A stretch of DNA of 64,000 nucleotides, taken from positions 1-64,000 of IMG/VR virus record IMGVR_UViG_3300035698_004821; one strand, given 5' to 3'. The position numbers and the translations under genes are program-made. Each line of letters starts with the position of its first letter. Within the stretch, counting starts at the first letter, position 1. The DNA is from a virus. This document shows, in pieces, positions 1 through 64,000 of this stretch. Below the pieces are notes generated by a model. It did not search any database, was not told the origin of the DNA, and saw nothing but the letters and a program-made list of their open reading frames with translations.

Positions 1-626
1 AAGTTAGGAAAACTAAAGACTTTAGAAAACAACATAGAGTATTTAGAAAAGAATTAACTCTTCCCTTGGGTAATGTAGATGAGCCTCAGGCCTACGCTTT
101 AGGGGCCTTAATAGGAGACGGGTGTAGAGGTAAGCGCGCCCACGAAAAAAGGGCGAACATAGAAGTCATCAAAACATGGAACAGGAAAACCCTTCTAAAT
201 TTTGTGGCCGGCTTAATCGATTCAGATGGTAGTGTATACAGCAGTGGTAATGAGATAACCATAAATCTAAGCATGCAGGCTAAAGAACCTGTCTTAGCTT
301 TCCAATACGCTCTACTAGCTCTTTGGCAGCTTGAGTCTAGCATATACGTTGATAATAGGCCCAAGTATAAAAATGGTCCTGTCTTGAGCGTGTCTTTACG
401 ACATGCCCATAATGTACCTAGGATATTAAAAGAGCTAACCCCTTATTTAGCAATAGACAGAAAAAAGTACCTGCTAGAATATAACTCCATTTCTACTAAA
501 CATCTACCCACGGACGGTGGCCTTGGGATTATCACAAAAAATATAAGGGTGGAGCATTGCTACGATTTACATGTAGATTCCCCCACGAATCTATATTGCC
601 TCGCCAATGGATTAGTAACCCATAAT
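1..626 (+). other. C-terminal part of a LAGLIDADG-type intein inserted in the terminase P-loop
   Basis: The intein is read in the same frame as the terminase and enters from outside the window. The first dodecapeptide-like motif LGALIGDG is at 99-122 and the second, VAGLIDSDG, at 204-230. Block F-like sequence (CYDLHVD) is followed by the C-terminal block NGLVTHN, with the terminal His-Asn at 621-626 and the +1 nucleophile Thr at 627. The residues used for C-terminal cleavage are intact, so splicing is probably functional. The two LAGLIDADG motifs lie only about 36 residues apart, where monomeric homing endonucleases normally have roughly 90-120, so the first DNA-binding half is mostly missing and the endonuclease is probably inactive. 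Insertion immediately before the Thr of the Walker A motif is a common intein site in phage terminases. Confidence 0.88.
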
Positions 627-2087
627 ACGGAGGCCATGGTTGTCGAGACTCTCCACCATGCTGTGACCAATAAGAACCATAATATTCTTATCATCGCTCC
701 GTATGAGCGACAGGTCGCAAGATTCTTTGATGAAATGAATAAGTTCATCGAATTGAGTGTAGGCCTAAAGGGATCCCTAGCTAGATATACAAAGACACCG
801 TCTTTGATGCAATTTAACAATGGCTCCAAGATACTTGGCTTCTCTGCTGGTGCAACCAGTGGTTCAGGGTCTGACAAGATTCGTGGACAGGATGCTCACC
901 TTATCATCATCGATGAGATTGATACCCTAGAGAATAAAGACATTGATGCCGTGCTTGCCATCCTCGCATCTCACAGTGACTGTAGGTTGATAGCTTCCAC
1001 AACCCCTCGTGGTTGGAGAAGAAGATTCTACACATACGTGACAGACAAGGACCTAGGCTTTAAAGAGTTCTGGTTCATCTCGGCTGAGTCTCCGGAATGG
1101 TCTGCTTCTACTGAAGCCTTCTTCCGAGGGACCACAGACCCTGTTACATACACTCAAGAGTATCTGGCTGACTTTGCTGAGCTTCAAGAAGGTGTATTCA
1201 AGGCTAGATGCCTGGACGCGTCTATACAGAACTATGAAACGGATAATTGGGAACCCAAGTATAACGCCGACTATATATTAGGTATTGACTGGAATAAGAC
1301 CGCTGGTACCCACATGGTCATTCTAGAGCTGTTTAATAATAAGTTACAGCTGGCTAAGAAAATTATTATTCCTGAAACAGAATACCTGCAAACAGAGTCA
1401 GTAGAGATCATTATTAACCTCAATAGGCACTGGAAGTTTAAGTACATATTCGTGGACGCTGGTTATGGTAGTGTTCAAGTGGAGCTACTTAAAAAGCACG
1501 CCCTAACTGAACCTAGTTCTCTACTAGATCAAAAACTATTCTCTATTGCTATGAACCAACACCTTACCGTGACAGACCCTGTTACTGGGGAAGAGGTCAA
1601 GAGAAGTGCGAAACACTTCTTAATAGAGCAGACTAAGAAACTACTGGAGGATGGGTTCCTTGTCCTGCCTAAGGTTGAGGATACGACCCTAAGTACAGGA
1701 ACAGGCAGCATGGGCATTGTACAGCAGATGAGAAACTTCCGGGTTGAGGGTATGTCTGTCTATGGCCTGCCTAGATACTCTCAGGGTGATGACCACACAC
1801 TCACAGCTTATTACTTAGCTTGTGGTGGCTACTACTGGAAGGAGGGTGACCTTAAGAGTGCGCCGTACGTGACACACATAGCTTCAGTTGAAGTGAGCGA
1901 CGAGGTTAATCAGAATGTACACCCATCTGTAATAGAGAGAGAGCATGACCAGCGTTCCGGATGGAACCTTGTAAAGACTACGTCAAAGAACCATAGGCAG
2001 GGTAATAGCAAGTCGAGAGGACTTGATAGTAACCCTAACAGTAGAGCCAGAGGTGGCGGTAGCGGTTTCACCAGGAAGAAATTCTAA
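3..2087 (+). CDS. terL: Terminase large subunit, 5'-partial, interrupted by an intein
   Basis: DNA-packaging motor: an ATPase plus headful/cos nuclease acting at the portal. The reading frame is open to the left edge of the window, so the true start lies upstream and the TTG at 66 is not a credible start. Nucleotides up to 626 encode the C-terminal part of an intein. The terminase resumes at Thr (627-629), which fits the last residue of a Walker A GKT. Walker B LIIIDEID is at 900-923 and the coupling motif ASTTPRG at 993-1013. An RNase H-like nuclease domain follows, with acidic residues in GIDW (D at 1287-1289), FVDAGYG (D at 1455-1457) and GDDHTLTAYY (1788-1793). The C-terminus is a basic, Gly/Ser/Arg-rich tail. 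The next gene begins on the last base of the stop codon (TAATG). The order terminase, unknown protein, portal, protease is typical of a head module. Identification is secure; the N-terminal extein and N-terminal intein part are not visible. Confidence 0.95.
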   Translation, partial: VRKTKDFRKQHRVFRKELTLPLGNVDEPQAYALGALIGDGCRGKRAHEKRANIEVIKTWNRKTLLNFVAGLIDSDGSVYSSGNEITINLSMQAKEPVLAFQYALLALWQLESSIYVDNRPKYKNGPVLSVSLRHAHNVPRILKELTPYLAIDRKKYLLEYNSISTKHLPTDGGLGIITKNIRVEHCYDLHVDSPTNLYCLANGLVTHNTEAMVVETLHHAVTNKNHNILIIAPYERQVARFFDEMNKFIELSVGLKGSLARYTKTPSLMQFNNGSKILGFSAGATSGSGSDKIRGQDAHLIIIDEIDTLENKDIDAVLAILASHSDCRLIASTTPRGWRRRFYTYVTDKDLGFKEFWFISAESPEWSASTEAFFRGTTDPVTYTQEYLADFAELQEGVFKARCLDASIQNYETDNWEPKYNADYILGIDWNKTAGTHMVILELFNNKLQLAKKIIIPETEYLQTESVEIIINLNRHWKFKYIFVDAGYGSVQVELLKKHALTEPSSLLDQKLFSIAMNQHLTVTDPVTGEEVKRSAKHFLIEQTKKLLEDGFLVLPKVEDTTLSTGTGSMGIVQQMRNFRVEGMSVYGLPRYSQGDDHTLTAYYLACGGYYWKEGDLKSAPYVTHIASVEVSDEVNQNVHPSVIEREHDQRSGWNLVKTTSKNHRQGNSKSRGLDSNPNSRARGGGSGFTRKKF

Positions 2088-4006
2088 TGAATCTAGAGTA
2101 CGATGGCAGGAAGCCTTTCCAGAGGGAAAGAAAGCTAACCGAAATACAGGACATTGATCAGTTTAGAGATAGGCTGACTGATGATGCTTTTGGTACTGAT
2201 GAAAGGCAAGAAGCTATCGACGAACTGTTCTCAGGGTTGGCTACTACATTTCTGAAAGGCAATGTCATCAAAGATGGCTTGTCCAAGATGAACCCTGCTC
2301 AGTTCATACCTATTGAAGAGTACGCTGACTCTGTACGAGCAGCGGCTACTCGACTAGCTAAGGAAGACTCTAAAGACGGTGACAGGATAACATACAGCCT
2401 CTACCAGAAGGCTATTGACATTACACTCGGTAAGAAGTGGGATCTACGCGGCGAAGTAATCAATATGCAGGTGCCTGCATCTGTAGAGCAGACTAGTAGG
2501 GAGACTACAGAGAAGCTCAGCAATGCGAAGGACACGGCAGACATGGTGAAGGAATTCATATCGGCTAATGGTATCATCACAACCATTATAGGTATGCTCA
2601 CTATCTCTCCCTTCCAGACAGTTATCTTCCAGGCACTGGGTGTAGAGCAAGGGGCCAAGGGCCTACAGATAGGGCAGATACCAGCGGGTATTGCTTTGTT
2701 CCTAGAACTAGGTATTAAAGCAGAACGAATACTAGCTATCCTTAAAGGGGCTAATATTTCCACACCTCTAGTAGAGCAACAGATAGAAGAGCTCTCTGCC
2801 TCTCCAGAGGCAAGAGCCGCAGCACTAGACAGTATTGGTCTAGACTATGACGAGTTCAAGAAAGGAAACGAATTCCAGGACTCACAGATCATCATCAAGT
2901 ACGTCTCCGAGTACTACGCAAGGTACGGTGGCTTAGACAGGCCACAAGGCTACCTGACGATAGATCACTGGATAGCCTACATGCATGTCGCCCAGAACCA
3001 ACAGACGATTAGAGGGGCTCTCAACACGGCACCTACATTCTCACCTAAGTTCCAATCGTACAAAGCTCAGTTCACAGACGTAAAGCCGCAGAATGATAAC
3101 ATCTTCAATACAGAAGCGGATGGAAAGGGAGGCACCAGTAAGATCTTTGTGCAGCTCGCCAGCTCCACTAGAGCGATTAAAGAATCAAGCGACGGATTGT
3201 ATGAGGATCTGATAGCCACATTCAACTACCAGTTGACCGACAGGGACCTATGCTGTCTCGTGCAGATCTTTGAAAAGCTAGGTGATCCAAACATCATGAG
3301 AACAATAGCCGGTCTGCTCCGCATACTCTCCACAAGCTTAGGTGGAGAGATAGTTAGAATAGAGAACCTCATATCTAAGTTCCTAGGCAACCTGGCCCAG
3401 GACGCTCTGTTTGAGATCATGGCCAATGTCAATGAGTTCTACTATAAGATAACACACAAGATAACCAAGGCCTTCACGGCAGACTTCGAGAACCTCTCCT
3501 CATGTGGTGGTATGTTCTCTCTTGGTTGGGCTCTACTACACTCTGTAAGAGTTCTATTCGATCAGGTCGATGCACTACTCAAGGAGATCAGCTCTACCAT
3601 AGGTGACTTCGGTGCCTCCAACTCAGGCTCATGGAAGTTGGGTGCAGACCGCCGTCAGCTCCTGGGAGTTGCTAGACTCCTAGAAATACAATCAGATAGA
3701 CCGGAACTGGCGAATAACTGTGCCATTGATAAGCCTACTATAATAGACAAGAACTATGACCAGGCAATTTTCTCAATACTAGAGGAAGTACCACCCAATT
3801 TAGTGATCTCCGAGGAAGACCGTAAGAAGTACTTCCCTAATCCCCCCACCTTCACTAGCGAGAATCTAAAGTTCCCATTTGGAATAGCGCCTGAGCAAAA
3901 TAGTGAGACGCTTGGTACAGACTGCTCAGAAGAGCAGCAACAGCAAAGAATTGACGAATTAGTCAGAAATATACAGACAGCTCTAGACGATACATTCAAT
4001 GGTTAA
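2087..4006 (+). CDS. Unknown head-module protein between terminase and portal
   Basis: I do not recognise this 639-aa family. The sequence looks mostly helical and soluble, with a charged N-terminal region (about residues 1-140), a hydrophobic stretch around 160-225 (GIITTIIGMLTISPFQTVIFQ and following) that could be a buried helical pair or membrane-active segment, and an acidic, Gln-rich C-terminus (EEQQQQ). It starts on the last base of the terminase stop codon and its stop overlaps the portal start by 8 nt (ATGGTTAA), so it is probably translationally coupled to both. Position suggests a virion or assembly role, for example a portal-associated or internal head protein. No catalytic motif is evident. 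The gene is certain; the function is not. Confidence 0.75.
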   Translation: MNLEYDGRKPFQRERKLTEIQDIDQFRDRLTDDAFGTDERQEAIDELFSGLATTFLKGNVIKDGLSKMNPAQFIPIEEYADSVRAAATRLAKEDSKDGDRITYSLYQKAIDITLGKKWDLRGEVINMQVPASVEQTSRETTEKLSNAKDTADMVKEFISANGIITTIIGMLTISPFQTVIFQALGVEQGAKGLQIGQIPAGIALFLELGIKAERILAILKGANISTPLVEQQIEELSASPEARAAALDSIGLDYDEFKKGNEFQDSQIIIKYVSEYYARYGGLDRPQGYLTIDHWIAYMHVAQNQQTIRGALNTAPTFSPKFQSYKAQFTDVKPQNDNIFNTEADGKGGTSKIFVQLASSTRAIKESSDGLYEDLIATFNYQLTDRDLCCLVQIFEKLGDPNIMRTIAGLLRILSTSLGGEIVRIENLISKFLGNLAQDALFEIMANVNEFYYKITHKITKAFTADFENLSSCGGMFSLGWALLHSVRVLFDQVDALLKEISSTIGDFGASNSGSWKLGADRRQLLGVARLLEIQSDRPELANNCAIDKPTIIDKNYDQAIFSILEEVPPNLVISEEDRKKYFPNPPTFTSENLKFPFGIAPEQNSETLGTDCSEEQQQQRIDELVRNIQTALDDTFNG

Positions 4007-6143
4007 ACCAGTTTATATAAATACACCTGTACAAGGTAAGGATATCAAATTATCTATACAGGGATCTAGAGGTGGAGACATCGTCAAAGCCCTAGAGAAT
4101 CGCACCAAAATGCTGGGAAGAGTCAGGGGTTATGAGTACAAAGGACCCACTAGCTCCATAGGACGCCATAATGGCACCCGATTTACAACGCCTATATACG
4201 ACCTTAGTGAAATAGCCAGAGCCTCTGACATTGAACCTTACATAACTCAATCCATACGTAAGCACAGAGAGCAGATCCTAAAGGAAGGCTATCAGGTGTC
4301 CGGAGGAGATGAGGACTTCGTTAAGTATATTAAGACAAGACTCTTCGAGATATCCCTCCTAACTGGTATAACTACAGAGAGTTGGGTCAGAGAACTAGTA
4401 ACTAACCTAGTTACGTATCACAACGCATACATCATATTTAGACGAGACGCTAAGAGGTCCAGTGGTAAACCTATCAAGGTATGGGGCAAGGAACTAGAGC
4501 CTATAGCCGGTGTGTTCGTAGGCGACCCCACCACGATGGAAGTGAAGGTAGATAGGTTTGGCACACCTAAGAAGTGGCGCCAACATATTGAGGGAGGAGG
4601 CGTTGACGGTGGAGTCATTGATAAGGAGTACGCCTTCCAGGATGTAGTACACATCACAGTAGACAAGAAGACAGGGTTCACGTTCGGCACCCCATATTTG
4701 CTGCCGGTCCTAGATGACATCCGTGCCCTACGTAAGCTAGAAGAAGTAGCTATTATCGTCGCCTCTAAGGAGGCGTTTCCTTTATACCACTACAAGGTGG
4801 GTACTGAGAACAAGCCAGCCATATACTACGATGGTGGAGAGAACGAGGTAGACAAGGCACATGCTGAAGTACAGGGACTGCCGGCACAGGGTTACATCGT
4901 AACTAGTGAGAGACACGAGATTAAGCTCGTTAGTAGAGAGGGCTCTGCGCTAGACCTATCCCCCTACCTAGACTACTTTGAAGCAAGGTGTATTGCTGGT
5001 TTGAGACTATCTCCCCTAGACTTGGGTAGAGGTGGAGGCTCCTCAAGAGGCACCGCAACCAACATTAACAAGGGACTACAGGACTCTGCTAAGGATTACC
5101 AACAGGTCATCTCAGACACCATATCCCACTTTGTCATACTGCCACTCCTCCTAGAGGGTGGCTTTGACGTCGTAGAGGAGAACCTGGTTAAGTTCACGTT
5201 CCCCACTATAGATAGAGAAGAGGAAAGAGCTGCCCAGAACCATGGCCTTCAGCTGTTCATGGGTAATGCTATTACTACCTCTGAATTCCGTAAGCAATAC
5301 CTTAACAAACAGGCACTTACTGATGAAGATGAGAAGGACTGCAACAGGACTAAGGAGACTGAGGCACAGAAGGAGCTTGCTCAAGTAGCTGCTGCGGCTA
5401 AGGCCTCATCAGCCTCTTCAGGTACTGACTTAGGTCAGAAGTCTGTTAAGAACACCATTAGCAACAAGGGCCAGCCAGCTAACCAAAGTGGGACTAAGCA
5501 GGCTAAGAGCCGTTTCAAGGCTAACGACTATGAGTCTAAAGCCCTGAGCATATACTCTGCTCACAAGTCCAGCATCATAAATAACATAAATGACTTCGTC
5601 AAAGACGATGGCGTCATAGAAGAAATATTCCGTGACGTGGTCAAGTCATGCGTAGAGGCATCCAGAGAGTACATAGATGAGTCGATAGAAGAAGGGTACC
5701 TAAAGGCCAAGAAGGAATACGAGACCGCCAATCCAGATGAGGATGTGGACTTCGAAGAGTTGGGTAACAGAGCCAAAGATAGGTTCTACGCAAACTTCGT
5801 AACCAAGTCATACTGGAAGACCATCACACCCTATAAAGCTCAGATTAACGTGTTCCTCCAGAGGGACAAGGACAACAATCTGGACACCCCGTCGATCGTG
5901 GGTTGCCTGCATATCATTGAGGATAAGATCAAAATATTAATAAGAGATCAGTTAATCACGGCAGAAAGGTTTGGCTTTATTAAGTTTGCAAAAAAAATGG
6001 GCAGCAAAACTATTGATTTAGTGAATCCTGATAATCAGGAAACAGCGCCTTTAGATATAAGTAAGCTAATCTACAAAAGTTTTATCCCAACAGCCGTCGA
6101 CATTGACCACTTTTTAAGCTTTTCTACATCTAAGGAAGAATAG
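3999..6143 (+). CDS. Portal protein
   Basis: The 714-aa product would form the dodecameric ring through which DNA enters and leaves the head and to which terminase and neck bind. The central region has the pattern of phage portal proteins: a helical start (YITQSIRKHREQILKEGY), a beta-rich wing (GVFVGDPTTMEV), an FQDVVHI strand preceding a GTPYL segment, and a helix of the type ALRKLEEVAI. Residues around 455-510 are Ala/Ser/Gln-rich and probably flexible. The C-terminal 200 residues are an extra helical extension beyond the core fold. The ATG at 3999 overlaps the upstream stop by 8 nt. The stop TAG overlaps the GTG start of the protease gene by one base. Position between terminase and prohead protease supports the call. 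Confidence 0.88.
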   Translation: MVKPVYINTPVQGKDIKLSIQGSRGGDIVKALENRTKMLGRVRGYEYKGPTSSIGRHNGTRFTTPIYDLSEIARASDIEPYITQSIRKHREQILKEGYQVSGGDEDFVKYIKTRLFEISLLTGITTESWVRELVTNLVTYHNAYIIFRRDAKRSSGKPIKVWGKELEPIAGVFVGDPTTMEVKVDRFGTPKKWRQHIEGGGVDGGVIDKEYAFQDVVHITVDKKTGFTFGTPYLLPVLDDIRALRKLEEVAIIVASKEAFPLYHYKVGTENKPAIYYDGGENEVDKAHAEVQGLPAQGYIVTSERHEIKLVSREGSALDLSPYLDYFEARCIAGLRLSPLDLGRGGGSSRGTATNINKGLQDSAKDYQQVISDTISHFVILPLLLEGGFDVVEENLVKFTFPTIDREEERAAQNHGLQLFMGNAITTSEFRKQYLNKQALTDEDEKDCNRTKETEAQKELAQVAAAAKASSASSGTDLGQKSVKNTISNKGQPANQSGTKQAKSRFKANDYESKALSIYSAHKSSIINNINDFVKDDGVIEEIFRDVVKSCVEASREYIDESIEEGYLKAKKEYETANPDEDVDFEELGNRAKDRFYANFVTKSYWKTITPYKAQINVFLQRDKDNNLDTPSIVGCLHIIEDKIKILIRDQLITAERFGFIKFAKKMGSKTIDLVNPDNQETAPLDISKLIYKSFIPTAVDIDHFLSFSTSKEE

Positions 6144-7651
6144 TGAAAAACATACATTTCAAAGACTCTATAGTTATCGAACAACCTGTCTCCTCTGTCC
6201 TTAAGACAGATGCAGAAACCATGCTCAACCGAGACAGGAAGCCGAGACTGAAAGTACAAATAGACGCCACACACTCTGGTGTTATCATTAATAATAGGGT
6301 CTATCCTGGCAAGTTTGTCAGGGATGGACACACCTCTTTCTTCTCTAAAAAGAATGGTGGCTCCTCAGAATATGACAAACCAATACTGAAGCACCACAGT
6401 ATGGATGAGGACCCCATCGGTCGCATCATTGATGCTCAGTTTTCACAACTCAAGCACGGACAGTTATTCGATACTGATTTCCTGCAGCCCGATGAGAACG
6501 GGAGTAAAGGGTCTGGAGTAGTAACTATAACAGGGATCATCACTGACCAAGACGCTATAGCGAAGATACTCGACTCACGATACCTAAGTGTATCAGCCGG
6601 ACATAGTTCATCATACATGCTATGCTCCAATTGCGGTGACTCTATCTTTGAGTGCTCTCACTATCCCGGACTACGGTATAATGAAGAGGGCGAAGAAGAT
6701 GAAGATGGTCTAGCATGTTTTGCAATTACAGGTCCCATGAGATACAATGAGGCCAGCTTTGTTAACCTGCCCGCATCCCCTGCAGCGAAGTTAGTAAACT
6801 ACGCGTGGGAAGACTCCAAGGATTCTTGGTGTAAAACAGACATTATTGCCAGCCAAGTTCAGGGTCGGAAAGAAGCGGTACGAAGTTTCTCTCTCTGTGA
6901 TGAGGATGGCGAACTAAGCCTTCTTAGTGGTAAGAGTAAATCTTCCACAAAGAAGACAGTGATTGTAGTAAGCCCTGCAATCGCGGACAAGCTCAAGCAT
7001 GTTATATCTTCTGACGACACTGTTGTGGAGGACGAGCCCATTGATGGCCGTCAGCCAGACAAGAGTGTGAGCTCGGGAGCCTCAGATGCGGCGCGAACTC
7101 TTGATAAGGCGAACGATTTAGATAACACTTCTAAAAAGGAAACTGAAATGGAAAAAGAACTCGAAGACGCCAAGACCGAGATCTCAAGCCTAAATGATCA
7201 ACTAACCACAGCCAAGACCACAACCACTACATTAGAAAAAGAGGTTCAGGCTAAGAATAGTCAGATTGAAAGGCTCACGAGCGACGCTCAGGGCATGCAA
7301 GACAAGATGTCACAGACACTTGCTATGTCACTAGCGAGCATGAGAACTCGTTTCGGCAAGCAGCTCCCTAAGGGTGATGACGGTGAAGACCTAACGACGG
7401 ACCAACTAATTGAAAAGTTAGCTGGAAGATCGGTAGAATCTCTACAAGATTCCCTTGCGGACCTAATGTTTGAAATTGATCAACTACCTGTTGACAAAAT
7501 TGATACCGATGTAAAACCAGCTGATAAGATTATCAGTCAGGATAAGGTATCAGACCCAACCCATCAGCGTGATGGGAATGCACCAAAGGACAAGAAGCCA
7601 GCAGCTCCAACAAGAGCGGTTGACAAACTATCCAGTGGTCTAGGACTATAA
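6143..7651 (+). CDS. Prohead serine protease fused to scaffold (head maturation protease)
   Basis: The 502-aa product should cleave scaffold and capsid precursor during head maturation. The GTG start shares a base with the portal TAG. Residues 36-215 form the protease: GVIINNRVYP, then the candidate catalytic His in KHH (84-85), then the candidate Ser in YLSVSAG (149 or 151). A cysteine cluster follows (C161, C164, C171, H173, C192), in the C..C...C.H.PG pattern known from many phage prohead proteases. The domain ends with EASFVNLPASPAA, matching the usual E.S.V..PA segment. From about residue 270 the protein becomes charged and low-complexity. Residues 336-395 form a coiled coil (MEKELEDAK onward) typical of scaffolds. 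An internal ATG with a good ribosome site suggests that the scaffold part is also made alone. Identification of the protease is good; the exact catalytic triad is inferred. Confidence 0.85.
   Translation: MKNIHFKDSIVIEQPVSSVLKTDAETMLNRDRKPRLKVQIDATHSGVIINNRVYPGKFVRDGHTSFFSKKNGGSSEYDKPILKHHSMDEDPIGRIIDAQFSQLKHGQLFDTDFLQPDENGSKGSGVVTITGIITDQDAIAKILDSRYLSVSAGHSSSYMLCSNCGDSIFECSHYPGLRYNEEGEEDEDGLACFAITGPMRYNEASFVNLPASPAAKLVNYAWEDSKDSWCKTDIIASQVQGRKEAVRSFSLCDEDGELSLLSGKSKSSTKKTVIVVSPAIADKLKHVISSDDTVVEDEPIDGRQPDKSVSSGASDAARTLDKANDLDNTSKKETEMEKELEDAKTEISSLNDQLTTAKTTTTTLEKEVQAKNSQIERLTSDAQGMQDKMSQTLAMSLASMRTRFGKQLPKGDDGEDLTTDQLIEKLAGRSVESLQDSLADLMFEIDQLPVDKIDTDVKPADKIISQDKVSDPTHQRDGNAPKDKKPAAPTRAVDKLSSGLGL
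7136..7140 (+). promoter_or_regulatory. Internal Shine-Dalgarno site inside the protease gene
   Basis: AAGGA lies 7 nt upstream of an in-frame ATG (7148) within the protease/scaffold gene. The strong sites upstream of the decoration protein (AAGGA, 6-nt spacing) and capsid (AGGAG, 6-nt spacing) have the same form. It would start a scaffold-only product. Confidence 0.5.
7148..7651 (+). CDS. Nested scaffold protein from an internal start (predicted)
   Basis: The in-frame ATG corresponds to Met336 of the protease/scaffold protein and would give a 167-aa product. It begins exactly at the coiled-coil segment (MEKELEDAK) and ends with the acidic, Lys/Pro-rich C-terminus that could bind capsid subunits. 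An AAGGA site is correctly placed upstream. Lambda C/Nu3 is the established precedent for a nested scaffold sharing the 3' end of a protease gene. Here the arrangement is inferred from sequence alone; the coiled coil might instead be released by proteolysis. Confidence 0.45.
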   Translation: MEKELEDAKTEISSLNDQLTTAKTTTTTLEKEVQAKNSQIERLTSDAQGMQDKMSQTLAMSLASMRTRFGKQLPKGDDGEDLTTDQLIEKLAGRSVESLQDSLADLMFEIDQLPVDKIDTDVKPADKIISQDKVSDPTHQRDGNAPKDKKPAAPTRAVDKLSSGLGL

Positions 7652-7663
7652 TAAGGAATAATT

Positions 7664-8587
7664 ATGGCAATCAGAGTACCTCGCGGATTTGAAGTTAGTC
7701 GACCGTATTACAATGAGCTTTGTGAAGGTGTACGCCCAGTTGCTGGCGCTACAGCAAAGGAAGCTTGGACGGGACTAGCAATGACTCGGGTCGATGAACA
7801 ACATCACGACCCAATCGTTTTAGAACCTGGTACCCTTGTGGGTATGGTAACAGGTGGAAACGCAATAGCAGAAGGCAAAATGACCCCAGCGGTCATGGGA
7901 ACAGGAGCATCGGACGCCGGTAACCTATCCCAATTCGGAAGTTCAAACGCATGGACGCTACCCATTGGTGCACAAGCTGCAGCAGTTGGTCGTGTTAAGC
8001 CAATTGGCGTTTGCTACCAGCCGATTTACAGCTTCATCCTACAAGATCTTTACACAAACTACACCCGTAACACGGCTGTTGGTGTTGTAACGGACTACGT
8101 TATCCAGATTCCGGCCCTTAACACGGACGAATGGGCTATCGAACCAGGTGATGCAATCATGCTGGGTGAAGGAAAGAACCACGGTATTGGTTACGTTGGC
8201 CCACTAGCCAATGGCACTAACCCAACACACGCTGCTGGCACACACCTTGCGGGACGTTACGCAGCTGTGAAGAACTTCGGTGCTGGTTCCTACGGTGCAC
8301 CTTATGTTGACAACGACTTGCACGACCGTGTAGTCGGTAGATGTCTTAAGAAGATCAAGCTCGGAAACACCACTAGCGCAGTAGGCACCATGCTTGCTGA
8401 TGACCTAGCTAACTTCACGATTGATCCGGCAGCAACAACTGAATACGCACATCTTGCAAAGATTCAGACTGTACCAGGACTACCACTGTCTGGTTCAGGA
8501 ACTAAGGGTATACCAGGCTTTTTCCTCGGCGCACGTGCTGACGCGAATGGAGATTACTGGGGCATGACCCTTCTAATTCGCCTGTAA
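7664..8587 (+). CDS. Putative head decoration/stabilisation protein
   Basis: The 307-aa product is Gly/Ala/Thr-rich and looks all-beta, with no membrane segment or enzyme motif. It has a strong Shine-Dalgarno (AAGGA, 6 nt before ATG) and sits 12 nt before the capsid gene, which also has a strong site, so it is probably made in large amounts. A gene in this place commonly encodes a capsid decoration or stabilising protein. The stretch VTGGNAIAEGKMTPAV resembles the beta-tulip type seen in such proteins, but I cannot confirm the fold. A minor head protein is the main alternative. Confidence 0.6.
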   Translation: MAIRVPRGFEVSRPYYNELCEGVRPVAGATAKEAWTGLAMTRVDEQHHDPIVLEPGTLVGMVTGGNAIAEGKMTPAVMGTGASDAGNLSQFGSSNAWTLPIGAQAAAVGRVKPIGVCYQPIYSFILQDLYTNYTRNTAVGVVTDYVIQIPALNTDEWAIEPGDAIMLGEGKNHGIGYVGPLANGTNPTHAAGTHLAGRYAAVKNFGAGSYGAPYVDNDLHDRVVGRCLKKIKLGNTTSAVGTMLADDLANFTIDPAATTEYAHLAKIQTVPGLPLSGSGTKGIPGFFLGARADANGDYWGMTLLIRL

Positions 8588-8599
8588 TAGGAGATCAAA

Positions 8600-9961
8600 A
8601 TGGAAGATAATCAATTTGACGTGTTCGATAATGCAGAACAAAAGAAAGTCCTGCTAGACATGAAGGCTGAACTAGAACGGTCGAAGGAAAAGAGCACGGA
8701 AGACATGCTCGGTTTCGACGATAGCCCTCTAGTTAGAAAAGACAGAGCTAACCTCTCGAAGGTTCGCGACGTCTGGACGAGAAATGGATACCTGGACAAC
8801 TCCGGTGAGCAGATCACTATTGATCAGCTGCTAGAGAAGGACATCGCTGCCACTCGCCAAATGCAAGATAACTTCAGTACTGACCTACCACTGCTAACTC
8901 CAAGAGTTATCAGCAACTTGGTTCGTGAAGCTATTGAGCCAAACCTGGTTCTGACCCCGCTGCTAAGCAGAGTTAACTATAGTCATGGTACAAGAGTGTC
9001 CTTCCCGACATTCGGTGCTCTAGCTAATGGTGCTGCTGATATTGCAGAAGGTGAAGAGTACCCAGAAGGCACCATGGAAATGGGTGGACAAACCGAATGT
9101 ATCATCGGCAAGAGCGGTATTGCTGTAAAGGTAACCGAAGAGCAGAAACGATACAGCCAGTTTGACATCATATCCATGAACTTCCGCGCAGCGGGTAGAG
9201 AACTAGCTCGTCTAAAGGAGATGAAGGTCTCGAAACTCATTACCAGCAATGGTTTGACTCTGATCGACAACCTAAACGCTGGATTCCCAAGTGCGACTGG
9301 TAGAGATGCCAGTGGTAGCTACAATGGTACCCTAACCCTGGACGACATGTTCAAGGCCTGGAGTGTTATGGTTGACACCGGCTTCGTTCCGAATACTCTT
9401 ATCATGCACCCGTTTGCATGGAGAATCTTCGCGGAAGAAGGCATGTCACGCCTATTCGGCTTCAACAGTGGAAACCAAGCTATGCTATGGCAAACGCCTC
9501 AGGGCAGTCCTGGTAACGCTTCGCAATGGTCGCAGACCATGCTAAACCAAAACACGTATGTTTCGAGTCCCGAGAACATCGCGAGCACGTTCACACGCGT
9601 TCCGTCCCTGTTCCCGACCAACTTTAACATCATCGTATCCCCATACGTCAACTTTACGGCAGCAACCAGTCTCACTGACATCGTCTTCTGTGATATCAAT
9701 GAACTTGGCATCATGGTCGTAGACGAAGATGTGACGATGGATGAGTGGAATGACCCAGCTCGTGACATCATGAAAATGAAGCTTCGTGAGCGTTATGGCC
9801 TGGCCGTCAAGAACGATGGCCGTGGAATTGGCCTTTTGAAGAACATCAAGATCGCGAAGAGTGTTGACTTTGTTGACCGTATTAGTGTTGATTACACTAC
9901 CGGCAGCTTTGGCGCTACTCCTCTAAGTGGAGATGAGACTTACACAGCCGACCCTACCTAA
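8600..9961 (+). CDS. Major capsid protein, HK97-like
   Basis: The 453-aa product forms the icosahedral shell. An AGGAG site lies 6 nt before the ATG. The first 90 or so residues are charged and helical (KKVLLDMKAELERSKEK) and probably act as a scaffold-like delta region that the upstream protease may remove. The sequence then follows HK97-fold order: an N-arm ending in TPRVISNLVREAIEPNLVL, an E-loop with GEEYPEG, a spine helix (FRAAGRELARLKEMKVSKLI), and a P-domain/A-domain with the characteristic GFVPNTLIMHPFAW strand-helix. The C-terminal part ends in a flexible Thr/Gly-rich tail. A terminator follows 41 nt after the stop, consistent with the end of a highly expressed segment. Confidence 0.9.
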   Translation: MEDNQFDVFDNAEQKKVLLDMKAELERSKEKSTEDMLGFDDSPLVRKDRANLSKVRDVWTRNGYLDNSGEQITIDQLLEKDIAATRQMQDNFSTDLPLLTPRVISNLVREAIEPNLVLTPLLSRVNYSHGTRVSFPTFGALANGAADIAEGEEYPEGTMEMGGQTECIIGKSGIAVKVTEEQKRYSQFDIISMNFRAAGRELARLKEMKVSKLITSNGLTLIDNLNAGFPSATGRDASGSYNGTLTLDDMFKAWSVMVDTGFVPNTLIMHPFAWRIFAEEGMSRLFGFNSGNQAMLWQTPQGSPGNASQWSQTMLNQNTYVSSPENIASTFTRVPSLFPTNFNIIVSPYVNFTAATSLTDIVFCDINELGIMVVDEDVTMDEWNDPARDIMKMKLRERYGLAVKNDGRGIGLLKNIKIAKSVDFVDRISVDYTTGSFGATPLSGDETYTADPT

Positions 9962-10001
9962 TCTAACTGATTAGGTGGTGTAGCCTGTAAATAAGCAAGC
10001 G

Positions 10002-10038
10002 GAGCCGGATGCTGTAAGAGGTGGCCGGCTCTTTTTTT
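10002..10038 (+). terminator. Rho-independent terminator after the capsid gene
   Basis: A perfect 7-bp stem (GAGCCGG at 10002-10008 with CCGGCTC at 10025-10031) is followed directly by seven T residues (10032-10038). The T run ends only 11 nt before the next start codon, leaving no room for a promoter, so the downstream gene would depend on read-through or on a promoter farther upstream. Confidence 0.8.
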
Positions 10039-10049
10039 AATACCTACCC

Positions 10050-13000
10050 ATGTCTAACATAATAGTTAAAAACACTACATCCTTCGCTAGAACCGGACAT
10101 GTCACGGTTGGAGTACCTCTCACGAGGGCCTTTGATCTTAAGTTTGGAGCAGAAGTCCTAGTTGTTAACAACGCCAAGGTAGGTGTTACTAACCTTAAAG
10201 CTCAATGGGACTTTCAGGGTAACCGTTATGATAATGGTGCAGCCAAGTACATTAGAGTCACTTTTGAAGTGGATCTACTGGCTAACGAAGAGAAAACTGT
10301 TGTCCTAACCAGACTTCCTGGTTCTGGTACAGTAACTGAACTAAGCTTTGCACCCAATCTAAATATCTTGGGGGACATAGCAGGCACTGTTATAGAGTTA
10401 AGTATAGAGGGGGTGATACACTCCTTCGATATGTTAGACTTGCTACAAAACTCAAATAGGATTTCGGCAAATGGCAGTAAAGATTACTACCACCGTCAAA
10501 AACTCTTCACCCATATGGCTGCTACGTCTGACAGTAGGCGACGCTATCTGTGGGCAGACATAGTAATAGACATACCTGCGCGTCTAGACCAAGTTAATTT
10601 CTTTATTAGATACGGGTACTTCAGGGACTTCCCTGAGTCAGAGCCCAACAGGCCGGAGCCTGTCTTTAACTTATCCCAGAATATAACCCTAAGAGTCATA
10701 GGCCCCAGAACTAAGATCAGATGGGAAGAGTACAAGGTACCTTCTATACAAACCATCTCCCCCACACACAAGATATACACACTCGTAGATAGAGCCCAAC
10801 CTGGACAAAGTAAATTCGTAGCCGGATCATCTAATGTCTACAAAGGGGTGTTCTGCTACGGAAACAGCACCACAGACTCGGCTGAGCTTGAAGACCCCAT
10901 CCTCGCCATGGCTGAAGACTGGAAGCTAAGTGAACACTACCCCGTCACTGGCGTTATGCCTCCGTACCCTAGTTACGTAACTAGTGAATCAAACGCGTTC
11001 AGTAGGAGTGAGACCTTAAGAGTTGACATGGAGAGTGATGTAAAGAACCCTGCCTACAGAAGCCCGTATAACTGGTCACCTATGGCTAACCGACCTGACA
11101 CCACAGGTACTGGAGATCATGGTGAGAGAGACTATGCATACGGCATGCGGGGCATGCCTTGGATGCGCCCTGTCAACTACAATTGGATCCCTTTCCTAGA
11201 GTTCACCACCAGGCAAGAAGGCCTAAGACACATATTCTACTATGACACAGATGGAGAGCCCATACCTCCTTCTGAGTTCCTAAACACTGGTGTATTAATC
11301 TTCCACTCCCTTCCCTTCCGGACAGGGAGTATTAGAGGGTTTACCCGGGTACCTGCTTCTTCTGATACAGCTAGGCCCGTATTCATCCCAGAGAATATAT
11401 ACGGACCTGACAGACAGCACCACACACTGAAGATAATGATGCTGCAGTCTCTCATGACCATGGACTGGTACGGTCTTGAGTTTGCTAAGATGTCAGTTGT
11501 TAACTGGATCAACAACAACAGAGCGGATACGGGTAACCTCTTCATTAACACATGGGAGGCGTCAAGAGCTGCAGGTAGAACGTATGAGAACGCAGCGTTC
11601 CTGTATGAGGTCACGTATGACCAGAGCCTAAAAGCTTTTGTCGAACAGAACCTTAATAGGAACCTGTACAACGGTGCCGATAACCCCTCTACAGCTAACC
11701 TAAACAAGACTGCATTCCCCGGTGGTGTGGAGGTGCTCAGAAGAGCAACAGACAACGTGCCTTCTATACAAGGTGCAGGCTTAGGCCCGCTTAGGCACTG
11801 GAGGCCATGGGAAGAGTCGGCCGTTGCTCTAGGGTTCTTCTTCCTAGCTAAGGCCTTACTTAGATCTGAGCCTAATAACTCCACTGGACTTAAGATACTA
11901 GAAATAGCCCGAGATGTTTCAGCCTCCCTTGTTATAGGTGGTCTATATGATTGTAGCCCCACGTCTAATAGACGTGTTATTGTGGTAGAGTTCCCCAACT
12001 CGTCACAGAGAGCTGCTTTCCAAACAGCCTTAGGTCCCTTGTCCTACGTCGTCCAGGTCACTGGCCAGACTTCAGGTGCTACAGGTCTTATGTACCTACA
12101 GCATCAAGAGGAGGAAGTGAGTACTAACACCAGGCAAAGGATCTTTGTAACGAACGCTAGCGGAGACTTCCAAATAGGTGAAACTATAATGACATCAGTA
12201 GGCGCCACAGCCCCCATAGTGAGGAAGTGGAACTACCTGGGTCGTAAGTCGTACGCTGAAACGGCCCCCACTAATGGCATCTACAGAGAGCTAACTGAAG
12301 CGGAGCAAGATGAGCTAACATTTAGTAATGTCAACTACCCAGTGTCTCGTTACCCAATGGGGTACTTTAAGTACCATGTACTCTACTATGTCTATAGCAC
12401 TCTAGTCATGGTAGGCCCTGCTGTAGTCAAAGAAGCGGGCAGCTACTATGGTGTTGATGAGGCTGTCGTATCCTCCAAGGCAGACCTTTTGATAGCTGAG
12501 TTCGGCACTGACTATGACAACGGAGACTTCAATGAGGCCACATCTAGGTTCTATGGTTACATTGACCCTAACTTTGGTGGCATCTCGACTAAGTTTGTCT
12601 TACCCGCAGCACTTACTAGTGATAGTACATTGCCAATACCTACCATCGTTGTAGAGACAAACATTATAAACGCACAGGCAGAACCGGTATCTCCCATACC
12701 AACTATAGCTGTGACGCCCACTAGCAAAGTGATAGCCATTGGTACTATAGGCTCAACAGACGTTTCGATAACTGTGCCCAGTATTGACCTCACTGTAACA
12801 CCGTTCGATGCCACACCAAGTGCGGGTGGCACACACCCTGTAGTAGGTGCAACCGTCGCCATAACATTCGATGCCCAAGATGTATTTGATGTAGTAGCCA
12901 TACAGAACATCTCAGCCTTTACGAAAAACACCTTCACAATTATTGGTAAGCCACTCAGCGTCATCAACCCATCCTTTGTACATGAGTCTCAAGGCTTATC

Positions 13001-14390
13001 CCCAGGGAACACTGAGGTCACTGTCTTTAATTACCACAAAGTTGTTGTGCTAAAGACCATTGTTGTGTCTGACATTATCACCAACTACTACCTAAGGAAT
13101 CCAGAGAACCCTGTGCCTGGCTTATTAGGTGAGGCCATTGGACTCAATGGCCAATCTTTAGGCCCACAGGGCTACACCTGGAGCCTCCCAGGTACTACTG
13201 AGTACGAACCCACGCAATATGACGTGTCGAGTCATCAGGCCACCCACCGTATCACCAGAGCGGGTAGAGGCGGGTCTATAAGAAACTGGGCAACAACGGT
13301 AGGTAAGAGCACGGTATCTTGGCTGAAGGCAGAGTCAGCCGTACAGGGCCTTAGAATGGATGAGGTGTATGTCGCCGATGTTGACACCAGCAATGTAACC
13401 TACACACCTAACTTCCTAGGAGCGGTTACATCTTTAGTGGGTAGCCAATACACCTTTGTCTCACCTAACCGACTAGTAGAGTCGGCTCTTGTTGAGGCCG
13501 GACTAGTCTTTGAGTCTTCAGTAACGCCCCTAGAGTATGATGGCTTCGCTTTCGGTGGCTCTGCTTCCGAACCAGCTATAGCTCCGTTCATGAAGATGTA
13601 CCACAATATAGCTGTTGAGACAAAGATACCTGGGGTTACTCAACTAGACTTCTGGTCCTTCCATGTTAATGGCATACCCTCTGGTAATCACAACCTATCC
13701 GCCAACCTCAAGTTGGACATACATCAGATGTTTAACCAGATGGTTATCTATGATGTAGACACACAGACATGGGCAGACGTATCATCCCTCCTTCTCAACC
13801 TAGATCAAGAGATCAGGTTTGGTGTAGATAACACTGTCATACAATCTAAGTTGGTGGGTGCCGATCCTGTCATATTACCTAGTAACTTAACGCAGGGCAG
13901 AGGTGCCATCATCTGCGCTGATACGAGTCAGCCCTTTGTAATGGGTTTTGTAGCTGGGTTATCCTCAGCATCAGACTCCTTGAAGAGTGTGACTCACCTT
14001 ACCTTTGAAAACTTCGCTGTTGATAAGTTTAATCCAGGTGGACACAGAATAGGTATATCCAGTATTGACCACTATAATCCAGGATCAGTTACGTCTGATC
14101 CGAGCAACACCTTTAAGAAGACCAATGGCCCTGTTAAAAAGCCCATATTGGAATATGTAGAGGAAACGAAGCCTACTGCTGATGAAATACTATATAAGGA
14201 GACCTCGTCAGGGAAGTTAATAACATCTTCCCGAGCTCCTGGTTGGGTTGGCAGAAGAATGTACGTAGTATTTGGTGCGTCGTACCAGGAAGTGTTTGAC
14301 GCTATTAGGGCCATTGACATTAAGGCACCTATCAAATCTACTATAGATTCTAATGGTCTTCATGCATATGAACGGCCCGCAATAATATAA
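10050..14390 (+). CDS. Large PcRGLX/YetA-like polysaccharide-lyase-type virion protein
   Basis: 1446 aa. Residues 1-95 (HVTVGVPLTRAFDL, then a Trp-containing segment and a YIRVTFEVDLLANEEKTV strand) look like the N-terminal RIFT-barrel domain of PcRGLX/YetA-like rhamnogalacturonan lyases. Residues 100-290 form a second beta-rich domain. Residues 400-680 are helical with WRPWEESAVALGFFFLAKAL, typical of an alpha/alpha-toroid catalytic domain. Beyond about 850 the protein is Thr/Val/Pro-rich, then beta-rich, probably fibre-like or virion-anchoring. No signal peptide or Shine-Dalgarno is seen. The gene lies alone between two terminator-like hairpins, between capsid and neck genes, which is an odd place for a depolymerase. 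It could be a head-surface fibre or an acquired accessory gene. Domain calls are from pattern memory and catalytic residues are not assigned. Confidence 0.55.
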   Translation: MSNIIVKNTTSFARTGHVTVGVPLTRAFDLKFGAEVLVVNNAKVGVTNLKAQWDFQGNRYDNGAAKYIRVTFEVDLLANEEKTVVLTRLPGSGTVTELSFAPNLNILGDIAGTVIELSIEGVIHSFDMLDLLQNSNRISANGSKDYYHRQKLFTHMAATSDSRRRYLWADIVIDIPARLDQVNFFIRYGYFRDFPESEPNRPEPVFNLSQNITLRVIGPRTKIRWEEYKVPSIQTISPTHKIYTLVDRAQPGQSKFVAGSSNVYKGVFCYGNSTTDSAELEDPILAMAEDWKLSEHYPVTGVMPPYPSYVTSESNAFSRSETLRVDMESDVKNPAYRSPYNWSPMANRPDTTGTGDHGERDYAYGMRGMPWMRPVNYNWIPFLEFTTRQEGLRHIFYYDTDGEPIPPSEFLNTGVLIFHSLPFRTGSIRGFTRVPASSDTARPVFIPENIYGPDRQHHTLKIMMLQSLMTMDWYGLEFAKMSVVNWINNNRADTGNLFINTWEASRAAGRTYENAAFLYEVTYDQSLKAFVEQNLNRNLYNGADNPSTANLNKTAFPGGVEVLRRATDNVPSIQGAGLGPLRHWRPWEESAVALGFFFLAKALLRSEPNNSTGLKILEIARDVSASLVIGGLYDCSPTSNRRVIVVEFPNSSQRAAFQTALGPLSYVVQVTGQTSGATGLMYLQHQEEEVSTNTRQRIFVTNASGDFQIGETIMTSVGATAPIVRKWNYLGRKSYAETAPTNGIYRELTEAEQDELTFSNVNYPVSRYPMGYFKYHVLYYVYSTLVMVGPAVVKEAGSYYGVDEAVVSSKADLLIAEFGTDYDNGDFNEATSRFYGYIDPNFGGISTKFVLPAALTSDSTLPIPTIVVETNIINAQAEPVSPIPTIAVTPTSKVIAIGTIGSTDVSITVPSIDLTVTPFDATPSAGGTHPVVGATVAITFDAQDVFDVVAIQNISAFTKNTFTIIGKPLSVINPSFVHESQGLSPGNTEVTVFNYHKVVVLKTIVVSDIITNYYLRNPENPVPGLLGEAIGLNGQSLGPQGYTWSLPGTTEYEPTQYDVSSHQATHRITRAGRGGSIRNWATTVGKSTVSWLKAESAVQGLRMDEVYVADVDTSNVTYTPNFLGAVTSLVGSQYTFVSPNRLVESALVEAGLVFESSVTPLEYDGFAFGGSASEPAIAPFMKMYHNIAVETKIPGVTQLDFWSFHVNGIPSGNHNLSANLKLDIHQMFNQMVIYDVDTQTWADVSSLLLNLDQEIRFGVDNTVIQSKLVGADPVILPSNLTQGRGAIICADTSQPFVMGFVAGLSSASDSLKSVTHLTFENFAVDKFNPGGHRIGISSIDHYNPGSVTSDPSNTFKKTNGPVKKPILEYVEETKPTADEILYKETSSGKLITSSRAPGWVGRRMYVVFGASYQEVFDAIRAIDIKAPIKSTIDSNGLHAYERPAII

Positions 14391-14416
14391 GACAATGTCG
14401 AATAAACTAAAGCTTT

Positions 14417-14516
14417 GTCCGGGATTAACGTGCCGGACGGACCGTGCTACACTGCGCTGGAAACAGTCATGTAGCGAAGCGGTATCACTTTTTGCATCGC
14501 TACCTTTAGTGATACC
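14417..14516 (+). other. Structured non-coding segment with potential pseudoknot
   Basis: The gap 14391-14571 contains no gene but several strong inverted repeats. These are GTCCGG/CCGGAC (14417-14422 with 14433-14438), GCTACA/TGTAGC (14446-14451 with 14470-14475), GTAGCGA/TCGCTAC (14471-14477 with 14497-14503) and GGTATCACT/AGTGATACC (14481-14489 with 14508-14516). The last two interleave, so they can form an H-type pseudoknot or two mutually exclusive hairpins. The second and third also compete. I match it to no known RNA family; it is not a tRNA. It could be a 3'-UTR element, processed small RNA or regulatory switch between the lyase-like gene and the neck genes. Confidence 0.55.
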
Positions 14517-14520
14517 TACG

Positions 14521-14559
14521 GGCGGAGAGGGGCTTGACCCCTCCCTGCCTTATTTTCTT
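14521..14559 (+). terminator. Probable terminator before the neck genes
   Basis: A long stem pairs 14521-14532 with 14538-14549: GAGGGG/CCCCTC around a 5-nt loop, extended outward past one A-C mismatch by five more pairs. The T-rich run TTATTTTCTT (14550-14559) follows. The run is interrupted, so termination may be partial, which suits attenuation ahead of the low-copy neck proteins. Confidence 0.6.
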
Positions 14560-14571
14560 GAGAGATAAATA

Positions 14572-15117
14572 ATGCCTAGAAAAAAGAAAGAGACTACAGA
14601 TAGTCAAGATAATGATATAAGCATTTCAGCATCAGTCGGAGATCCGTCTGCCAGCAATACTAAACTGAAGGGAAAAGAAATTTCTCTTAACCAAAAAATT
14701 GAGTCGTTCTTTGGAGTTGGTGATGTTTGGCTCACCCCTGAAAACTACTCAGCTACTGTGCCTGATAACCTCACGACACAGCAGTGGGAGATCCTAACCG
14801 AAGCCCTTAACAGAGGTCACGTTGTAGAGGGTAACATCTACATTGCGCCTATTGACAAGGACCTAGAAGTACTCGAAGAGTACTGGCACCTAGTCAAGAC
14901 GTACGGCATCGACACTAACGATGAGCAGGCAGTCTCAACACTGGCCTGGCGAAAACTATTTAGGAATGGAGTAGACAGAAACTGGACAGCTAAAGAGATA
15001 GCTAACTTCTGTATGGAGAGAGAACAACGTGGCAAGAACAGAGACCGGGTTATGAAGCTCCTGAAAGATACGCATAAGTACAGCAACTGCCCAGACACAC
15101 TACTAGAAAGCAGATAA
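14572..15117 (+). CDS. Small hypothetical head/neck protein
   Basis: The 181-aa product is not recognised. The first 45 residues are Lys/Ser/Asp-rich and probably disordered. Residues 55-181 look helical and compact (TTQQWEILTEALNRGHVVEG; WRKLFRNGVDRNWTAKEIANF), and the last 30 residues are strongly basic. It lies 12 nt downstream of the T-rich run of a probable terminator, with a weak purine-rich leader (GAGAGATAAATA) before its ATG. It is the first gene of the connector block ending at the sheath. A head-completion or DNA-binding neck role is possible by position only. Confidence 0.6.
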   Translation: MPRKKKETTDSQDNDISISASVGDPSASNTKLKGKEISLNQKIESFFGVGDVWLTPENYSATVPDNLTTQQWEILTEALNRGHVVEGNIYIAPIDKDLEVLEEYWHLVKTYGIDTNDEQAVSTLAWRKLFRNGVDRNWTAKEIANFCMEREQRGKNRDRVMKLLKDTHKYSNCPDTLLESR

Positions 15118-15122
15118 CATAA

Positions 15123-16478
15123 ATGGCTATATCACTACTATCCAGTACTCCGTCCAATGGTGCGACGGATTACTTTATTAATAAGTCAATTGAACTAACG
15201 TTCGATAAGGCTATAGCTGCATCCAGCTTAGATGCCAATGTATTTTCACTAGTAGACATAGCTGCGGGCACTATCCTGCCTGTCACGATCTCACACAGCA
15301 CAGCTTCGACATCTACTGTAGTTCTGTTACCTGGTACAACCTTGAAAGAGGACACCGAGTACAGAGTCATACTTGTAGGCTCGTCTATGGGTCTTGGCTA
15401 CTCTCTCGTCGCTGAAGACCTAGACACTCTCGTAACATCCATCACAGTAGAGTTCTCCACCGGAGATACTGTATACAAGATAGATACGACTGTAGAGAAG
15501 GAAGCAGCTAGTGTGACCTTGGAGGGAGACCTATTTCTACCCACCAATGTCAAGGCCTTAGGCTTTGACTTCGTGATTGAGAAGGTTAGGCCTAAGAATA
15601 ACAAGCACTCTATCCCAGTTGATCTTACCGGTGACAACACCTTAAGGTTCACTTTTTCCAAATCCCTCTACACCGGGTCTGTAGACTTTACAGATTGGGT
15701 GGACATTTCCACCTTCCCCCTATTAAACACAGCTGGGTATCTTGCTAGCGGAGAGACACTAGGGGCCGGAACCATACCCGGCTATACGGTTTCAGTCACC
15801 GGTACAGATCTTTTAGTTGCATTCGACTCTAACCTTCCTAAGAACTTAGGTATCCAAGTAGGGTTGTACGACGCCATCACATCTATTGATGGTGAGTCGT
15901 ATGGAGGTAACATGCAGTACTCCATCAACACAGCGCTTTACCCAGAGATCTACGGGATACAGACAATTAAGAGAGAAGTAAGAGAGGTCTGCGACACATT
16001 CACCGAGGACTACATTGGTGCACTTCTGTTCAAGAACACTATGTGGTCATGGGAGAAGGTTGGCAGATCATTCGACATAAGTAATCCAAGCTTCGCAGCG
16101 AAGCAGTTCATCGTTTACAGCACTATCCTCGATCTCATGGAAGACCGGGAGTACTACAAGTACGTTGTTGCTGGTACTAGACGACAACTCGGAGACCTCA
16201 ACGTCTCCGTGGATAACATCATAGGAAGAATAGCCATGAAGGTGGCTAAGTATCAGAAGGCTAAAGAAAACGCCTTTGAATCATTAGTAGGTGGATGGCA
16301 GTTCAGGGTCGGAGGCAATCAGCTAGGGTACACGGAGATAGCTAATACTATCAACAGGCTCTGGTATAACGTCAACGGCAGATACACGGACAGCAGATTC
16401 AGCTACAAGCAGGACCGGGTTCCTGCGTCTAACATCGCATCAAACAGAGGCGCTAGAACAAACAACCCTATTTGGTAA
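15123..16478 (+). CDS. Neck/connector protein with N-terminal Ig-like domain
   Basis: 451 aa. Residues 1-115 (STPSNGATDYFINKSIELTFDKAI, then VNVFSLVD-like strands and LKEDTEYRVIL) match the bacterial Ig-like SbsA/Big_5 pattern. A second beta region (about 145-275) may be another Ig-like unit. From about residue 280 the protein becomes helical (VREVCDTFTEDYIGALL, then MEDREYYKYVVAGTRRQLG), with an ending rich in Asn/Arg. It starts 5 nt after the previous stop. The combination suggests a virion-surface Ig module fused to a structural connector domain. The specific neck role is not established. Confidence 0.6.
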   Translation: MAISLLSSTPSNGATDYFINKSIELTFDKAIAASSLDANVFSLVDIAAGTILPVTISHSTASTSTVVLLPGTTLKEDTEYRVILVGSSMGLGYSLVAEDLDTLVTSITVEFSTGDTVYKIDTTVEKEAASVTLEGDLFLPTNVKALGFDFVIEKVRPKNNKHSIPVDLTGDNTLRFTFSKSLYTGSVDFTDWVDISTFPLLNTAGYLASGETLGAGTIPGYTVSVTGTDLLVAFDSNLPKNLGIQVGLYDAITSIDGESYGGNMQYSINTALYPEIYGIQTIKREVREVCDTFTEDYIGALLFKNTMWSWEKVGRSFDISNPSFAAKQFIVYSTILDLMEDREYYKYVVAGTRRQLGDLNVSVDNIIGRIAMKVAKYQKAKENAFESLVGGWQFRVGGNQLGYTEIANTINRLWYNVNGRYTDSRFSYKQDRVPASNIASNRGARTNNPIW

Positions 16479-16485
16479 ATAAGAA

Positions 16486-16920
16486 ATGGCAAACATAATT
16501 TATACAAGTTACCTGCAGCACCTGCTAAGTGGAACGATAGATGTTACATCTGACCCAATCTACGCTATGCTACTGTCTGGTACCTATACACCTAACACTG
16601 GGCACTCCCTAGTGGCAGACATCACAGCCTATGAAGTTGTGGATACAGCTGTCTCCCCTATATATGAACAAGGCGGACTAGAGCTGACAAATAAGACAGT
16701 ATCAGTAGTCGCCGGTGAGGTTGTCTTTGATGCCGCTGACGTGTCATGGTCACCCTCGACGATCACCGCATCTGGCATAGCACTGTGGACCTCTGGGGCT
16801 TCAGCTGCAGATCACCATCTTCTAAGTTGGACAGAACTAGGAAACACATCTAGTACGAATGGTACCTTCCAGGTTGTATGGTCACCCAGCGACGGCGTCT
16901 TTAAAGTTGGAGTAAGTTAA
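16486..16920 (+). CDS. Small beta-rich virion protein, tandem copy 1
   Basis: The 144-aa product belongs to a small protein family common in phage structural regions, with the order MAN.IY.S...HLLSG, IYAMLLSGTYTPN, DITAYEV, LTNKTVSV, VVFDAADVSW, and a final strand ending in W.S.G. Such proteins are usually annotated as decoration, head-fibre or tail-associated proteins. It is paralogous to the gene directly downstream, whose ATG uses the last base of this stop codon (TAATG). The family role in virions is known only loosely; copy number and location are inferred. Confidence 0.7.
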   Translation: MANIIYTSYLQHLLSGTIDVTSDPIYAMLLSGTYTPNTGHSLVADITAYEVVDTAVSPIYEQGGLELTNKTVSVVAGEVVFDAADVSWSPSTITASGIALWTSGASAADHHLLSWTELGNTSSTNGTFQVVWSPSDGVFKVGVS

Positions 16921-17336
16921 TGGCAAATCAAGTATACAATAGTTTTAAAATGCATCTTCTTAGTGGCGATGTAAACCTAGAAACAGCGAACATCTGGATG
17001 GCTCTGACAAGTGGAACCTATACGTTCTCACAGACCCACGAAGTAATAGGTGATATTTCAGAAGAAATTATATCCGCAGGCTATGACGTAGGCGGTCAGT
17101 TAATACCTAGTACATCCCTTACTACAGGTACGACAACAACTGAGGGCCAACTAACGGGACATGGAATGACATATAGTGGTTTAACATCTATTGTAGAGTT
17201 TGGTATTATTTGGGTCTCAGGGGGAACAGATACTACTAACTACCTACTTGGGCAGGTTGATTTTGGTAGTCAAACTCTGACCAGCTCGGACCTAGTCATT
17301 ACCTGGAACACGGACGGCATTTACAACCTTACCTAA
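16920..17336 (+). CDS. Small beta-rich virion protein, tandem copy 2
   Basis: This 138-aa paralogue of the preceding gene shares the start MANQVYNSFKMHLLSG, the WMALTSGTYTF strand, a DISEE turn, and the terminal pattern LVITWN.DGIYNL. The two copies are clearly diverged, so the duplication is not recent. It overlaps both neighbours by one base (TAATG junctions), indicating coupled translation. It may form a hetero-oligomer with copy 1 or decorate a different site. Confidence 0.7.
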   Translation: MANQVYNSFKMHLLSGDVNLETANIWMALTSGTYTFSQTHEVIGDISEEIISAGYDVGGQLIPSTSLTTGTTTTEGQLTGHGMTYSGLTSIVEFGIIWVSGGTDTTNYLLGQVDFGSQTLTSSDLVITWNTDGIYNLT

Positions 17337-17896
17337 TGTTACCTGATCTAAGAGAAGTTATCGACTCCCTCTCGGGGAGATCCAATAAGCTCTTCCCTAA
17401 CGGGAAGGAGGCTATTGGTTTTCAATGGTTTGGTTTACGCCAGCCTGATTTCGGTAAGAAGTGTGGATGCACGCCCTTAGAGGGTACGTCTGAAAATCAT
17501 ACGTGTACCCGGTGCCTAAACACCGGCTACCTGTTTACAGACTACTTGGTTAAGGGTTACTTCTGGATAGGTGTATTAGGTTCTGAGTTCGGTGCTGCCC
17601 CAGGCATCCTATCGACACAACAAAAGAACATAGTGGTAGAACATAACAGACCTATCAATAAGTTCGACTTTGTACTTGAGATAGACAAGGACCCCGATAC
17701 AGGCGTCCCTAGACAGCCGTTTGCTATAACTAAGTACTTACGTGTACAAGATAGTGTTGCCCTTAAGGGTGACTCAGCTAAGACAGAGTTCTGGAAATGC
17801 TCCCTAGAAGAAAGGAACATAGAAGACGGCCGACCACAGGGTGGCGGCACCGGATTCAACTACCAGGGTAATAGGTCTAACATTGAGCCTCAGTGA
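17336..17896 (+). CDS. Putative neck protein with Cys-rich (zinc-ribbon-like) motif
   Basis: The 186-aa product is of unrecognised family. Residues 43-61 contain KKCGCTPLEG followed by HTCTRCLNTGY, giving four cysteines as CxC and CxxC pairs that could bind zinc. The rest is beta-rich and soluble, with an acidic middle and a Gly/Asn-rich C-terminus. It starts on the previous stop codon and its end overlaps the next reading frame. Position two genes before the sheath fits a head-tail joining or tail-completion protein, but no direct evidence distinguishes these. Confidence 0.6.
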   Translation: MLPDLREVIDSLSGRSNKLFPNGKEAIGFQWFGLRQPDFGKKCGCTPLEGTSENHTCTRCLNTGYLFTDYLVKGYFWIGVLGSEFGAAPGILSTQQKNIVVEHNRPINKFDFVLEIDKDPDTGVPRQPFAITKYLRVQDSVALKGDSAKTEFWKCSLEERNIEDGRPQGGGTGFNYQGNRSNIEPQ

Positions 17897-18938
17897 CGAT
17901 CAGCTACCTAACTTCGGAGATAGGTACCTTCAGTATTTCAACCCTGAGCGTCAACAGTTTGAGCTGAGGCGCAAGACAACCCATGAAGGCTCCCTTGGTA
18001 TATCCCAAGCTATGGAGCTGGCACAGAGACTAATGCGTAAGCATCAGCTCTCCTACGTACCCAACAAGACGGACAAGAGACTCATACTCTTGCCGTTCGC
18101 GTTCATAGAACCACAAAAGGGTCAGAAGATCATTAACACCACGACTAAAGAGGTGTACACTATTGATCAGATTATAAAGAACCCTAACACTAACCAGTGG
18201 AACGGATTGGTCAAGCTAGACTTGATCAACGCACCTTCCATAGAGGCAAGGCACTCCTTACAGTACTTAGACTCAGACAACTACATAAAGTTCGACCATG
18301 AGTTCCCTGACGTTCTGTTAAATGTTCCAAGAGCAAATTTAGAGGGTGAGTTGAAAAACTTACCGCCTATAGTACCAACGATTACCTGGTCCCTCAAGAC
18401 CGTAGAGCCTGGAGGGATAGGTAAGGCCTTTGACAGCAGAAAAGAACTAAAACCAAGACTTAGGGAGTCAACTAAAGACCCTTATGTTAGCGGCCACACA
18501 GTTGAGATCTGGGGTCAGTGGTTTGATAATATTGTTCAGTTCGATGCATGGACCTCTGGGTTTAAAGCCTCAGAACGTCTCTTGTCCTGGATGGAGCAAT
18601 TCCTAAAGCTGTATACAGGGTATCTGAGAGAGCAAGGAGTCAACCAAATGTTTTTCTGGAGGCGTCATGAAGACACTCAGCTTAGCAGTTGGAGGCAACA
18701 AATGCCCGTCAAAAGTACCCAGTTTTACTTTCGTACCGAAGAGATAGAAGCAGTATATCAAAGAGATATACTCAAGATAGATGTGTCAATCGGAACTGAA
18801 GGCGTTCTACCCTACAATGATAAGTACCGTTATATTGCAGGGCAGAGAGTTTCAGGGGCTTATACCCCTGACGAGTACCGAGCGCTATTCTATAGATCTG
18901 GTGAATATTTGTTTGGAGACTTAGATATTCGCCAATAA
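17841..18938 (+). CDS. Putative tail terminator/neck protein before the sheath
   Basis: Product of up to 365 aa. The longest version starts with GTG at 17841 and overlaps the previous gene by 56 nt. An in-frame TTG at 17883 would reduce the overlap to 14 nt and is an equally reasonable start. The N-terminal part is basic (QQFELRRKTTHEG); the middle contains PPIVPTITWSLKTVEPG and a conserved-looking segment GHTVEIWGQWFDNIVQFDAW, followed by helices and a beta-rich end. The style recalls tail-completion proteins that cap the tube and contact the sheath, but the family is not certain. A GGAG site for the sheath follows right after the stop. Confidence 0.6.
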   Translation: MAAPDSTTRVIGLTLSLSDDQLPNFGDRYLQYFNPERQQFELRRKTTHEGSLGISQAMELAQRLMRKHQLSYVPNKTDKRLILLPFAFIEPQKGQKIINTTTKEVYTIDQIIKNPNTNQWNGLVKLDLINAPSIEARHSLQYLDSDNYIKFDHEFPDVLLNVPRANLEGELKNLPPIVPTITWSLKTVEPGGIGKAFDSRKELKPRLRESTKDPYVSGHTVEIWGQWFDNIVQFDAWTSGFKASERLLSWMEQFLKLYTGYLREQGVNQMFFWRRHEDTQLSSWRQQMPVKSTQFYFRTEEIEAVYQRDILKIDVSIGTEGVLPYNDKYRYIAGQRVSGAYTPDEYRALFYRSGEYLFGDLDIRQ

Positions 18939-18953
18939 TGGAGATAAAATACA

Positions 18954-20627
18954 ATGACTAATTACCTTCCTCGTGTTAATACAATACTAAATGATCAAGG
19001 TTTAAAGATTGCTCCGCCTCCTGCCGGTCCGAAAGTAACCCTTCTGGGAGTAACATCCAACCCGGATGTGCCTCTTCTGGAGCCGTTCACAGTAGGTTCA
19101 GTGGAGAAAGCAATCAACTCGCTTTACTTCGACTTAGGTGGAGAAGCTGGAGGGTGGCCTGCGACCACTTATCCTGGTGAACTAGCACTGGCTATTGAAG
19201 AAGCCATTGCTGCAGGTGCACCAAATATTGAAATCGTAGCTATTGGCTACTACAGTGGGGCTGACCTGCTGAACTATATTAAGCCGAATGCTATGCAATC
19301 GGGCAGGTACACGGACCTAGAAGAGGCCTACGAAGTCCTGCGTAATAGAACGCTTGACGTCGTTGTTCCGGTCGGAGCTTACATGGATGACAACATCTAT
19401 GATAGCGTATCTGGTGCAGCACTATCTTGGAACTTCGGAAAGCAGCTTGCTGACTTCTGTTTCCAAGCCACTTCAGAGGAAAACTCTTGCGTGGGTGTTA
19501 TACCTAACAGACCGATTCTAAGTTGGGCTATGCGCCATGCAGTAAACACCACGGGACATAACGCTGATGCTTACTTCCAAGAGTACAAGGATGGGCCTGG
19601 ACTAACGACAGATGCTACGCTACTTGCAGAGATGCAAAGCCTTTACGGAACCACATGGATCACAGGTGGTAACGACTCATCTGCCACTGAGATTCGTGAT
19701 GCTATAGCTTCTGTTGAGTACGGAACACCGTCTACTAGACTAATCAAGGAATGGCACGCCTACCATGCGTACCCAGAAACTGCTGGTAAGTTTAACTCTG
19801 CTGTATCAGGCCTTACCTATTACAACAGTGCGTACAACGCTTGGCAAAAGGGAGCTGCAGACCAAGATGGTAACATGCTAGGTGCTGTTACAGTGGATGG
19901 TGCTACAGCGGTTAACTCAGCTTACTTCGCTTCGTGGCAGGCAACTGACTCGGAAGATGCTGCTGCAGTAGACTCAAGAAATGGTAAGATTGACGCCGGC
20001 CAATACCTGAGTGTATTCACAACACCACTGAGAAGTGTTGGCACACAGACGTCGCAGAGAGCACTAGCTGTCGGAGCTTCGCTATCTAACACATCCCGTA
20101 ACACTGATGGAGCTGCAGCATACGCAGGTCTAATGACTAGTCTTGCCCCACAGTCTTCAACGACTAACAAGCAAGTTGGTGGAGTTGCGCAGCTCAAGCT
20201 GCTGTCAGCTAAGCAAGCTAATGACCTAGTCGGAATCAGACACGTCACCATGTACAGTAGAACAAGTGGTCTAACTGTTGCCTCTGGAGTAACGGGTGCC
20301 CACAGTGTAACTAGGTACGTTCGTTCTGACTACGTCAGACTAACGACTGTTAGAATTGTGCACGCTACAGTTGACCTAATTCGTTCGGTCGCTAACAAAT
20401 ACATTGGAGAGCCTAACAATGCTCCTCAGATGAATGCATTGGATGCAGAAATTGACCAAGTACTATTGAGCATGAAGGGGTCTGGCGCACTAAACGGCTA
20501 CAGCTTCTCTATCTCATCAACACCTGATCAAAGAGTACTAGGCATATTAGATATTAATCTAACTCTGGTACCAGCCTTCGAGATCACTACTATTAACCTA
20601 GTAGTCTCACTGTCGAAAGAACTATAA
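18954..20627 (+). CDS. Contractile tail sheath protein
   Basis: The 557-aa product polymerises around the tube and contracts at infection. The N-terminal part (PPAGPKVTLLGVTS, then GSVEKAINSLYFD) and the segment RTLDVVVPVGAY followed by a helix are typical of phage sheath domains. The C-terminal 100 residues show the well-conserved sheath ending: helices with NAPQMNALDAEIDQVLLSMKG, then the strands GYSFSIS, GILDINLTLVPAFEI and TTINLVVSL. A GGAG site lies 10 nt before the ATG. It is followed directly by the tube gene. This gene is the main proof of a myovirus. Confidence 0.92.
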   Translation: MTNYLPRVNTILNDQGLKIAPPPAGPKVTLLGVTSNPDVPLLEPFTVGSVEKAINSLYFDLGGEAGGWPATTYPGELALAIEEAIAAGAPNIEIVAIGYYSGADLLNYIKPNAMQSGRYTDLEEAYEVLRNRTLDVVVPVGAYMDDNIYDSVSGAALSWNFGKQLADFCFQATSEENSCVGVIPNRPILSWAMRHAVNTTGHNADAYFQEYKDGPGLTTDATLLAEMQSLYGTTWITGGNDSSATEIRDAIASVEYGTPSTRLIKEWHAYHAYPETAGKFNSAVSGLTYYNSAYNAWQKGAADQDGNMLGAVTVDGATAVNSAYFASWQATDSEDAAAVDSRNGKIDAGQYLSVFTTPLRSVGTQTSQRALAVGASLSNTSRNTDGAAAYAGLMTSLAPQSSTTNKQVGGVAQLKLLSAKQANDLVGIRHVTMYSRTSGLTVASGVTGAHSVTRYVRSDYVRLTTVRIVHATVDLIRSVANKYIGEPNNAPQMNALDAEIDQVLLSMKGSGALNGYSFSISSTPDQRVLGILDINLTLVPAFEITTINLVVSLSKEL

Positions 20628-20642
20628 TAATAGAGGTATATT

Positions 20643-21329
20643 ATGACAAATAAAGGTTTAGCACCATCAGGCGCAGGTAGATCGGCATCGTCATTCCAGA
20701 AAACGTACAACTCGTTCTCTGGGGTTGACATGGTCGTAACGTTTGGAGGTAAGATATTGGGTGAGCTACAAGGTATTTCGTACACCATTCAAAGAGAAAA
20801 GGCTCCCATCTACTCGATGGGCGAAGCTGATCCGAGATCTTTTTCAAGATCAAAGAGAGGTATCGCAGGGTCTATTGTCTTTGTAGTGTTCGACCGTTCA
20901 GCGCTTCTTGAAGCGATGAGGGACCGTCCTTACGTAGCCAACCGGTACTCGATACCAGAGGGTTTTGAAATTGCCGACGTCAATGTTGACACTATTGAAA
21001 TCGTACCTGGTGTCATCGGTCCTGCTGTAGGTTCAGCATCACCGACTGTATCTAGAATCGCTCTAGATAAGGTAATAGCTGCCCCGAACTACATTGACCA
21101 GGTCCTGCCTTTCGATGTTGTTATCACGGCATCTAACGAATATGGCGCTGTAGCCAGAATGATGATTCATGGAGTTGAAATTATGAACGTGGGCTCGTCC
21201 CTCTCGATTAACGACATCACCACTGATGAGGCATGCACCTACATTGCTACTGCGGTCACTCCTTGGAAGGACCAAGGCTTCATTAGAATTAACAACGATG
21301 GACGTTCAGCAACGTTTGTTGGTGGGTGA
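20643..21329 (+). CDS. Tail tube protein (major)
   Basis: The 228-aa product should form the inner tube. The pattern is GVDMVVTFGGKILGELQGISYTIQ, then KAPIYSMGEADPRSFSRSKRGIAGSIVF, then PFDVVITASNEYG, then a strand with a Gly/Ser turn, as in tube proteins of SPO1-like and related phages. An AGAGGT ribosome site lies 5 nt before the ATG. The gene follows the sheath and is closed by a terminator, as expected for an abundant product. Two diverged paralogues follow downstream, so this copy, with its strong translation signal, is the likely major subunit. Confidence 0.85.
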   Translation: MTNKGLAPSGAGRSASSFQKTYNSFSGVDMVVTFGGKILGELQGISYTIQREKAPIYSMGEADPRSFSRSKRGIAGSIVFVVFDRSALLEAMRDRPYVANRYSIPEGFEIADVNVDTIEIVPGVIGPAVGSASPTVSRIALDKVIAAPNYIDQVLPFDVVITASNEYGAVARMMIHGVEIMNVGSSLSINDITTDEACTYIATAVTPWKDQGFIRINNDGRSATFVGG

Positions 21330-21347
21330 TAACTAGTAAGTAATCCT

Positions 21348-21385
21348 GGGTCAGCTAGCTTTATCCCTAGTTGGCCCCCTTTTTT
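21348..21385 (+). terminator. Rho-independent terminator after the tube gene
   Basis: An 11-bp stem (21348-21358 with 21367-21377, including two G-U pairs) with an 8-nt loop is followed by CC and six T residues (21380-21385). The T run ends 3 nt before the next start codon (ATG at 21389), so the hairpin occupies the position of that gene's ribosome-binding site. Confidence 0.82.
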
Positions 21386-21388
21386 ATC

Positions 21389-22123
21389 ATGGCTGACAAC
21401 GTTCAAAATCAAGTATTCGTCAACGGCAACGTGGCTAAGCTTTTAGGCCCCTCTTTAGGTCGCCAAGCAGCTTTCCAAAGTTATTCAGGCACAGACATAT
21501 CGGCCTTTATTTACTTGCCATTACTCGCTCAGAGTTCTATGAAGGGTAAAGCACCCAAAAAGTCAAAGCTTTTTGCTACACTGCAGACTATGTCTATCTC
21601 TAGTACTAGGTCTGTATCCCCCGTAAGAGTGTTCGGTCGCTCTAGTCCTCTCGCATATACTCGCGGAGCTAGAACAATAGCTGGTACTCTTGTCTTCGCA
21701 TCAGTTAACGAAGACGTATTCCAAGACATTTATGATGAAGGTATTGGTGAGAGCACAATGGCTGCTTCCTCTTCATTACTATCAGATCAACTTCCTCCTT
21801 TCAGCATTGTCATAACGGCAGCTAACGAGAAGGGTGGCGCAGCTATCCACGCTGTGCATGGTATCACCTTAGTTAACTATGGTACCACCTACAGTATTGA
21901 TGACCTCTACACTGAAGTGACGTATAGTTATGTAGCGACAGACGTTCTACCTCTAATGGCTAACGCAGTCTCCTTTGAAAGAGCCAAGAGAGAAGACGTC
22001 CCTATCAGTCCCGCCCTTGTTAATGTGTCTGATATTATCACAAAGAACATTAGCAAGGCATACGGAACTGAAGAGGACTATGTACGAGCCATACGTAAGA
22101 AGCTAGATCCCAACAATAGATAG
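21389..22123 (+). CDS. Tail tube paralogue 2 (probable minor tube/initiator)
   Basis: 244 aa. The ATG at 21389 is chosen over the in-frame TTG at 21371, which lies inside the terminator stem. The sequence parallels the major tube protein: VSPVRVFGRSSPLAYTRGARTIAGTLVFASV aligns with the tube RSKRGIAGSIVF strand, and PPFSIVITAANEKGGAAIHAVHGITLVNYGTTYSIDD aligns with its PFDVVITASNEYG region. It therefore probably adopts the tube fold. No Shine-Dalgarno precedes it and the upstream terminator should lower its expression. This fits a low-copy ring such as a tube initiator at the baseplate or a tube-end protein. Confidence 0.75.
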   Translation: MADNVQNQVFVNGNVAKLLGPSLGRQAAFQSYSGTDISAFIYLPLLAQSSMKGKAPKKSKLFATLQTMSISSTRSVSPVRVFGRSSPLAYTRGARTIAGTLVFASVNEDVFQDIYDEGIGESTMAASSSLLSDQLPPFSIVITAANEKGGAAIHAVHGITLVNYGTTYSIDDLYTEVTYSYVATDVLPLMANAVSFERAKREDVPISPALVNVSDIITKNISKAYGTEEDYVRAIRKKLDPNNR

Positions 22124-22141
22124 ACCAGGCATAGATTTCTA

Positions 22142-22864
22142 ATGACATACCTGTATCCCACAGCAAGTACTGTAGCCATCTTTCTCAATGGGTACCACAT
22201 AGAGCAGAGCTACCAGCTCCAGTACAAAGAGTCCGTCAACAAGGTCCCCATCTTTGGGTATAATGACCACTCGTATTCTAAGGTTGCTCTAGGCAGACAG
22301 ATGATACAAGGCGTACTGGTAGTTAACTTCCTCTTCGCTGGTTACCTCAATGCTATCATAGACACCATGTTTGACGAAGGGGGTGCCTACGTACCTAAAC
22401 TTTATAACTATGGCTTCTCTGAAAAAGGGGAGACACAGAAACAAAGGTTGGTAACAGGCATCAAAAATGAGATGCGTACTGAGTTACCACCCAACGCAGA
22501 TGCGGATACTCGCGCCGCAAGAGCCTCATACATCGCCTCCCTCTTGTCTAAGGACAAGAACACACGGGATGCCACTAAGGCTGCCTTGGAAAGCGCCTTT
22601 AACCCAGACGTTCAGAGTAATGGGGGTGCCATAACAAACCTACACAGCCCATTAACATCGAACAACCAAAGTATTACTCTAGATATTTATTATCAGGATC
22701 CAGAATATGCTACCTGGTTTACACGCTTTAAAAACGTAAACTTTTATGAAGTGAGTCAAGTAGCCTCTATGGCAGGAGCCGAAGGAAGTTCAGACCCCCT
22801 ATACGAAGTATATAGCTTTGTAGCTAGCGAAAAGATAATAAAACTAGTTAGTGAGAACACATAA
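22142..22864 (+). CDS. Tail tube-like paralogue 3
   Basis: 240 aa. Residues 25-62 (NKVPIFGYNDHSYSKVALGRQMIQGVLVVNFLF) match the corresponding strand pair of the tube protein, and the C-terminal segment FKNVNFYEVSQ...YEVYSFVAS resembles its last strands. A charged helical insertion occupies about residues 95-165. It appears to be a third, more diverged tube-fold protein, perhaps an adaptor between tube and hub. The stop TAA is joined to the next ATG by a one-base overlap, coupling it to the chaperone gene. Confidence 0.65.
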   Translation: MTYLYPTASTVAIFLNGYHIEQSYQLQYKESVNKVPIFGYNDHSYSKVALGRQMIQGVLVVNFLFAGYLNAIIDTMFDEGGAYVPKLYNYGFSEKGETQKQRLVTGIKNEMRTELPPNADADTRAARASYIASLLSKDKNTRDATKAALESAFNPDVQSNGGAITNLHSPLTSNNQSITLDIYYQDPEYATWFTRFKNVNFYEVSQVASMAGAEGSSDPLYEVYSFVASEKIIKLVSENT

Positions 22865-23289
22865 TGACAGACAAGAAAACAACATTACCTGTAGAAGTAC
22901 AGGCCTCAGTAGATACAGCTAAGGCAGAGGGACACGTAGTGTTCGCTGTTAAGTTAGCTGGCGTAAAGTACATATACAGAAGTATAAACAGAAAGGAGTT
23001 CAGAGAACTCCAAGGACTCATCGCCGACGAGGCTGAAAAAGCCAAAGCAGTAAATGATGCGGCTAAGCTAGGCCTAGCAGAAGGTGACCCTATGATGGCC
23101 TCTTTGGATACAAAGCTTGAGAAGCTAGCTATTGATATCAGAGAAAGCGGAGAAGAAAGGCTAGTCCAGAAGGGACTACTGCACCCATCCCTTTCCGAGA
23201 ACACACCCGCTGGTGTATCAACCACAATAGCTGACCGAATAATGGAAGCCAGTGCGTTTGGCTCAGAAGAAGAACCTGAAATGCTCTAG
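22864..23289 (+). CDS. Putative tail assembly chaperone 1
   Basis: The 141-aa product is acidic and helical, with the segment VKYIYRSINRKEFRELQGLIADEAEKAKA, a pattern seen in tail-assembly chaperones that bind the tape measure. It lies two genes before the tape-measure candidate, the usual place for the lambda G/GT pair. The ending EEEPEML is acidic. Its TAG overlaps by one base the GTG of the next gene. I found no slippery heptamer at the junction, so coupling rather than frameshifting links the two. Confidence 0.62.
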   Translation: MTDKKTTLPVEVQASVDTAKAEGHVVFAVKLAGVKYIYRSINRKEFRELQGLIADEAEKAKAVNDAAKLGLAEGDPMMASLDTKLEKLAIDIRESGEERLVQKGLLHPSLSENTPAGVSTTIADRIMEASAFGSEEEPEML

Positions 23290-23906
23290 TGGACATAAAC
23301 CAGATACTAGATCCCCAGAAAGTGGATAAGCTGTTCCGTGCCAAAGCAGAGTATGGGCAGCTTTTTTCGTTTAACTCAAAAGAGTTCGTGTCTGTCTTCA
23401 GACCACTAACCGTGGAAGAGACAGAGACACTAGCTTTGTTAGGTGAAAGGCTAAATCAATGCGCCGTAGAGGACTGGATATTTAGCACCTGCTTTGTGGC
23501 TGGGAACAAGGACGTACCCTACTTCTTAGAAGAGGGCCCGTTCCTTTACGTTAGCAACATAGCTTCTCAGATACCTGTCATGTCTAGTGCACAGGATAAA
23601 AAGACGTACAACAAAGCTGTACTGCAATCCCGAGAAGAACTTAACACCCTACAAAACGTTGTAGAGGTTATAATCACTAAGGGATACATGGGCTTAAAGG
23701 ACGTTAAGAAGTATAGCCAAAGAAAGCAGTTTGACTTACTAGCTAGAGCAGAGAGCATTTCTGGAGAGATGTTAGACCTAGGTGAAAAGGGCAAGAACAA
23801 AAGGGCCCTTAGAAAGTTCACAGAAGGCGCCACAGTTATAGGTGGCACCGAGAATATAACGAGCCCCACCGTAGCCGATAAGCCTGACTTTAACGAAGAG
23901 TTCTAA
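23289..23906 (+). CDS. Putative tail assembly chaperone 2
   Basis: The 205-aa product starts at a GTG overlapping the previous TAG. The segment EFVSVFRPLTVEETETLALLGERL resembles the beta-turn-helix opening of chaperones. A lysine-rich helical C-terminal part follows (KNKRALRKFTEGATVIGG). The TAATG junction with the tape-measure gene implies coupled translation. The second position before the tape measure is normally occupied by the GT-type product. Here it is a separate gene. The function is inferred from position and composition. Confidence 0.58.
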   Translation: MDINQILDPQKVDKLFRAKAEYGQLFSFNSKEFVSVFRPLTVEETETLALLGERLNQCAVEDWIFSTCFVAGNKDVPYFLEEGPFLYVSNIASQIPVMSSAQDKKTYNKAVLQSREELNTLQNVVEVIITKGYMGLKDVKKYSQRKQFDLLARAESISGEMLDLGEKGKNKRALRKFTEGATVIGGTENITSPTVADKPDFNEEF

Positions 23907-26900
23907 TGACCAGCGACTACATCAACAGACAAGCAGATCAGGAGAGACAACGATCTGTAGACGCAGACCAAAGTAAATGGGTAGCTCCATTCGCTGCTGG
24001 CCTAGGTGTCATTGGTCTTGGTTCCTATCTGTTGAAGACGAGGCTAACGCATGGTGGAGAGTTCGTTAGCAACATGTTCAATTTCTTGGGTGTGCCTAGA
24101 GGCATATCCTTGTCATCAGATGCAGCTGCTAACGTTGGTAAGTCACAAGCTAGAGCAGGCAACTCAGGTCTAAGAAGTCTACTTAATTCCACCTACGATA
24201 TAAATAGAAACAGGCTTAACATAGGCCCTATAGATTTAATAGATGATCTTAGAAACTCTATACAGCTCATCGGCAACACCGATGTCTCCATAGGAAGGCA
24301 CATCTTAGAGAGAACTACTGAGTACGTAAACCGTGAGATGGTAGCCAATGGACCCAACACTGGGTTCTTTACTAGGGACTTGGACCGTGTCACCTTTGGC
24401 CAAGTACTAAAAGACCAAAAAGCTTGGTCCAAAGTTCTAGGTGATGAGCAGCTTTCCGTAATAGCCCGAGCCAAAGAACTAAAGGTAATAGGGGACGACA
24501 CTCTACTCGATAAGAGGATCTTCTACAACAAAGGTACCAATGAGATCCTAGACCTTAGACTTAGAAACTTAACATCCAAGGTTGTCGAAAGGAAGACCGG
24601 AGCAGGCTCCGTCTTTGAAAGAACAGGTAAGTTTGATATGTTTGGGCAAGCGAATGTGCTCTCATCTATCTTTGGTGTTAAGGGTAGAGGTATTGCCCTT
24701 CTAGGTCCAGGAGATGGACACGCAGGTTCTAGGGTATTCATTGGTGGCAACACATATCGCTATCAGCTGAATCTAGCTACTAAGTCCTATGATGAAGTTC
24801 ACATAGGTGCGAACAGGACTCTAAGAAAGTCAGGCTCCCCACTAGAAGTGATCTCAGCATCTAGGGATGGAAGGATAGAGCTAAAGACTGCCCCCAAGAA
24901 AGGGCTGGTCGGATGGATGGAAAGGAACCTAGGTATAGGTACCTCCTTTAGTAGTAGGCCCACCCGAATCGAAACGGTGATTATAAACCCGTACAAGAGG
25001 TTTAGAGCTCTCCAAAAGGGAGAAGCTATAATCTTTAGCCACCCGTATAAGCGCCACGGTAAGTCATCCAATATGATGGATGCAGTCTTAGGTGGAGAGG
25101 CTCCTGAAATATCTACTTTAGGTTCAGGCCATGTAAGGGCAGGCACGGGCACCAGTGTCAAGATGTCTGACATAAGCGGTAGGACTTGGGGATTCATACC
25201 TAATAGGGTGGCCGTTATATTTGGTCTACTTGACGACTACTCTGTTATTGCAAAGAAAAACTATAAGAAGTATCTGTCGGGTGCACAGGACTCTATCTCC
25301 TCTTCAGACTTTGTTGTCCCTCTCAAAACAGGTGGGTATAAGATAACAGGCAGAACTATACCAGAGAGATCTGCTGCCAATAACCTAACCGATGTTGTCT
25401 CAGATGACCTGAGCGCAGGAGGGGTACCTTCTAAAACTAATCGCTATGGCTACTATGACACAAAGAAAGTAGCTGGCTCTAGCACTCTGTCTGGTCTTAG
25501 AGACGCAGCATCTTACATGCTGTACAGGGTAAATAGTCTCGCCTCTGAGACTGGCCTAGGTATTAGCTTCGCTCCCAGTCATAAGATATCGACTAACTTG
25601 GCTAGACTAGGTGGTGTCGCCTTTGCTTACGAGGGTCTACGGCAGGCTGGTCTCTACGCAGACTACGCGGTAGAGAAGGTAACAGGCTTCTCACCCATCA
25701 AAGCAGTAGCATCAGCGTATGCCGGAACTCGCATAGCACAACAAAAGGCCAGAGAAGTAACAGGCATCCAGCAGGGTGCTGAGTTCCTGGACAAGTACTT
25801 CCCAGGTAGTGTCAACTCAGAAGGCTCAACACTAATAAGAAGTATCCTGGCTCCCATGTTTGTCGCCAGTCGCTTCCTAAAAAAGGCTAACTACTTAGGG
25901 GCTGCACTAGGGGCAGGTGTAACCTATGCTGCTATAGGTGGTTCAGAGCCAGGGCAAGAAACTTCAGAGCTGATAAGAGAGTACTCAGGTGACAAGAAGG
26001 TTGCCGTGCGTAAGGGTGCCTTCTGGGGTATGGGTTATACCCCCTTCTTCGGTGGTGAAGTAGACAGGTATCAGGCTGGCTGGTATGCTAAGCTCCAATC
26101 TGACTATAGAAACAAATCCATTTACGGCTCTAATGATGAGTACTGGAAATACCACGCCAACGTGTTCGGTGTTCCATTGCCTACCCCATCCAACATGTTC
26201 GGTCTCAGCAACATCCTGAACCCTTACAGGATGGAGGACATTAATAGAGAGAACAGACCGTACATACAGTCGTCGCACCCTATAAGTAATTTCCCAATCA
26301 TTGGTCCGATACTGGGAGCTACTCTGGGAGAGCTGATGAAGCCCACGGTATTCCGTACTCCAGATCAGCTACCCCTGCTAAAGGCAGGTCTAGCACCCGC
26401 AGGCCTTACTCCGTCCACAGCTAGAATGATGGGTCTGTCATCCATGGAGGCTACTAGCCCTGAAGCAGAGAGCCCTAACACTATATCTAACCTTATAGCT
26501 AAGCAAGCCAACATTGCTACGGAACCTCTGGGTGTCTATAAGTTTGCTATGGAGTTCTTTGGCATAAGTACTAAGCCTGAGATGGGTAGAGAGTATGCCA
26601 CTAGTGCCACCATAGGTGATCCAGGTAGACAGCTCTATGACTCATCACTAGCTGGTGCTTTCGGACAAACAGAATTCATACGTCGTTTCATGCTCGGTGA
26701 CTACAGCGCCCAGTACAGAAGAGCGGCGGCCATCAACCCTATAAAGAACTCCATGCCCGACTGGTTGCCTGGTGCGTTCTCCTCTACAGATGCCGATAAG
26801 GCTTACTTCAGAGACTTCACCATGGGTGACCCTTACTCTAAGATTAAAGATGGAGAGGCCAGGCTACCTGGCAAGGGCTATGAAGCTCTGAATGAGCTTC

Positions 26901-28246
26901 ACTCAGGGACACCGGGTAAGTATAGTGATGTAGACAAATTCTTGATCCTATCTGATGTGGCACCATACTCCTCAGCGTACACCCAGTATGAGCAGAAGGT
27001 CAGAGACCTGAAGCTGGAAGGACGTTGGGGTAAGAAGGTAGAAGAAGCTATAGAGCACAGGCGACAATCTATAGGTGTAGACGACAGGTACAAGAGGTAT
27101 GAGGAAGAGATTATAGATCTAAACCTTAATATCTTGGCCGGTGCTGTGTACGAGCCTTTAAGGAAAGGCTATGATTTCTTAACCCATGATGTGCTTGCTG
27201 AGATACCGTACATAGGTTCTAAGCTATTCCCCTTCCGTAACCCTCACGAACAGTACCGTAAGACGCATGTCGAAGGGTCCGAGTACGCCTCCTGGGATAA
27301 ACCTTATGAAGGCATCATACGCCCTATGATATATGACACTGCATTGGAAGACCCTATCACAGCAGCCGGTAAAGGCGCTGTGCTGGGACTTCTAATATCA
27401 GGCCCCATGAAGTGGTTCTCCCCCTTAAAGTCCATCGTGAGCAACCCTGGGCACTCCTTCAACATGACTACCATGGCAGCGGGAGCAATAGGTGGTGCTG
27501 GACTAAGTACAGTGCGGATAGCTTCTGGCAATGACCAGAACATGTTGCCTAGCCACATTGAGGATGAGAGCGCAGCCATTGGCTACATGGACAAGATTGC
27601 TTACATCAAAGGGAGGGTGGAAGAGCAGGGAGGAGGCAGTAGTCTCCAGGCCAATAAGACTATGGTTGGAGCTAAGACAGTCATCAACTATAGGTCTGCT
27701 TTACCCAGGTCATCAGACAGAAGGTATTTTGACTACTTTGTTGGGCAAGAAAACGAAGATGTTAGATCGCAAATAATGGGAGGTCTCCCAAATTACATGC
27801 GGGAAGGCCTTAGTAAGACTTGGAATCAAGATTTTAATACGAGGCAGGAGTCTGATCAACAGATATTAGACTTCGTTAACACTAATGAGATTCCTGATCT
27901 TGGGTGGCAAGGATGGAGGCCTGAAGTCTCTGCTGCGGCCACTAAACTTAAGTTTGTACAGCATGGCATTAATGGTATATCTAATGATATACACAGATTC
28001 GGTTTCTTTGAGTCACACGAGATAGATATGAAGACAAGACTTAAAGAGTTCTCTAGTCAGAATATTAACTTCGTGCAGTCACCGATGCACTCAAGCTTTG
28101 ATTCCTTCCTCATGGGGCAGTCAAAGAGTATAGGAAAGTCTTCTTTCCGAATAGACTCCTTCTCCACACCTCAAGGTAGTCGCCGTGATATGACGGTGTA
28201 CGCTGATAAGGACAAAGAGCTTCTAGACCAAGTCAGGCGTAGATAA
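23906..28246 (+). CDS. Putative tape measure protein
   Basis: 1446 aa, directly after the two chaperone-like genes, which is the usual tape-measure position. Hydrophobic Gly/Ala segments occur near residues 27-45 (WVAPFAAGLGVIGLGSYLL), 655-680 (ANYLGAALGAGVTYAAIGG) and 1155-1200 (AAGKGAVLGLLISG, then MAAGAIGGAG); such segments are typical of tape measures that insert into membranes at ejection. Between them the protein is basic and mixed alpha/beta rather than a continuous coiled coil. If it alone set tail length, the usual approximation of 0.15 nm per residue would give a tail near 200 nm. No peptidase or lysozyme motif was noticed. An ejected internal protein is the alternative. The next ATG overlaps its stop. 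Confidence 0.6.
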   Translation: MTSDYINRQADQERQRSVDADQSKWVAPFAAGLGVIGLGSYLLKTRLTHGGEFVSNMFNFLGVPRGISLSSDAAANVGKSQARAGNSGLRSLLNSTYDINRNRLNIGPIDLIDDLRNSIQLIGNTDVSIGRHILERTTEYVNREMVANGPNTGFFTRDLDRVTFGQVLKDQKAWSKVLGDEQLSVIARAKELKVIGDDTLLDKRIFYNKGTNEILDLRLRNLTSKVVERKTGAGSVFERTGKFDMFGQANVLSSIFGVKGRGIALLGPGDGHAGSRVFIGGNTYRYQLNLATKSYDEVHIGANRTLRKSGSPLEVISASRDGRIELKTAPKKGLVGWMERNLGIGTSFSSRPTRIETVIINPYKRFRALQKGEAIIFSHPYKRHGKSSNMMDAVLGGEAPEISTLGSGHVRAGTGTSVKMSDISGRTWGFIPNRVAVIFGLLDDYSVIAKKNYKKYLSGAQDSISSSDFVVPLKTGGYKITGRTIPERSAANNLTDVVSDDLSAGGVPSKTNRYGYYDTKKVAGSSTLSGLRDAASYMLYRVNSLASETGLGISFAPSHKISTNLARLGGVAFAYEGLRQAGLYADYAVEKVTGFSPIKAVASAYAGTRIAQQKAREVTGIQQGAEFLDKYFPGSVNSEGSTLIRSILAPMFVASRFLKKANYLGAALGAGVTYAAIGGSEPGQETSELIREYSGDKKVAVRKGAFWGMGYTPFFGGEVDRYQAGWYAKLQSDYRNKSIYGSNDEYWKYHANVFGVPLPTPSNMFGLSNILNPYRMEDINRENRPYIQSSHPISNFPIIGPILGATLGELMKPTVFRTPDQLPLLKAGLAPAGLTPSTARMMGLSSMEATSPEAESPNTISNLIAKQANIATEPLGVYKFAMEFFGISTKPEMGREYATSATIGDPGRQLYDSSLAGAFGQTEFIRRFMLGDYSAQYRRAAAINPIKNSMPDWLPGAFSSTDADKAYFRDFTMGDPYSKIKDGEARLPGKGYEALNELHSGTPGKYSDVDKFLILSDVAPYSSAYTQYEQKVRDLKLEGRWGKKVEEAIEHRRQSIGVDDRYKRYEEEIIDLNLNILAGAVYEPLRKGYDFLTHDVLAEIPYIGSKLFPFRNPHEQYRKTHVEGSEYASWDKPYEGIIRPMIYDTALEDPITAAGKGAVLGLLISGPMKWFSPLKSIVSNPGHSFNMTTMAAGAIGGAGLSTVRIASGNDQNMLPSHIEDESAAIGYMDKIAYIKGRVEEQGGGSSLQANKTMVGAKTVINYRSALPRSSDRRYFDYFVGQENEDVRSQIMGGLPNYMREGLSKTWNQDFNTRQESDQQILDFVNTNEIPDLGWQGWRPEVSAAATKLKFVQHGINGISNDIHRFGFFESHEIDMKTRLKEFSSQNINFVQSPMHSSFDSFLMGQSKSIGKSSFRIDSFSTPQGSRRDMTVYADKDKELLDQVRRR

Positions 28247-31200
28247 TGAATAGTGATAACCCAGTTAATCGGCTGATTAATGAGACCTTAGGTTTAGGGT
28301 CTGCGCCTAAGTCTTTCTCTGATAAGATGGATGGGCTTCGCCGTGAGTTGAACCTGCCTGATGCTGAGTACATAGACTTGTTTAGAAAAGATCCTGGGCT
28401 CGAACAGCTTAGATCCTATTCTAGTAGTAGGCCGACCTATAGAGCCTCCGACCCTGACAACCTGCGCGCTATGTACAAAGGGCTGAGTGGTAGGGGTCTT
28501 ATCCCAAAAAGTGCCGAAGCAATCTTTAAGAAGGCCGGCTTAGCCGCCGGCGATAGCATCTACTACAACGGTGAGAATGCTTCTCTATTCTACAGATCAG
28601 GTAACGTAGTCACACCTCTTCCTGTAAGATCAGGTATGGGCGGAGTGCGATTTGGCAACGCCACTAGAAAAGCTAACTCACTAATGACAGGTGATGTAGT
28701 CACACCTTACATAGATGAATACTACAAAGGCATAGCAAGTTCTTCTAAACACTCCGTAGCGGAGGCAGTTAAGGAGTTCACTAGCTCAAGCAAGAATGTA
28801 CTTCTAACTCAAGGTGAGATCCCTCGGGCAGACCTATCCAATATCCTACTTGACGGTACGAGTGTTAAGGGTATCAATACACCTGAAGAAGCTTTTTGGA
28901 CTTCAAGACGATCTATCTTAGACATGCCATCTAACAAGGCTTTCCAAAAAAGCTTTAACCAGTTCCAACTATACTCAAGCTCTTTCTCTATGCTTGCTAA
29001 AACAGCTGGTCGAGTTATTAACCCCCAACTACAAGCCATAACCGGAAAGATAGATCACAGAGAAGCATTTAAAGTCTTGGAAGGGTATAAAAAGAACTAC
29101 ATCAGTTCACTGAGCGCTATGTTATTAGCCAGTGATGCGCCCTCTTCTTTTGTGTTCACTAAGCCTGGATTTTTAGGGCACGAAGAAGGGAAGTTTCTAA
29201 TAAGTTCTCCGCAGCTAACTAAGATGTTCGGCGGTGACTTAGAGAAACACACCTTAGACAAGGGTCTTTTTCAACTAGCTAAGCTTAAGCACACAGACAG
29301 TGGTCTAGCGCGAAGCCTTATAGAGGAGGGCATAGACCCAACTGCGCCGTATGTGATAGCGGGTGAAAGTCGTGGGCAAACGTTAGCTAGACTAAAGCTG
29401 AAAGTAGGTATTGTTGATACAGCTAATGATGCTGTATCTCGTTTACTATTCCAAGAAGGCGGAGCTATACTTGGTAAGCCGGGCATAGCTATGTTTGCAC
29501 AGAATGCACCTATGGGTGATCTGTCCTTCTCTTCACCTTCTGAGAAACTCATAACCTCAGTAGAAGATGTCTTTGGTATTAACCTGGGAGCAGGCAATGT
29601 ACAGACCTTCGACTGGAGCCCAACTACCCAATTAGGCAAAGCAAAAACTGAAGACTTAAAGAGAATACTTAAAGCTAGTGGAAATCAGAGAGGCTTGGCT
29701 AGGCTACTGGCTGTGACAGACAACAGGCTAGCCAAAGTAGAGCTAACTGACTCAACCCTTAAGCTGAGCTTCGTCACCCCTAATAGGGTGACTCCTGCCA
29801 CCTCTGAAATTAACATAGCGGCCCGTAGATTCGCCGCCACTAAGCTCAATGACTTTAACAAACTAGCTAACTCTGGCATCCCCGAAGACCTATTAGAGAG
29901 TGTTCATGTTTGGCATGGTGCCGATGAGTATCTTAAGAACCATGGTCCTGATGTCTTTATCACCAACTTCATAGAAAAGGTAAAAGGCAGAGACGACGCC
30001 GAAGTAATATTCCGTAAAGCTTTTGGACACGCAGCTAACATATCTATAAATGGTAAAACCAGAATGGTTGTGCCCGAGATTACCAGTGTAGATCACGCTT
30101 ACCGTAACTCTAAGTTACTCGTCCTACGGATGCTCAGAGGAGGCACAGATGAAGAGAAGACGCTAGCCGCAACGATACTAAAGGGAAACAAGGTAGTTAC
30201 AGATAAGATGCTCAAGTCTGGCATCACGGGTGTCACTGTAATTGGTATGGGTGGCGCGTCTAGAACTGACTTCATGGGTGATATCAATATGATGAACCCT
30301 GTGACTATCTCTCCAACTAAGATGACCCACATAGCTGCTGGTGCAAGGCAGCTAGGCTATGACCATCTGTACCAAGACCCAATGTACAGTCTCTTGGCTG
30401 GATCTAATAAATCATGGAATAGTGGGGATATACGTGTACTAGCCGGATCAGGTCAGCTCCATATTAGTGACAAGCATATAATGTCCAGGTACGCTAAAGC
30501 TTTATATGCTAAACCAGGACACATAGATCCGTCGGCTATAGTTACGCTTAACAAGGGCGGAGGCTTTTCAATAGGGGGTAAACCACTTAGAGCACTACCT
30601 ACTGACTTTAACGATTTTTCACATGCTAAAGGTGTTGATTTTAGCCGATTAGAAGGTACCATTTTAGGCCAAAAGCAGGACATGTTGTATCTTGACCTAG
30701 GCAAAGAAAGGCAACTAGATCTTTTGGGCTCAGGTAAAAAAAGTTACAGATACTTGCCTATACCTTTAGACTACCTAAGAGTTAAAGAAGGGTTACATAA
30801 CAGACTAATAATTGGCAAAAAGAACCCAACACGAGGTATTGTCCAGTCACTAGTAGACATAGACTCTAATAGAGACTTTTATAAGGATGTTTTAGCTGAG
30901 CTAGAAAATACAGAGTCAAAATTAGGCCGTCAAATGAGCCAAGGCTTCTTTAGCCTTAACAAATCTATAGCGGGTAAAGAAGGTATTTTCCAAAAAAGCA
31001 ACACTATCCTTATGCCATTAGGCGCAAGAACTAGATTGACCCCACAATCGGGTAGTTTCTTTGACATGGCATCTTTAGATGATGCCAGTAAACTATACAC
31101 CAGTGTTATGTCTTCTTCAGATTTTGAAGACTACTTAGCTAGAAAGAGCGGAACAGGGAAAGGAGTCCAAAAGCAGATAAGCAAGATCAAAGAGCTGGTT

Positions 31201-32766
31201 AAGAAGCAGGGTCACTTCTACGCCATGGTATCTGTAGACCCCATGCAGAGAGCAGAGCACGCTAACCTGATGCGAATTCGAGTGGATCCTACTATACCTG
31301 GCTCTGCAAAGATAGGTCAGCTTAACATGGCCCAGCACCCGTTCTGGTATTTATTGTCGGAAAGAGACACAGACAGAGATGCTGCGTCTATAGTCCCTCT
31401 ATCTGGTATGAGTAATACAGGGCTAACAGACGAACAAATAAACTCTCTGCTAGAAGATAGATGGTTGAGACAGCAAAAGCTATCTAAGCACTTTATGTGG
31501 TTTTACAAGCACCAGCTACTGACGGGTAGCGTGGCGTCTGCTGAAGATAGATTCTCTCTTTTAAAGAAAGGTCTAGTTAAGGCTAAGAACGCTATTAACC
31601 ACATACCTACATACTTAGGTATTTCTGAGTCACTTGGTTACTCTACAGTGCGTGCCTCAGAAGACATAATGAGTAACCTCATAGCCTATGATGTGCGTGG
31701 CGCAAGACTAGCTGGCGTCAAACACTCAACAGCGTCAGATGAAATGCTGAAACTTATACGCGCTCCCTACGCTAATGACAAGGTAAGAGCTGAAATAGCT
31801 AGAAAAGCATACCAAAACATATACCAGTCACCTGTTGTTAAAGCTGGAAAAGACCTTCTAGGTGCGTTTGACGCGGCGCTCATAGACATTGGACACAAGT
31901 ACAAGGGTACTGCCTTCGACTATGACAAAGTAGTAAGTGAAACTGCAGACGCTTTCTACGATCTTTTAGCCGGATCAGGTAAGGTTAGATCATTCACAGA
32001 AACGGAATACCTATACAACAACTTCCCAAAGGTAAAGTCCTCTATGGACCTCATGAAGGCAGACCTAGAGAGAGGTGCTGAGTACGCTAAAGAGAGTGGT
32101 AAAAAAGCCAAAGAACAAATCTTCAGAGCAACCTCTCAGCTGATGGGAGAAATGCTAGGTGGAGGCCAAGTTCTCGCTGCATCACAAAGCATGCCTAAAG
32201 GTGTCAACAGTATTATACAGTCAATAATGAGACCTGAAACAACTCAAGCAGTTGTTGAGTCTAATGTTTTGAGACCAGCTCTTGGTCTTGAAGAGAAAAA
32301 CAAAAATAGCCAAAAAGTGGTAGGTGCGCTTCAAGACACGGGTGGAAGAATGCCGATAACCGATGGCGATGCTAGTGAGTCAATGATGTCTAAGGCGACT
32401 AAGTACTTCAACTCATCTAAGGGTAGAACTTTTGGTGCAGGTATTGGCATCGGCGCCTTGGTAGGCGCTGGTATAGTATCTAGCATGTCTGGCCCTGAAG
32501 CACCAATGCCAAGAGACGTCGATGGACGTCAACCTACAGACCGTGCACCCGACGTGTACAGCACGCCACCAAGAATATATGGTAACCACCAGAGTTTCTC
32601 CGCTTCAAAGCAGGGATCTCCAACGGCAATACCTAACATAGGGGCTTATCAGTTCCCGAGTTTTGGTAATTCATCAATAACTATAAGGGACAGATCAAGT
32701 TCCAGCAACCCCCGTATGATCGAGAGACATATGAGAGATATATCTAACAGCGATTACACATACTAA
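28246..32766 (+). CDS. Candidate single-chain, virion-associated RNA polymerase (two double-psi barrel type)
   Basis: 1506 aa. Residues 647-657 (GNKVVTDKMLK) resemble the bacterial beta segment GNKVAGRHGNK, with lysines K649 and K657 eight apart as in E. coli beta K1065/K1073. This is followed by ITGVTVI and then DINMMNPVTISPTKM (about 679-693), resembling beta DIVLNPLGVPSRM at nearly the same distance. Residues 1031-1052 (HPFWYLLSERDTDRDAASIVPL) resemble beta' HP...NADFDGD...VPL. The three aspartates D1041, D1043 and D1045 have the metal-binding DxDxD spacing, and the distance from HP is identical. The usual Gly of DFDGD is Arg. The order beta-like then beta'-like on one chain is that of YonO and crAss-like phage polymerases. 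A Gly-rich hydrophobic segment lies at 1395-1414, before a Pro/Ser-rich tail. Location between tape measure and spike suggests packaging in the virion and ejection with DNA. The alternative is a second tape-measure/ejection protein with fortuitous motifs. Confidence 0.62.
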   Translation: MNSDNPVNRLINETLGLGSAPKSFSDKMDGLRRELNLPDAEYIDLFRKDPGLEQLRSYSSSRPTYRASDPDNLRAMYKGLSGRGLIPKSAEAIFKKAGLAAGDSIYYNGENASLFYRSGNVVTPLPVRSGMGGVRFGNATRKANSLMTGDVVTPYIDEYYKGIASSSKHSVAEAVKEFTSSSKNVLLTQGEIPRADLSNILLDGTSVKGINTPEEAFWTSRRSILDMPSNKAFQKSFNQFQLYSSSFSMLAKTAGRVINPQLQAITGKIDHREAFKVLEGYKKNYISSLSAMLLASDAPSSFVFTKPGFLGHEEGKFLISSPQLTKMFGGDLEKHTLDKGLFQLAKLKHTDSGLARSLIEEGIDPTAPYVIAGESRGQTLARLKLKVGIVDTANDAVSRLLFQEGGAILGKPGIAMFAQNAPMGDLSFSSPSEKLITSVEDVFGINLGAGNVQTFDWSPTTQLGKAKTEDLKRILKASGNQRGLARLLAVTDNRLAKVELTDSTLKLSFVTPNRVTPATSEINIAARRFAATKLNDFNKLANSGIPEDLLESVHVWHGADEYLKNHGPDVFITNFIEKVKGRDDAEVIFRKAFGHAANISINGKTRMVVPEITSVDHAYRNSKLLVLRMLRGGTDEEKTLAATILKGNKVVTDKMLKSGITGVTVIGMGGASRTDFMGDINMMNPVTISPTKMTHIAAGARQLGYDHLYQDPMYSLLAGSNKSWNSGDIRVLAGSGQLHISDKHIMSRYAKALYAKPGHIDPSAIVTLNKGGGFSIGGKPLRALPTDFNDFSHAKGVDFSRLEGTILGQKQDMLYLDLGKERQLDLLGSGKKSYRYLPIPLDYLRVKEGLHNRLIIGKKNPTRGIVQSLVDIDSNRDFYKDVLAELENTESKLGRQMSQGFFSLNKSIAGKEGIFQKSNTILMPLGARTRLTPQSGSFFDMASLDDASKLYTSVMSSSDFEDYLARKSGTGKGVQKQISKIKELVKKQGHFYAMVSVDPMQRAEHANLMRIRVDPTIPGSAKIGQLNMAQHPFWYLLSERDTDRDAASIVPLSGMSNTGLTDEQINSLLEDRWLRQQKLSKHFMWFYKHQLLTGSVASAEDRFSLLKKGLVKAKNAINHIPTYLGISESLGYSTVRASEDIMSNLIAYDVRGARLAGVKHSTASDEMLKLIRAPYANDKVRAEIARKAYQNIYQSPVVKAGKDLLGAFDAALIDIGHKYKGTAFDYDKVVSETADAFYDLLAGSGKVRSFTETEYLYNNFPKVKSSMDLMKADLERGAEYAKESGKKAKEQIFRATSQLMGEMLGGGQVLAASQSMPKGVNSIIQSIMRPETTQAVVESNVLRPALGLEEKNKNSQKVVGALQDTGGRMPITDGDASESMMSKATKYFNSSKGRTFGAGIGIGALVGAGIVSSMSGPEAPMPRDVDGRQPTDRAPDVYSTPPRIYGNHQSFSASKQGSPTAIPNIGAYQFPSFGNSSITIRDRSSSSNPRMIERHMRDISNSDYTY

Positions 32767-32767
32767 C

Positions 32768-35700
32768 ATGACAACCACAACATTAACTAACTATGCAAGC
32801 GCATATGCAGTAGGCCGCCAGCATGTTCACTTTGACTGCAGGGCGAGCACACCAACTACTGGTTTAATGAGTGATCGAGATGCCCAAGGATATTGGAGGG
32901 TTATTCGCGCAGGATCAATTATTAAACGTGAAAATGGTATATTAGACTTTGCTTGGCTTGGTCTAGACGGAGACATCGTACAATGCATGGCTGTCGATAG
33001 TGCTGGCAACAAAGGGGAGTTTGTATCTTACACTTATAGTGTTGCTGCGAACACTGCCGCTGATGTTGTTTACTACGTCAACTCAGCAACGGGTAATGAC
33101 TCTACTGGTGATGGCTCAAGTGGCCTACCTTGGGCTACTCCAGGTAAAGCTGCTACTGAGATGGCCTCGGCCTTAGGTGGCACTGAATCAGGTGTTATCT
33201 TTATCTCAGGCAGTAACACATACGTGATTACTGGATCCTTATGGGGTGGTGGTGATGCACTAACCCGTCAGGTTAGGTTTATATGGGATGGGACTGGTAC
33301 GAAGCCGACTCTTAGCTTCTCGAATAATGCTACAGGATTTATCACTGGTAAGCGTGAGTCGCCACATATTGAAGGCTTTATATTAGATGGTGACGCGGTA
33401 GACGGAACTGCTAATAGTTACTGCGTTACCTTTAACCGTGATGGCGGAGTCGCAGCTGATCGATCGGCCTACAACATCATGTTGGTCAATTGTGACCTGC
33501 GGAACTTTTCAAACCATATTGAAGGTAATGAGGTAACCGTAGGGTCATCGGACCGATCATCTGGCTGTTTTGACTTTGTCGCTCTTGAAAACTGCACACT
33601 AGCGGGTATTCACGGAGCATCTCCAGGTGCCCAGTACTACCTTTACTCTTGGAAGTACGTAGAGAAGTGGTTACTTAACAACGTCTCATTCGGTGCTGCG
33701 GTTAGTTTCAACTCAGGTATAAGACTACTACAGACAGGTAGAGGTTATACCTCTGATGTTGTAGAAGACTACGGAATCAAAAGAACCCGATTCACTATCG
33801 CTCCAGGAGTAGGTAACGAGACTAAACTTCAGTCTCACGTTCGATGGACTAAGTATGCTGGAGATGGAGATGATGTCATAGGTTACGAGACTGATGCGTC
33901 TAACGTTGGCATTAGTTACGTTGAAGATATTCGATACTACGACTGTAGGCTACTGGATTCAAGAATATCTTTTAGAGCTAATGAAGGAGCAGTTCTAAAT
34001 GGTGTTAATGTCACTAGGTTTGACATTATCAATACAGTATCTAAAGGCTACCATATTGGTAGGACTGCTGCTGTAGGTCACTCCATTAGCTCCATCAGGT
34101 GGAGGGATTGTGCAGTAATCAGAGACTACCAAAATGGCGCATTCATCACTATAGATGGTGTAGCCGATGGTCTAGAGACTGACTCCTTACTGTTCAACGG
34201 CTGCTACGTTTATTGGCGGATGACTAATGGCTTTGAAGGTGGTGGTGTATTCTACTCTGCGTTCAATGCACTAAGAGCCACGATCGCTGCGGCAGTTCAC
34301 GGTGACTCTGATAATAACCATACTGCTAAAGTAAACTCTACTTTCCTGCGGTGGGCTTCTCACTCAGATGATTCTGGGGAATCTGACTTAACTCAATGGC
34401 AAGCTGTATCTGACGCTGACGACTCTTCAGATACACATAATAGTACTACACTATTCTTAACTAATAATGGTGCATCTGACTTTAGAGATACTGATGTCAC
34501 ACTAACTAGTGGAGCAGGACCATTAAATAATGTTGGATCTCCCTTAGCTCTTGGCGTTGCTATTGACTCAGCAGGTAAGTTAAGAAGTGCCTCTACCCCT
34601 GATGCAGGACCCTATGAGTTTGGAGCTACGGATCTACCCGACGACCCACTACCCGACGACCCACTATCCCCTCTATTAACTACGAGTTCCATGCCTGTTG
34701 TTACAGTCGAGGTACAGTCCCCACCGGTGACGCCTTTGCCCCTAGTATCAGCAGGCTCTATACCTGCTGTAACAGCGAACATCGCTACATCTACAGAAGT
34801 AGTGGTTGGTTCTCCTCTTATATCCACAGTTAGCCTACCAGTAGTGGTTGGTTCTCCGCTTATACCCACGGCTATCCCACCCCTTTCTAGTGTAAGTAGC
34901 CTACCAACTGTAAGTGTTGCTTCCGTTGATCACTTTCAAATTGACACAGCTGGACCAGGAATGGAAAGCTGGAGATCTACAAAATTCTCGGCTACAGTTA
35001 ATGGTGATACAGCCTACGTCTATGCACATACTAGAGAGACACAGTTTTCGTGTTCAGTTTGGGACGCAGGGGTTGATGTTGAGCAGTCCGTGCTTAGGTA
35101 TGGCGCTAGTGAAGCAACGACAGTAACCATTAGTCTTGCGGATGCCACTGCAATTACGTCTGCTATAGTCTACCCAAAAAACTTAGGTGTTACCCAGGTA
35201 ATTTCAATGGGAGTCTTGACATTGACCGTGCCTGCGAATGTCAGACTACGGGTTGAGGTTAATGGGGACCGTGCCGAAGTACTGTCTTTACTCGCCAACC
35301 CGCTTACTTCTACTCCTACCTCAGTAGTTGACTACACAACTCTAGCAAAAGCTATTGACTCTGTGAGTACTACTGCAGACGGGTATATAACTATTACGGC
35401 GCATGGTTGGACTGGGTTTTTACGCGGTCTTATGACTACGCCAGATGAGTTACCAACACCTACCGAAGGTACAATAGGGGCTTATGAAGCAGTTCTTCTT
35501 TTGGTCATTGATGAAAATACTGTTGTAATTTTAGACGATAATTACGTCCCAAGGACATTTAGCGCATCAGGTAGTGATGTGTTTATGTCTCCAGCCCAAT
35601 GGACTGATACGGTTAACACACTGTTAATACCCGCCGGTCAGCATAACATAGGTGCTCAGTTTACCCTGGGTGATAACGTAAGCGTCTACCTTGAAAAAGG

Positions 35701-37159
35701 GGCTGTAGCCCTAGGGTCATTTCAAATGAACTGCACTAATGCAAGGGTACATGGTCCTGGCGTTTTAGCAGGAACTCACGTTGATTCTCTGGTTGGCTGG
35801 AACTCGGGGGACTTTAATGTAAAAGTAGTTACATCTATGTTTTACAGGGCCCCCACTAGTTCTGATGATCACTCTAATACTATTGAAGATATCACAGTGT
35901 TGGGTAGCCCTTTCTTTTTAAACTTTTTAGGTGTAAAGAAGTTTAAAAATGTGGCACATATATCTCCCTGGAATTACTCAACAGATGGTTTTGCTCCTCA
36001 GACTATAACAAGTAACGAAAGTGATATAAGTGAGATCATAGATTGTTACGCTCTTTGTGGCGATGACGCGTTACGAATAAGTATAAGAGAACGTAGCTGT
36101 GAAACTTCAGGCACCTTTGTTACCACTACAAACAATTCATGCATTAGCAGTGACACTAGGGTGCATTTTATTAATGAAAATAGGTATAGCAAGACTACAG
36201 ACACGCACTTAATGCATTTAGGAAAAGCGGATAGTGTCGGGGGTAATATAGCCTCTAAAACAATAATTAAGTTATTGACCGACGGTCGCGATAACACACC
36301 ACCCTTTGGTCACTTCAACTACACTTTTGAACGGATCAATGTATGGGGACCAATAGAGTCTAGGCTTTTTTGGTTGGGTAGTTTAGCTAACCCGTTTCAG
36401 GTTAGTAGAGGTTTGCATGGTGTGGTGCAAAACGTACTCTTTAAAGACTTTACTGTAGAAGCAGTCCCTGGTCAAATCTCATCTATCACATCTAAGGATG
36501 CCACTAACACACCCTCTAATATTACTTTTGAAGAACTATCTATAGGCGGCCAAAAAATATTTAGTGATAACCGGCATTCTTATGTGTCCGTGTCGGGTCT
36601 TGCATATGATATAGTCTGGGACATTCGGCCTGGCACAATACTTCTTGATCCTTCTGAGGTGCACAGCATCTCGTCTATTAATCTTCTTTATGCTGGTGAT
36701 GTACCGGCCATACTTGTAAGTAATAGTGAATCAGTAGCGACTACATCAGCTGGGCAAGGAGGCTTAACAGAGGTTATAGCTTTTGATCTACACCTAAAGG
36801 TAGGTCAAGCAACAGCCTCTGGAACTAATGAGCCCATTGATCCACCAAGAGATCCACCGACCGAGCTACCCGTATTTAGCATATCCGTTCCCTCCTCTAC
36901 TCCCAGCTTAGAGCAGGCTGTGGCTATACGGGATGAAGTGGTGCTGCCTATACTGCTAGAGCTTGATAAAATTGATAACAATATTGCTAAAGCATCCACT
37001 AATAGCAAGGTGGTGTGGTCGCAAAGTGTATTAGATCGTATAGAGGTTCCTGCTGTGTCACGGACCATAATTAAAATTAAAGCTGCCAACTACAGTAAGT
37101 TCACCCGAAGGGTGGACAGTCCTGTCGTAAGAGCGTCCACACCTAGACGAAGATTCTAA
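32768..37159 (+). CDS. Tail spike with two beta-helix parts, second GH28/GH49-like
   Basis: 1463 aa, starting one base after the previous stop. After about 100 beta-rich residues, residues 100-615 look like a right-handed beta-helix (YYVNSATGNDSTGDGSSGLPWATP is a typical entry). Residues 619-718 form a Pro/Ser/Val linker with short repeats. Residues 720-830 resemble the beta-sandwich preceding the helix in dextranase/polygalacturonase-type enzymes (VYAHTRETQFSCSVWD). Residues 930-1340 form a second beta-helix containing STDGF (D1073) and CGDDALRI (D1099, D1100), the catalytic pattern of GH28 and GH49; the H.GKADSVGG that follows resembles the GHG segment. The C-terminus is helical and basic. 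The likely role is depolymerisation of surface polysaccharide. The sugar cannot be told from sequence. Confidence 0.72.
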   Translation: MTTTTLTNYASAYAVGRQHVHFDCRASTPTTGLMSDRDAQGYWRVIRAGSIIKRENGILDFAWLGLDGDIVQCMAVDSAGNKGEFVSYTYSVAANTAADVVYYVNSATGNDSTGDGSSGLPWATPGKAATEMASALGGTESGVIFISGSNTYVITGSLWGGGDALTRQVRFIWDGTGTKPTLSFSNNATGFITGKRESPHIEGFILDGDAVDGTANSYCVTFNRDGGVAADRSAYNIMLVNCDLRNFSNHIEGNEVTVGSSDRSSGCFDFVALENCTLAGIHGASPGAQYYLYSWKYVEKWLLNNVSFGAAVSFNSGIRLLQTGRGYTSDVVEDYGIKRTRFTIAPGVGNETKLQSHVRWTKYAGDGDDVIGYETDASNVGISYVEDIRYYDCRLLDSRISFRANEGAVLNGVNVTRFDIINTVSKGYHIGRTAAVGHSISSIRWRDCAVIRDYQNGAFITIDGVADGLETDSLLFNGCYVYWRMTNGFEGGGVFYSAFNALRATIAAAVHGDSDNNHTAKVNSTFLRWASHSDDSGESDLTQWQAVSDADDSSDTHNSTTLFLTNNGASDFRDTDVTLTSGAGPLNNVGSPLALGVAIDSAGKLRSASTPDAGPYEFGATDLPDDPLPDDPLSPLLTTSSMPVVTVEVQSPPVTPLPLVSAGSIPAVTANIATSTEVVVGSPLISTVSLPVVVGSPLIPTAIPPLSSVSSLPTVSVASVDHFQIDTAGPGMESWRSTKFSATVNGDTAYVYAHTRETQFSCSVWDAGVDVEQSVLRYGASEATTVTISLADATAITSAIVYPKNLGVTQVISMGVLTLTVPANVRLRVEVNGDRAEVLSLLANPLTSTPTSVVDYTTLAKAIDSVSTTADGYITITAHGWTGFLRGLMTTPDELPTPTEGTIGAYEAVLLLVIDENTVVILDDNYVPRTFSASGSDVFMSPAQWTDTVNTLLIPAGQHNIGAQFTLGDNVSVYLEKGAVALGSFQMNCTNARVHGPGVLAGTHVDSLVGWNSGDFNVKVVTSMFYRAPTSSDDHSNTIEDITVLGSPFFLNFLGVKKFKNVAHISPWNYSTDGFAPQTITSNESDISEIIDCYALCGDDALRISIRERSCETSGTFVTTTNNSCISSDTRVHFINENRYSKTTDTHLMHLGKADSVGGNIASKTIIKLLTDGRDNTPPFGHFNYTFERINVWGPIESRLFWLGSLANPFQVSRGLHGVVQNVLFKDFTVEAVPGQISSITSKDATNTPSNITFEELSIGGQKIFSDNRHSYVSVSGLAYDIVWDIRPGTILLDPSEVHSISSINLLYAGDVPAILVSNSESVATTSAGQGGLTEVIAFDLHLKVGQATASGTNEPIDPPRDPPTELPVFSISVPSSTPSLEQAVAIRDEVVLPILLELDKIDNNIAKASTNSKVVWSQSVLDRIEVPAVSRTIIKIKAANYSKFTRRVDSPVVRASTPRRRF
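34634..34666 (+). repeat. Two tandem 15-bp repeats in the spike linker
   Basis: CTACCCGACGACCCA occurs twice in direct succession (34634-34648 and 34649-34663) and begins a third time. It encodes LPDDPLPDDPL at the start of the linker between the two beta-helix parts, a site prone to length variation. Confidence 0.9.
34799..34869 (+). repeat. Direct repeat with 42-bp period in the spike linker
   Basis: A 29-nt sequence at 34799-34827 recurs at 34841-34869 with two mismatches. It encodes the repeated peptide VVVGSPLI within the Pro/Ser/Val linker. The 14-residue period suggests an extended beta or polyproline-like spacer. Confidence 0.85.
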
Positions 37160-40100
37160 TGCTAGAAAATAACACAAACCTACAGATAGGACCCCTAAAG
37201 TATAGCCACGTTGTTCAGAAAATTGCTATACAGGAGAGAAAGTCTGTGGACGTCCTAGAGACTACAAGGTCGAATAGAAACTTTGTAGTAGACTCTGGCG
37301 AAGCAATGCACAAGGCGCAGATAAGACTATTGTTTACTGGGCTAGATGAGATCAATAGAGGTGCAGGAGCCGAAGGCGAAGAGAGTGGCCTAAGAGGACT
37401 GATAGCTCTATTCCGTACTGCCCCCATTATCTCCATACTAAACAAGTACCTGAATACATCATGGAAGAAGCAGGACGAACTGCTTAGAGAGGATGATGGC
37501 TCCCTCTCTGAGGGTAGTGTCTATTTCTCAGAGATAGTTCCTGTGGCCTTAGATGGTATAGAGCTAGAGAATGTCCCTGACATTCCCTTTAGTATCCAGG
37601 TCACGCTGTCGGTATCTAGGGTTGAGATTGGCCCTGTGTCTAACTCCGAAGTTCTGTATTACCTAGGTGAGAATAGCAAGGAGGATAGGAAGGAGAGACC
37701 TCAAGATGCCTTCTGGTTAAGGAAGTGGATAGAGCAGATATTAAGTTCTGATGAAATACCAGAGCTAAAGCCTACCGACTTTGATAAAGCTAACTTTAAC
37801 TGGTACGGTAAGACAGCAGTTGGCACAAGCATAGAGACTAATAGAGAGAACTTTCACTTACACCTTACTACATCAGATACAACGACAGGCGGTGTACTCA
37901 TATCTGAGAACTGCTCCATGCGCCATAGGTTTGCCTACAACAAGCTACTGGGTAACATCTTCTCCTTTCCAACGCACATGGGATCCACAGCCCGATCTAT
38001 GTCTCTGGACATTGTCTTCAACAACCAGGAGTCGGATGAAACGTACGCCCAGTTCTGCAGGTTCAAGGAGACAGCGGATGAGATAGCTAAGAGCAAGAAT
38101 AGGTTTGATAGAGTCACAGGGTGGCACATTCAGACCCCTATATCTAAGTTGCTTGGCCTTAAGAAGACGACACTAGCCGAAGGAGTCCCAGGTCAAAAAC
38201 CATACGAAGGGGTGTACGTGCCTGTTAATATTACCTCTGAGAGTGGGGAGCAACCTAATATGGTCAACTGTAGAATAGACCTACTAGAGAGTAATGTAGA
38301 CTTCTACAGGGATAATGAGATCAACCTAATCAATGGAGGCACAGACTATGAGGACCTGTGGCAATACTTTGATAGTATTATGGATCAGGAGTTCGCCTTT
38401 CGGAAGAAACTAAGGGATGATAAGGATGCGGCCATACGAGAAATAGTAGGTAGAAGTAGTGAGGATAACTACAAAGGGTACCAGCTGTTCTGGCCTATAA
38501 CCCAGGGGGTTACAAAGATCAAGACAGCTTCTCCCTTTGCTATACTAAATGTAGATACACTACGTGCCGTCTTCCTGGACCCTGACTTTGATGTAGGTGG
38601 AAGGATACGTGACGCACTGTTGAACCACTCTCTAACATACGGGGAGGTGGTAGCCAACCGTCGAGTAATTATATCTGATAAAGTTGTACAGAATGGTAGC
38701 CTAATTTGGAGAACTTTTGCTGGACTAGACAACAATGATCTAGAGACAGGAAAACTAATAGAGGCAATTCGTAATGTAGTTGCTACTCAATTCATGACTT
38801 GGTCTGACTTAGAGGAGCCAAGTGTGCAGGACATAGTTCGACATTTAGCTAATCCGGCTACCTTAGGTGATCAACCCCCAGAGATTCTAGGTGGGCTTGG
38901 AGCCGTAGATATTCTATCTACTGCCATAGCTATAGACCTAACCCGAGGGTTCTTAGGTGATGCTAAAAGCTTTTTTACTACAGAATCATCAACAGGAAAA
39001 GTACTTTCTAGGCTATTCTCAAGTAAGTATGAGTTCCTTCCAGCCTTCAAGGAGGCTTTGTTTAAGGTAATAACAGAGCGAAAGGGTAAGCCTAAACTCC
39101 TACCTCATGTATATTCTACAGATGGTGTCTACTCTGCCTTCTACAAACTCATAACATCCTACACCCTAGAGAAGGACGCCACCATAGGCATACAAGAGGC
39201 AAGAGATAACTATGTACAGGACAATAGGAACCTACAGGGCTCCAGTCTATACCCTGACCTTTTACTGCCTACGTATGTTGACCTCTATGGGAAAGATAGA
39301 TGGAGTGAGTTCGCGCCGACTATAGAAGACTTAGGTCTAGACACTTACTACGAGGGGGCACTTACTTCAGAAGACCTTAAGGCTGTTCAAGGTAATGACA
39401 TCGTGTCACCTGCTGCATGGTTCTATATAAAGCGAGTTAAGAATGGGGAGACAGGCTTGAAAAGCCTAGCCAGAACTACGGCTGACGTCATAGACAAGAC
39501 TAGTCCCAACCTCCATATCTCCATGCCCTTCAATACTAATGAGATAGCAGACATCAAACAGCTGATCCAAAAGGATGGGAAAGAGACAGGCATGAAGGGT
39601 ATGAAGACTAACCGTACCCTCTCTGAAATCATTGAGGATTCCTTATACTCCTACAAGGAGTCTGACCCCTCTGGGTACAGACAAGACCTAACCACCCTAC
39701 TAACTAACGCTGATAAGTTTGAAGAGGGGTATCTAAAGGATAACGGATCTCTTAAGGTCTACATACACCACAATAATAACTACTCGATACCTAGGGAGAT
39801 TAATGTTCCAGGACTAGGTGCTCAAGTATACAAGATAGCGAGCAAGAAGAGAGAGCTCAATACTGATAAGCTACGCAGACTAGACGCAGATGCGGCGTAC
39901 ACGACTCCTCTTGAGGAGGATGTCAAGTTCAACAGACACCTAGATGGCAACACTAGAAAACTTATGGACTCTTCTCTTAGCCAAATACCAGATGACCAGT
40001 ACAGCCCGGAAAGGTTGTTCCCATCTATAAAGGTATTCCTGATAGACAGAAGAGGCAATGACATAATAGCAGACGATGGTCTGTTCTCTGTCAACGCCAT

Positions 40101-43100
40101 AGTCTCTGTGGATGTGACACTAGATAAACAAGACGCCCCACTGGCCGTGATAAAGTTAGCTGACCCACTGTACACACTGCAGAATGACTACTTCGATAAG
40201 TCCAACATATCCAACAGGGATAGCAAAGGGAACGCTTTACCTGAGAATAGAAAGAAGGTCCTAGGCTCTCTAAGAGACCCTGACTCAGATAGCAACCTTA
40301 AGAGATACAAACTCATCCAGGGCAGATCCATACAGATCAGGATGGGCTATAGCTCCATGGCGTATAACCTGCCTATCGTATTCACAGGCAGAATTACAGA
40401 GATAGTGCCTGGTGATCAGCTCACTGTCGTGGCGCAAGGCTGGAAAGCTGAGCTTATAAACCGTAAGGTTAGCTTCCTTAACAAGGAGCCTGCCAACTGG
40501 GGAGCAAGAGACCTAGCTATCCAAGCGATAACCTACGCGAACCCGGATGGGTTCGGCGATAAGTTCCCTGAGCATGACGCTCAGTTCATCCTACGTAACC
40601 TTAGAAACCAGGATGTCGCTTCCGCAGTTACTAACGCTATAGATGCCTACCAGAACATCCAATTAGAGGGTGTCGGCTCGACAGGTGTTGTAGGTGGCTT
40701 AGGCAATTACATAATCAAGACCATAGGTCTTAAGTCGGTTACTAAGAAGGATAAAGGCTTTGACACACGCCTAAAGAACATATGGTATCCGGATACATCA
40801 CTGTACAGTAACGTATTCGGTCTGAGATCCACCTTTGGTTTAATGCCTAGCTTCCTAAACGATAGCTGGATTATACCCTTACAGCCCGCCTGGGACGCCC
40901 TACAAGAGGCGTCAAGACATGCGTGGAACTGCATTATAGATGTGGTGCCATACGATAATGAAGCAACCATCTTCATGGGCCATCCTGACCAGCCTTATTA
41001 CTTCACTCGGGGTACAGCCCTTAGCAAGGCGCTGTATAACAAGTACAGGAAGAGCTCTAACAAAGATGTTAACAAGGTGTTGAGCAACTTGTTCAATGGG
41101 TTCTTAGACTCTAAGTACTATGCCAATGAGGCTCCAGACTTTATAGAGGGTCGGATTAAGGCTGCTGCAGCACTACTGACTGAAAGACAAGGCTTCTTTG
41201 TAACTAATAGGAACGCGATTTCAGCTGCTGCCGCTAGCATCTTCCGAGGAGTAGAGCTATCGGGTCTGTCCGCATTCGGTTCCCTAAGTGACTACTATAG
41301 GCTGTACGCCAAGTACTTACTTGAAGACAAGGGTAACGCCTCTGAGCTTGTCGCGTCCAATGCCATATTTGAGGAAGCAGAAAAGTCCGGACTACCCTTA
41401 GCTAGACTAGAGCAGGTGAAGAATACGGGTGTATCTTCCGACTTCACTATCCTAGTCTTTGCCAAATTCTTTGGCATAGATGCTAGTAGAATATTCATAG
41501 GCTGGCCGAATGCAGACAAGGATATAAATCAAATACTAGCTAGGAACTCAAACGTGGAGGACTTCCTGAAGCCTGTAGAGATAGCTATAGACGGGCTGAC
41601 GGGAAGGAGCTACTACAGCGACAAGTTATTGGAGTACATAGACAAAGACCTACGCCGAATAAACTCTACTAGACCCCTCGTTGAATATGTGAGCGCAGGA
41701 TCAGGTGGAGCCTCAGTTAGTGCCTACAGCATTCTACCCACCCTTAGATACGCCAAGACGTCTACGTCGTACCTGAGTAACGAAGGTCTTACCTCGTTCA
41801 TTACTCAAAGCTTAGAAGCCTACAGTACTGATGATGCATCTAGCAGAGGTCTACTGGATAAAGCTTCACACAGGGCAACACTGACGGACCTTAGGGCCAA
41901 GATAGAAGCCATCAGATCCAACAAGGAATACATAGTTAGTAAGTCCATACTCAGTGAGCTTGGTGTACCAATTAATGGAAAGCTGTCTGACATAGTCAAG
42001 GACAACATAGCCTTATTCAAGATATTCATGTACTTCTTCTGCTCCTACGTCATGGAAGACGGAGAGGCTATACAGACAACACAAGAACTTACTGAGGATA
42101 ATGACTTCAAGTTGCCACCGAACATGAAGGTGTTTAGGGTACATCACTACGCTGACGATGACCACAACATTATACAGAATAACATTGTGTCTACTACTCG
42201 TGAGATGTGGAATACGGTAGTTATTGAGCACCCTTCCGCTGGCTCAGCCGAAGACACCGTTAGCTCAGAAGAGCAGCTCTACACTCAGGGAAGAATCAAT
42301 GCAGGCGCCAACTGGGTGTACTACCCCAAGCAAGAAGTGACAGGTGTAATAGGTCTACAGTTCCACCCTGGTCTAACATTAGCTAATAAGAAAATAAAGG
42401 TATTCACAGAGCTAAACTGCCAGAGCCCTGAGCTCGCTGCAAAGCTGGCTTGTAACCACCTTGCCCAAGGCATTAGAAAGATGTATCGTGGTAACTTGCT
42501 CCTACTGGGTAAAAACATTAAGCCCCACGATAGAATCATCTTAGGTGACAAGTACACCAACATGGCTGGACCAGTAGAGGTGGAGAGCGTGATACATCAC
42601 TGGAATGCTGATCAAGGTTGGGTAACCAACATCATACCTAATGCTGTATGCGACTCCAACCCAGGAGCAGGTATACTACAGACAGCTGCCATGGAAGCTA
42701 CCTTCCAAGGTGTCTTCAATGTAATTGACTTCGTATCAGACGCACTCATGTGGGCTACAATTATAGCAACCCTAGGCGCGGCTACTCCTCTAGCTGTGGG
42801 TGCCTTTAGTGTTAAGCAGGGTGTATTAGGTTTAGCCAAGAAGGTAGTGAGTAAGGGTCTACGTGGGAGCTCTAAAGAAATCCTCAAGTCGTATGGAAGA
42901 AGACTCAAGTCCGCAGGGGCAGGGGCAGGTGGTGTTGGCGGTGCGCTCCTAAAGAGAGGGCAGTCGGTGAATGCACTTAGAAAGGTCTTCCGTGAAGTAG
43001 CCGGTCCAGGAGTAGCTTTGCTTAGCAATGAGTTGAAGATAGGCGCAGCAGAATTTGGGGCACATATGTTCTTTAAATCCAATGTTATCGCTGGGTTTGT

Positions 43101-43287
43101 TGATTCATCTAAAGATGTCGAACAACTGCCCGTAATTCTATCCCCCATACTGTTCAATGGCAACCCATTTACATCAGGGCTAGAGACAGAGGATGCCATA
43201 TGGGCCATAGCCTCTTTCGGATTCTACTACTCCTCAAGAGAGCTTCAGAGAGGAGCAGCCCTTCTTTACGATGAGATCTTTAAATAA
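37159..43287 (+). CDS. Giant baseplate hub protein (gpD/gp27-like)
   Basis: 2042 aa, several times larger than T4 gp27 or P2 gpD. The N-terminal 400 residues are beta-rich and include paired domains of a kind found in large baseplate proteins. Residues about 950-1105 (FPSIKVFLIDRRG, VDVTLDKQDAPLAVIKL, GRSIQIRMGYSS, FTGRITEIVPGDQLTVVAQGWKAEL) follow the gpD/gp27 hub pattern, and later segments to about 1830 complete it (DRIILGDKYTNMAGPVEVESVIHHW). A hydrophobic helical segment lies near 1855-1885 (FVSDALMWATIIATLGAATPLAVGAF), followed by a basic region. No lysozyme or peptidase motif is seen. It starts on the last base of the spike stop (TAATG). A hub role at the tube tip is well supported; the long insertions are unexplained. 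Confidence 0.75.
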   Translation: MLENNTNLQIGPLKYSHVVQKIAIQERKSVDVLETTRSNRNFVVDSGEAMHKAQIRLLFTGLDEINRGAGAEGEESGLRGLIALFRTAPIISILNKYLNTSWKKQDELLREDDGSLSEGSVYFSEIVPVALDGIELENVPDIPFSIQVTLSVSRVEIGPVSNSEVLYYLGENSKEDRKERPQDAFWLRKWIEQILSSDEIPELKPTDFDKANFNWYGKTAVGTSIETNRENFHLHLTTSDTTTGGVLISENCSMRHRFAYNKLLGNIFSFPTHMGSTARSMSLDIVFNNQESDETYAQFCRFKETADEIAKSKNRFDRVTGWHIQTPISKLLGLKKTTLAEGVPGQKPYEGVYVPVNITSESGEQPNMVNCRIDLLESNVDFYRDNEINLINGGTDYEDLWQYFDSIMDQEFAFRKKLRDDKDAAIREIVGRSSEDNYKGYQLFWPITQGVTKIKTASPFAILNVDTLRAVFLDPDFDVGGRIRDALLNHSLTYGEVVANRRVIISDKVVQNGSLIWRTFAGLDNNDLETGKLIEAIRNVVATQFMTWSDLEEPSVQDIVRHLANPATLGDQPPEILGGLGAVDILSTAIAIDLTRGFLGDAKSFFTTESSTGKVLSRLFSSKYEFLPAFKEALFKVITERKGKPKLLPHVYSTDGVYSAFYKLITSYTLEKDATIGIQEARDNYVQDNRNLQGSSLYPDLLLPTYVDLYGKDRWSEFAPTIEDLGLDTYYEGALTSEDLKAVQGNDIVSPAAWFYIKRVKNGETGLKSLARTTADVIDKTSPNLHISMPFNTNEIADIKQLIQKDGKETGMKGMKTNRTLSEIIEDSLYSYKESDPSGYRQDLTTLLTNADKFEEGYLKDNGSLKVYIHHNNNYSIPREINVPGLGAQVYKIASKKRELNTDKLRRLDADAAYTTPLEEDVKFNRHLDGNTRKLMDSSLSQIPDDQYSPERLFPSIKVFLIDRRGNDIIADDGLFSVNAIVSVDVTLDKQDAPLAVIKLADPLYTLQNDYFDKSNISNRDSKGNALPENRKKVLGSLRDPDSDSNLKRYKLIQGRSIQIRMGYSSMAYNLPIVFTGRITEIVPGDQLTVVAQGWKAELINRKVSFLNKEPANWGARDLAIQAITYANPDGFGDKFPEHDAQFILRNLRNQDVASAVTNAIDAYQNIQLEGVGSTGVVGGLGNYIIKTIGLKSVTKKDKGFDTRLKNIWYPDTSLYSNVFGLRSTFGLMPSFLNDSWIIPLQPAWDALQEASRHAWNCIIDVVPYDNEATIFMGHPDQPYYFTRGTALSKALYNKYRKSSNKDVNKVLSNLFNGFLDSKYYANEAPDFIEGRIKAAAALLTERQGFFVTNRNAISAAAASIFRGVELSGLSAFGSLSDYYRLYAKYLLEDKGNASELVASNAIFEEAEKSGLPLARLEQVKNTGVSSDFTILVFAKFFGIDASRIFIGWPNADKDINQILARNSNVEDFLKPVEIAIDGLTGRSYYSDKLLEYIDKDLRRINSTRPLVEYVSAGSGGASVSAYSILPTLRYAKTSTSYLSNEGLTSFITQSLEAYSTDDASSRGLLDKASHRATLTDLRAKIEAIRSNKEYIVSKSILSELGVPINGKLSDIVKDNIALFKIFMYFFCSYVMEDGEAIQTTQELTEDNDFKLPPNMKVFRVHHYADDDHNIIQNNIVSTTREMWNTVVIEHPSAGSAEDTVSSEEQLYTQGRINAGANWVYYPKQEVTGVIGLQFHPGLTLANKKIKVFTELNCQSPELAAKLACNHLAQGIRKMYRGNLLLLGKNIKPHDRIILGDKYTNMAGPVEVESVIHHWNADQGWVTNIIPNAVCDSNPGAGILQTAAMEATFQGVFNVIDFVSDALMWATIIATLGAATPLAVGAFSVKQGVLGLAKKVVSKGLRGSSKEILKSYGRRLKSAGAGAGGVGGALLKRGQSVNALRKVFREVAGPGVALLSNELKIGAAEFGAHMFFKSNVIAGFVDSSKDVEQLPVILSPILFNGNPFTSGLETEDAIWAIASFGFYYSSRELQRGAALLYDEIFK

Positions 43288-43805
43288 TGGAACTATTTGA
43301 TAAACTAAGAAACCAAGCCAAGCTAGATTCTAGGCGATTCGGCAAGAGTATAGCCTGTAGGATTGTGTACGACAAGCTACTGGATATAGTGGAGAAGGAG
43401 AACCTTGCGCCCTCTGGTATATTCTTCAACAGGAAGACAGGGTTAGACCCCATCAATTACAAAATGTTTGTGATACCTGTGAGTAGCTACCCGCAAATAG
43501 AGAGGTTAGTTAAGGACTATACGACTAGCCTTCCAGATAACCAAGACCCCCAAGACTTTGAATCTATAGAGAGAACCACCCAATCTAGGTCAGGTCTTGT
43601 AGCAGCCCTTGAACAGAACCTCATCTTAGTTACGATAGGAATGGCAGTACCTCATGGACTGGGAGCAGGTCTTCTCCCCGAAATGTGTGACGTACTTATA
43701 GATAGTGTTGATGTAAACCAAACTATAGAAGGTACCTATGTCTATAGGACTAAGGAAAAACTTAGAACACGAGCACAGCTCAATGACAAATTAGACAACC
43801 AATGA
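43287..43805 (+). CDS. Small baseplate-region protein, unknown
   Basis: The 172-aa product is unrecognised. The N-terminal half is basic and helical (FDKLRNQAKLDSRRFGKS). The middle holds FVIPVSSYPQIERLVKDY, and a hydrophobic stretch LILVTIGMAVPHGLGAGLLP lies near residues 110-130. It begins with a TAATG overlap after the hub gene and ends with an ATGA overlap to the next gene. A baseplate or spike-tip accessory role is inferred from position only. Confidence 0.6.
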   Translation: MELFDKLRNQAKLDSRRFGKSIACRIVYDKLLDIVEKENLAPSGIFFNRKTGLDPINYKMFVIPVSSYPQIERLVKDYTTSLPDNQDPQDFESIERTTQSRSGLVAALEQNLILVTIGMAVPHGLGAGLLPEMCDVLIDSVDVNQTIEGTYVYRTKEKLRTRAQLNDKLDNQ

Positions 43806-44464
43806 CACAACCTAATCCCCTTGACGTCACCGCTATAGGCGGCTCGCACTCTGGAACGAAGTCTCAAGATGAGATGGCGGCCAGGGTTAGCTTTACAATA
43901 GATAATGATAAGAGTATATCTGAAGTAGGTAACAAGATAATGAGTGCTGCCGAGTGGCAGTTCACTTCTCTGTCTGACCCTAATAGATCACCCAAGTATG
44001 CTGTAGATCCTTCGGTCGCCTACTACGGTGCTGGTGCTCTTAGCTTGCTGCCTAGGGTAGGTAAGTTTGTCTTCGCCGCTAACATGAATGAAGCTAATCG
44101 AGGTGCCTTCCGTTTAGATCATGGAGAGTCTAACTTCTACTCTAGCATGAATAAGACCACCCTGGGGTCACTAGACATAGACACTGTGGACGGTCAAGTT
44201 CTTAACCCTCAGTCTCCTCAACAACCTAGCACCAACTACAGTCCTACCAAGCCTTGGATCAAAAAGCTATTCCCTACACTGTCTTCAAAAAACTTGATGT
44301 CCATAGCTATACTAGAGCTTGTGCAAAGGACACTTCTCGACTCACTAGACAGTCAGAGAGAGCCTCAAGCGTCAAAAAATAACGAGCGCAAACAAGGTAT
44401 AGACATGGGCACCATTATCGCGGATAACCAAGAGATACAAGATCAAATTTTAGGAATCAATTAA
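43802..44464 (+). CDS. Small baseplate-region protein, unknown
   Basis: The 220-aa product is unrecognised. It is rich in Ser/Asn/Asp with a central segment YYGAGALSLLPRVGKFVFAANM, a Pro/Gln-rich linker (NPQSPQQPSTNYSPTKP) near residues 135-155, and a helical C-terminus ending in an acidic stretch. The start overlaps the previous stop by 4 nt (ATGA), and its stop joins the gp25-like ATG by TAATG. Possibly a central-spike or hub-associated protein; no PAAR or lysozyme motif was seen. Confidence 0.6.
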   Translation: MTQPNPLDVTAIGGSHSGTKSQDEMAARVSFTIDNDKSISEVGNKIMSAAEWQFTSLSDPNRSPKYAVDPSVAYYGAGALSLLPRVGKFVFAANMNEANRGAFRLDHGESNFYSSMNKTTLGSLDIDTVDGQVLNPQSPQQPSTNYSPTKPWIKKLFPTLSSKNLMSIAILELVQRTLLDSLDSQREPQASKNNERKQGIDMGTIIADNQEIQDQILGIN

Positions 44465-44907
44465 TGGCTATATATACCCAACAAGATATTGAATCAACAC
44501 TAGATGGTGATATACAGCTATCCCCTAGAGGGGATCTACAGTTAGCCAATCCACTTGACACGTTCAAGTCATTAGCTAACTTTTTATTAAGGACAGACTT
44601 CGGAGATTATAGCCCGGATACATCGGTAGGCTGCAATCTAGGTTCCTTCGTAGGTGAGCTAAACACTACGGATAACAGGCAGTTTATGGAGTATAATATA
44701 ACTAGTGTCCTGCGAGAGAGATTATTCACCGTAGCAGATGTTGAAGCTACGGTTGTTCCATTCGATCTAAACGAAGTTCTTTGTGTTGTCAATATAGGTG
44801 GTTCCTACTTACTAGATGGAACCATACAGACTATTAAAGGCGAAACACTAACGTACACATTCCCATATATAGATGGGACCCACATCACGCCAATCACTAC
44901 AGACTAA
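44464..44907 (+). CDS. Baseplate wedge protein, gp25/DUF2634-like
   Basis: 147 aa. The order QDIESTLDGDIQLSPRGDLQLANPLDTFKSLANFLLRTDFGDYSPDTSVG is that of gp25/W/XkdS-type sheath-initiator wedge proteins: an initial Asp-Gly-Asp turn, a helix leading to LL.T..G, and a small beta-sheet. The C-terminal half ends with a beta hairpin (TIQTIKGETLTYTFP). It directly precedes the J-like wedge gene with a one-base overlap, the usual gp25-gp6 pairing. It would anchor the first sheath ring on the baseplate. Confidence 0.78.
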   Translation: MAIYTQQDIESTLDGDIQLSPRGDLQLANPLDTFKSLANFLLRTDFGDYSPDTSVGCNLGSFVGELNTTDNRQFMEYNITSVLRERLFTVADVEATVVPFDLNEVLCVVNIGGSYLLDGTIQTIKGETLTYTFPYIDGTHITPITTD

Positions 44908-46052
44908 TGGTCACAAGAAAAAACTTTTCTGATTCAGTACAAGATAGCGTCAGATATCTAATTAAAAATACTGACATAACCTACTTTTCTGACGGGTCTA
45001 TAGCAAAGGCGTTAGTTGAAACCAATAACTTAGAAGTAAGTAGGATTCAGCAATACGTGACAGGAGTGTTCCAGAATGCATTCTTGAGTTCCACCACAGG
45101 TATCTATCTAGATATGTGGGGAGAGACTCTTGGTCTTCCTAGAATTAAGGACAGACGAGCAACGGCACTGATCCAAGATGGAGCAGTCCGTTTTTATGTA
45201 TCTAACGGAACACTGGGATCAAGGCTTCCCAATCCCGACAACTCAGGTTTAGGTCTTATACAATCAGGGGTATCTATTACGACTGCCTCAAACACTGTAG
45301 AGTACAAAGTTACGGAAGCGGTAACTTTCCCGGTAAATACTAGATCAGTATTTGTACCAGTCACAGCACAAGGAAGCGGCACAGACTACAACGTAGGTGC
45401 TAACCAGCTGACTGTACATAACCTCAACAAATCAGAGGTCAAAGTTACTAATGACATTGCCATAGTTACGGGAAAGGACGTGGAATCTGATGAAGAGTAC
45501 AGGTTCCGGCTTTCACGAGCTATGACATCTAGATACGGAAGTAACCTCGCTGCTGTTGAGGTAGCTGCTGTATCTAATCCTGGCGTAGCCAGGGCAGAAC
45601 TCCTGCAGTATGCTAGAGGCGCTGGGACCTTCGACGTACTGCTTATACCTCAAGGCAATAGAGTTACAGTAAGTACACGAGAGAATACTAGAAGAGCTAT
45701 AGAGCAGGTCGCTGCCTATGGTGTCTCTTTCGAGGTAAGAGAACCAGAGTACGTTCCTGTAAGGATCTCACTCCAGCTAATATTTAACAACAACGTCACA
45801 GAAGCAGAACGAATTAGCCTTAGAGCACAAGTTCAATCTAGTATTTTACAATACATTGCCTCCATCCCTCTGGGTGGAGAACTAATCATTAACCAATTAC
45901 GAGCCGCTTCCCTTGTGAGTCCCAGTATTAAAGATATCAAAATAATTGAACTGTATGTCAACTGTAAGCCTAGAACGCTCAGAAATGTACAGCTTCGCGA
46001 GGATGAGCTATTCATCCCTGACGAGAAGACTGAGGCCATCGAGATAATATGA
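44907..46052 (+). CDS. Baseplate J-like wedge protein (gp6/gp47 family)
   Basis: 381 aa. The sequence matches Baseplate_J proteins: an N-terminal helix with IKNTDITYFSDGSIAKALVET, the segment GIYLDMWGETLGLPR, a middle beta domain ending in VPVTAQGSGTDYNVGANQL, then GKDVESDEEYRFRLSRAMTSRYGSNLAAVEVAAVSNPGVARAEL, the hallmark ESDEE.R.R segment. The C-terminal domain contains VPVRISLQLIF followed by a helix and GGELIINQLRAA. It forms the wedge ring that connects hub to fibres. Its stop overlaps the next ATG by 4 nt. Confidence 0.88.
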   Translation: MVTRKNFSDSVQDSVRYLIKNTDITYFSDGSIAKALVETNNLEVSRIQQYVTGVFQNAFLSSTTGIYLDMWGETLGLPRIKDRRATALIQDGAVRFYVSNGTLGSRLPNPDNSGLGLIQSGVSITTASNTVEYKVTEAVTFPVNTRSVFVPVTAQGSGTDYNVGANQLTVHNLNKSEVKVTNDIAIVTGKDVESDEEYRFRLSRAMTSRYGSNLAAVEVAAVSNPGVARAELLQYARGAGTFDVLLIPQGNRVTVSTRENTRRAIEQVAAYGVSFEVREPEYVPVRISLQLIFNNNVTEAERISLRAQVQSSILQYIASIPLGGELIINQLRAASLVSPSIKDIKIIELYVNCKPRTLRNVQLREDELFIPDEKTEAIEII

Positions 46053-46522
46053 CATTCGAAATATACAAACCTGAGTACAACCCTAGTGACCTTACTGGTC
46101 AGGTAGGAGGCAACATAGGTACAGAGATACTAAGTGGGTATATTAACGAACTGTTCCAGCACGTCTCTTCTCCTCCCTCTGGGATAGACACCACTTCGTA
46201 TCAATATAGGAAAGTGTTTGTAAAGAACACTTTTACAAGCACAGCCACAAATACACGAGTATGGGTGGACGCTATAGAGCATGTAGATCAGATTACGTTA
46301 GCTAAGTCTACAGCCATAGATGACCTTAGTACGGCGTCTACAAGGGAACCTGCTGGTATATCTGGCTGGTCATCCCCCGCAAACTACGCAGAAGGGACGA
46401 GTCTCGGAACACTTGTCTCTAATGCACACACAGGCATCTGGATAAGACAAGCTCTTTCCGGCGTCTCCCTCCCTGACCCATATGCCACCTTCCGTATCTA
46501 CGTCGGTGGAATCGTACAATGA
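46049..46522 (+). CDS. Baseplate/fibre-adaptor protein, small
   Basis: The 157-aa product is beta-rich and soluble, with the segment SYQYRKVFVKNTFTSTATNTRVWVDAIEHVDQITLA. This recalls small phage proteins that occur just after the J gene and adapt fibres to the baseplate. ATGA overlaps lie at both ends. The C-terminus has DPYATFRIYVGGIVQ. The function is inferred from position and a vaguely remembered pattern. Confidence 0.6.
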   Translation: MTFEIYKPEYNPSDLTGQVGGNIGTEILSGYINELFQHVSSPPSGIDTTSYQYRKVFVKNTFTSTATNTRVWVDAIEHVDQITLAKSTAIDDLSTASTREPAGISGWSSPANYAEGTSLGTLVSNAHTGIWIRQALSGVSLPDPYATFRIYVGGIVQ

Positions 46523-48171
46523 CATCATCTAACTTTGACCTTTCGGTTCACCTTGATTACAAAACTAGACAGACAACGGTAAGTCTAATTAACCCTTATC
46601 CTACTGGTGGTACCACAGACACCCCAAACATGCTGTTCAGAATGTATGATAAGAACGGCTGCGTCATCCAACACATAATACTATCGGGGGACCCTTCGTC
46701 CTATCAGTCTCAGACCCTTAATCAGACCGCCTCGTTCGGCCTACAGATAGGAGGTCTTGGATCAGAGAACCCAATCGGAGGTTATGACTCATCTATAAAC
46801 CACACAGACACCTCTGGTGTCTCCGTCGCCTACACGACAACTATGTGGGAGATGAGTGCGGAAGTCATTGACACCCCCGTCTTCCTCTTCGCTACACAAG
46901 CGATAGAGAACGGTTTCCGTGATTCCCTGTACATTGATGTGGACAGGAGAGATGACTGTTACATAGGGACCCCACTACTTATTACAGACGGCGACGCTGT
47001 AGTCCAGGGCACAGTAGATGTTGTGACTGGTGACACGTACATGACCCTGGCATACGATAAATCTATCTCTGCCTATACTAACTCTACTATGGGTAATGCT
47101 GTCTGCGAGGTAATAAGTGGAGCCAACCTAGGTCAGACGTTCTCTGTAAGAGAACATACACCAGGTAGTGATTCATTATCTGTGGACTTGGACGTCAACC
47201 ACCTATCAGGGCAGATAGTTAAGGTCATGCCCTACCGTACTGTTACGTCCTATGAGGGTTGGACTTACACTGGCTCTTCAGCATCTAACAAGGGCGATGG
47301 AGGTATGCGGGCTAGGTTTGGTTTAGATACGGATATACCAGCGGGTCCAGGATCAATACATTATCTCTCTGGCACCGTAAGTGGCGACGCCACAATTGCT
47401 CACCCGTTTGATTTAACGAACACACCTGTGTTCAGCGCTTCTGTCGTTGTCCTACAGGACGACCCTTACATGCGTATTGTTTCCCCTGGTGACTTAGTTT
47501 ACTTTACACCAGCGGCTTCCCCTAGTTCTGAATCCACAGGTGTGATTATATCTGTAAATGAGCATGCTGTGTCTGCAGATGGTGACTTTGCAATAACATA
47601 CTGGCCAAATGAGCCACCGACCGCCACGTCAGAGTATAAGATCTTCCGATCAAATGTGGTCGATCTGCAGTCTTACCCAGAGCTAGGTAGGGATTACCTA
47701 TGTATCGCTCGCGATGGCTCCTTAGTAAATACTGGAGAGAGGTACGCAACTGTAGTTAGGACTCCTTCCGTCGAAGTAGACTTCGCAGCCAATGAATTTG
47801 AGAGTACCTTCCCAGCCATACCGGAGTCTAGTCACTTCCACATCGGACCTGTCTACCTTAGTAACGGGCAGACGCTACTAGAGGATGGAGTAGGCAGTAA
47901 CGGAGTGGCCCCTCACCTGCACTTCAGTGGTCTGGTTACCAACGGAGATCCAGAAGCACCGGCGACTTTGATTGACACTACAGCCTTCTCAACCCAGAGA
48001 GCTGATGCAGCCCACAAGTTTGCTGGTATGTACTACAAGGATGGCATCATGACCATGGCAGTAGGGACCTCCTTCAATGCATCAGAAACTATAATCTGTA
48101 AAACGGTTATCAATTACGGATCTATTAAGATAGACAAAGTATTTACTATACCTGTACAGCCTTCAGTATGA
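46519..48171 (+). CDS. Beta-rich tail protein, unknown
   Basis: The 550-aa product is Thr/Ser/Gly/Asp-rich and almost entirely beta-type, with Ig-like strand patterns in the first 130 residues (SNFDLSVHLDYKTRQTTVSL) and again later. A segment near residues 440-480 has FHIGPVYLSNGQTLLEDGVGSNGVAPHLHFSG. No enzyme motif was found. It overlaps both neighbours by 4 nt. It is a probable baseplate or fibre structural protein; I cannot name a family. Confidence 0.6.
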   Translation: MTSSNFDLSVHLDYKTRQTTVSLINPYPTGGTTDTPNMLFRMYDKNGCVIQHIILSGDPSSYQSQTLNQTASFGLQIGGLGSENPIGGYDSSINHTDTSGVSVAYTTTMWEMSAEVIDTPVFLFATQAIENGFRDSLYIDVDRRDDCYIGTPLLITDGDAVVQGTVDVVTGDTYMTLAYDKSISAYTNSTMGNAVCEVISGANLGQTFSVREHTPGSDSLSVDLDVNHLSGQIVKVMPYRTVTSYEGWTYTGSSASNKGDGGMRARFGLDTDIPAGPGSIHYLSGTVSGDATIAHPFDLTNTPVFSASVVVLQDDPYMRIVSPGDLVYFTPAASPSSESTGVIISVNEHAVSADGDFAITYWPNEPPTATSEYKIFRSNVVDLQSYPELGRDYLCIARDGSLVNTGERYATVVRTPSVEVDFAANEFESTFPAIPESSHFHIGPVYLSNGQTLLEDGVGSNGVAPHLHFSGLVTNGDPEAPATLIDTTAFSTQRADAAHKFAGMYYKDGIMTMAVGTSFNASETIICKTVINYGSIKIDKVFTIPVQPSV

Positions 48172-51100
48172 TCAATAAAAGAGCAACCGTGGGTGGGCTA
48201 GCTCCCACCTCATTCCATAGGGGTAAGGTCCTCTACCCCCGAGTAGACGTGTCCTCACTATCTAATTGGACATTGACTAATGGCAGGGTGAGCTTCACCT
48301 TTCTAGAAGATATTACTACTGGAGTACGCTTGGCCAACTGGGAGGAAAGTTCCTTCTCAGCACCCACCGTTAACCAGTCTAAGAATCTATGGTCTATGGG
48401 TATGCTCAGCAAGTACACGCTACACAACGCGTCAACAACAAGATTCAACACATATGTGGTCTACCCTAGAAAGGCCAACTTTGTAGGTCCTGCACCTCTA
48501 CCTGTTGAGAACGGTACTGTCAAATCATTCACGTTTCAATGGACAAACGTGGCGTACGATAGAAAGAACCCAACGTACACCTGCTCCGTTACTCTAGTTG
48601 CCTCATTAGACACTGAAGAAGATAGTCTGGATATGCAACTGCAGGTTGATGCCGATCAAGCTTACACGTCCCATGATCTTGATCTTCTGTATTCCGACGC
48701 AGTGCACTACCTGGGGATGCCTACGCTCATCTTTCAGAAGGACGCTGACGAGGCAGTTAACAAGGGTTCTTTCGTAACTAACTCAAGCGGTTACGGGTAC
48801 ACGTACCTTAACCCTTTTAAGCACCTAAGGGCCCCTAGATATGAAGCAGAGTCTATTCAGTTTAGCCATCTAGGGAACAGGGCATATGCTGCTGGCCAAC
48901 CTAGTGCTCCACTCGCAGCTCTCTTTAAGTATAACTACGGGTCTCCCGGTGGTTTCTCCATTCCGGCTATGGTGTATGGCAATAGGGATACCAAGGAAGG
49001 TACTCTGATTTACGGGCTAGACACAGAAGGAACTAACCCTAAAGCCTTTCAGTTCTACTTAGACGATGCAAACCTATTCATCAAGACGGCACACATCTCT
49101 GATGAAGCCTTTGACCCCTACGGTGTTGGCGGTTACGTCAATGACTCAGGTGGACAGAATTACTCGATACAAAATAAACCCACCTGGTCACTAAGGATAC
49201 ACCCATTCAAGTCCACCACTAAATGGGCAGATTGGTATGGCTATGGACTGTACAGGGATACAGTAATTGACAAGCAAGAAGCTTACGGCTGGCTGCCTCC
49301 TAGCTTCTATGACAGGTACCAAGCAGGAGAGATAAGCAAGCAGGCTGCAGAAGTACCTATGATACTTAATACCTTTGGTTTCACAACTGGAGATATGAGC
49401 ACACTTCCGATTGCTGCTGACTATTACAGATACCTGTATACAAATGCAATCAATCCGGGACACACTACTCCTCCTGTCATACCTATACACTACCAAACTG
49501 CTGAGCTGAACTTCGACACTAATAGAAGAACGGGTGAGGCTGATCCTGCAGCGACTTACAATGGCTGGGAACCGTGGGCTGGACATGGTACAGGTATTGA
49601 TCACTTTGGCCCTGAGGCATATAAGGCCCCGGACTACACAGGGCTTAATGCCAATTCATCGGGAGCGTTCTACGAACTAGCTGCCACAGGTCACCTACCT
49701 TATTCATATAACGCATACCCATTCACTATATCCTCTGGCTCTGTGTGGACACAAACGTATAGCGGCATTGACCTCATTGGTAAAGCCATCAACGAGTCAT
49801 CTACACGCATAACAAATGATATATATAGGGCCTGGGCATATGATGGTCAAGCTCCTGGTATCTTTGGTGGAGGCTTTAGTGCTTGCTTTGTTCCTCAGGT
49901 GAACAAAGATAAGAATAAGCTGATAGCCGCCACCCAAGGTCTGCAAGGGATGAACAACTACCACGACACCTTAGGTGCCTGGGGTAGAGGTTGTACTGCA
50001 GAGTCCCACGTACATTATGACCCCACCTTAAAGAAGGAAGTAGTCACTACCCACCCTAGATCCGTGTTCTCCCGTTACTATAACAGGAAGATGGTAGAGT
50101 GGTCTGATGAATGGACCGTAGCCTCAACTAGTGGCTTTCGAACTAAGTTTGGTAATGACGCAGGTTCGTATGGTATAAAGGACTGGAAGATGGGTCAGAG
50201 TGCTGAGTTCCCTGTAGACCTTAACCTATCAAATGTACCTATTGCCCTTATCTATGAATCAGTAGGCCCCATCTTTAATGCGTACGTCCACGATGTTTTA
50301 AATCCTAGAACAGATGTCACGTCTGTACCTTTAATAGACAACCTATCCGACCAATCTATAGCTAGTGGTGTGGCTCTTGGAATAACACAATACGCGTGCC
50401 ACATCGAGCCACCGAACTGGCTTCAACGTTGCCCCGTAGCTAAGATAGCTCTAAACGATAGGATGACCCAGAATGAATGGCATGCTGTCTACGCATCTAA
50501 TGCCTCACCTGTCTTCTGGAGGAATGAGGCACCCACTGGAGTAGGTGCATACGGTCAGTCGTTCTACTCAACGGGCACCAGCGAAAGACAAGCTATGGAC
50601 TGGGCATCATTTGCTCTTACTCAATGGCCCTACTCAAACAACCTAAGCGTGTGGCATGTGAGTAATCAGTTTGAATTCATCAACCCAGCATACGGCGAGA
50701 TCGTTAGTAATGAGAATGAAGTATTCCAATCGGGTGTATGGAGTGGCTATGCAGAAGACCTACTAACTAGGATGATCCGTATCCAATCATACAACCCTGA
50801 TTTCATACATCATGGTGATATGCTATATCCTCTGGATAGTTATTCAGTAGATAGGAGTGTAGAGAATGCGGGAACCAATGGTTTCCTCCGCTCTCAGCAC
50901 CCCAATAATGAGGACATTGACTCCCTTGTCACAGGCGACGAAAAAGTAACCCACTTTGTCAGGCGACATAGAGAGAATGGTAACCTGCTTATTGCTATAG
51001 GTAACTGGTTCTCAGGTAGTAGCTCTTTCCAGGCTACCTTCGATCCGGATACGTATGAAATAACTAATGGCTATCAGGTGTATTCTCTGGATGTAAACAC

Positions 51101-52844
51101 CGTTAACCATGGCACTAAGACCTTAGACACTATTGTTGAAGCGGGTGCCAACTTCCACATAAACCTCAACCTAGATCAATATGAGTTCAAGGTGTACGAG
51201 ATAGAGGTCAACCAGGGTCAACTGGACAATGAAGTCTTTGCTGACCTACGGACAGACTACACTCCCGTAGCCTACGGCTACTCAATACAAGACGTCTCTA
51301 TGGATAGCTTGTCAATGGCTTACTCATACGGTAGTATAAGTCTTGGAGATCTTGAAGCTCGTCAAGAAGGGTTCAAGTCTCCGGCCACGCAAGAGATACT
51401 AAACAATCTCCCGCAGTGGATGAAGATGAGGCAGAGCACAGAGTCCGATGGCTGGAAGCTAACCAACACATGGGGCATGGCCCTAGAAAGGGTAGTAGAG
51501 AATGCAGAAAAGAACACCACCAACCTAAACATCATCACGGCAGAGACATACCCCCTTAGCAAGGTCACACACATAGATATAACATCCAAAGATCTCCTGG
51601 AACCCAGAAATGCTAGGAACCTTTTGTTCAACTCGTCCTTTTCTATAAAGGATGTTAGCAGATCCAAGATGCCAGCCGGCTGGGAGAAGTACACGGCTGA
51701 CCAGTCTACGGCTCTCAGCGACAGGAGTACTGGTATAACTTGTTGCTCCCTAGTCTCCCCATCTGGTAAGATGAAGGTAGGGCAAGGCGCCATACTAGGT
51801 AATGTCATGATAGGGAAGATGTATGCATCCGTGTACGTTCTATGTGACGCGCCTAACACTGATATCACACTCCATGTGTCTGTCGAACAAACGGATGCTG
51901 TTAACAACGCAAGCCAAGCCAAGATAACTAGTAGATCAGCCGAGTGGGTAAGACTAGTACTGCCTATAGATGTTAATAGCCAGGTGTACAGAGTCAACTT
52001 CTCCATCACAACCAACTGCAATAACCCCGTTATCATCGCTGCCCCTCAGTTAGAAGTGGGGTCTCTAACAGCTTGGTCTAAGTCACTGCTTGACACGCTG
52101 CCTTATGAGCCTGCTAGTTCTATCTTCAACCTAGTCTACTCTCACTCCAACGAAATTAATACAAGAAAGATAGTCGTGCACCCTATATCTGAAGAAGATA
52201 GATTCATTAACGTTAGCAGGCCTACGAGAATAGAAAGAACCTCAGCACCTATAAGGGATATAGAGCCCTACTCCAGTGCCGCATTCGGCAGGAAGGTTGA
52301 CCAACTAGGTGAAGTAACTCGTACCGAGTTCTCAGTACTAAACGGTCAAGTAGCAGAAAGATCTATAGCCCCGTCCAACTGGGACATCTTTGGTAGGTAT
52401 AACATTAAAGATCTAAGGTTCTATGAGGAACTAAGATATGGCACAAGAGATGACTCTAGTGTAACTATACTGCCTGTAGTGGCAGCCGTAAGAAATGACA
52501 TCCTGTACGTCGTCTGCAAAGAGACGTCCAATGGTGAAACTAACTATGTGGTTAAGATAATCGACCCTAGGACCCCACCTAATGGTGAGGACTACCTAGA
52601 GTCAGTGATAGACTTTGACCTTGATCTAAATTTTGATAAGACGTTTAGCATAGAATCACAAATAGATGAAAAGGTGTTCTCTATATCTTTCTCAGATATC
52701 GAGCCCACTTATATGATCATCACTACTACAAATAACATAAGCTGTTACTACAAGTTGCACTTCGATTATTACTACTTTAATAATTCAAAAAATAGACTGT
52801 ACCTTGTAGAGTCTTACCCTGAAGCTAATATATCAGTTATCTAA
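48168..52844 (+). CDS. Glycoside-hydrolase-like tail protein with carbohydrate-binding-like domain
   Basis: 1558 aa. The first 1030 residues resemble a large carbohydrate-active enzyme of the DUF6259/TIM-barrel type: an N-terminal beta-sandwich (about 1-330), then KWADWYGYGLYRDTVIDKQ, NGWEPWAGHGTGIDHFGPEAYK near 465-485, further helices and aromatic-rich strands, and a closing beta domain (LLIAIGNWFSGSSSFQATFD). Residues 1150-1310 (NLLFNSSFSIKD...MPAGWEKY, with a jelly-roll strand pattern) resemble carbohydrate-binding modules found in tail fibres. The last 200 residues are charged and beta-rich. It overlaps the previous gene by 4 nt. The catalytic residues and sugar are unknown. A non-enzymatic receptor-binding protein is possible. 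Confidence 0.55.
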   Translation: MINKRATVGGLAPTSFHRGKVLYPRVDVSSLSNWTLTNGRVSFTFLEDITTGVRLANWEESSFSAPTVNQSKNLWSMGMLSKYTLHNASTTRFNTYVVYPRKANFVGPAPLPVENGTVKSFTFQWTNVAYDRKNPTYTCSVTLVASLDTEEDSLDMQLQVDADQAYTSHDLDLLYSDAVHYLGMPTLIFQKDADEAVNKGSFVTNSSGYGYTYLNPFKHLRAPRYEAESIQFSHLGNRAYAAGQPSAPLAALFKYNYGSPGGFSIPAMVYGNRDTKEGTLIYGLDTEGTNPKAFQFYLDDANLFIKTAHISDEAFDPYGVGGYVNDSGGQNYSIQNKPTWSLRIHPFKSTTKWADWYGYGLYRDTVIDKQEAYGWLPPSFYDRYQAGEISKQAAEVPMILNTFGFTTGDMSTLPIAADYYRYLYTNAINPGHTTPPVIPIHYQTAELNFDTNRRTGEADPAATYNGWEPWAGHGTGIDHFGPEAYKAPDYTGLNANSSGAFYELAATGHLPYSYNAYPFTISSGSVWTQTYSGIDLIGKAINESSTRITNDIYRAWAYDGQAPGIFGGGFSACFVPQVNKDKNKLIAATQGLQGMNNYHDTLGAWGRGCTAESHVHYDPTLKKEVVTTHPRSVFSRYYNRKMVEWSDEWTVASTSGFRTKFGNDAGSYGIKDWKMGQSAEFPVDLNLSNVPIALIYESVGPIFNAYVHDVLNPRTDVTSVPLIDNLSDQSIASGVALGITQYACHIEPPNWLQRCPVAKIALNDRMTQNEWHAVYASNASPVFWRNEAPTGVGAYGQSFYSTGTSERQAMDWASFALTQWPYSNNLSVWHVSNQFEFINPAYGEIVSNENEVFQSGVWSGYAEDLLTRMIRIQSYNPDFIHHGDMLYPLDSYSVDRSVENAGTNGFLRSQHPNNEDIDSLVTGDEKVTHFVRRHRENGNLLIAIGNWFSGSSSFQATFDPDTYEITNGYQVYSLDVNTVNHGTKTLDTIVEAGANFHINLNLDQYEFKVYEIEVNQGQLDNEVFADLRTDYTPVAYGYSIQDVSMDSLSMAYSYGSISLGDLEARQEGFKSPATQEILNNLPQWMKMRQSTESDGWKLTNTWGMALERVVENAEKNTTNLNIITAETYPLSKVTHIDITSKDLLEPRNARNLLFNSSFSIKDVSRSKMPAGWEKYTADQSTALSDRSTGITCCSLVSPSGKMKVGQGAILGNVMIGKMYASVYVLCDAPNTDITLHVSVEQTDAVNNASQAKITSRSAEWVRLVLPIDVNSQVYRVNFSITTNCNNPVIIAAPQLEVGSLTAWSKSLLDTLPYEPASSIFNLVYSHSNEINTRKIVVHPISEEDRFINVSRPTRIERTSAPIRDIEPYSSAAFGRKVDQLGEVTRTEFSVLNGQVAERSIAPSNWDIFGRYNIKDLRFYEELRYGTRDDSSVTILPVVAAVRNDILYVVCKETSNGETNYVVKIIDPRTPPNGEDYLESVIDFDLDLNFDKTFSIESQIDEKVFSISFSDIEPTYMIITTTNNISCYYKLHFDYYYFNNSKNRLYLVESYPEANISVI

Positions 52845-52845
52845 C

Positions 52846-55275
52846 ATGACATACCCTATATTCTCTGATCACGCACCCACTGGGGAGAACGCTACAAAGG
52901 TAGTGTCCCCCAACTCATATAGTACAGCCGGCAGAACTATCGGGTACCCTAACCGGTTTGATGTGTACGTCCAGCATCTTTCTGATGCCGACGGATCTAA
53001 ATCTGTCATAGAGTCCAGAGAGGTTGCTGACCTCATTGGTAGTCGACTATACCTGCACCACAGGCCTATGGTCAACTCAGACGGGACACCATCTACGATA
53101 TCTGCATCCGACGGCACTATAGACTCCTCGTTTACCAACGCTTCTCAAAGTTATATCGTATTCTCTGTCCTACCAACTGCAGCCTTCACGGTCAGCTATG
53201 TGGCTGTACCAGATTGTGACCTATCTTGGAGTGTTAATAATCTGCAGAACTCTGTTATGGAGCTTCAAGGGCAGTTAGGACCAGACAACGATACTGACTA
53301 CCCAGGCATCAAGAACCTCAAGATAGCTACGTTCAATAACCCCACAGGCTTTACGGCCGACGGCGTGCTGAATAATGGTGTTCACTTACCTCACCTGGAC
53401 CAGAACATAACCATAGCCTCTAGTGATGACCCTACCCTACAGATACTGAGAGGTACCGGATACACCATCCAGATTGGACGAGAGGCTGATAACATCATCG
53501 TAGACGGCGAGAGCTTCACTGTAACGCAATCAGATGGATCAAAGGTATCAGAGATCAATCTAGGAACTAAGACCGGAGACTCGATCTGGTGGAAGGGTGT
53601 GGCATCAGGAGCTGGTCCTCTCTCACTAGGTGGCCCAGAATGGGCTGGCTACTCAGGTGTCGTGTTCGCTGGTGACCTTACAGGGGCCTACTACACAGGC
53701 TCAATGCTGCGAGTACATGGTGACGCCTCCTTTATGGGAAACGTTAAAGCCATAGGTAACATCACAATTATCAACAGCACAGGAAGCACATCTACTGTCA
53801 TAGGTGACTGGACTATCCGAGACGAGCTGTTTGTAGAAGGCATCTCTCACCTACAGGGCCCGACCATAACTAGTCAATTAACCGTACAAGAGAACCTACA
53901 CCTAGACAAGGACCTCATAGCTAATAACGCGGCAGGTCAAGGTGGAGGAGGCCAATCTCTGGTTGATGGTTTAGATTGCTCTGAGATAGCTTGGACGTAC
54001 AATACAAGTATTAAAGCTAGACATGCTAACAGTGTTGTCTCTGCTCCGATGAACACATCCTACGCCGACCCTAAGAATGTAACCTATAGACCCTGGATGT
54101 CACTAGGCCCAGACAGCCTGGTTGGTGATATCTTTGCTATCACAGGGTCACTGAATGCTACGGCGTCTAGTTCCGGCGCTCACCCACATATACTCCAACT
54201 ACTAATGAATGTCTCTATGGTCAGCGGCACCTACAGTGAGTATGGCTATGAGTCAGGTTACTGGTCACCTGGTATGATGGAGCCAGGATCTATGTGGATC
54301 AAGATGCTAGACGGCCAGGCACAGGGATTCAACTCGCCTATCTACGGACACACAGTGGAAGAGACGGGTACGGTTAATACACTAACGAGACTTAATGTCT
54401 TCCTTCCGGAAGCCATCTCCAACCCCCCTCAAACGAATAACAACTACATACTGTACAACCCGGGCTCTGTTCGGTACAACACAGTAAGTGCTGCTGGTGG
54501 AGCAGGACCCACTTTCTCTATCAACGCGTCAACTACAGAGCCTTTAGCTCTGTCATTCGAGGACTCAGTCCGAGTAATGAAGTCTAACTCCTCATCATAC
54601 TCACTGACTGCTGCTCTCAACAGTTCAGTCTCAGGCTTAGGTGGCTCACCTGTAACAGGTGTCGCTTACATCTATGCGGATGCTAATGGCACTGACCCTG
54701 AGAACCCACCTATCTTTAAGGCAAGACCAACTTCCATACGTATGAAGAACCAGACACCGGTCGGCGAGGTCGTGGCATCCACCAATGGGGCCACATGGAC
54801 TATCCTAGATACTGTATCATACAGACCGAATGGACATTATGACTCAGCTTGGATACCTATCTTCAATGACGAAAACGTATCAGAGGTCTCTGGTCGTTGT
54901 GTGCCCGGCTTTACGAGTGACTCGACGGACTACCTACAGGTATACTTCCACCATGATCTTGGGACAGACCTAGACATTGGTAACATCTCGGCTAACCTAT
55001 TCTTAGGTTCCCGCGCATCTGCTACACCTGATTGGAATCAAACTCATACGCCTATGTACAGTTTCTTTGGCCAAGACAGTAGAAACCCTCATGGTATATC
55101 TGGGTCCTTTACTCACGTGTCTCTAGGTGCAAAGAGTGTGCCCAATGCTGTGGGTGACGCAGAAGCTTCTATCTTCTTCTTAGATAGTTCACTAATAGGT
55201 ATTGATATAAGCCCTGGACTCCTAGCAGGTGCACAACAAAACTACCTAAGACTATCCGTAAACAAGAATAACTAG
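52846..55275 (+). CDS. Tail fibre protein
   Basis: 809 aa, Gly/Ser/Thr-rich and beta-type. The N-terminal domain (about 1-130) is probably for baseplate attachment. A short helix (NNLQNSVMELQGQLG) near 130-145 could trimerise. The middle (about 290-370) has the repeating strand pattern of fibre shafts (LRVHGDASFMGNVKAIGNITI, IRDELFVEGISHLQG, LTVQENLHLDKDL). A GGGGQS linker leads to a large beta C-terminal region with possible receptor-binding roles. It starts one base after the previous stop. No enzyme or chaperone motif was seen. Confidence 0.65.
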   Translation: MTYPIFSDHAPTGENATKVVSPNSYSTAGRTIGYPNRFDVYVQHLSDADGSKSVIESREVADLIGSRLYLHHRPMVNSDGTPSTISASDGTIDSSFTNASQSYIVFSVLPTAAFTVSYVAVPDCDLSWSVNNLQNSVMELQGQLGPDNDTDYPGIKNLKIATFNNPTGFTADGVLNNGVHLPHLDQNITIASSDDPTLQILRGTGYTIQIGREADNIIVDGESFTVTQSDGSKVSEINLGTKTGDSIWWKGVASGAGPLSLGGPEWAGYSGVVFAGDLTGAYYTGSMLRVHGDASFMGNVKAIGNITIINSTGSTSTVIGDWTIRDELFVEGISHLQGPTITSQLTVQENLHLDKDLIANNAAGQGGGGQSLVDGLDCSEIAWTYNTSIKARHANSVVSAPMNTSYADPKNVTYRPWMSLGPDSLVGDIFAITGSLNATASSSGAHPHILQLLMNVSMVSGTYSEYGYESGYWSPGMMEPGSMWIKMLDGQAQGFNSPIYGHTVEETGTVNTLTRLNVFLPEAISNPPQTNNNYILYNPGSVRYNTVSAAGGAGPTFSINASTTEPLALSFEDSVRVMKSNSSSYSLTAALNSSVSGLGGSPVTGVAYIYADANGTDPENPPIFKARPTSIRMKNQTPVGEVVASTNGATWTILDTVSYRPNGHYDSAWIPIFNDENVSEVSGRCVPGFTSDSTDYLQVYFHHDLGTDLDIGNISANLFLGSRASATPDWNQTHTPMYSFFGQDSRNPHGISGSFTHVSLGAKSVPNAVGDAEASIFFLDSSLIGIDISPGLLAGAQQNYLRLSVNKNN

Positions 55276-55277
55276 AT

Positions 55278-57869
55278 ATGACTTCTGATGACAGATTCTA
55301 TGTCTGTGAGGCTCTGGGATTTCCAGAGGTTTCACAGTACGACTATCAAACCAACCTTCCTATCCGAGGAGTCAACGACAGAGACTTCAGGTGGGAAGAG
55401 GTAGCAGTAAAATCTGTCTATCTACTTCAAGAGGCTACAGTGAGTGGCTCCTTTGAGTTGAACTCCTATCTTACAGACTTCTCCGTACCCAATCCAACAG
55501 GTGTCAACTATATAACTAGTGGCCTAACATCTAATAGTATGACGTATGATGGGTGGACTATAACAGGTAGCAGCACATTCTATATCGGAATGTCTGGTGT
55601 CCAGGTAACTAGTGGAGCTATACCAGGAGTCACGGAAGACTTTTACGCACACCCCATAGCAGGTAACGATGCTGTAGGTCTTTACTGTAGAAGCGGCAGT
55701 CAGTTCCCTGGCATGATTTCCACAGCTATGTCAACTGGAGAAGAGGGCCCTATTGTGCTCTCTAATACTCACCAGGTTTACATGCGTGCTAAGCTCAACT
55801 ACGGGGAGAGTGGCAGGATACACCCAGTTATGCGAGGGTGGTCTGCTGGTAGTATTGTTGCGTACTACAACCCATTCAGTGGTTACTGGGATACGACGGA
55901 GCCTGATGAAGGTTACTCCGTGTCTGCTACTGGCTACACAACAGTTAAGTATCAGTTCCTAGCTAACAACTTTCCTGCTGCTACACCCACCTCATTTGAT
56001 CTGCACGTCCACAGTGACGTTAGTGGTAGTTACCTTACTGTAGATGACATCCATGTGGATGCCTTGATGAAGAAGAATGCCTTCCTGGATTACATTGTAC
56101 CTACTGGGTACATGATTCAAGTTACCCCTGACCTTGGGTGGCATGACATCACAGCCATGTTCGAGTCTGATGAGACTCTACTTAACCCTCACCTTAAGAC
56201 GTTAGGGCCATACCAAGCGGACCTTGGTAACCTAAATGATAACCTGGACAATACTGTCACAGCAGCTATAGACCTAAGTGACTTCACCACGTCTACCTCA
56301 GATAATTTCAAGAAGTATCTATGGAGAGCTATACCTATTAGCCCTAATGGGCAGCTAGGATCTGGAGGACTACCAAGTAGGTTTGACTACGTTGGTACTA
56401 TCATCGATAGCCTCTTTACTGTGACTGATGTTATTAATGAGGACACGTCCACTAACAAAACCATACTAGGTACCAAGTCTAGCTCTATGACTGTCCTAGT
56501 AGATGATATGGTGGCCTTCCCCGGTCTTGAGTACCCTTCCAGGACCACATGGAAGCTCACCCTTAGCATTAACTCACCAACTAGAACTCTTAGTCTAAAA
56601 GCTATAGACACTTCTGGTACCAGTTCCAGTATTCGTTATGTCACGCTTACGAACAAGTTGTATGAGCAGAACACCTCTGCTCTCTGGAATGTCTTTGATG
56701 AGCATGGACTCATAGCTGATGTAGTAAGGTTAGAGGACGAGAGCAACTACGATTACTCGCAGCGGATCAAGGATGCCTACGCGTTCAGGAGCAGCCCTGA
56801 CTTCGTTGGTATAGTCAATGGCTCCACTAGAGAGTTGAACCTCAAGAAGGTGCCCGACGGCATTAAGCTTAGCATTAATAAAAACCAGTACAACACATCA
56901 AAGGCAACTGACTTTGATATAGAGGTGACACCTTACTCCTTTAGATTGTTTAATGGCATGTTCACTAAGACGGAGAGACTCCTAGTCGACCCTGTTCATA
57001 GAACTATAGAGTTATCTAACCTACCTAAGGACTTGCCTTACTCAGTACGGTCTGATGTAAGTGCAGATATAAAGTTAAAGGATATCTCACTACAGCTATC
57101 CCAAGACAGCTCACGGATAACGTACAGAGCTAAGATAAACTGTAAGAGGTCTACCTTCGTAAATGTCACATACCAATACGTTGAGGAAATACTCTTTAAG
57201 AGTTACCCCACTCTTGAGTCTGTGATTAATTACATAAACCAAATAAAAGACCCGTCTGGAGAATCGATACTCACCGCTCAAATTTCTTCTCTCCTTTCGG
57301 GCAATGAACAATCCCTAGGTCTATACCTTACAGCTGCTACTCTGCCTGACACTAATGCGATAGATATTGGCTGGTCCCCCGTCTACCTAAAGAAGATGAC
57401 GGACATTGGGTACAAGGATTACTTCCTTACTGAAGACAACACACTTAAGGAGACTGAGTACTATGAGTTCGTCAATGAACTCAAGAGGAGCACTAAGGTG
57501 TTCTGGGGGCATGTAGAAACGGATAGAGATAGATGGGATGCGGCTGACAGCAAGTCACTAGGTATGGAATCTATACCCACTCTATTCGATCCACCTGTGA
57601 CTAAGATCCTATCTTTAGTTAGTGGCAAGGACGAAAGGATAGACCCTACCGTAGCATGGGGCAGAAACTACATTGGTTTCAATGGTGAGTACCTCGCGAA
57701 CTATGGTCTTAGTTCTCCTCTGTTCCAGCCTGGTGTAGCTCACACGAATGACCTTCAGCCTGACCTGTACCTCACGACCAGCTATACAAACTATGCTGAC
57801 TCCTTAGACTCCAACATAGGGCCCACGCAGAACAACAACAAAGTTGTTATCTTCTCCGGACAGAAATAA
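55278..57869 (+). CDS. Large tail/baseplate protein, unknown
   Basis: 863 aa. The N-terminal part includes a possible jelly-roll domain near 60-255 (MTYDGWTITGSSTFYIGMSGVQV, VYMRAKLNYGESGR, PTSFDLHVHSDVSG). The middle and C-terminal parts are mixed alpha/beta, with helices such as ESNYDYSQRIKDAYAF and charged loops. No catalytic motif is evident. It ends in a TAATG overlap with the beta-helix gene. A fibre-network or receptor-binding component is likely from its neighbours. Confidence 0.6.
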   Translation: MTSDDRFYVCEALGFPEVSQYDYQTNLPIRGVNDRDFRWEEVAVKSVYLLQEATVSGSFELNSYLTDFSVPNPTGVNYITSGLTSNSMTYDGWTITGSSTFYIGMSGVQVTSGAIPGVTEDFYAHPIAGNDAVGLYCRSGSQFPGMISTAMSTGEEGPIVLSNTHQVYMRAKLNYGESGRIHPVMRGWSAGSIVAYYNPFSGYWDTTEPDEGYSVSATGYTTVKYQFLANNFPAATPTSFDLHVHSDVSGSYLTVDDIHVDALMKKNAFLDYIVPTGYMIQVTPDLGWHDITAMFESDETLLNPHLKTLGPYQADLGNLNDNLDNTVTAAIDLSDFTTSTSDNFKKYLWRAIPISPNGQLGSGGLPSRFDYVGTIIDSLFTVTDVINEDTSTNKTILGTKSSSMTVLVDDMVAFPGLEYPSRTTWKLTLSINSPTRTLSLKAIDTSGTSSSIRYVTLTNKLYEQNTSALWNVFDEHGLIADVVRLEDESNYDYSQRIKDAYAFRSSPDFVGIVNGSTRELNLKKVPDGIKLSINKNQYNTSKATDFDIEVTPYSFRLFNGMFTKTERLLVDPVHRTIELSNLPKDLPYSVRSDVSADIKLKDISLQLSQDSSRITYRAKINCKRSTFVNVTYQYVEEILFKSYPTLESVINYINQIKDPSGESILTAQISSLLSGNEQSLGLYLTAATLPDTNAIDIGWSPVYLKKMTDIGYKDYFLTEDNTLKETEYYEFVNELKRSTKVFWGHVETDRDRWDAADSKSLGMESIPTLFDPPVTKILSLVSGKDERIDPTVAWGRNYIGFNGEYLANYGLSSPLFQPGVAHTNDLQPDLYLTTSYTNYADSLDSNIGPTQNNNKVVIFSGQK

Positions 57870-60800
57870 TGGTAACATACGTCTACTCACTAAGTCCTAG
57901 CGGACCAACGTCTAGCATCCAACAAGTGATGAATAACATCACTGCCGAGCTGTCTACTGACCCAGTTATATCTAGGGACATTGAGGTCTTACTAGGCAGG
58001 GGTAACTATGCTGGGTTTACGATACCTACTGGAGCCCTGCTCCCACTGTTTGGTACCCCCTACCGCCTCAACATAAAGGCGGCCGGTGATTTCTTCCCCA
58101 TAGTTGACTTTAACTACTCAGACCCTTCTCAGGTTGTTGGCATAGATATAGGCTCTGGTAATCCTAATGTGACGATCAAGGGACTCAGAGCTCAGTACTT
58201 TGCTATTGGTATACGGGCTGGACTAAACAGTCACTTCCCTCTTGTACGTAACTGCATAGCAAACAACAACCGTAACGTTGGTATCATGTTCGAGCAGTCG
58301 GCAGAGGCACAAGCACTACAGAACGTTGTCATCAATGGTGACTACGGTATCGTGTCCCGTCTGTGTAAGTCCTCAGCTATAATACATAACACTATATTCC
58401 AGAACGGTGCCATTAGCACGCAGGTAGGAAAGTCTAAGTCCTGCATCTGGGCTGAGTCTGCTAACGACTACGGAGGTGGCCTTAATGACACTGGCGTAAT
58501 ACACCTAGTAGGTAACGTGGCATGGAACACATCAGGCAGGTGCTTGACGCTGTTCTCTAACAACGTTGACCAGCCTGGTGCCATAGTATCGAATTACAAC
58601 GACTGGGTCGTAGGCGATCCAGATGACTTCATAGCTGTAGAGGACAACGCCTTTTTCTTCGGCCCTGAAGCTGAACCTAGACAGGTGTTCACCAACCTAA
58701 CGGCATGGAAGTCAATAGGTTTCGACGCTAACTCTATAAGCCAAGACCCTAAGTTCATAGCACCCATTAAGATCAGAGCAAATAGAAACGGCTTTGCTAT
58801 TGACCTCAATCTATTGCCTGTCTCCCCTGTCCTAGGGATGGTTCCTAGTTTTGCCTTCAACTCAGTAGCAGCTCAGGAATGGATACCAAGCTACACGGAC
58901 ACATCACATATAGCCACAGACATACTTAGAAGTAACCGTAACCAATCTGGTACAGCTGCTGGATCTAATGAGAAGGTATCCTCGTCTGGTTTCTTTGGCC
59001 AGGACGTATTTAGTAACCCACTGGACCTTGGCCTAGCCAAGCAGTGTGGCGTTGACCCCTTCTCTAACGTACTCTTCAAGAGTCTAGACCTATGGTACCC
59101 CAAGCTGAAACGTGGCTACTTCTACTCTAACGATAGAGAGTTCTACCTATACTCAAGAAAAGAAACGATGACCATAGGTGAACTGTCGGCGACTACACTG
59201 TACCTACCTGCGGCTATTGTGCACAACAAACCAATAGAGGTGAGGGTAGCCGGAGGCGTCGTGGCTGCAGAGTACTATGACTTGATCAAAGATCAACTTG
59301 TTATATACCATAAGAACCTACCTATATTCACAGGTAACGAAGAAGTGGAGATCAGCGGATCAATAGCCAACTGGAATGGGGACAGCTTTGTCCATAACAC
59401 CGTACTCTATAGGCTTAAGATAAATGAGGGCCACACTAGGTACCTCCTTCCGGAATACTATGTCAATGTGGGTCCAGTCGTCATTACGGATGATATGTCC
59501 TACCCAACGGATAGTGATGCTGTATCTAATAGAGAGTTTGCACTCTCTTTCGACCCTGACTCTAATACGTCAGAGATTATCCTAGCTAACAATACAAACA
59601 AGGTATTGAACTCTCAGTTCGATTACCTTACTACAGGTAGTCTCCCAACCTTTTGGGATTCTAGTCTCTGCACTATACATGACGGGGAAAAGCCTCACTT
59701 CACAGTTGCGGGTAGCAAAGTAGCGCACATAGCTGATCAAGGATACCTAAAGACATCGCTGCAGGTTAATACAGGTGACAGCCACAACCTTTCATTCCAT
59801 GCACGAAGTGATGGTAAGGGTGATATCTCCTGGGAGATAGAGTACTACGACGCCTCGCACAACGTCCTCGGTGTCGTCGAGACAGGTTCAATAGCTGCTA
59901 CTGAGTCATGGCACAGGTACGTTATTGGCTTCAATACTACAGACCAAGACTTCGGTATAACTGTCCCTCAAAAACCCCACGCCTGTACATGGCTAACGGG
60001 TTACACACCACCTACTAGGTCTTACCTCATGACTGTTAAGCTCAAGCACAACTATAGCCCAGCATTCACAGGTGACCTAAAACTTGATGCCATACAGTAT
60101 GAGAGCACAGACAATGCAACACTATACCACCGTAAGACCTTCTTCAGTGAGATGACTGTGGAGTATGAGGTTGGAGAGGACGAACACTTCATTGATACCA
60201 AGTTGTCTATGTCTCCCGTAACAAACCTAATGACAGATGGTTTCCTCTATATCCCTGAGGTCCCAGCGGCTATGTACAACGGCCCGTACACACCTACTGT
60301 CACTACACTACATGAGTGGCGCTGGCCACTCGGTCGCAAGAACGTAATGCCTTGGGCTAGGAGCAAGGGAAAGGACAAGCTAAGGAAGAGGCCATTAGGC
60401 CTATTCAACCTTGTCCCAGAGGATAAGCCCGAGATAGTTTCTCCAGTTAGTAACTACCCAACAGCCGGCAAACTGTATGTAATACCATCTATCCCATCCA
60501 CATTCGTGGGGGACAAGAATGGAGTAGGCTTCAGTATCCGAGTGAGGGACACAGACAATAACCCGTTTGCTATAGCGGGCGTACACGTCACCCTATCGGA
60601 CTATAACCTAAGGTACCCTGGCACATTATCTAAGAGGCTTTACGGCCTCAAGCAACAGCTAGGGGCTTCCATAAACACCCAGACAGATAACTCTGGAGTG
60701 GTGTCCTTAACCTGGATACCACCCGATAGGAATGCAGGCATATACAGGGGACCTCTCCCTACCCCTAGTCTAACATCTACTATTGGGGATCGCATCTCCG

Positions 60801-61351
60801 TCATCAAGACGGAGTATCCTGTTTCTCTTGAGTCATATGGTAATGTAACTATACTAGACAACCAGGGAAGCCAAGTAAAGACGTACGCGTCATCGGCTAC
60901 TATTGAGATACATGAGCCTGCTCTGGGGGAGAACTCCTCACAGGTCAAGCTTAAGTACCCAGCCAAGGTAAGTTCAGTTAGTGTTATCGTAGATGGCATG
61001 AGGTATACTGAGAACGAGATAAACATACTAAGCACTCATCAGTTCTTTGTAGACTATGACAACGCCTTAGTAACTGTGAAGGGTAGAGCCCCATCCGTCA
61101 AAGTAGAGTACATTGCCAGCTACGTATTCGTTAGTCAGGTAGACCCCTACAAGATAATGCTGTACCATGACAAGCTATTCCCCGGCTACACCAACAGCAT
61201 AGTACTAGGCTATGACTTCTCAATTAGCTTAAACGTAACCGTGGCTGATCCTGGCACACTTGGCACTCTACAGAAGAGCTTCCTACTGACAGCTCAGAAC
61301 TCACTAGGCCAAAAAACGAACACCTATAGCCCCTTATCACTTGAATTCTAA
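57869..61351 (+). CDS. Beta-helix tail protein with carbohydrate-binding-like and Ig-like domains
   Basis: 1160 aa. Residues 90-340 show the short repeated strands of a right-handed beta-helix (NVTIKGLRAQYFAIGIRAG, HFPLVRNCIANNNRNVGIMFE, ALQNVVINGDYGIVSR, AIIHNTIFQNGAI), as in parallel-beta-helix repeats of depolymerases. Residues 577-760 (NKVLNSQFDYLTTGSLPTFWDS and following) resemble a CBM-like jelly roll similar to one in the 1558-aa protein. Residues 885-990 match a bacterial Ig-like fold (VGFSIRVRDTDNNPFAIAGVHVTL, TDNSGVVSLTWIPP). Overall a modular glycan-binding or glycan-cleaving fibre. No catalytic residues are assigned. Confidence 0.6.
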   Translation: MVTYVYSLSPSGPTSSIQQVMNNITAELSTDPVISRDIEVLLGRGNYAGFTIPTGALLPLFGTPYRLNIKAAGDFFPIVDFNYSDPSQVVGIDIGSGNPNVTIKGLRAQYFAIGIRAGLNSHFPLVRNCIANNNRNVGIMFEQSAEAQALQNVVINGDYGIVSRLCKSSAIIHNTIFQNGAISTQVGKSKSCIWAESANDYGGGLNDTGVIHLVGNVAWNTSGRCLTLFSNNVDQPGAIVSNYNDWVVGDPDDFIAVEDNAFFFGPEAEPRQVFTNLTAWKSIGFDANSISQDPKFIAPIKIRANRNGFAIDLNLLPVSPVLGMVPSFAFNSVAAQEWIPSYTDTSHIATDILRSNRNQSGTAAGSNEKVSSSGFFGQDVFSNPLDLGLAKQCGVDPFSNVLFKSLDLWYPKLKRGYFYSNDREFYLYSRKETMTIGELSATTLYLPAAIVHNKPIEVRVAGGVVAAEYYDLIKDQLVIYHKNLPIFTGNEEVEISGSIANWNGDSFVHNTVLYRLKINEGHTRYLLPEYYVNVGPVVITDDMSYPTDSDAVSNREFALSFDPDSNTSEIILANNTNKVLNSQFDYLTTGSLPTFWDSSLCTIHDGEKPHFTVAGSKVAHIADQGYLKTSLQVNTGDSHNLSFHARSDGKGDISWEIEYYDASHNVLGVVETGSIAATESWHRYVIGFNTTDQDFGITVPQKPHACTWLTGYTPPTRSYLMTVKLKHNYSPAFTGDLKLDAIQYESTDNATLYHRKTFFSEMTVEYEVGEDEHFIDTKLSMSPVTNLMTDGFLYIPEVPAAMYNGPYTPTVTTLHEWRWPLGRKNVMPWARSKGKDKLRKRPLGLFNLVPEDKPEIVSPVSNYPTAGKLYVIPSIPSTFVGDKNGVGFSIRVRDTDNNPFAIAGVHVTLSDYNLRYPGTLSKRLYGLKQQLGASINTQTDNSGVVSLTWIPPDRNAGIYRGPLPTPSLTSTIGDRISVIKTEYPVSLESYGNVTILDNQGSQVKTYASSATIEIHEPALGENSSQVKLKYPAKVSSVSVIVDGMRYTENEINILSTHQFFVDYDNALVTVKGRAPSVKVEYIASYVFVSQVDPYKIMLYHDKLFPGYTNSIVLGYDFSISLNVTVADPGTLGTLQKSFLLTAQNSLGQKTNTYSPLSLEF

Positions 61352-63615
61352 TGTCTAACTGCATAAACATAAACGGTCTAGAGATCCTCCCTCAGGAGGA
61401 TACGTTACTTGTACACTACAGTGTGACGTGTACTGGTACATGGTATTTGGCGCAGCTATCTACAGCGTACCGTAATGTCTGCGACACTGAGTGGACTGTG
61501 ATGTACCCTAACCATCAGCATCCCCGCCACACAGACTTCCCCATCGTTGTTACTCAACCTCCGTACCCTGCAACATTCGCGTGGAACTATGGGGGCATAC
61601 AAGGTATATTAGCAGAGAGCTTTGATGAACAACACTCGTACCTAGTTCAGCTGACCATATTTAACTACGATTGTTTTAACACAGGACAAGTAAACACAGG
61701 AGAACCGCCTGGTAGTGGCGGAACCACCGGTGAACCTACGGGGCAGACTACTGGTCAACCTGGTACTGGAGGAGGAGGCCCTAGTGGACCTAGTGGACCT
61801 GGGCCAGGTATTCCATCAGGACCAGCGCCGGGACAACCAAGTGGCCCCTCTAATCCTGGTGGTGGCGCCCCTGGAGCCCCAGCTCCAGGAGGAACAAACC
61901 CTGGAAGACCTACTACAGGAGGACCAGGAAGACCAACAACCGGAGGCAACCCTAAAGTGCCTGGGGCTCCGCCACCCGTAAGAAGACCAGGAGGACCAAC
62001 AACCGGAGGCAACCCTAAAGTGCCTGGTGCTTTGCCACCTGGAACAGGTGGCGGCCTTCCTGGTACTTCTGGAGAGCCTACTGGTACTAAACCTATCGTA
62101 CCTCCTCCCCTAGTTAATGAGCGAATCCCATGGGTGTACTATACACCACACCCTGACCCTACAACACCTGTAGACCCAGGTCTGCTTGGAATTCAAATAG
62201 AAAATACAACACCTGTAACTAACAATACTAGCTATAACACGAATGTGGCACTAACATTTAACAGACCTAGTAATGCTGAACCAGGTGAAACACTGAACCC
62301 CAATATTAACTTTGTCTCAATATCCACATCACCTGCTATACCTGGCGAGCCTAACAACAACATAGGTACACCTCAGCTGACGTCTAATGTAAACTTTAAC
62401 CAGGTCAACGCCTCCAGCGAAGGCAGTATACCTGGGTCCCTATCATCCAGACTCATTGGGGACAGGGTTGTTGGTAAAGCGACAGTGAATCAGATTAATA
62501 CGTCCAGCCTGGAGACATCCGCATTCATGGATGTCCTGGTAGCTAGTGAGGTCGTGACTATAGGTGAGCCAATAGTTATCTCTTGTGTCTTCGCACCGCC
62601 TACGGCTATGCAAGCCAGAGCAACCATTACTGTGCAGGATGGCAACCACAACGTGACTGTGGGGAGTACGTCTCTGCTTGAGGTGTCCACAACACTGCCA
62701 CTCACATGTGGTACCTCCACCCTCTCATCCCTGTACAACTTAGGTGAGCTAGTAGTCACTTGCATCATACGTGACATGAATGACATGGTCATTGGTATCA
62801 AGTCTATCTTAGTCTCCAACATAGAGGGGGTTAACAATGGTGTGTACCAAAGCTCTAAGGTAACTATCTCTGAGGCTATACCTTCTACCATATGTAATCA
62901 TGGGGGTATGTCCAATGAACCTGTTACTCTAGACCTATCTAATAACAGGACTAAGTACGTTCTACTAACTGCAGAGACATCTGCTTCCAACTTCTCATCT
63001 GTATTACAGACGGATGGAGCTGAACAAACACCATACTCCATGTCTGTGTTCGTTCCCTCTGGAGGAGGGGGGTTCGAGGAGATCTTCTTAACTTACGATG
63101 AGGAAGAGGAGACTCTTAATGTACCTAAACTTAGTGGTGAATTTAGCTTCATATCTTCTCAAAGTGTTTTCTCTAGTTCCTCTAGGTACACTATTAATGA
63201 GGCAGAAGTCTACCCACACACACATACAGTGGGTATTGCTAATGCAACTATACCCTCAGCAACTAATGTGGCTGTCAAACTATCTGCTACGTCTACGAGT
63301 ACGGCAGAATATGGTAAGCTGTACATCTCATCTGAGTTTTCCCTGAGAACAGCAAGTGGGGCTGCAACTGCCACTACTGTCACGGCCTACTTGCCTTACG
63401 GATCTGAGACCTATGGTCTCATACTTCACGGCAAGGCGTCTGGCCAAGTACCACCCACGTATACACCTAACTTGACGATGACTAGTAATGATGGCATTGG
63501 AGTGTGGAGCGGAGTAGCGCTAGCAGACGGTGACTACTACTCAGTTGTTTCCAGCATTAACAACGTCGTAAACCCATTCAAGTTACCTGTGCTCACAAGC
63601 ATCTACACACCATGA
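61351..63615 (+). CDS. Fibre protein with collagen-like Gly/Pro region
   Basis: 754 aa. After a beta-rich N-terminal domain (about 1-110, with several Cys), residues 117-252 are almost entirely Gly, Pro, Thr and Ser, with collagen-like GPSGPSGPGPG and repeats of GRPTTGG and GNPKVPGA. This should be an extended flexible or triple-helical stalk. The remaining 500 residues are beta-rich and Ser/Thr/Asn-rich (VTISEAIPSTICNHGG, FSFISSQSVFSSSSRYTI), possibly a receptor-binding head. The Gly/Pro stretch contains a 63-bp tandem repeat. It starts with a TAATG junction and its stop overlaps the next ATG by 4 nt. Confidence 0.65.
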   Translation: MSNCININGLEILPQEDTLLVHYSVTCTGTWYLAQLSTAYRNVCDTEWTVMYPNHQHPRHTDFPIVVTQPPYPATFAWNYGGIQGILAESFDEQHSYLVQLTIFNYDCFNTGQVNTGEPPGSGGTTGEPTGQTTGQPGTGGGGPSGPSGPGPGIPSGPAPGQPSGPSNPGGGAPGAPAPGGTNPGRPTTGGPGRPTTGGNPKVPGAPPPVRRPGGPTTGGNPKVPGALPPGTGGGLPGTSGEPTGTKPIVPPPLVNERIPWVYYTPHPDPTTPVDPGLLGIQIENTTPVTNNTSYNTNVALTFNRPSNAEPGETLNPNINFVSISTSPAIPGEPNNNIGTPQLTSNVNFNQVNASSEGSIPGSLSSRLIGDRVVGKATVNQINTSSLETSAFMDVLVASEVVTIGEPIVISCVFAPPTAMQARATITVQDGNHNVTVGSTSLLEVSTTLPLTCGTSTLSSLYNLGELVVTCIIRDMNDMVIGIKSILVSNIEGVNNGVYQSSKVTISEAIPSTICNHGGMSNEPVTLDLSNNRTKYVLLTAETSASNFSSVLQTDGAEQTPYSMSVFVPSGGGGFEEIFLTYDEEEETLNVPKLSGEFSFISSQSVFSSSSRYTINEAEVYPHTHTVGIANATIPSATNVAVKLSATSTSTAEYGKLYISSEFSLRTASGAATATTVTAYLPYGSETYGLILHGKASGQVPPTYTPNLTMTSNDGIGVWSGVALADGDYYSVVSSINNVVNPFKLPVLTSIYTP
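61922..62027 (+). repeat. Tandem repeat with 63-bp period in the Gly/Pro stalk
   Basis: A 43-nt sequence at 61922-61964 recurs at 61985-62027 with one mismatch. It encodes two copies of a PTTGGNPKVPGA-type unit (21-residue period) in the collagen-like region. High identity at DNA level suggests a recent duplication or recombination. Confidence 0.88.
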
Positions 63616-64000
63616 CAAAAATAAGAGACGAGAACTTCTCAGATCCTTCTGAAATAAACATGCATCCGTGTGTGACATCAGACCGGTGGCTTAATGCCGT
63701 GCCGGAAACTGTTGTTATAAACCAAGTGTGTCAGGACGTTTACAACACCTCTCTAGTAATTTTTAATATCTCACTAGTTGGTGCCTTCCTCTTCTCGCCC
63801 ACTCTGAAGATTACGGCTGTAGACGGAGACGTGTCTTACTCCACTAATAGCGTCTCAGCTCCCTTCGCCCAAGGACACTACAAGAACCCAGAGATACCCA
63901 TCAACACAAACTGCGCTACGTGGCACGGTCAGTTAGTCTTTGATGTTGGTTCTGTAATAGCTGAGTACTTGAGTGCAGCCACTATAGAGTTCGTACTAGA
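63612..64000 (+). CDS. Beta-rich tail protein, 3'-partial
   Basis: The ATG at 63612 overlaps the previous stop by 4 nt, as elsewhere in this operon. The frame stays open for 129 codons to the window edge. The visible part starts MTKIRDENFSDPSEI and is beta-rich (LKITAVDGDVSYSTNSVS, WHGQLVFDVGSVIAEYL). Several Cys residues are present. No family is recognised. It is probably another fibre or fibre-tip component. Confidence 0.7.
   Translation, partial: MTKIRDENFSDPSEINMHPCVTSDRWLNAVPETVVINQVCQDVYNTSLVIFNISLVGAFLFSPTLKITAVDGDVSYSTNSVSAPFAQGHYKNPEIPINTNCATWHGQLVFDVGSVIAEYLSAATIEFVL

Follow-up and report, generated by a model that had tools for sequence, protein, structure and literature searches.

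The 1446-amino acid protein encoded between the capsid and neck genes of this phage belongs to a phage family for which structure models and profile comparisons support a fold like that of PcRGLX, a pectin-lyase family of bacteria and fungi, at the level of remote homology. We consider the chances even that it is an accessory, probably virion-borne PcRGLX-like protein with a toroid that most likely binds polysaccharide on the host surface or in its surroundings and may also cleave it. The window, the stretch of DNA analysed here, comprises bases 1–64000 of a 93,084-base IMG/VR virus record. An intact open reading frame with an ATG start occupies positions 10050–14390 of its plus strand, exactly the coordinates given by an earlier sequence-only reading, and its coding status is certain, because the frame is also open, with a conserved start, in the homologues that ten other contigs have at the corresponding place. 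A Shine-Dalgarno sequence is missing before the gene start in most relatives read. That reading called the protein a giant, which holds in relative terms only, as five other open reading frames of the window encode at least 1446 amino acids.

The upstream neighbour (8600–9961, plus strand) encodes the 453-amino acid major capsid protein, recognised by Pfam family Phage_capsid_4 (E 2.8e-15) and PHROG 3922 (major head protein), with relatives in 0305phi8-36-type phages. Also upstream are the genes for the large terminase (starting at 66) and the portal (starting at 3999), and a gene for a 502-amino acid product (starting at 6143) related to a gene of Bacillus phage KLEB27-3 annotated as prohead protease. 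The downstream neighbour (14572–15117, plus strand) encodes 181 amino acids, is found at the same position in all relatives and served as the downstream syntenic marker; going by this position only, its product would be a neck-type protein. It is followed by the gene for a 451-amino acid Big_5 protein (starting at 15123), those for two small paralogous proteins (starting at 16486 and 16920) and, among the tail genes, the tail sheath gene (starting at 18954). Capsid, portal, terminase and sheath link the phage to Moorella phage MTATph1, Bacillus phage KLEB27-3 and Acinetobacter phage ME3, the last of which is annotated as having many homologues of Bacillus phage 0305phi8-36. The location between capsid and neck genes had been recognised from the sequence before, as had the flanking terminator-like hairpins, and both observations hold, the hairpins being at 10001–10038 upstream and 14520–14551 downstream. 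At another site of the window, 57869–61351, a beta-helix protein is encoded.

The core shared by the family comprises residues 1–842. It starts with a RIFT-barrel-like segment (around residues 1–90; 10050–10319, plus strand, as are all segments of the gene) containing the motif GVPL...Q..W..RYDNGAAKYIRVTF, which is assigned from hhalign (E 4.4e-6) and the A11 HMM. This is followed by a beta-sandwich-like segment (around residues 91–290; 10320–10919), derived from the AlphaFold2 secondary structure of the relative L010 and from Foldseek matches to PL26 and to the beta domains of GH38 mannosidases. The alpha/alpha-toroid-like segment (around residues 300–842; 10947–12575) is deduced from helical pairs in the model, a Foldseek match to 5xqg and hhalign (E 0.0014); within it, a beta insertion is located (around residues 640–730; 11967–12239), which resembles short domains in cyanophage proteins. 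A linker-like segment rich in serine, threonine and valine (around residues 843–1000; 12576–13049), delimited by alignments and low model confidence, leads to a C-terminal domain (around residues 1001–1446; 13050–14387) that is common to the L007 and L012 homologues only.

Searches of the protein against Pfam, PHROGs and the PDB (HMM-to-sequence, E up to 10) returned nothing useful; the sole PDB match with alignment A8 is PilE, at E 0.11. The AlphaFold2 model of the window protein itself (residues 1–897, from 6 sequences) is poor, with a pLDDT of 49, and was replaced by a model of L010 (residues 1–846, from an alignment of 10 sequences), which has a pLDDT of 66.8, mostly 70–90 in the first 290 residues, and a pTM of 0.66. 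When the L010 model is compared to the PDB with Foldseek, 14 PL26 PcRGLX chains (of entries 5xqg, 5xqo, 5xqj and 5xq3) match with a probability of 1.00 and E-values of 3.3e-6 to 1.3e-4, over about 770–1000 columns and with TM-scores of 0.26–0.34. The match to 5xqg extends over about 980 columns, nearly the whole length, at E 3e-6, with a TM-score of 0.34 and an r.m.s.d. of about 14 Å. At the level of this model, the RIFT barrel, the central beta sandwich and the C-terminal alpha/alpha toroid follow each other in the PL26 order; structure prediction had been proposed as a check in the earlier reading. GH38 mannosidases match the same model over about 420 columns with E-values similar to those of PL26, and with the weaker model of the window protein GH38 is found at E 1e-3 and PL26 at E 0.17 only. 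In the BFVD, one viral protein (A0A516M318, 738 amino acids) matches at E 1.7e-15 with a TM-score of about 0.5. Given the loose fit (TM 0.34), the lack of a Pfam PcRGLX match and the fact that most PL26 motifs are unseen, we describe the proteins as a PcRGLX-like-fold family, not as established PL26 members.

At the sequence level, neither the window protein nor its relatives match the Pfam domains PcRGLX_1st, PcRGLX_2nd or PcRGLX_3rd at E <= 1, whereas genuine members are recognised by each of the three. The bacterial PcRGLX-like proteins used for comparison were collected through a RIFT motif, the canonical ones carrying all three Pfam PcRGLX domains; this choice favours a RIFT match, but leaves the toroid match and the Foldseek results unaffected. 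With hhalign, the phage family profile aligns to that of nine divergent bacterial PcRGLX-like proteins (A11) at E 4.4e-6, pairing columns 19–87 of the phage family with 46–110 of the divergent set in the RIFT segment. A second, independent segment in the toroid pairs 453–540 with 553–635 at E 0.0014 and is collinear with the first. Against 21 canonical PcRGLX proteins (A10), the E-values are 0.0016–0.0042, for the RIFT segment only. In de-gapped column shuffles (n=100 each), the real score is 60.6 against a maximum of 22.7 for the divergent set and 40.2 against 27.7 for the canonical one. When gapped alignments were shuffled, three of 60 exceeded the real score; these are taken as gap artefacts, since none of 100 did so once mostly-gap columns had been removed. 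In the reverse direction, a search of 3157 open reading frames with the A11 HMM gives the L006 protein at E 2.9e-6, with the match at residues 5–89; L012 and L010 come next at 0.03, and no other phage open reading frame is found at E <= 1. The RIFT signature (GxP[FW] ... Q ... WPDGSxKW) is present in the degenerate form RWDxGAxKYxR. The profile search suggested in the sequence-only reading is split, negative with the Pfam PcRGLX families and positive with the divergent set, while the PcRGLX/YetA-like resemblance it proposed, with a RIFT N-terminus and an alpha/alpha toroid, is borne out by Foldseek, by the shuffle-controlled profile-profile comparison and by the bacterial HMM. That the protein is an ordinary large fibre or structural protein, resembling PcRGLX by chance similarity of common beta-sandwich and helical-pair folds, would fit the low TM-score, the negative HMM-to-sequence searches and the parity of GH38 beta domains with PL26 by E-value. 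We judge this very improbable, because the whole-length 3Di search, the shuffle-controlled profile-profile comparison and the bacterial HMM converge on the same family with the same domain order.

Eight residues of the core (R393, D454, H457, D472, R506, R510, W587 and D622) remain invariant across all nine full-length relatives, some of which are only about 20% identical, and the polar ones, all except W587, are candidates for sugar-cleft residues. The phage motif RxNWxYxxxG, with the invariant R393 and G402, aligns with RHxWxYDxGG of PL26, a match that is weak singly but repeated, and H457 aligns with the histidine just before the toroid TGD/TMD loop of the divergent PcRGLX-like proteins. 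Among the canonical toroid motifs (YGFWNYGDxxH, RHxWxYDxGGxAWDNxE and HWGCSxKQ), RxxWxYxxxG is kept, with weak scores, and the rest are unseen in an alignment that is not residue-accurate; no counterparts of AWDN and HWGCSAKQ are seen in the phage family. The WRPWEES motif pointed out earlier is present in the window protein but is not invariant, the most distant relatives having xPWQxS.

Lyase or depolymerase activity and attachment to the head or neck, both raised in the sequence-only reading, are putative, the former going by the fold and the latter by gene position only. A head- or neck-mounted glycan-cleaving enzyme of the PcRGLX type, with RIFT barrel and alpha/alpha toroid, would differ both in kind and in virion location from the tail-spike depolymerases characterised to date, and its gene would directly adjoin a conserved phage RNA element not described before. 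Such an enzyme is possible, though we lean against it. Equally tentative is the view that a protein of the same fold is a non-catalytic decoration or fibre protein of the head or neck, with the toroid as a scaffold or a glycan-binding adhesin. The distance from PL26, with which few polar residues are still shared, the lack of the motifs HWRPWEE and HGxRDYAYG in the distant relatives L026–L028, the lengths varying widely (993–1446 amino acids) through C-terminal modules, and the cyanophage-like inserted beta segment would all agree with this, but the eight invariant residues exceed the obvious needs of a pure scaffold.

Homologues are found in ten other uncultured-phage contigs, at the same place, and are 993–1446 amino acids long where complete. 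Those 31–39% identical to the window protein include L006 (1002 amino acids), L007 (1415), L008 (1221), L010 (993) and L012 (1426), while L026 (1164), L027 (1133) and L028 (1142) are distant, with 19–20% identity; the homologue of L001, which is identical, and that of L009 are both cut off by contig ends. The order capsid gene, 1446-amino acid-type gene, neck gene is present in the window and in eight relatives with both neighbours, two more being cut off. In L004, L025, L029 and L030, both neighbours are present with no such gene between them. The slot also lacks the gene in every phage at capsid identity of 43% or lower, and eight larger contigs of such phages contain no copy elsewhere. No homologue was found by sequence at this place in the named related phages MTATph1, KLEB27-3 and ME3. 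A search of 50,697 phage records gave none, nor did bacterial genomes with the patterns applied to them; the protein family is new to Pfam, PHROGs and INPHARED.

In the capsid tree, all carriers lie within one 15-row clade (support 94/94), inside which two contigs without the gene are nested, L004 beside the window group (100/98) and L025 beside L010 (100/100). The tree placement suggests that the gene was acquired once, long ago, and cleanly lost at least twice, one old gain and two such losses being the simplest history; a recent acquisition by the phage of the window is ruled out. The losses in two lineages imply that the gene is not essential. The suggestion of an accessory gene at a permissive site consequently survives as dispensability at a fixed site, not as a one-off insertion, the gene being old, mostly vertically inherited and lost at least twice. 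A fast-evolving, hence receptor-binding, protein was also considered and ruled out: core identity between relatives is 44%, close to the 48% of the neck gene (capsid 70%). Clean absence from some relatives, a cassette of its own between two hairpins and the lack of a recognised anchoring domain would suit a late-expressed soluble enzyme that acts outside virions, freed at lysis to clear extracellular polysaccharide. We find this improbable, as the gene is always located inside the morphogenesis module, co-oriented with it, and the N-terminus has no apparent signal peptide and begins directly with the RIFT segment.

Under the accessory, probably virion-borne reading, the protein would be made together with the phage head and, going by gene position only, incorporated into the virion. 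Its core (around residues 1–842) would be a PcRGLX/YetA-like RIFT barrel, beta sandwich and alpha/alpha toroid, and the variable C-terminus would most likely serve for attachment or display. To judge by the fold alone, the toroid would most likely bind a polysaccharide found on the host surface or in its surroundings, and may also cleave it, cleavage being the weakest step; the virion would thereby be helped to remain in, or get through, a glycan layer.

The predicted domain order is that of the PcRGLX/PL26 exo-rhamnogalacturonan lyase of Penicillium chrysogenum (5XQG, 5XQO, 5XQ3, 5XQJ) and of YetA-like bacterial proteins (PF19501, PF21345, PF21346), with which the phage proteins also have in common the RIFT signature G-[VI]-P-[FW] ... 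RWxxG[AS]xK and, with weak alignment scores, the toroid signature RxxWxYxxxG. They differ in having a toroid beta insertion, variable C-termini and a head-module location, they have no Pfam match, and the canonical PL26 motifs are for the most part unseen in them. Closest by profile (E 4.4e-6) are the divergent bacterial PcRGLX-like proteins (L117, L124, L151, L166, L172 and others in A11), which are bacterial and have no known phage context. The phage depolymerases characterised so far are reported to be trimers of elongated shape, carried on tail fibres or spikes (PMC5380687). The likeness to these lies in the proposed action on host or environmental glycans; in contrast, the 1446-amino acid protein has a predicted toroid-type fold and its gene is located among head genes, no Pfam beta-helix match is found in it and the model is a helical toroid. 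If a protein of PcRGLX fold is made together with the head, the phage would meet glycans in a different way from phages with fibre or spike depolymerases. In the related phage 0305phi8-36, virion proteins, curly-fibre candidates among them, are encoded in indels next to head genes, and gp154 is a putative beta-glucosidase fused to a virion-anchoring domain (PMC2147016); such genes of 0305phi8-36-type phages, for curly-fibre candidates, head decoration and gp154, are likewise accessory and are gained or lost in blocks next to conserved head genes (PMC2147016). The virion of Bacillus jumbo phage BpSp contains a baseplate-bound glycoside hydrolase (PMC4870245).

Between the capsid gene and the 1446-amino acid gene, an intrinsic-terminator-like hairpin, GAGCCGG...CCGGCTC-TTTTTTT, is located at 10001–10038 (plus strand; fold z -1.9 alone). 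All relatives read have a hairpin with T-run after the capsid gene, even where the 1446-amino acid-type gene is missing, so that the gene starts shortly after a terminator-like site. As counts of sigma-70 promoter-like and terminator-like sequences in 1–20000 are near shuffle level, no promoter of its own is claimed. Before the neck-type gene, a second terminator-like hairpin with a T-rich tail is present at 14520–14558 (plus strand; fold of 14520–14551 with z -3.0, 0/200 shuffles). It is preceded by a conserved structured RNA element (14417–14516, plus strand) consisting of helices P1, P2/P2b and P3 and defined by covariance model R1, built from five members, and by pair counts; a terminator-like hairpin with T-run follows the element in most loci. 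The element contains an invariant GGACCG at 14439–14444, nearly invariant CGCUACC segments and, in the P3 loop, UCGCUACC at 14497–14504. RNAalifold on the raw MAFFT alignment gave 0 pairs, as helices were misaligned, a problem solved by the covariance model. With the model, a single copy of the element is found in the window's record, and 12 sources from the clade, counting the window, have it. Among these are L004, L025, L029 and L030, all without the protein gene, with weak matches in L029 and L030 (E 0.35 and 0.04). In L028 it was recognised by eye. No Rfam family matches it. The RNA element goes with the slot and the gene after it, not with the 1446-amino acid gene. Across 12 sequences, standard pairs make up 94.6% of pair cells, two-sided changes occur in 23 of 24 pairs and the covariation score is 0.909, against 0.261 when shuffled (0/500) and at most 0.156 when slid, in an alignment fitted to the structure, which leans pair counts and covariation towards it. 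It is thus a new motif in its own right, statistically strong and always at the same site of the phage head module.

The conserved, structured RNA element located 5′ of the neck-type gene (window 14417–14516, plus strand) is present as a single copy and is made up of helices P1, P2/P2b and P3, with conserved segments GGACCG and CGCUACC. Covariation in it is very strong, and it is usually followed by a terminator-like hairpin. The same element lies 5′ of the neck-type gene in the contigs of related uncultured phages L004, L006, L007, L008, L010, L012 and L025–L030. No Rfam family matching it was found; it may act as an attenuator of the riboswitch type, or be a ribozyme or a small RNA.

Within the alpha/alpha-toroid-like segment of the PcRGLX-like-fold, 1446-amino acid protein, residues 640–730 approximately (window 11967–12239) form a beta insertion containing a TSGATG motif. 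In Foldseek comparisons, domains of cyanophage proteins gave short matches to this insertion, which is perhaps a widespread phage structural module. At the start of the gene, a terminator-like T-run is followed by the start codon within a few to about 20 bases (window 10031–10050, and at the same place in L006–L010 and L012), mostly with no Shine-Dalgarno sequence; L009 has AGGAG. L029 and L030, both of which lack this gene, encode a second protein of the Phage_capsid_4 fold, additional to the major capsid gene and located between the neck-type and Big_5 genes (L029:3339–4589, 416 amino acids; L030:2823–4046, 407 amino acids).

The 1160-amino acid protein encoded at window 57869–61351, a candidate tail spike, weakly matches a right-handed beta-helix (E 2.7e-5). 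Two tandem paralogous genes (window 16486–17336; 144 and 138 amino acids), about 30% identical to each other, are both retained in L007, L010 and L012.
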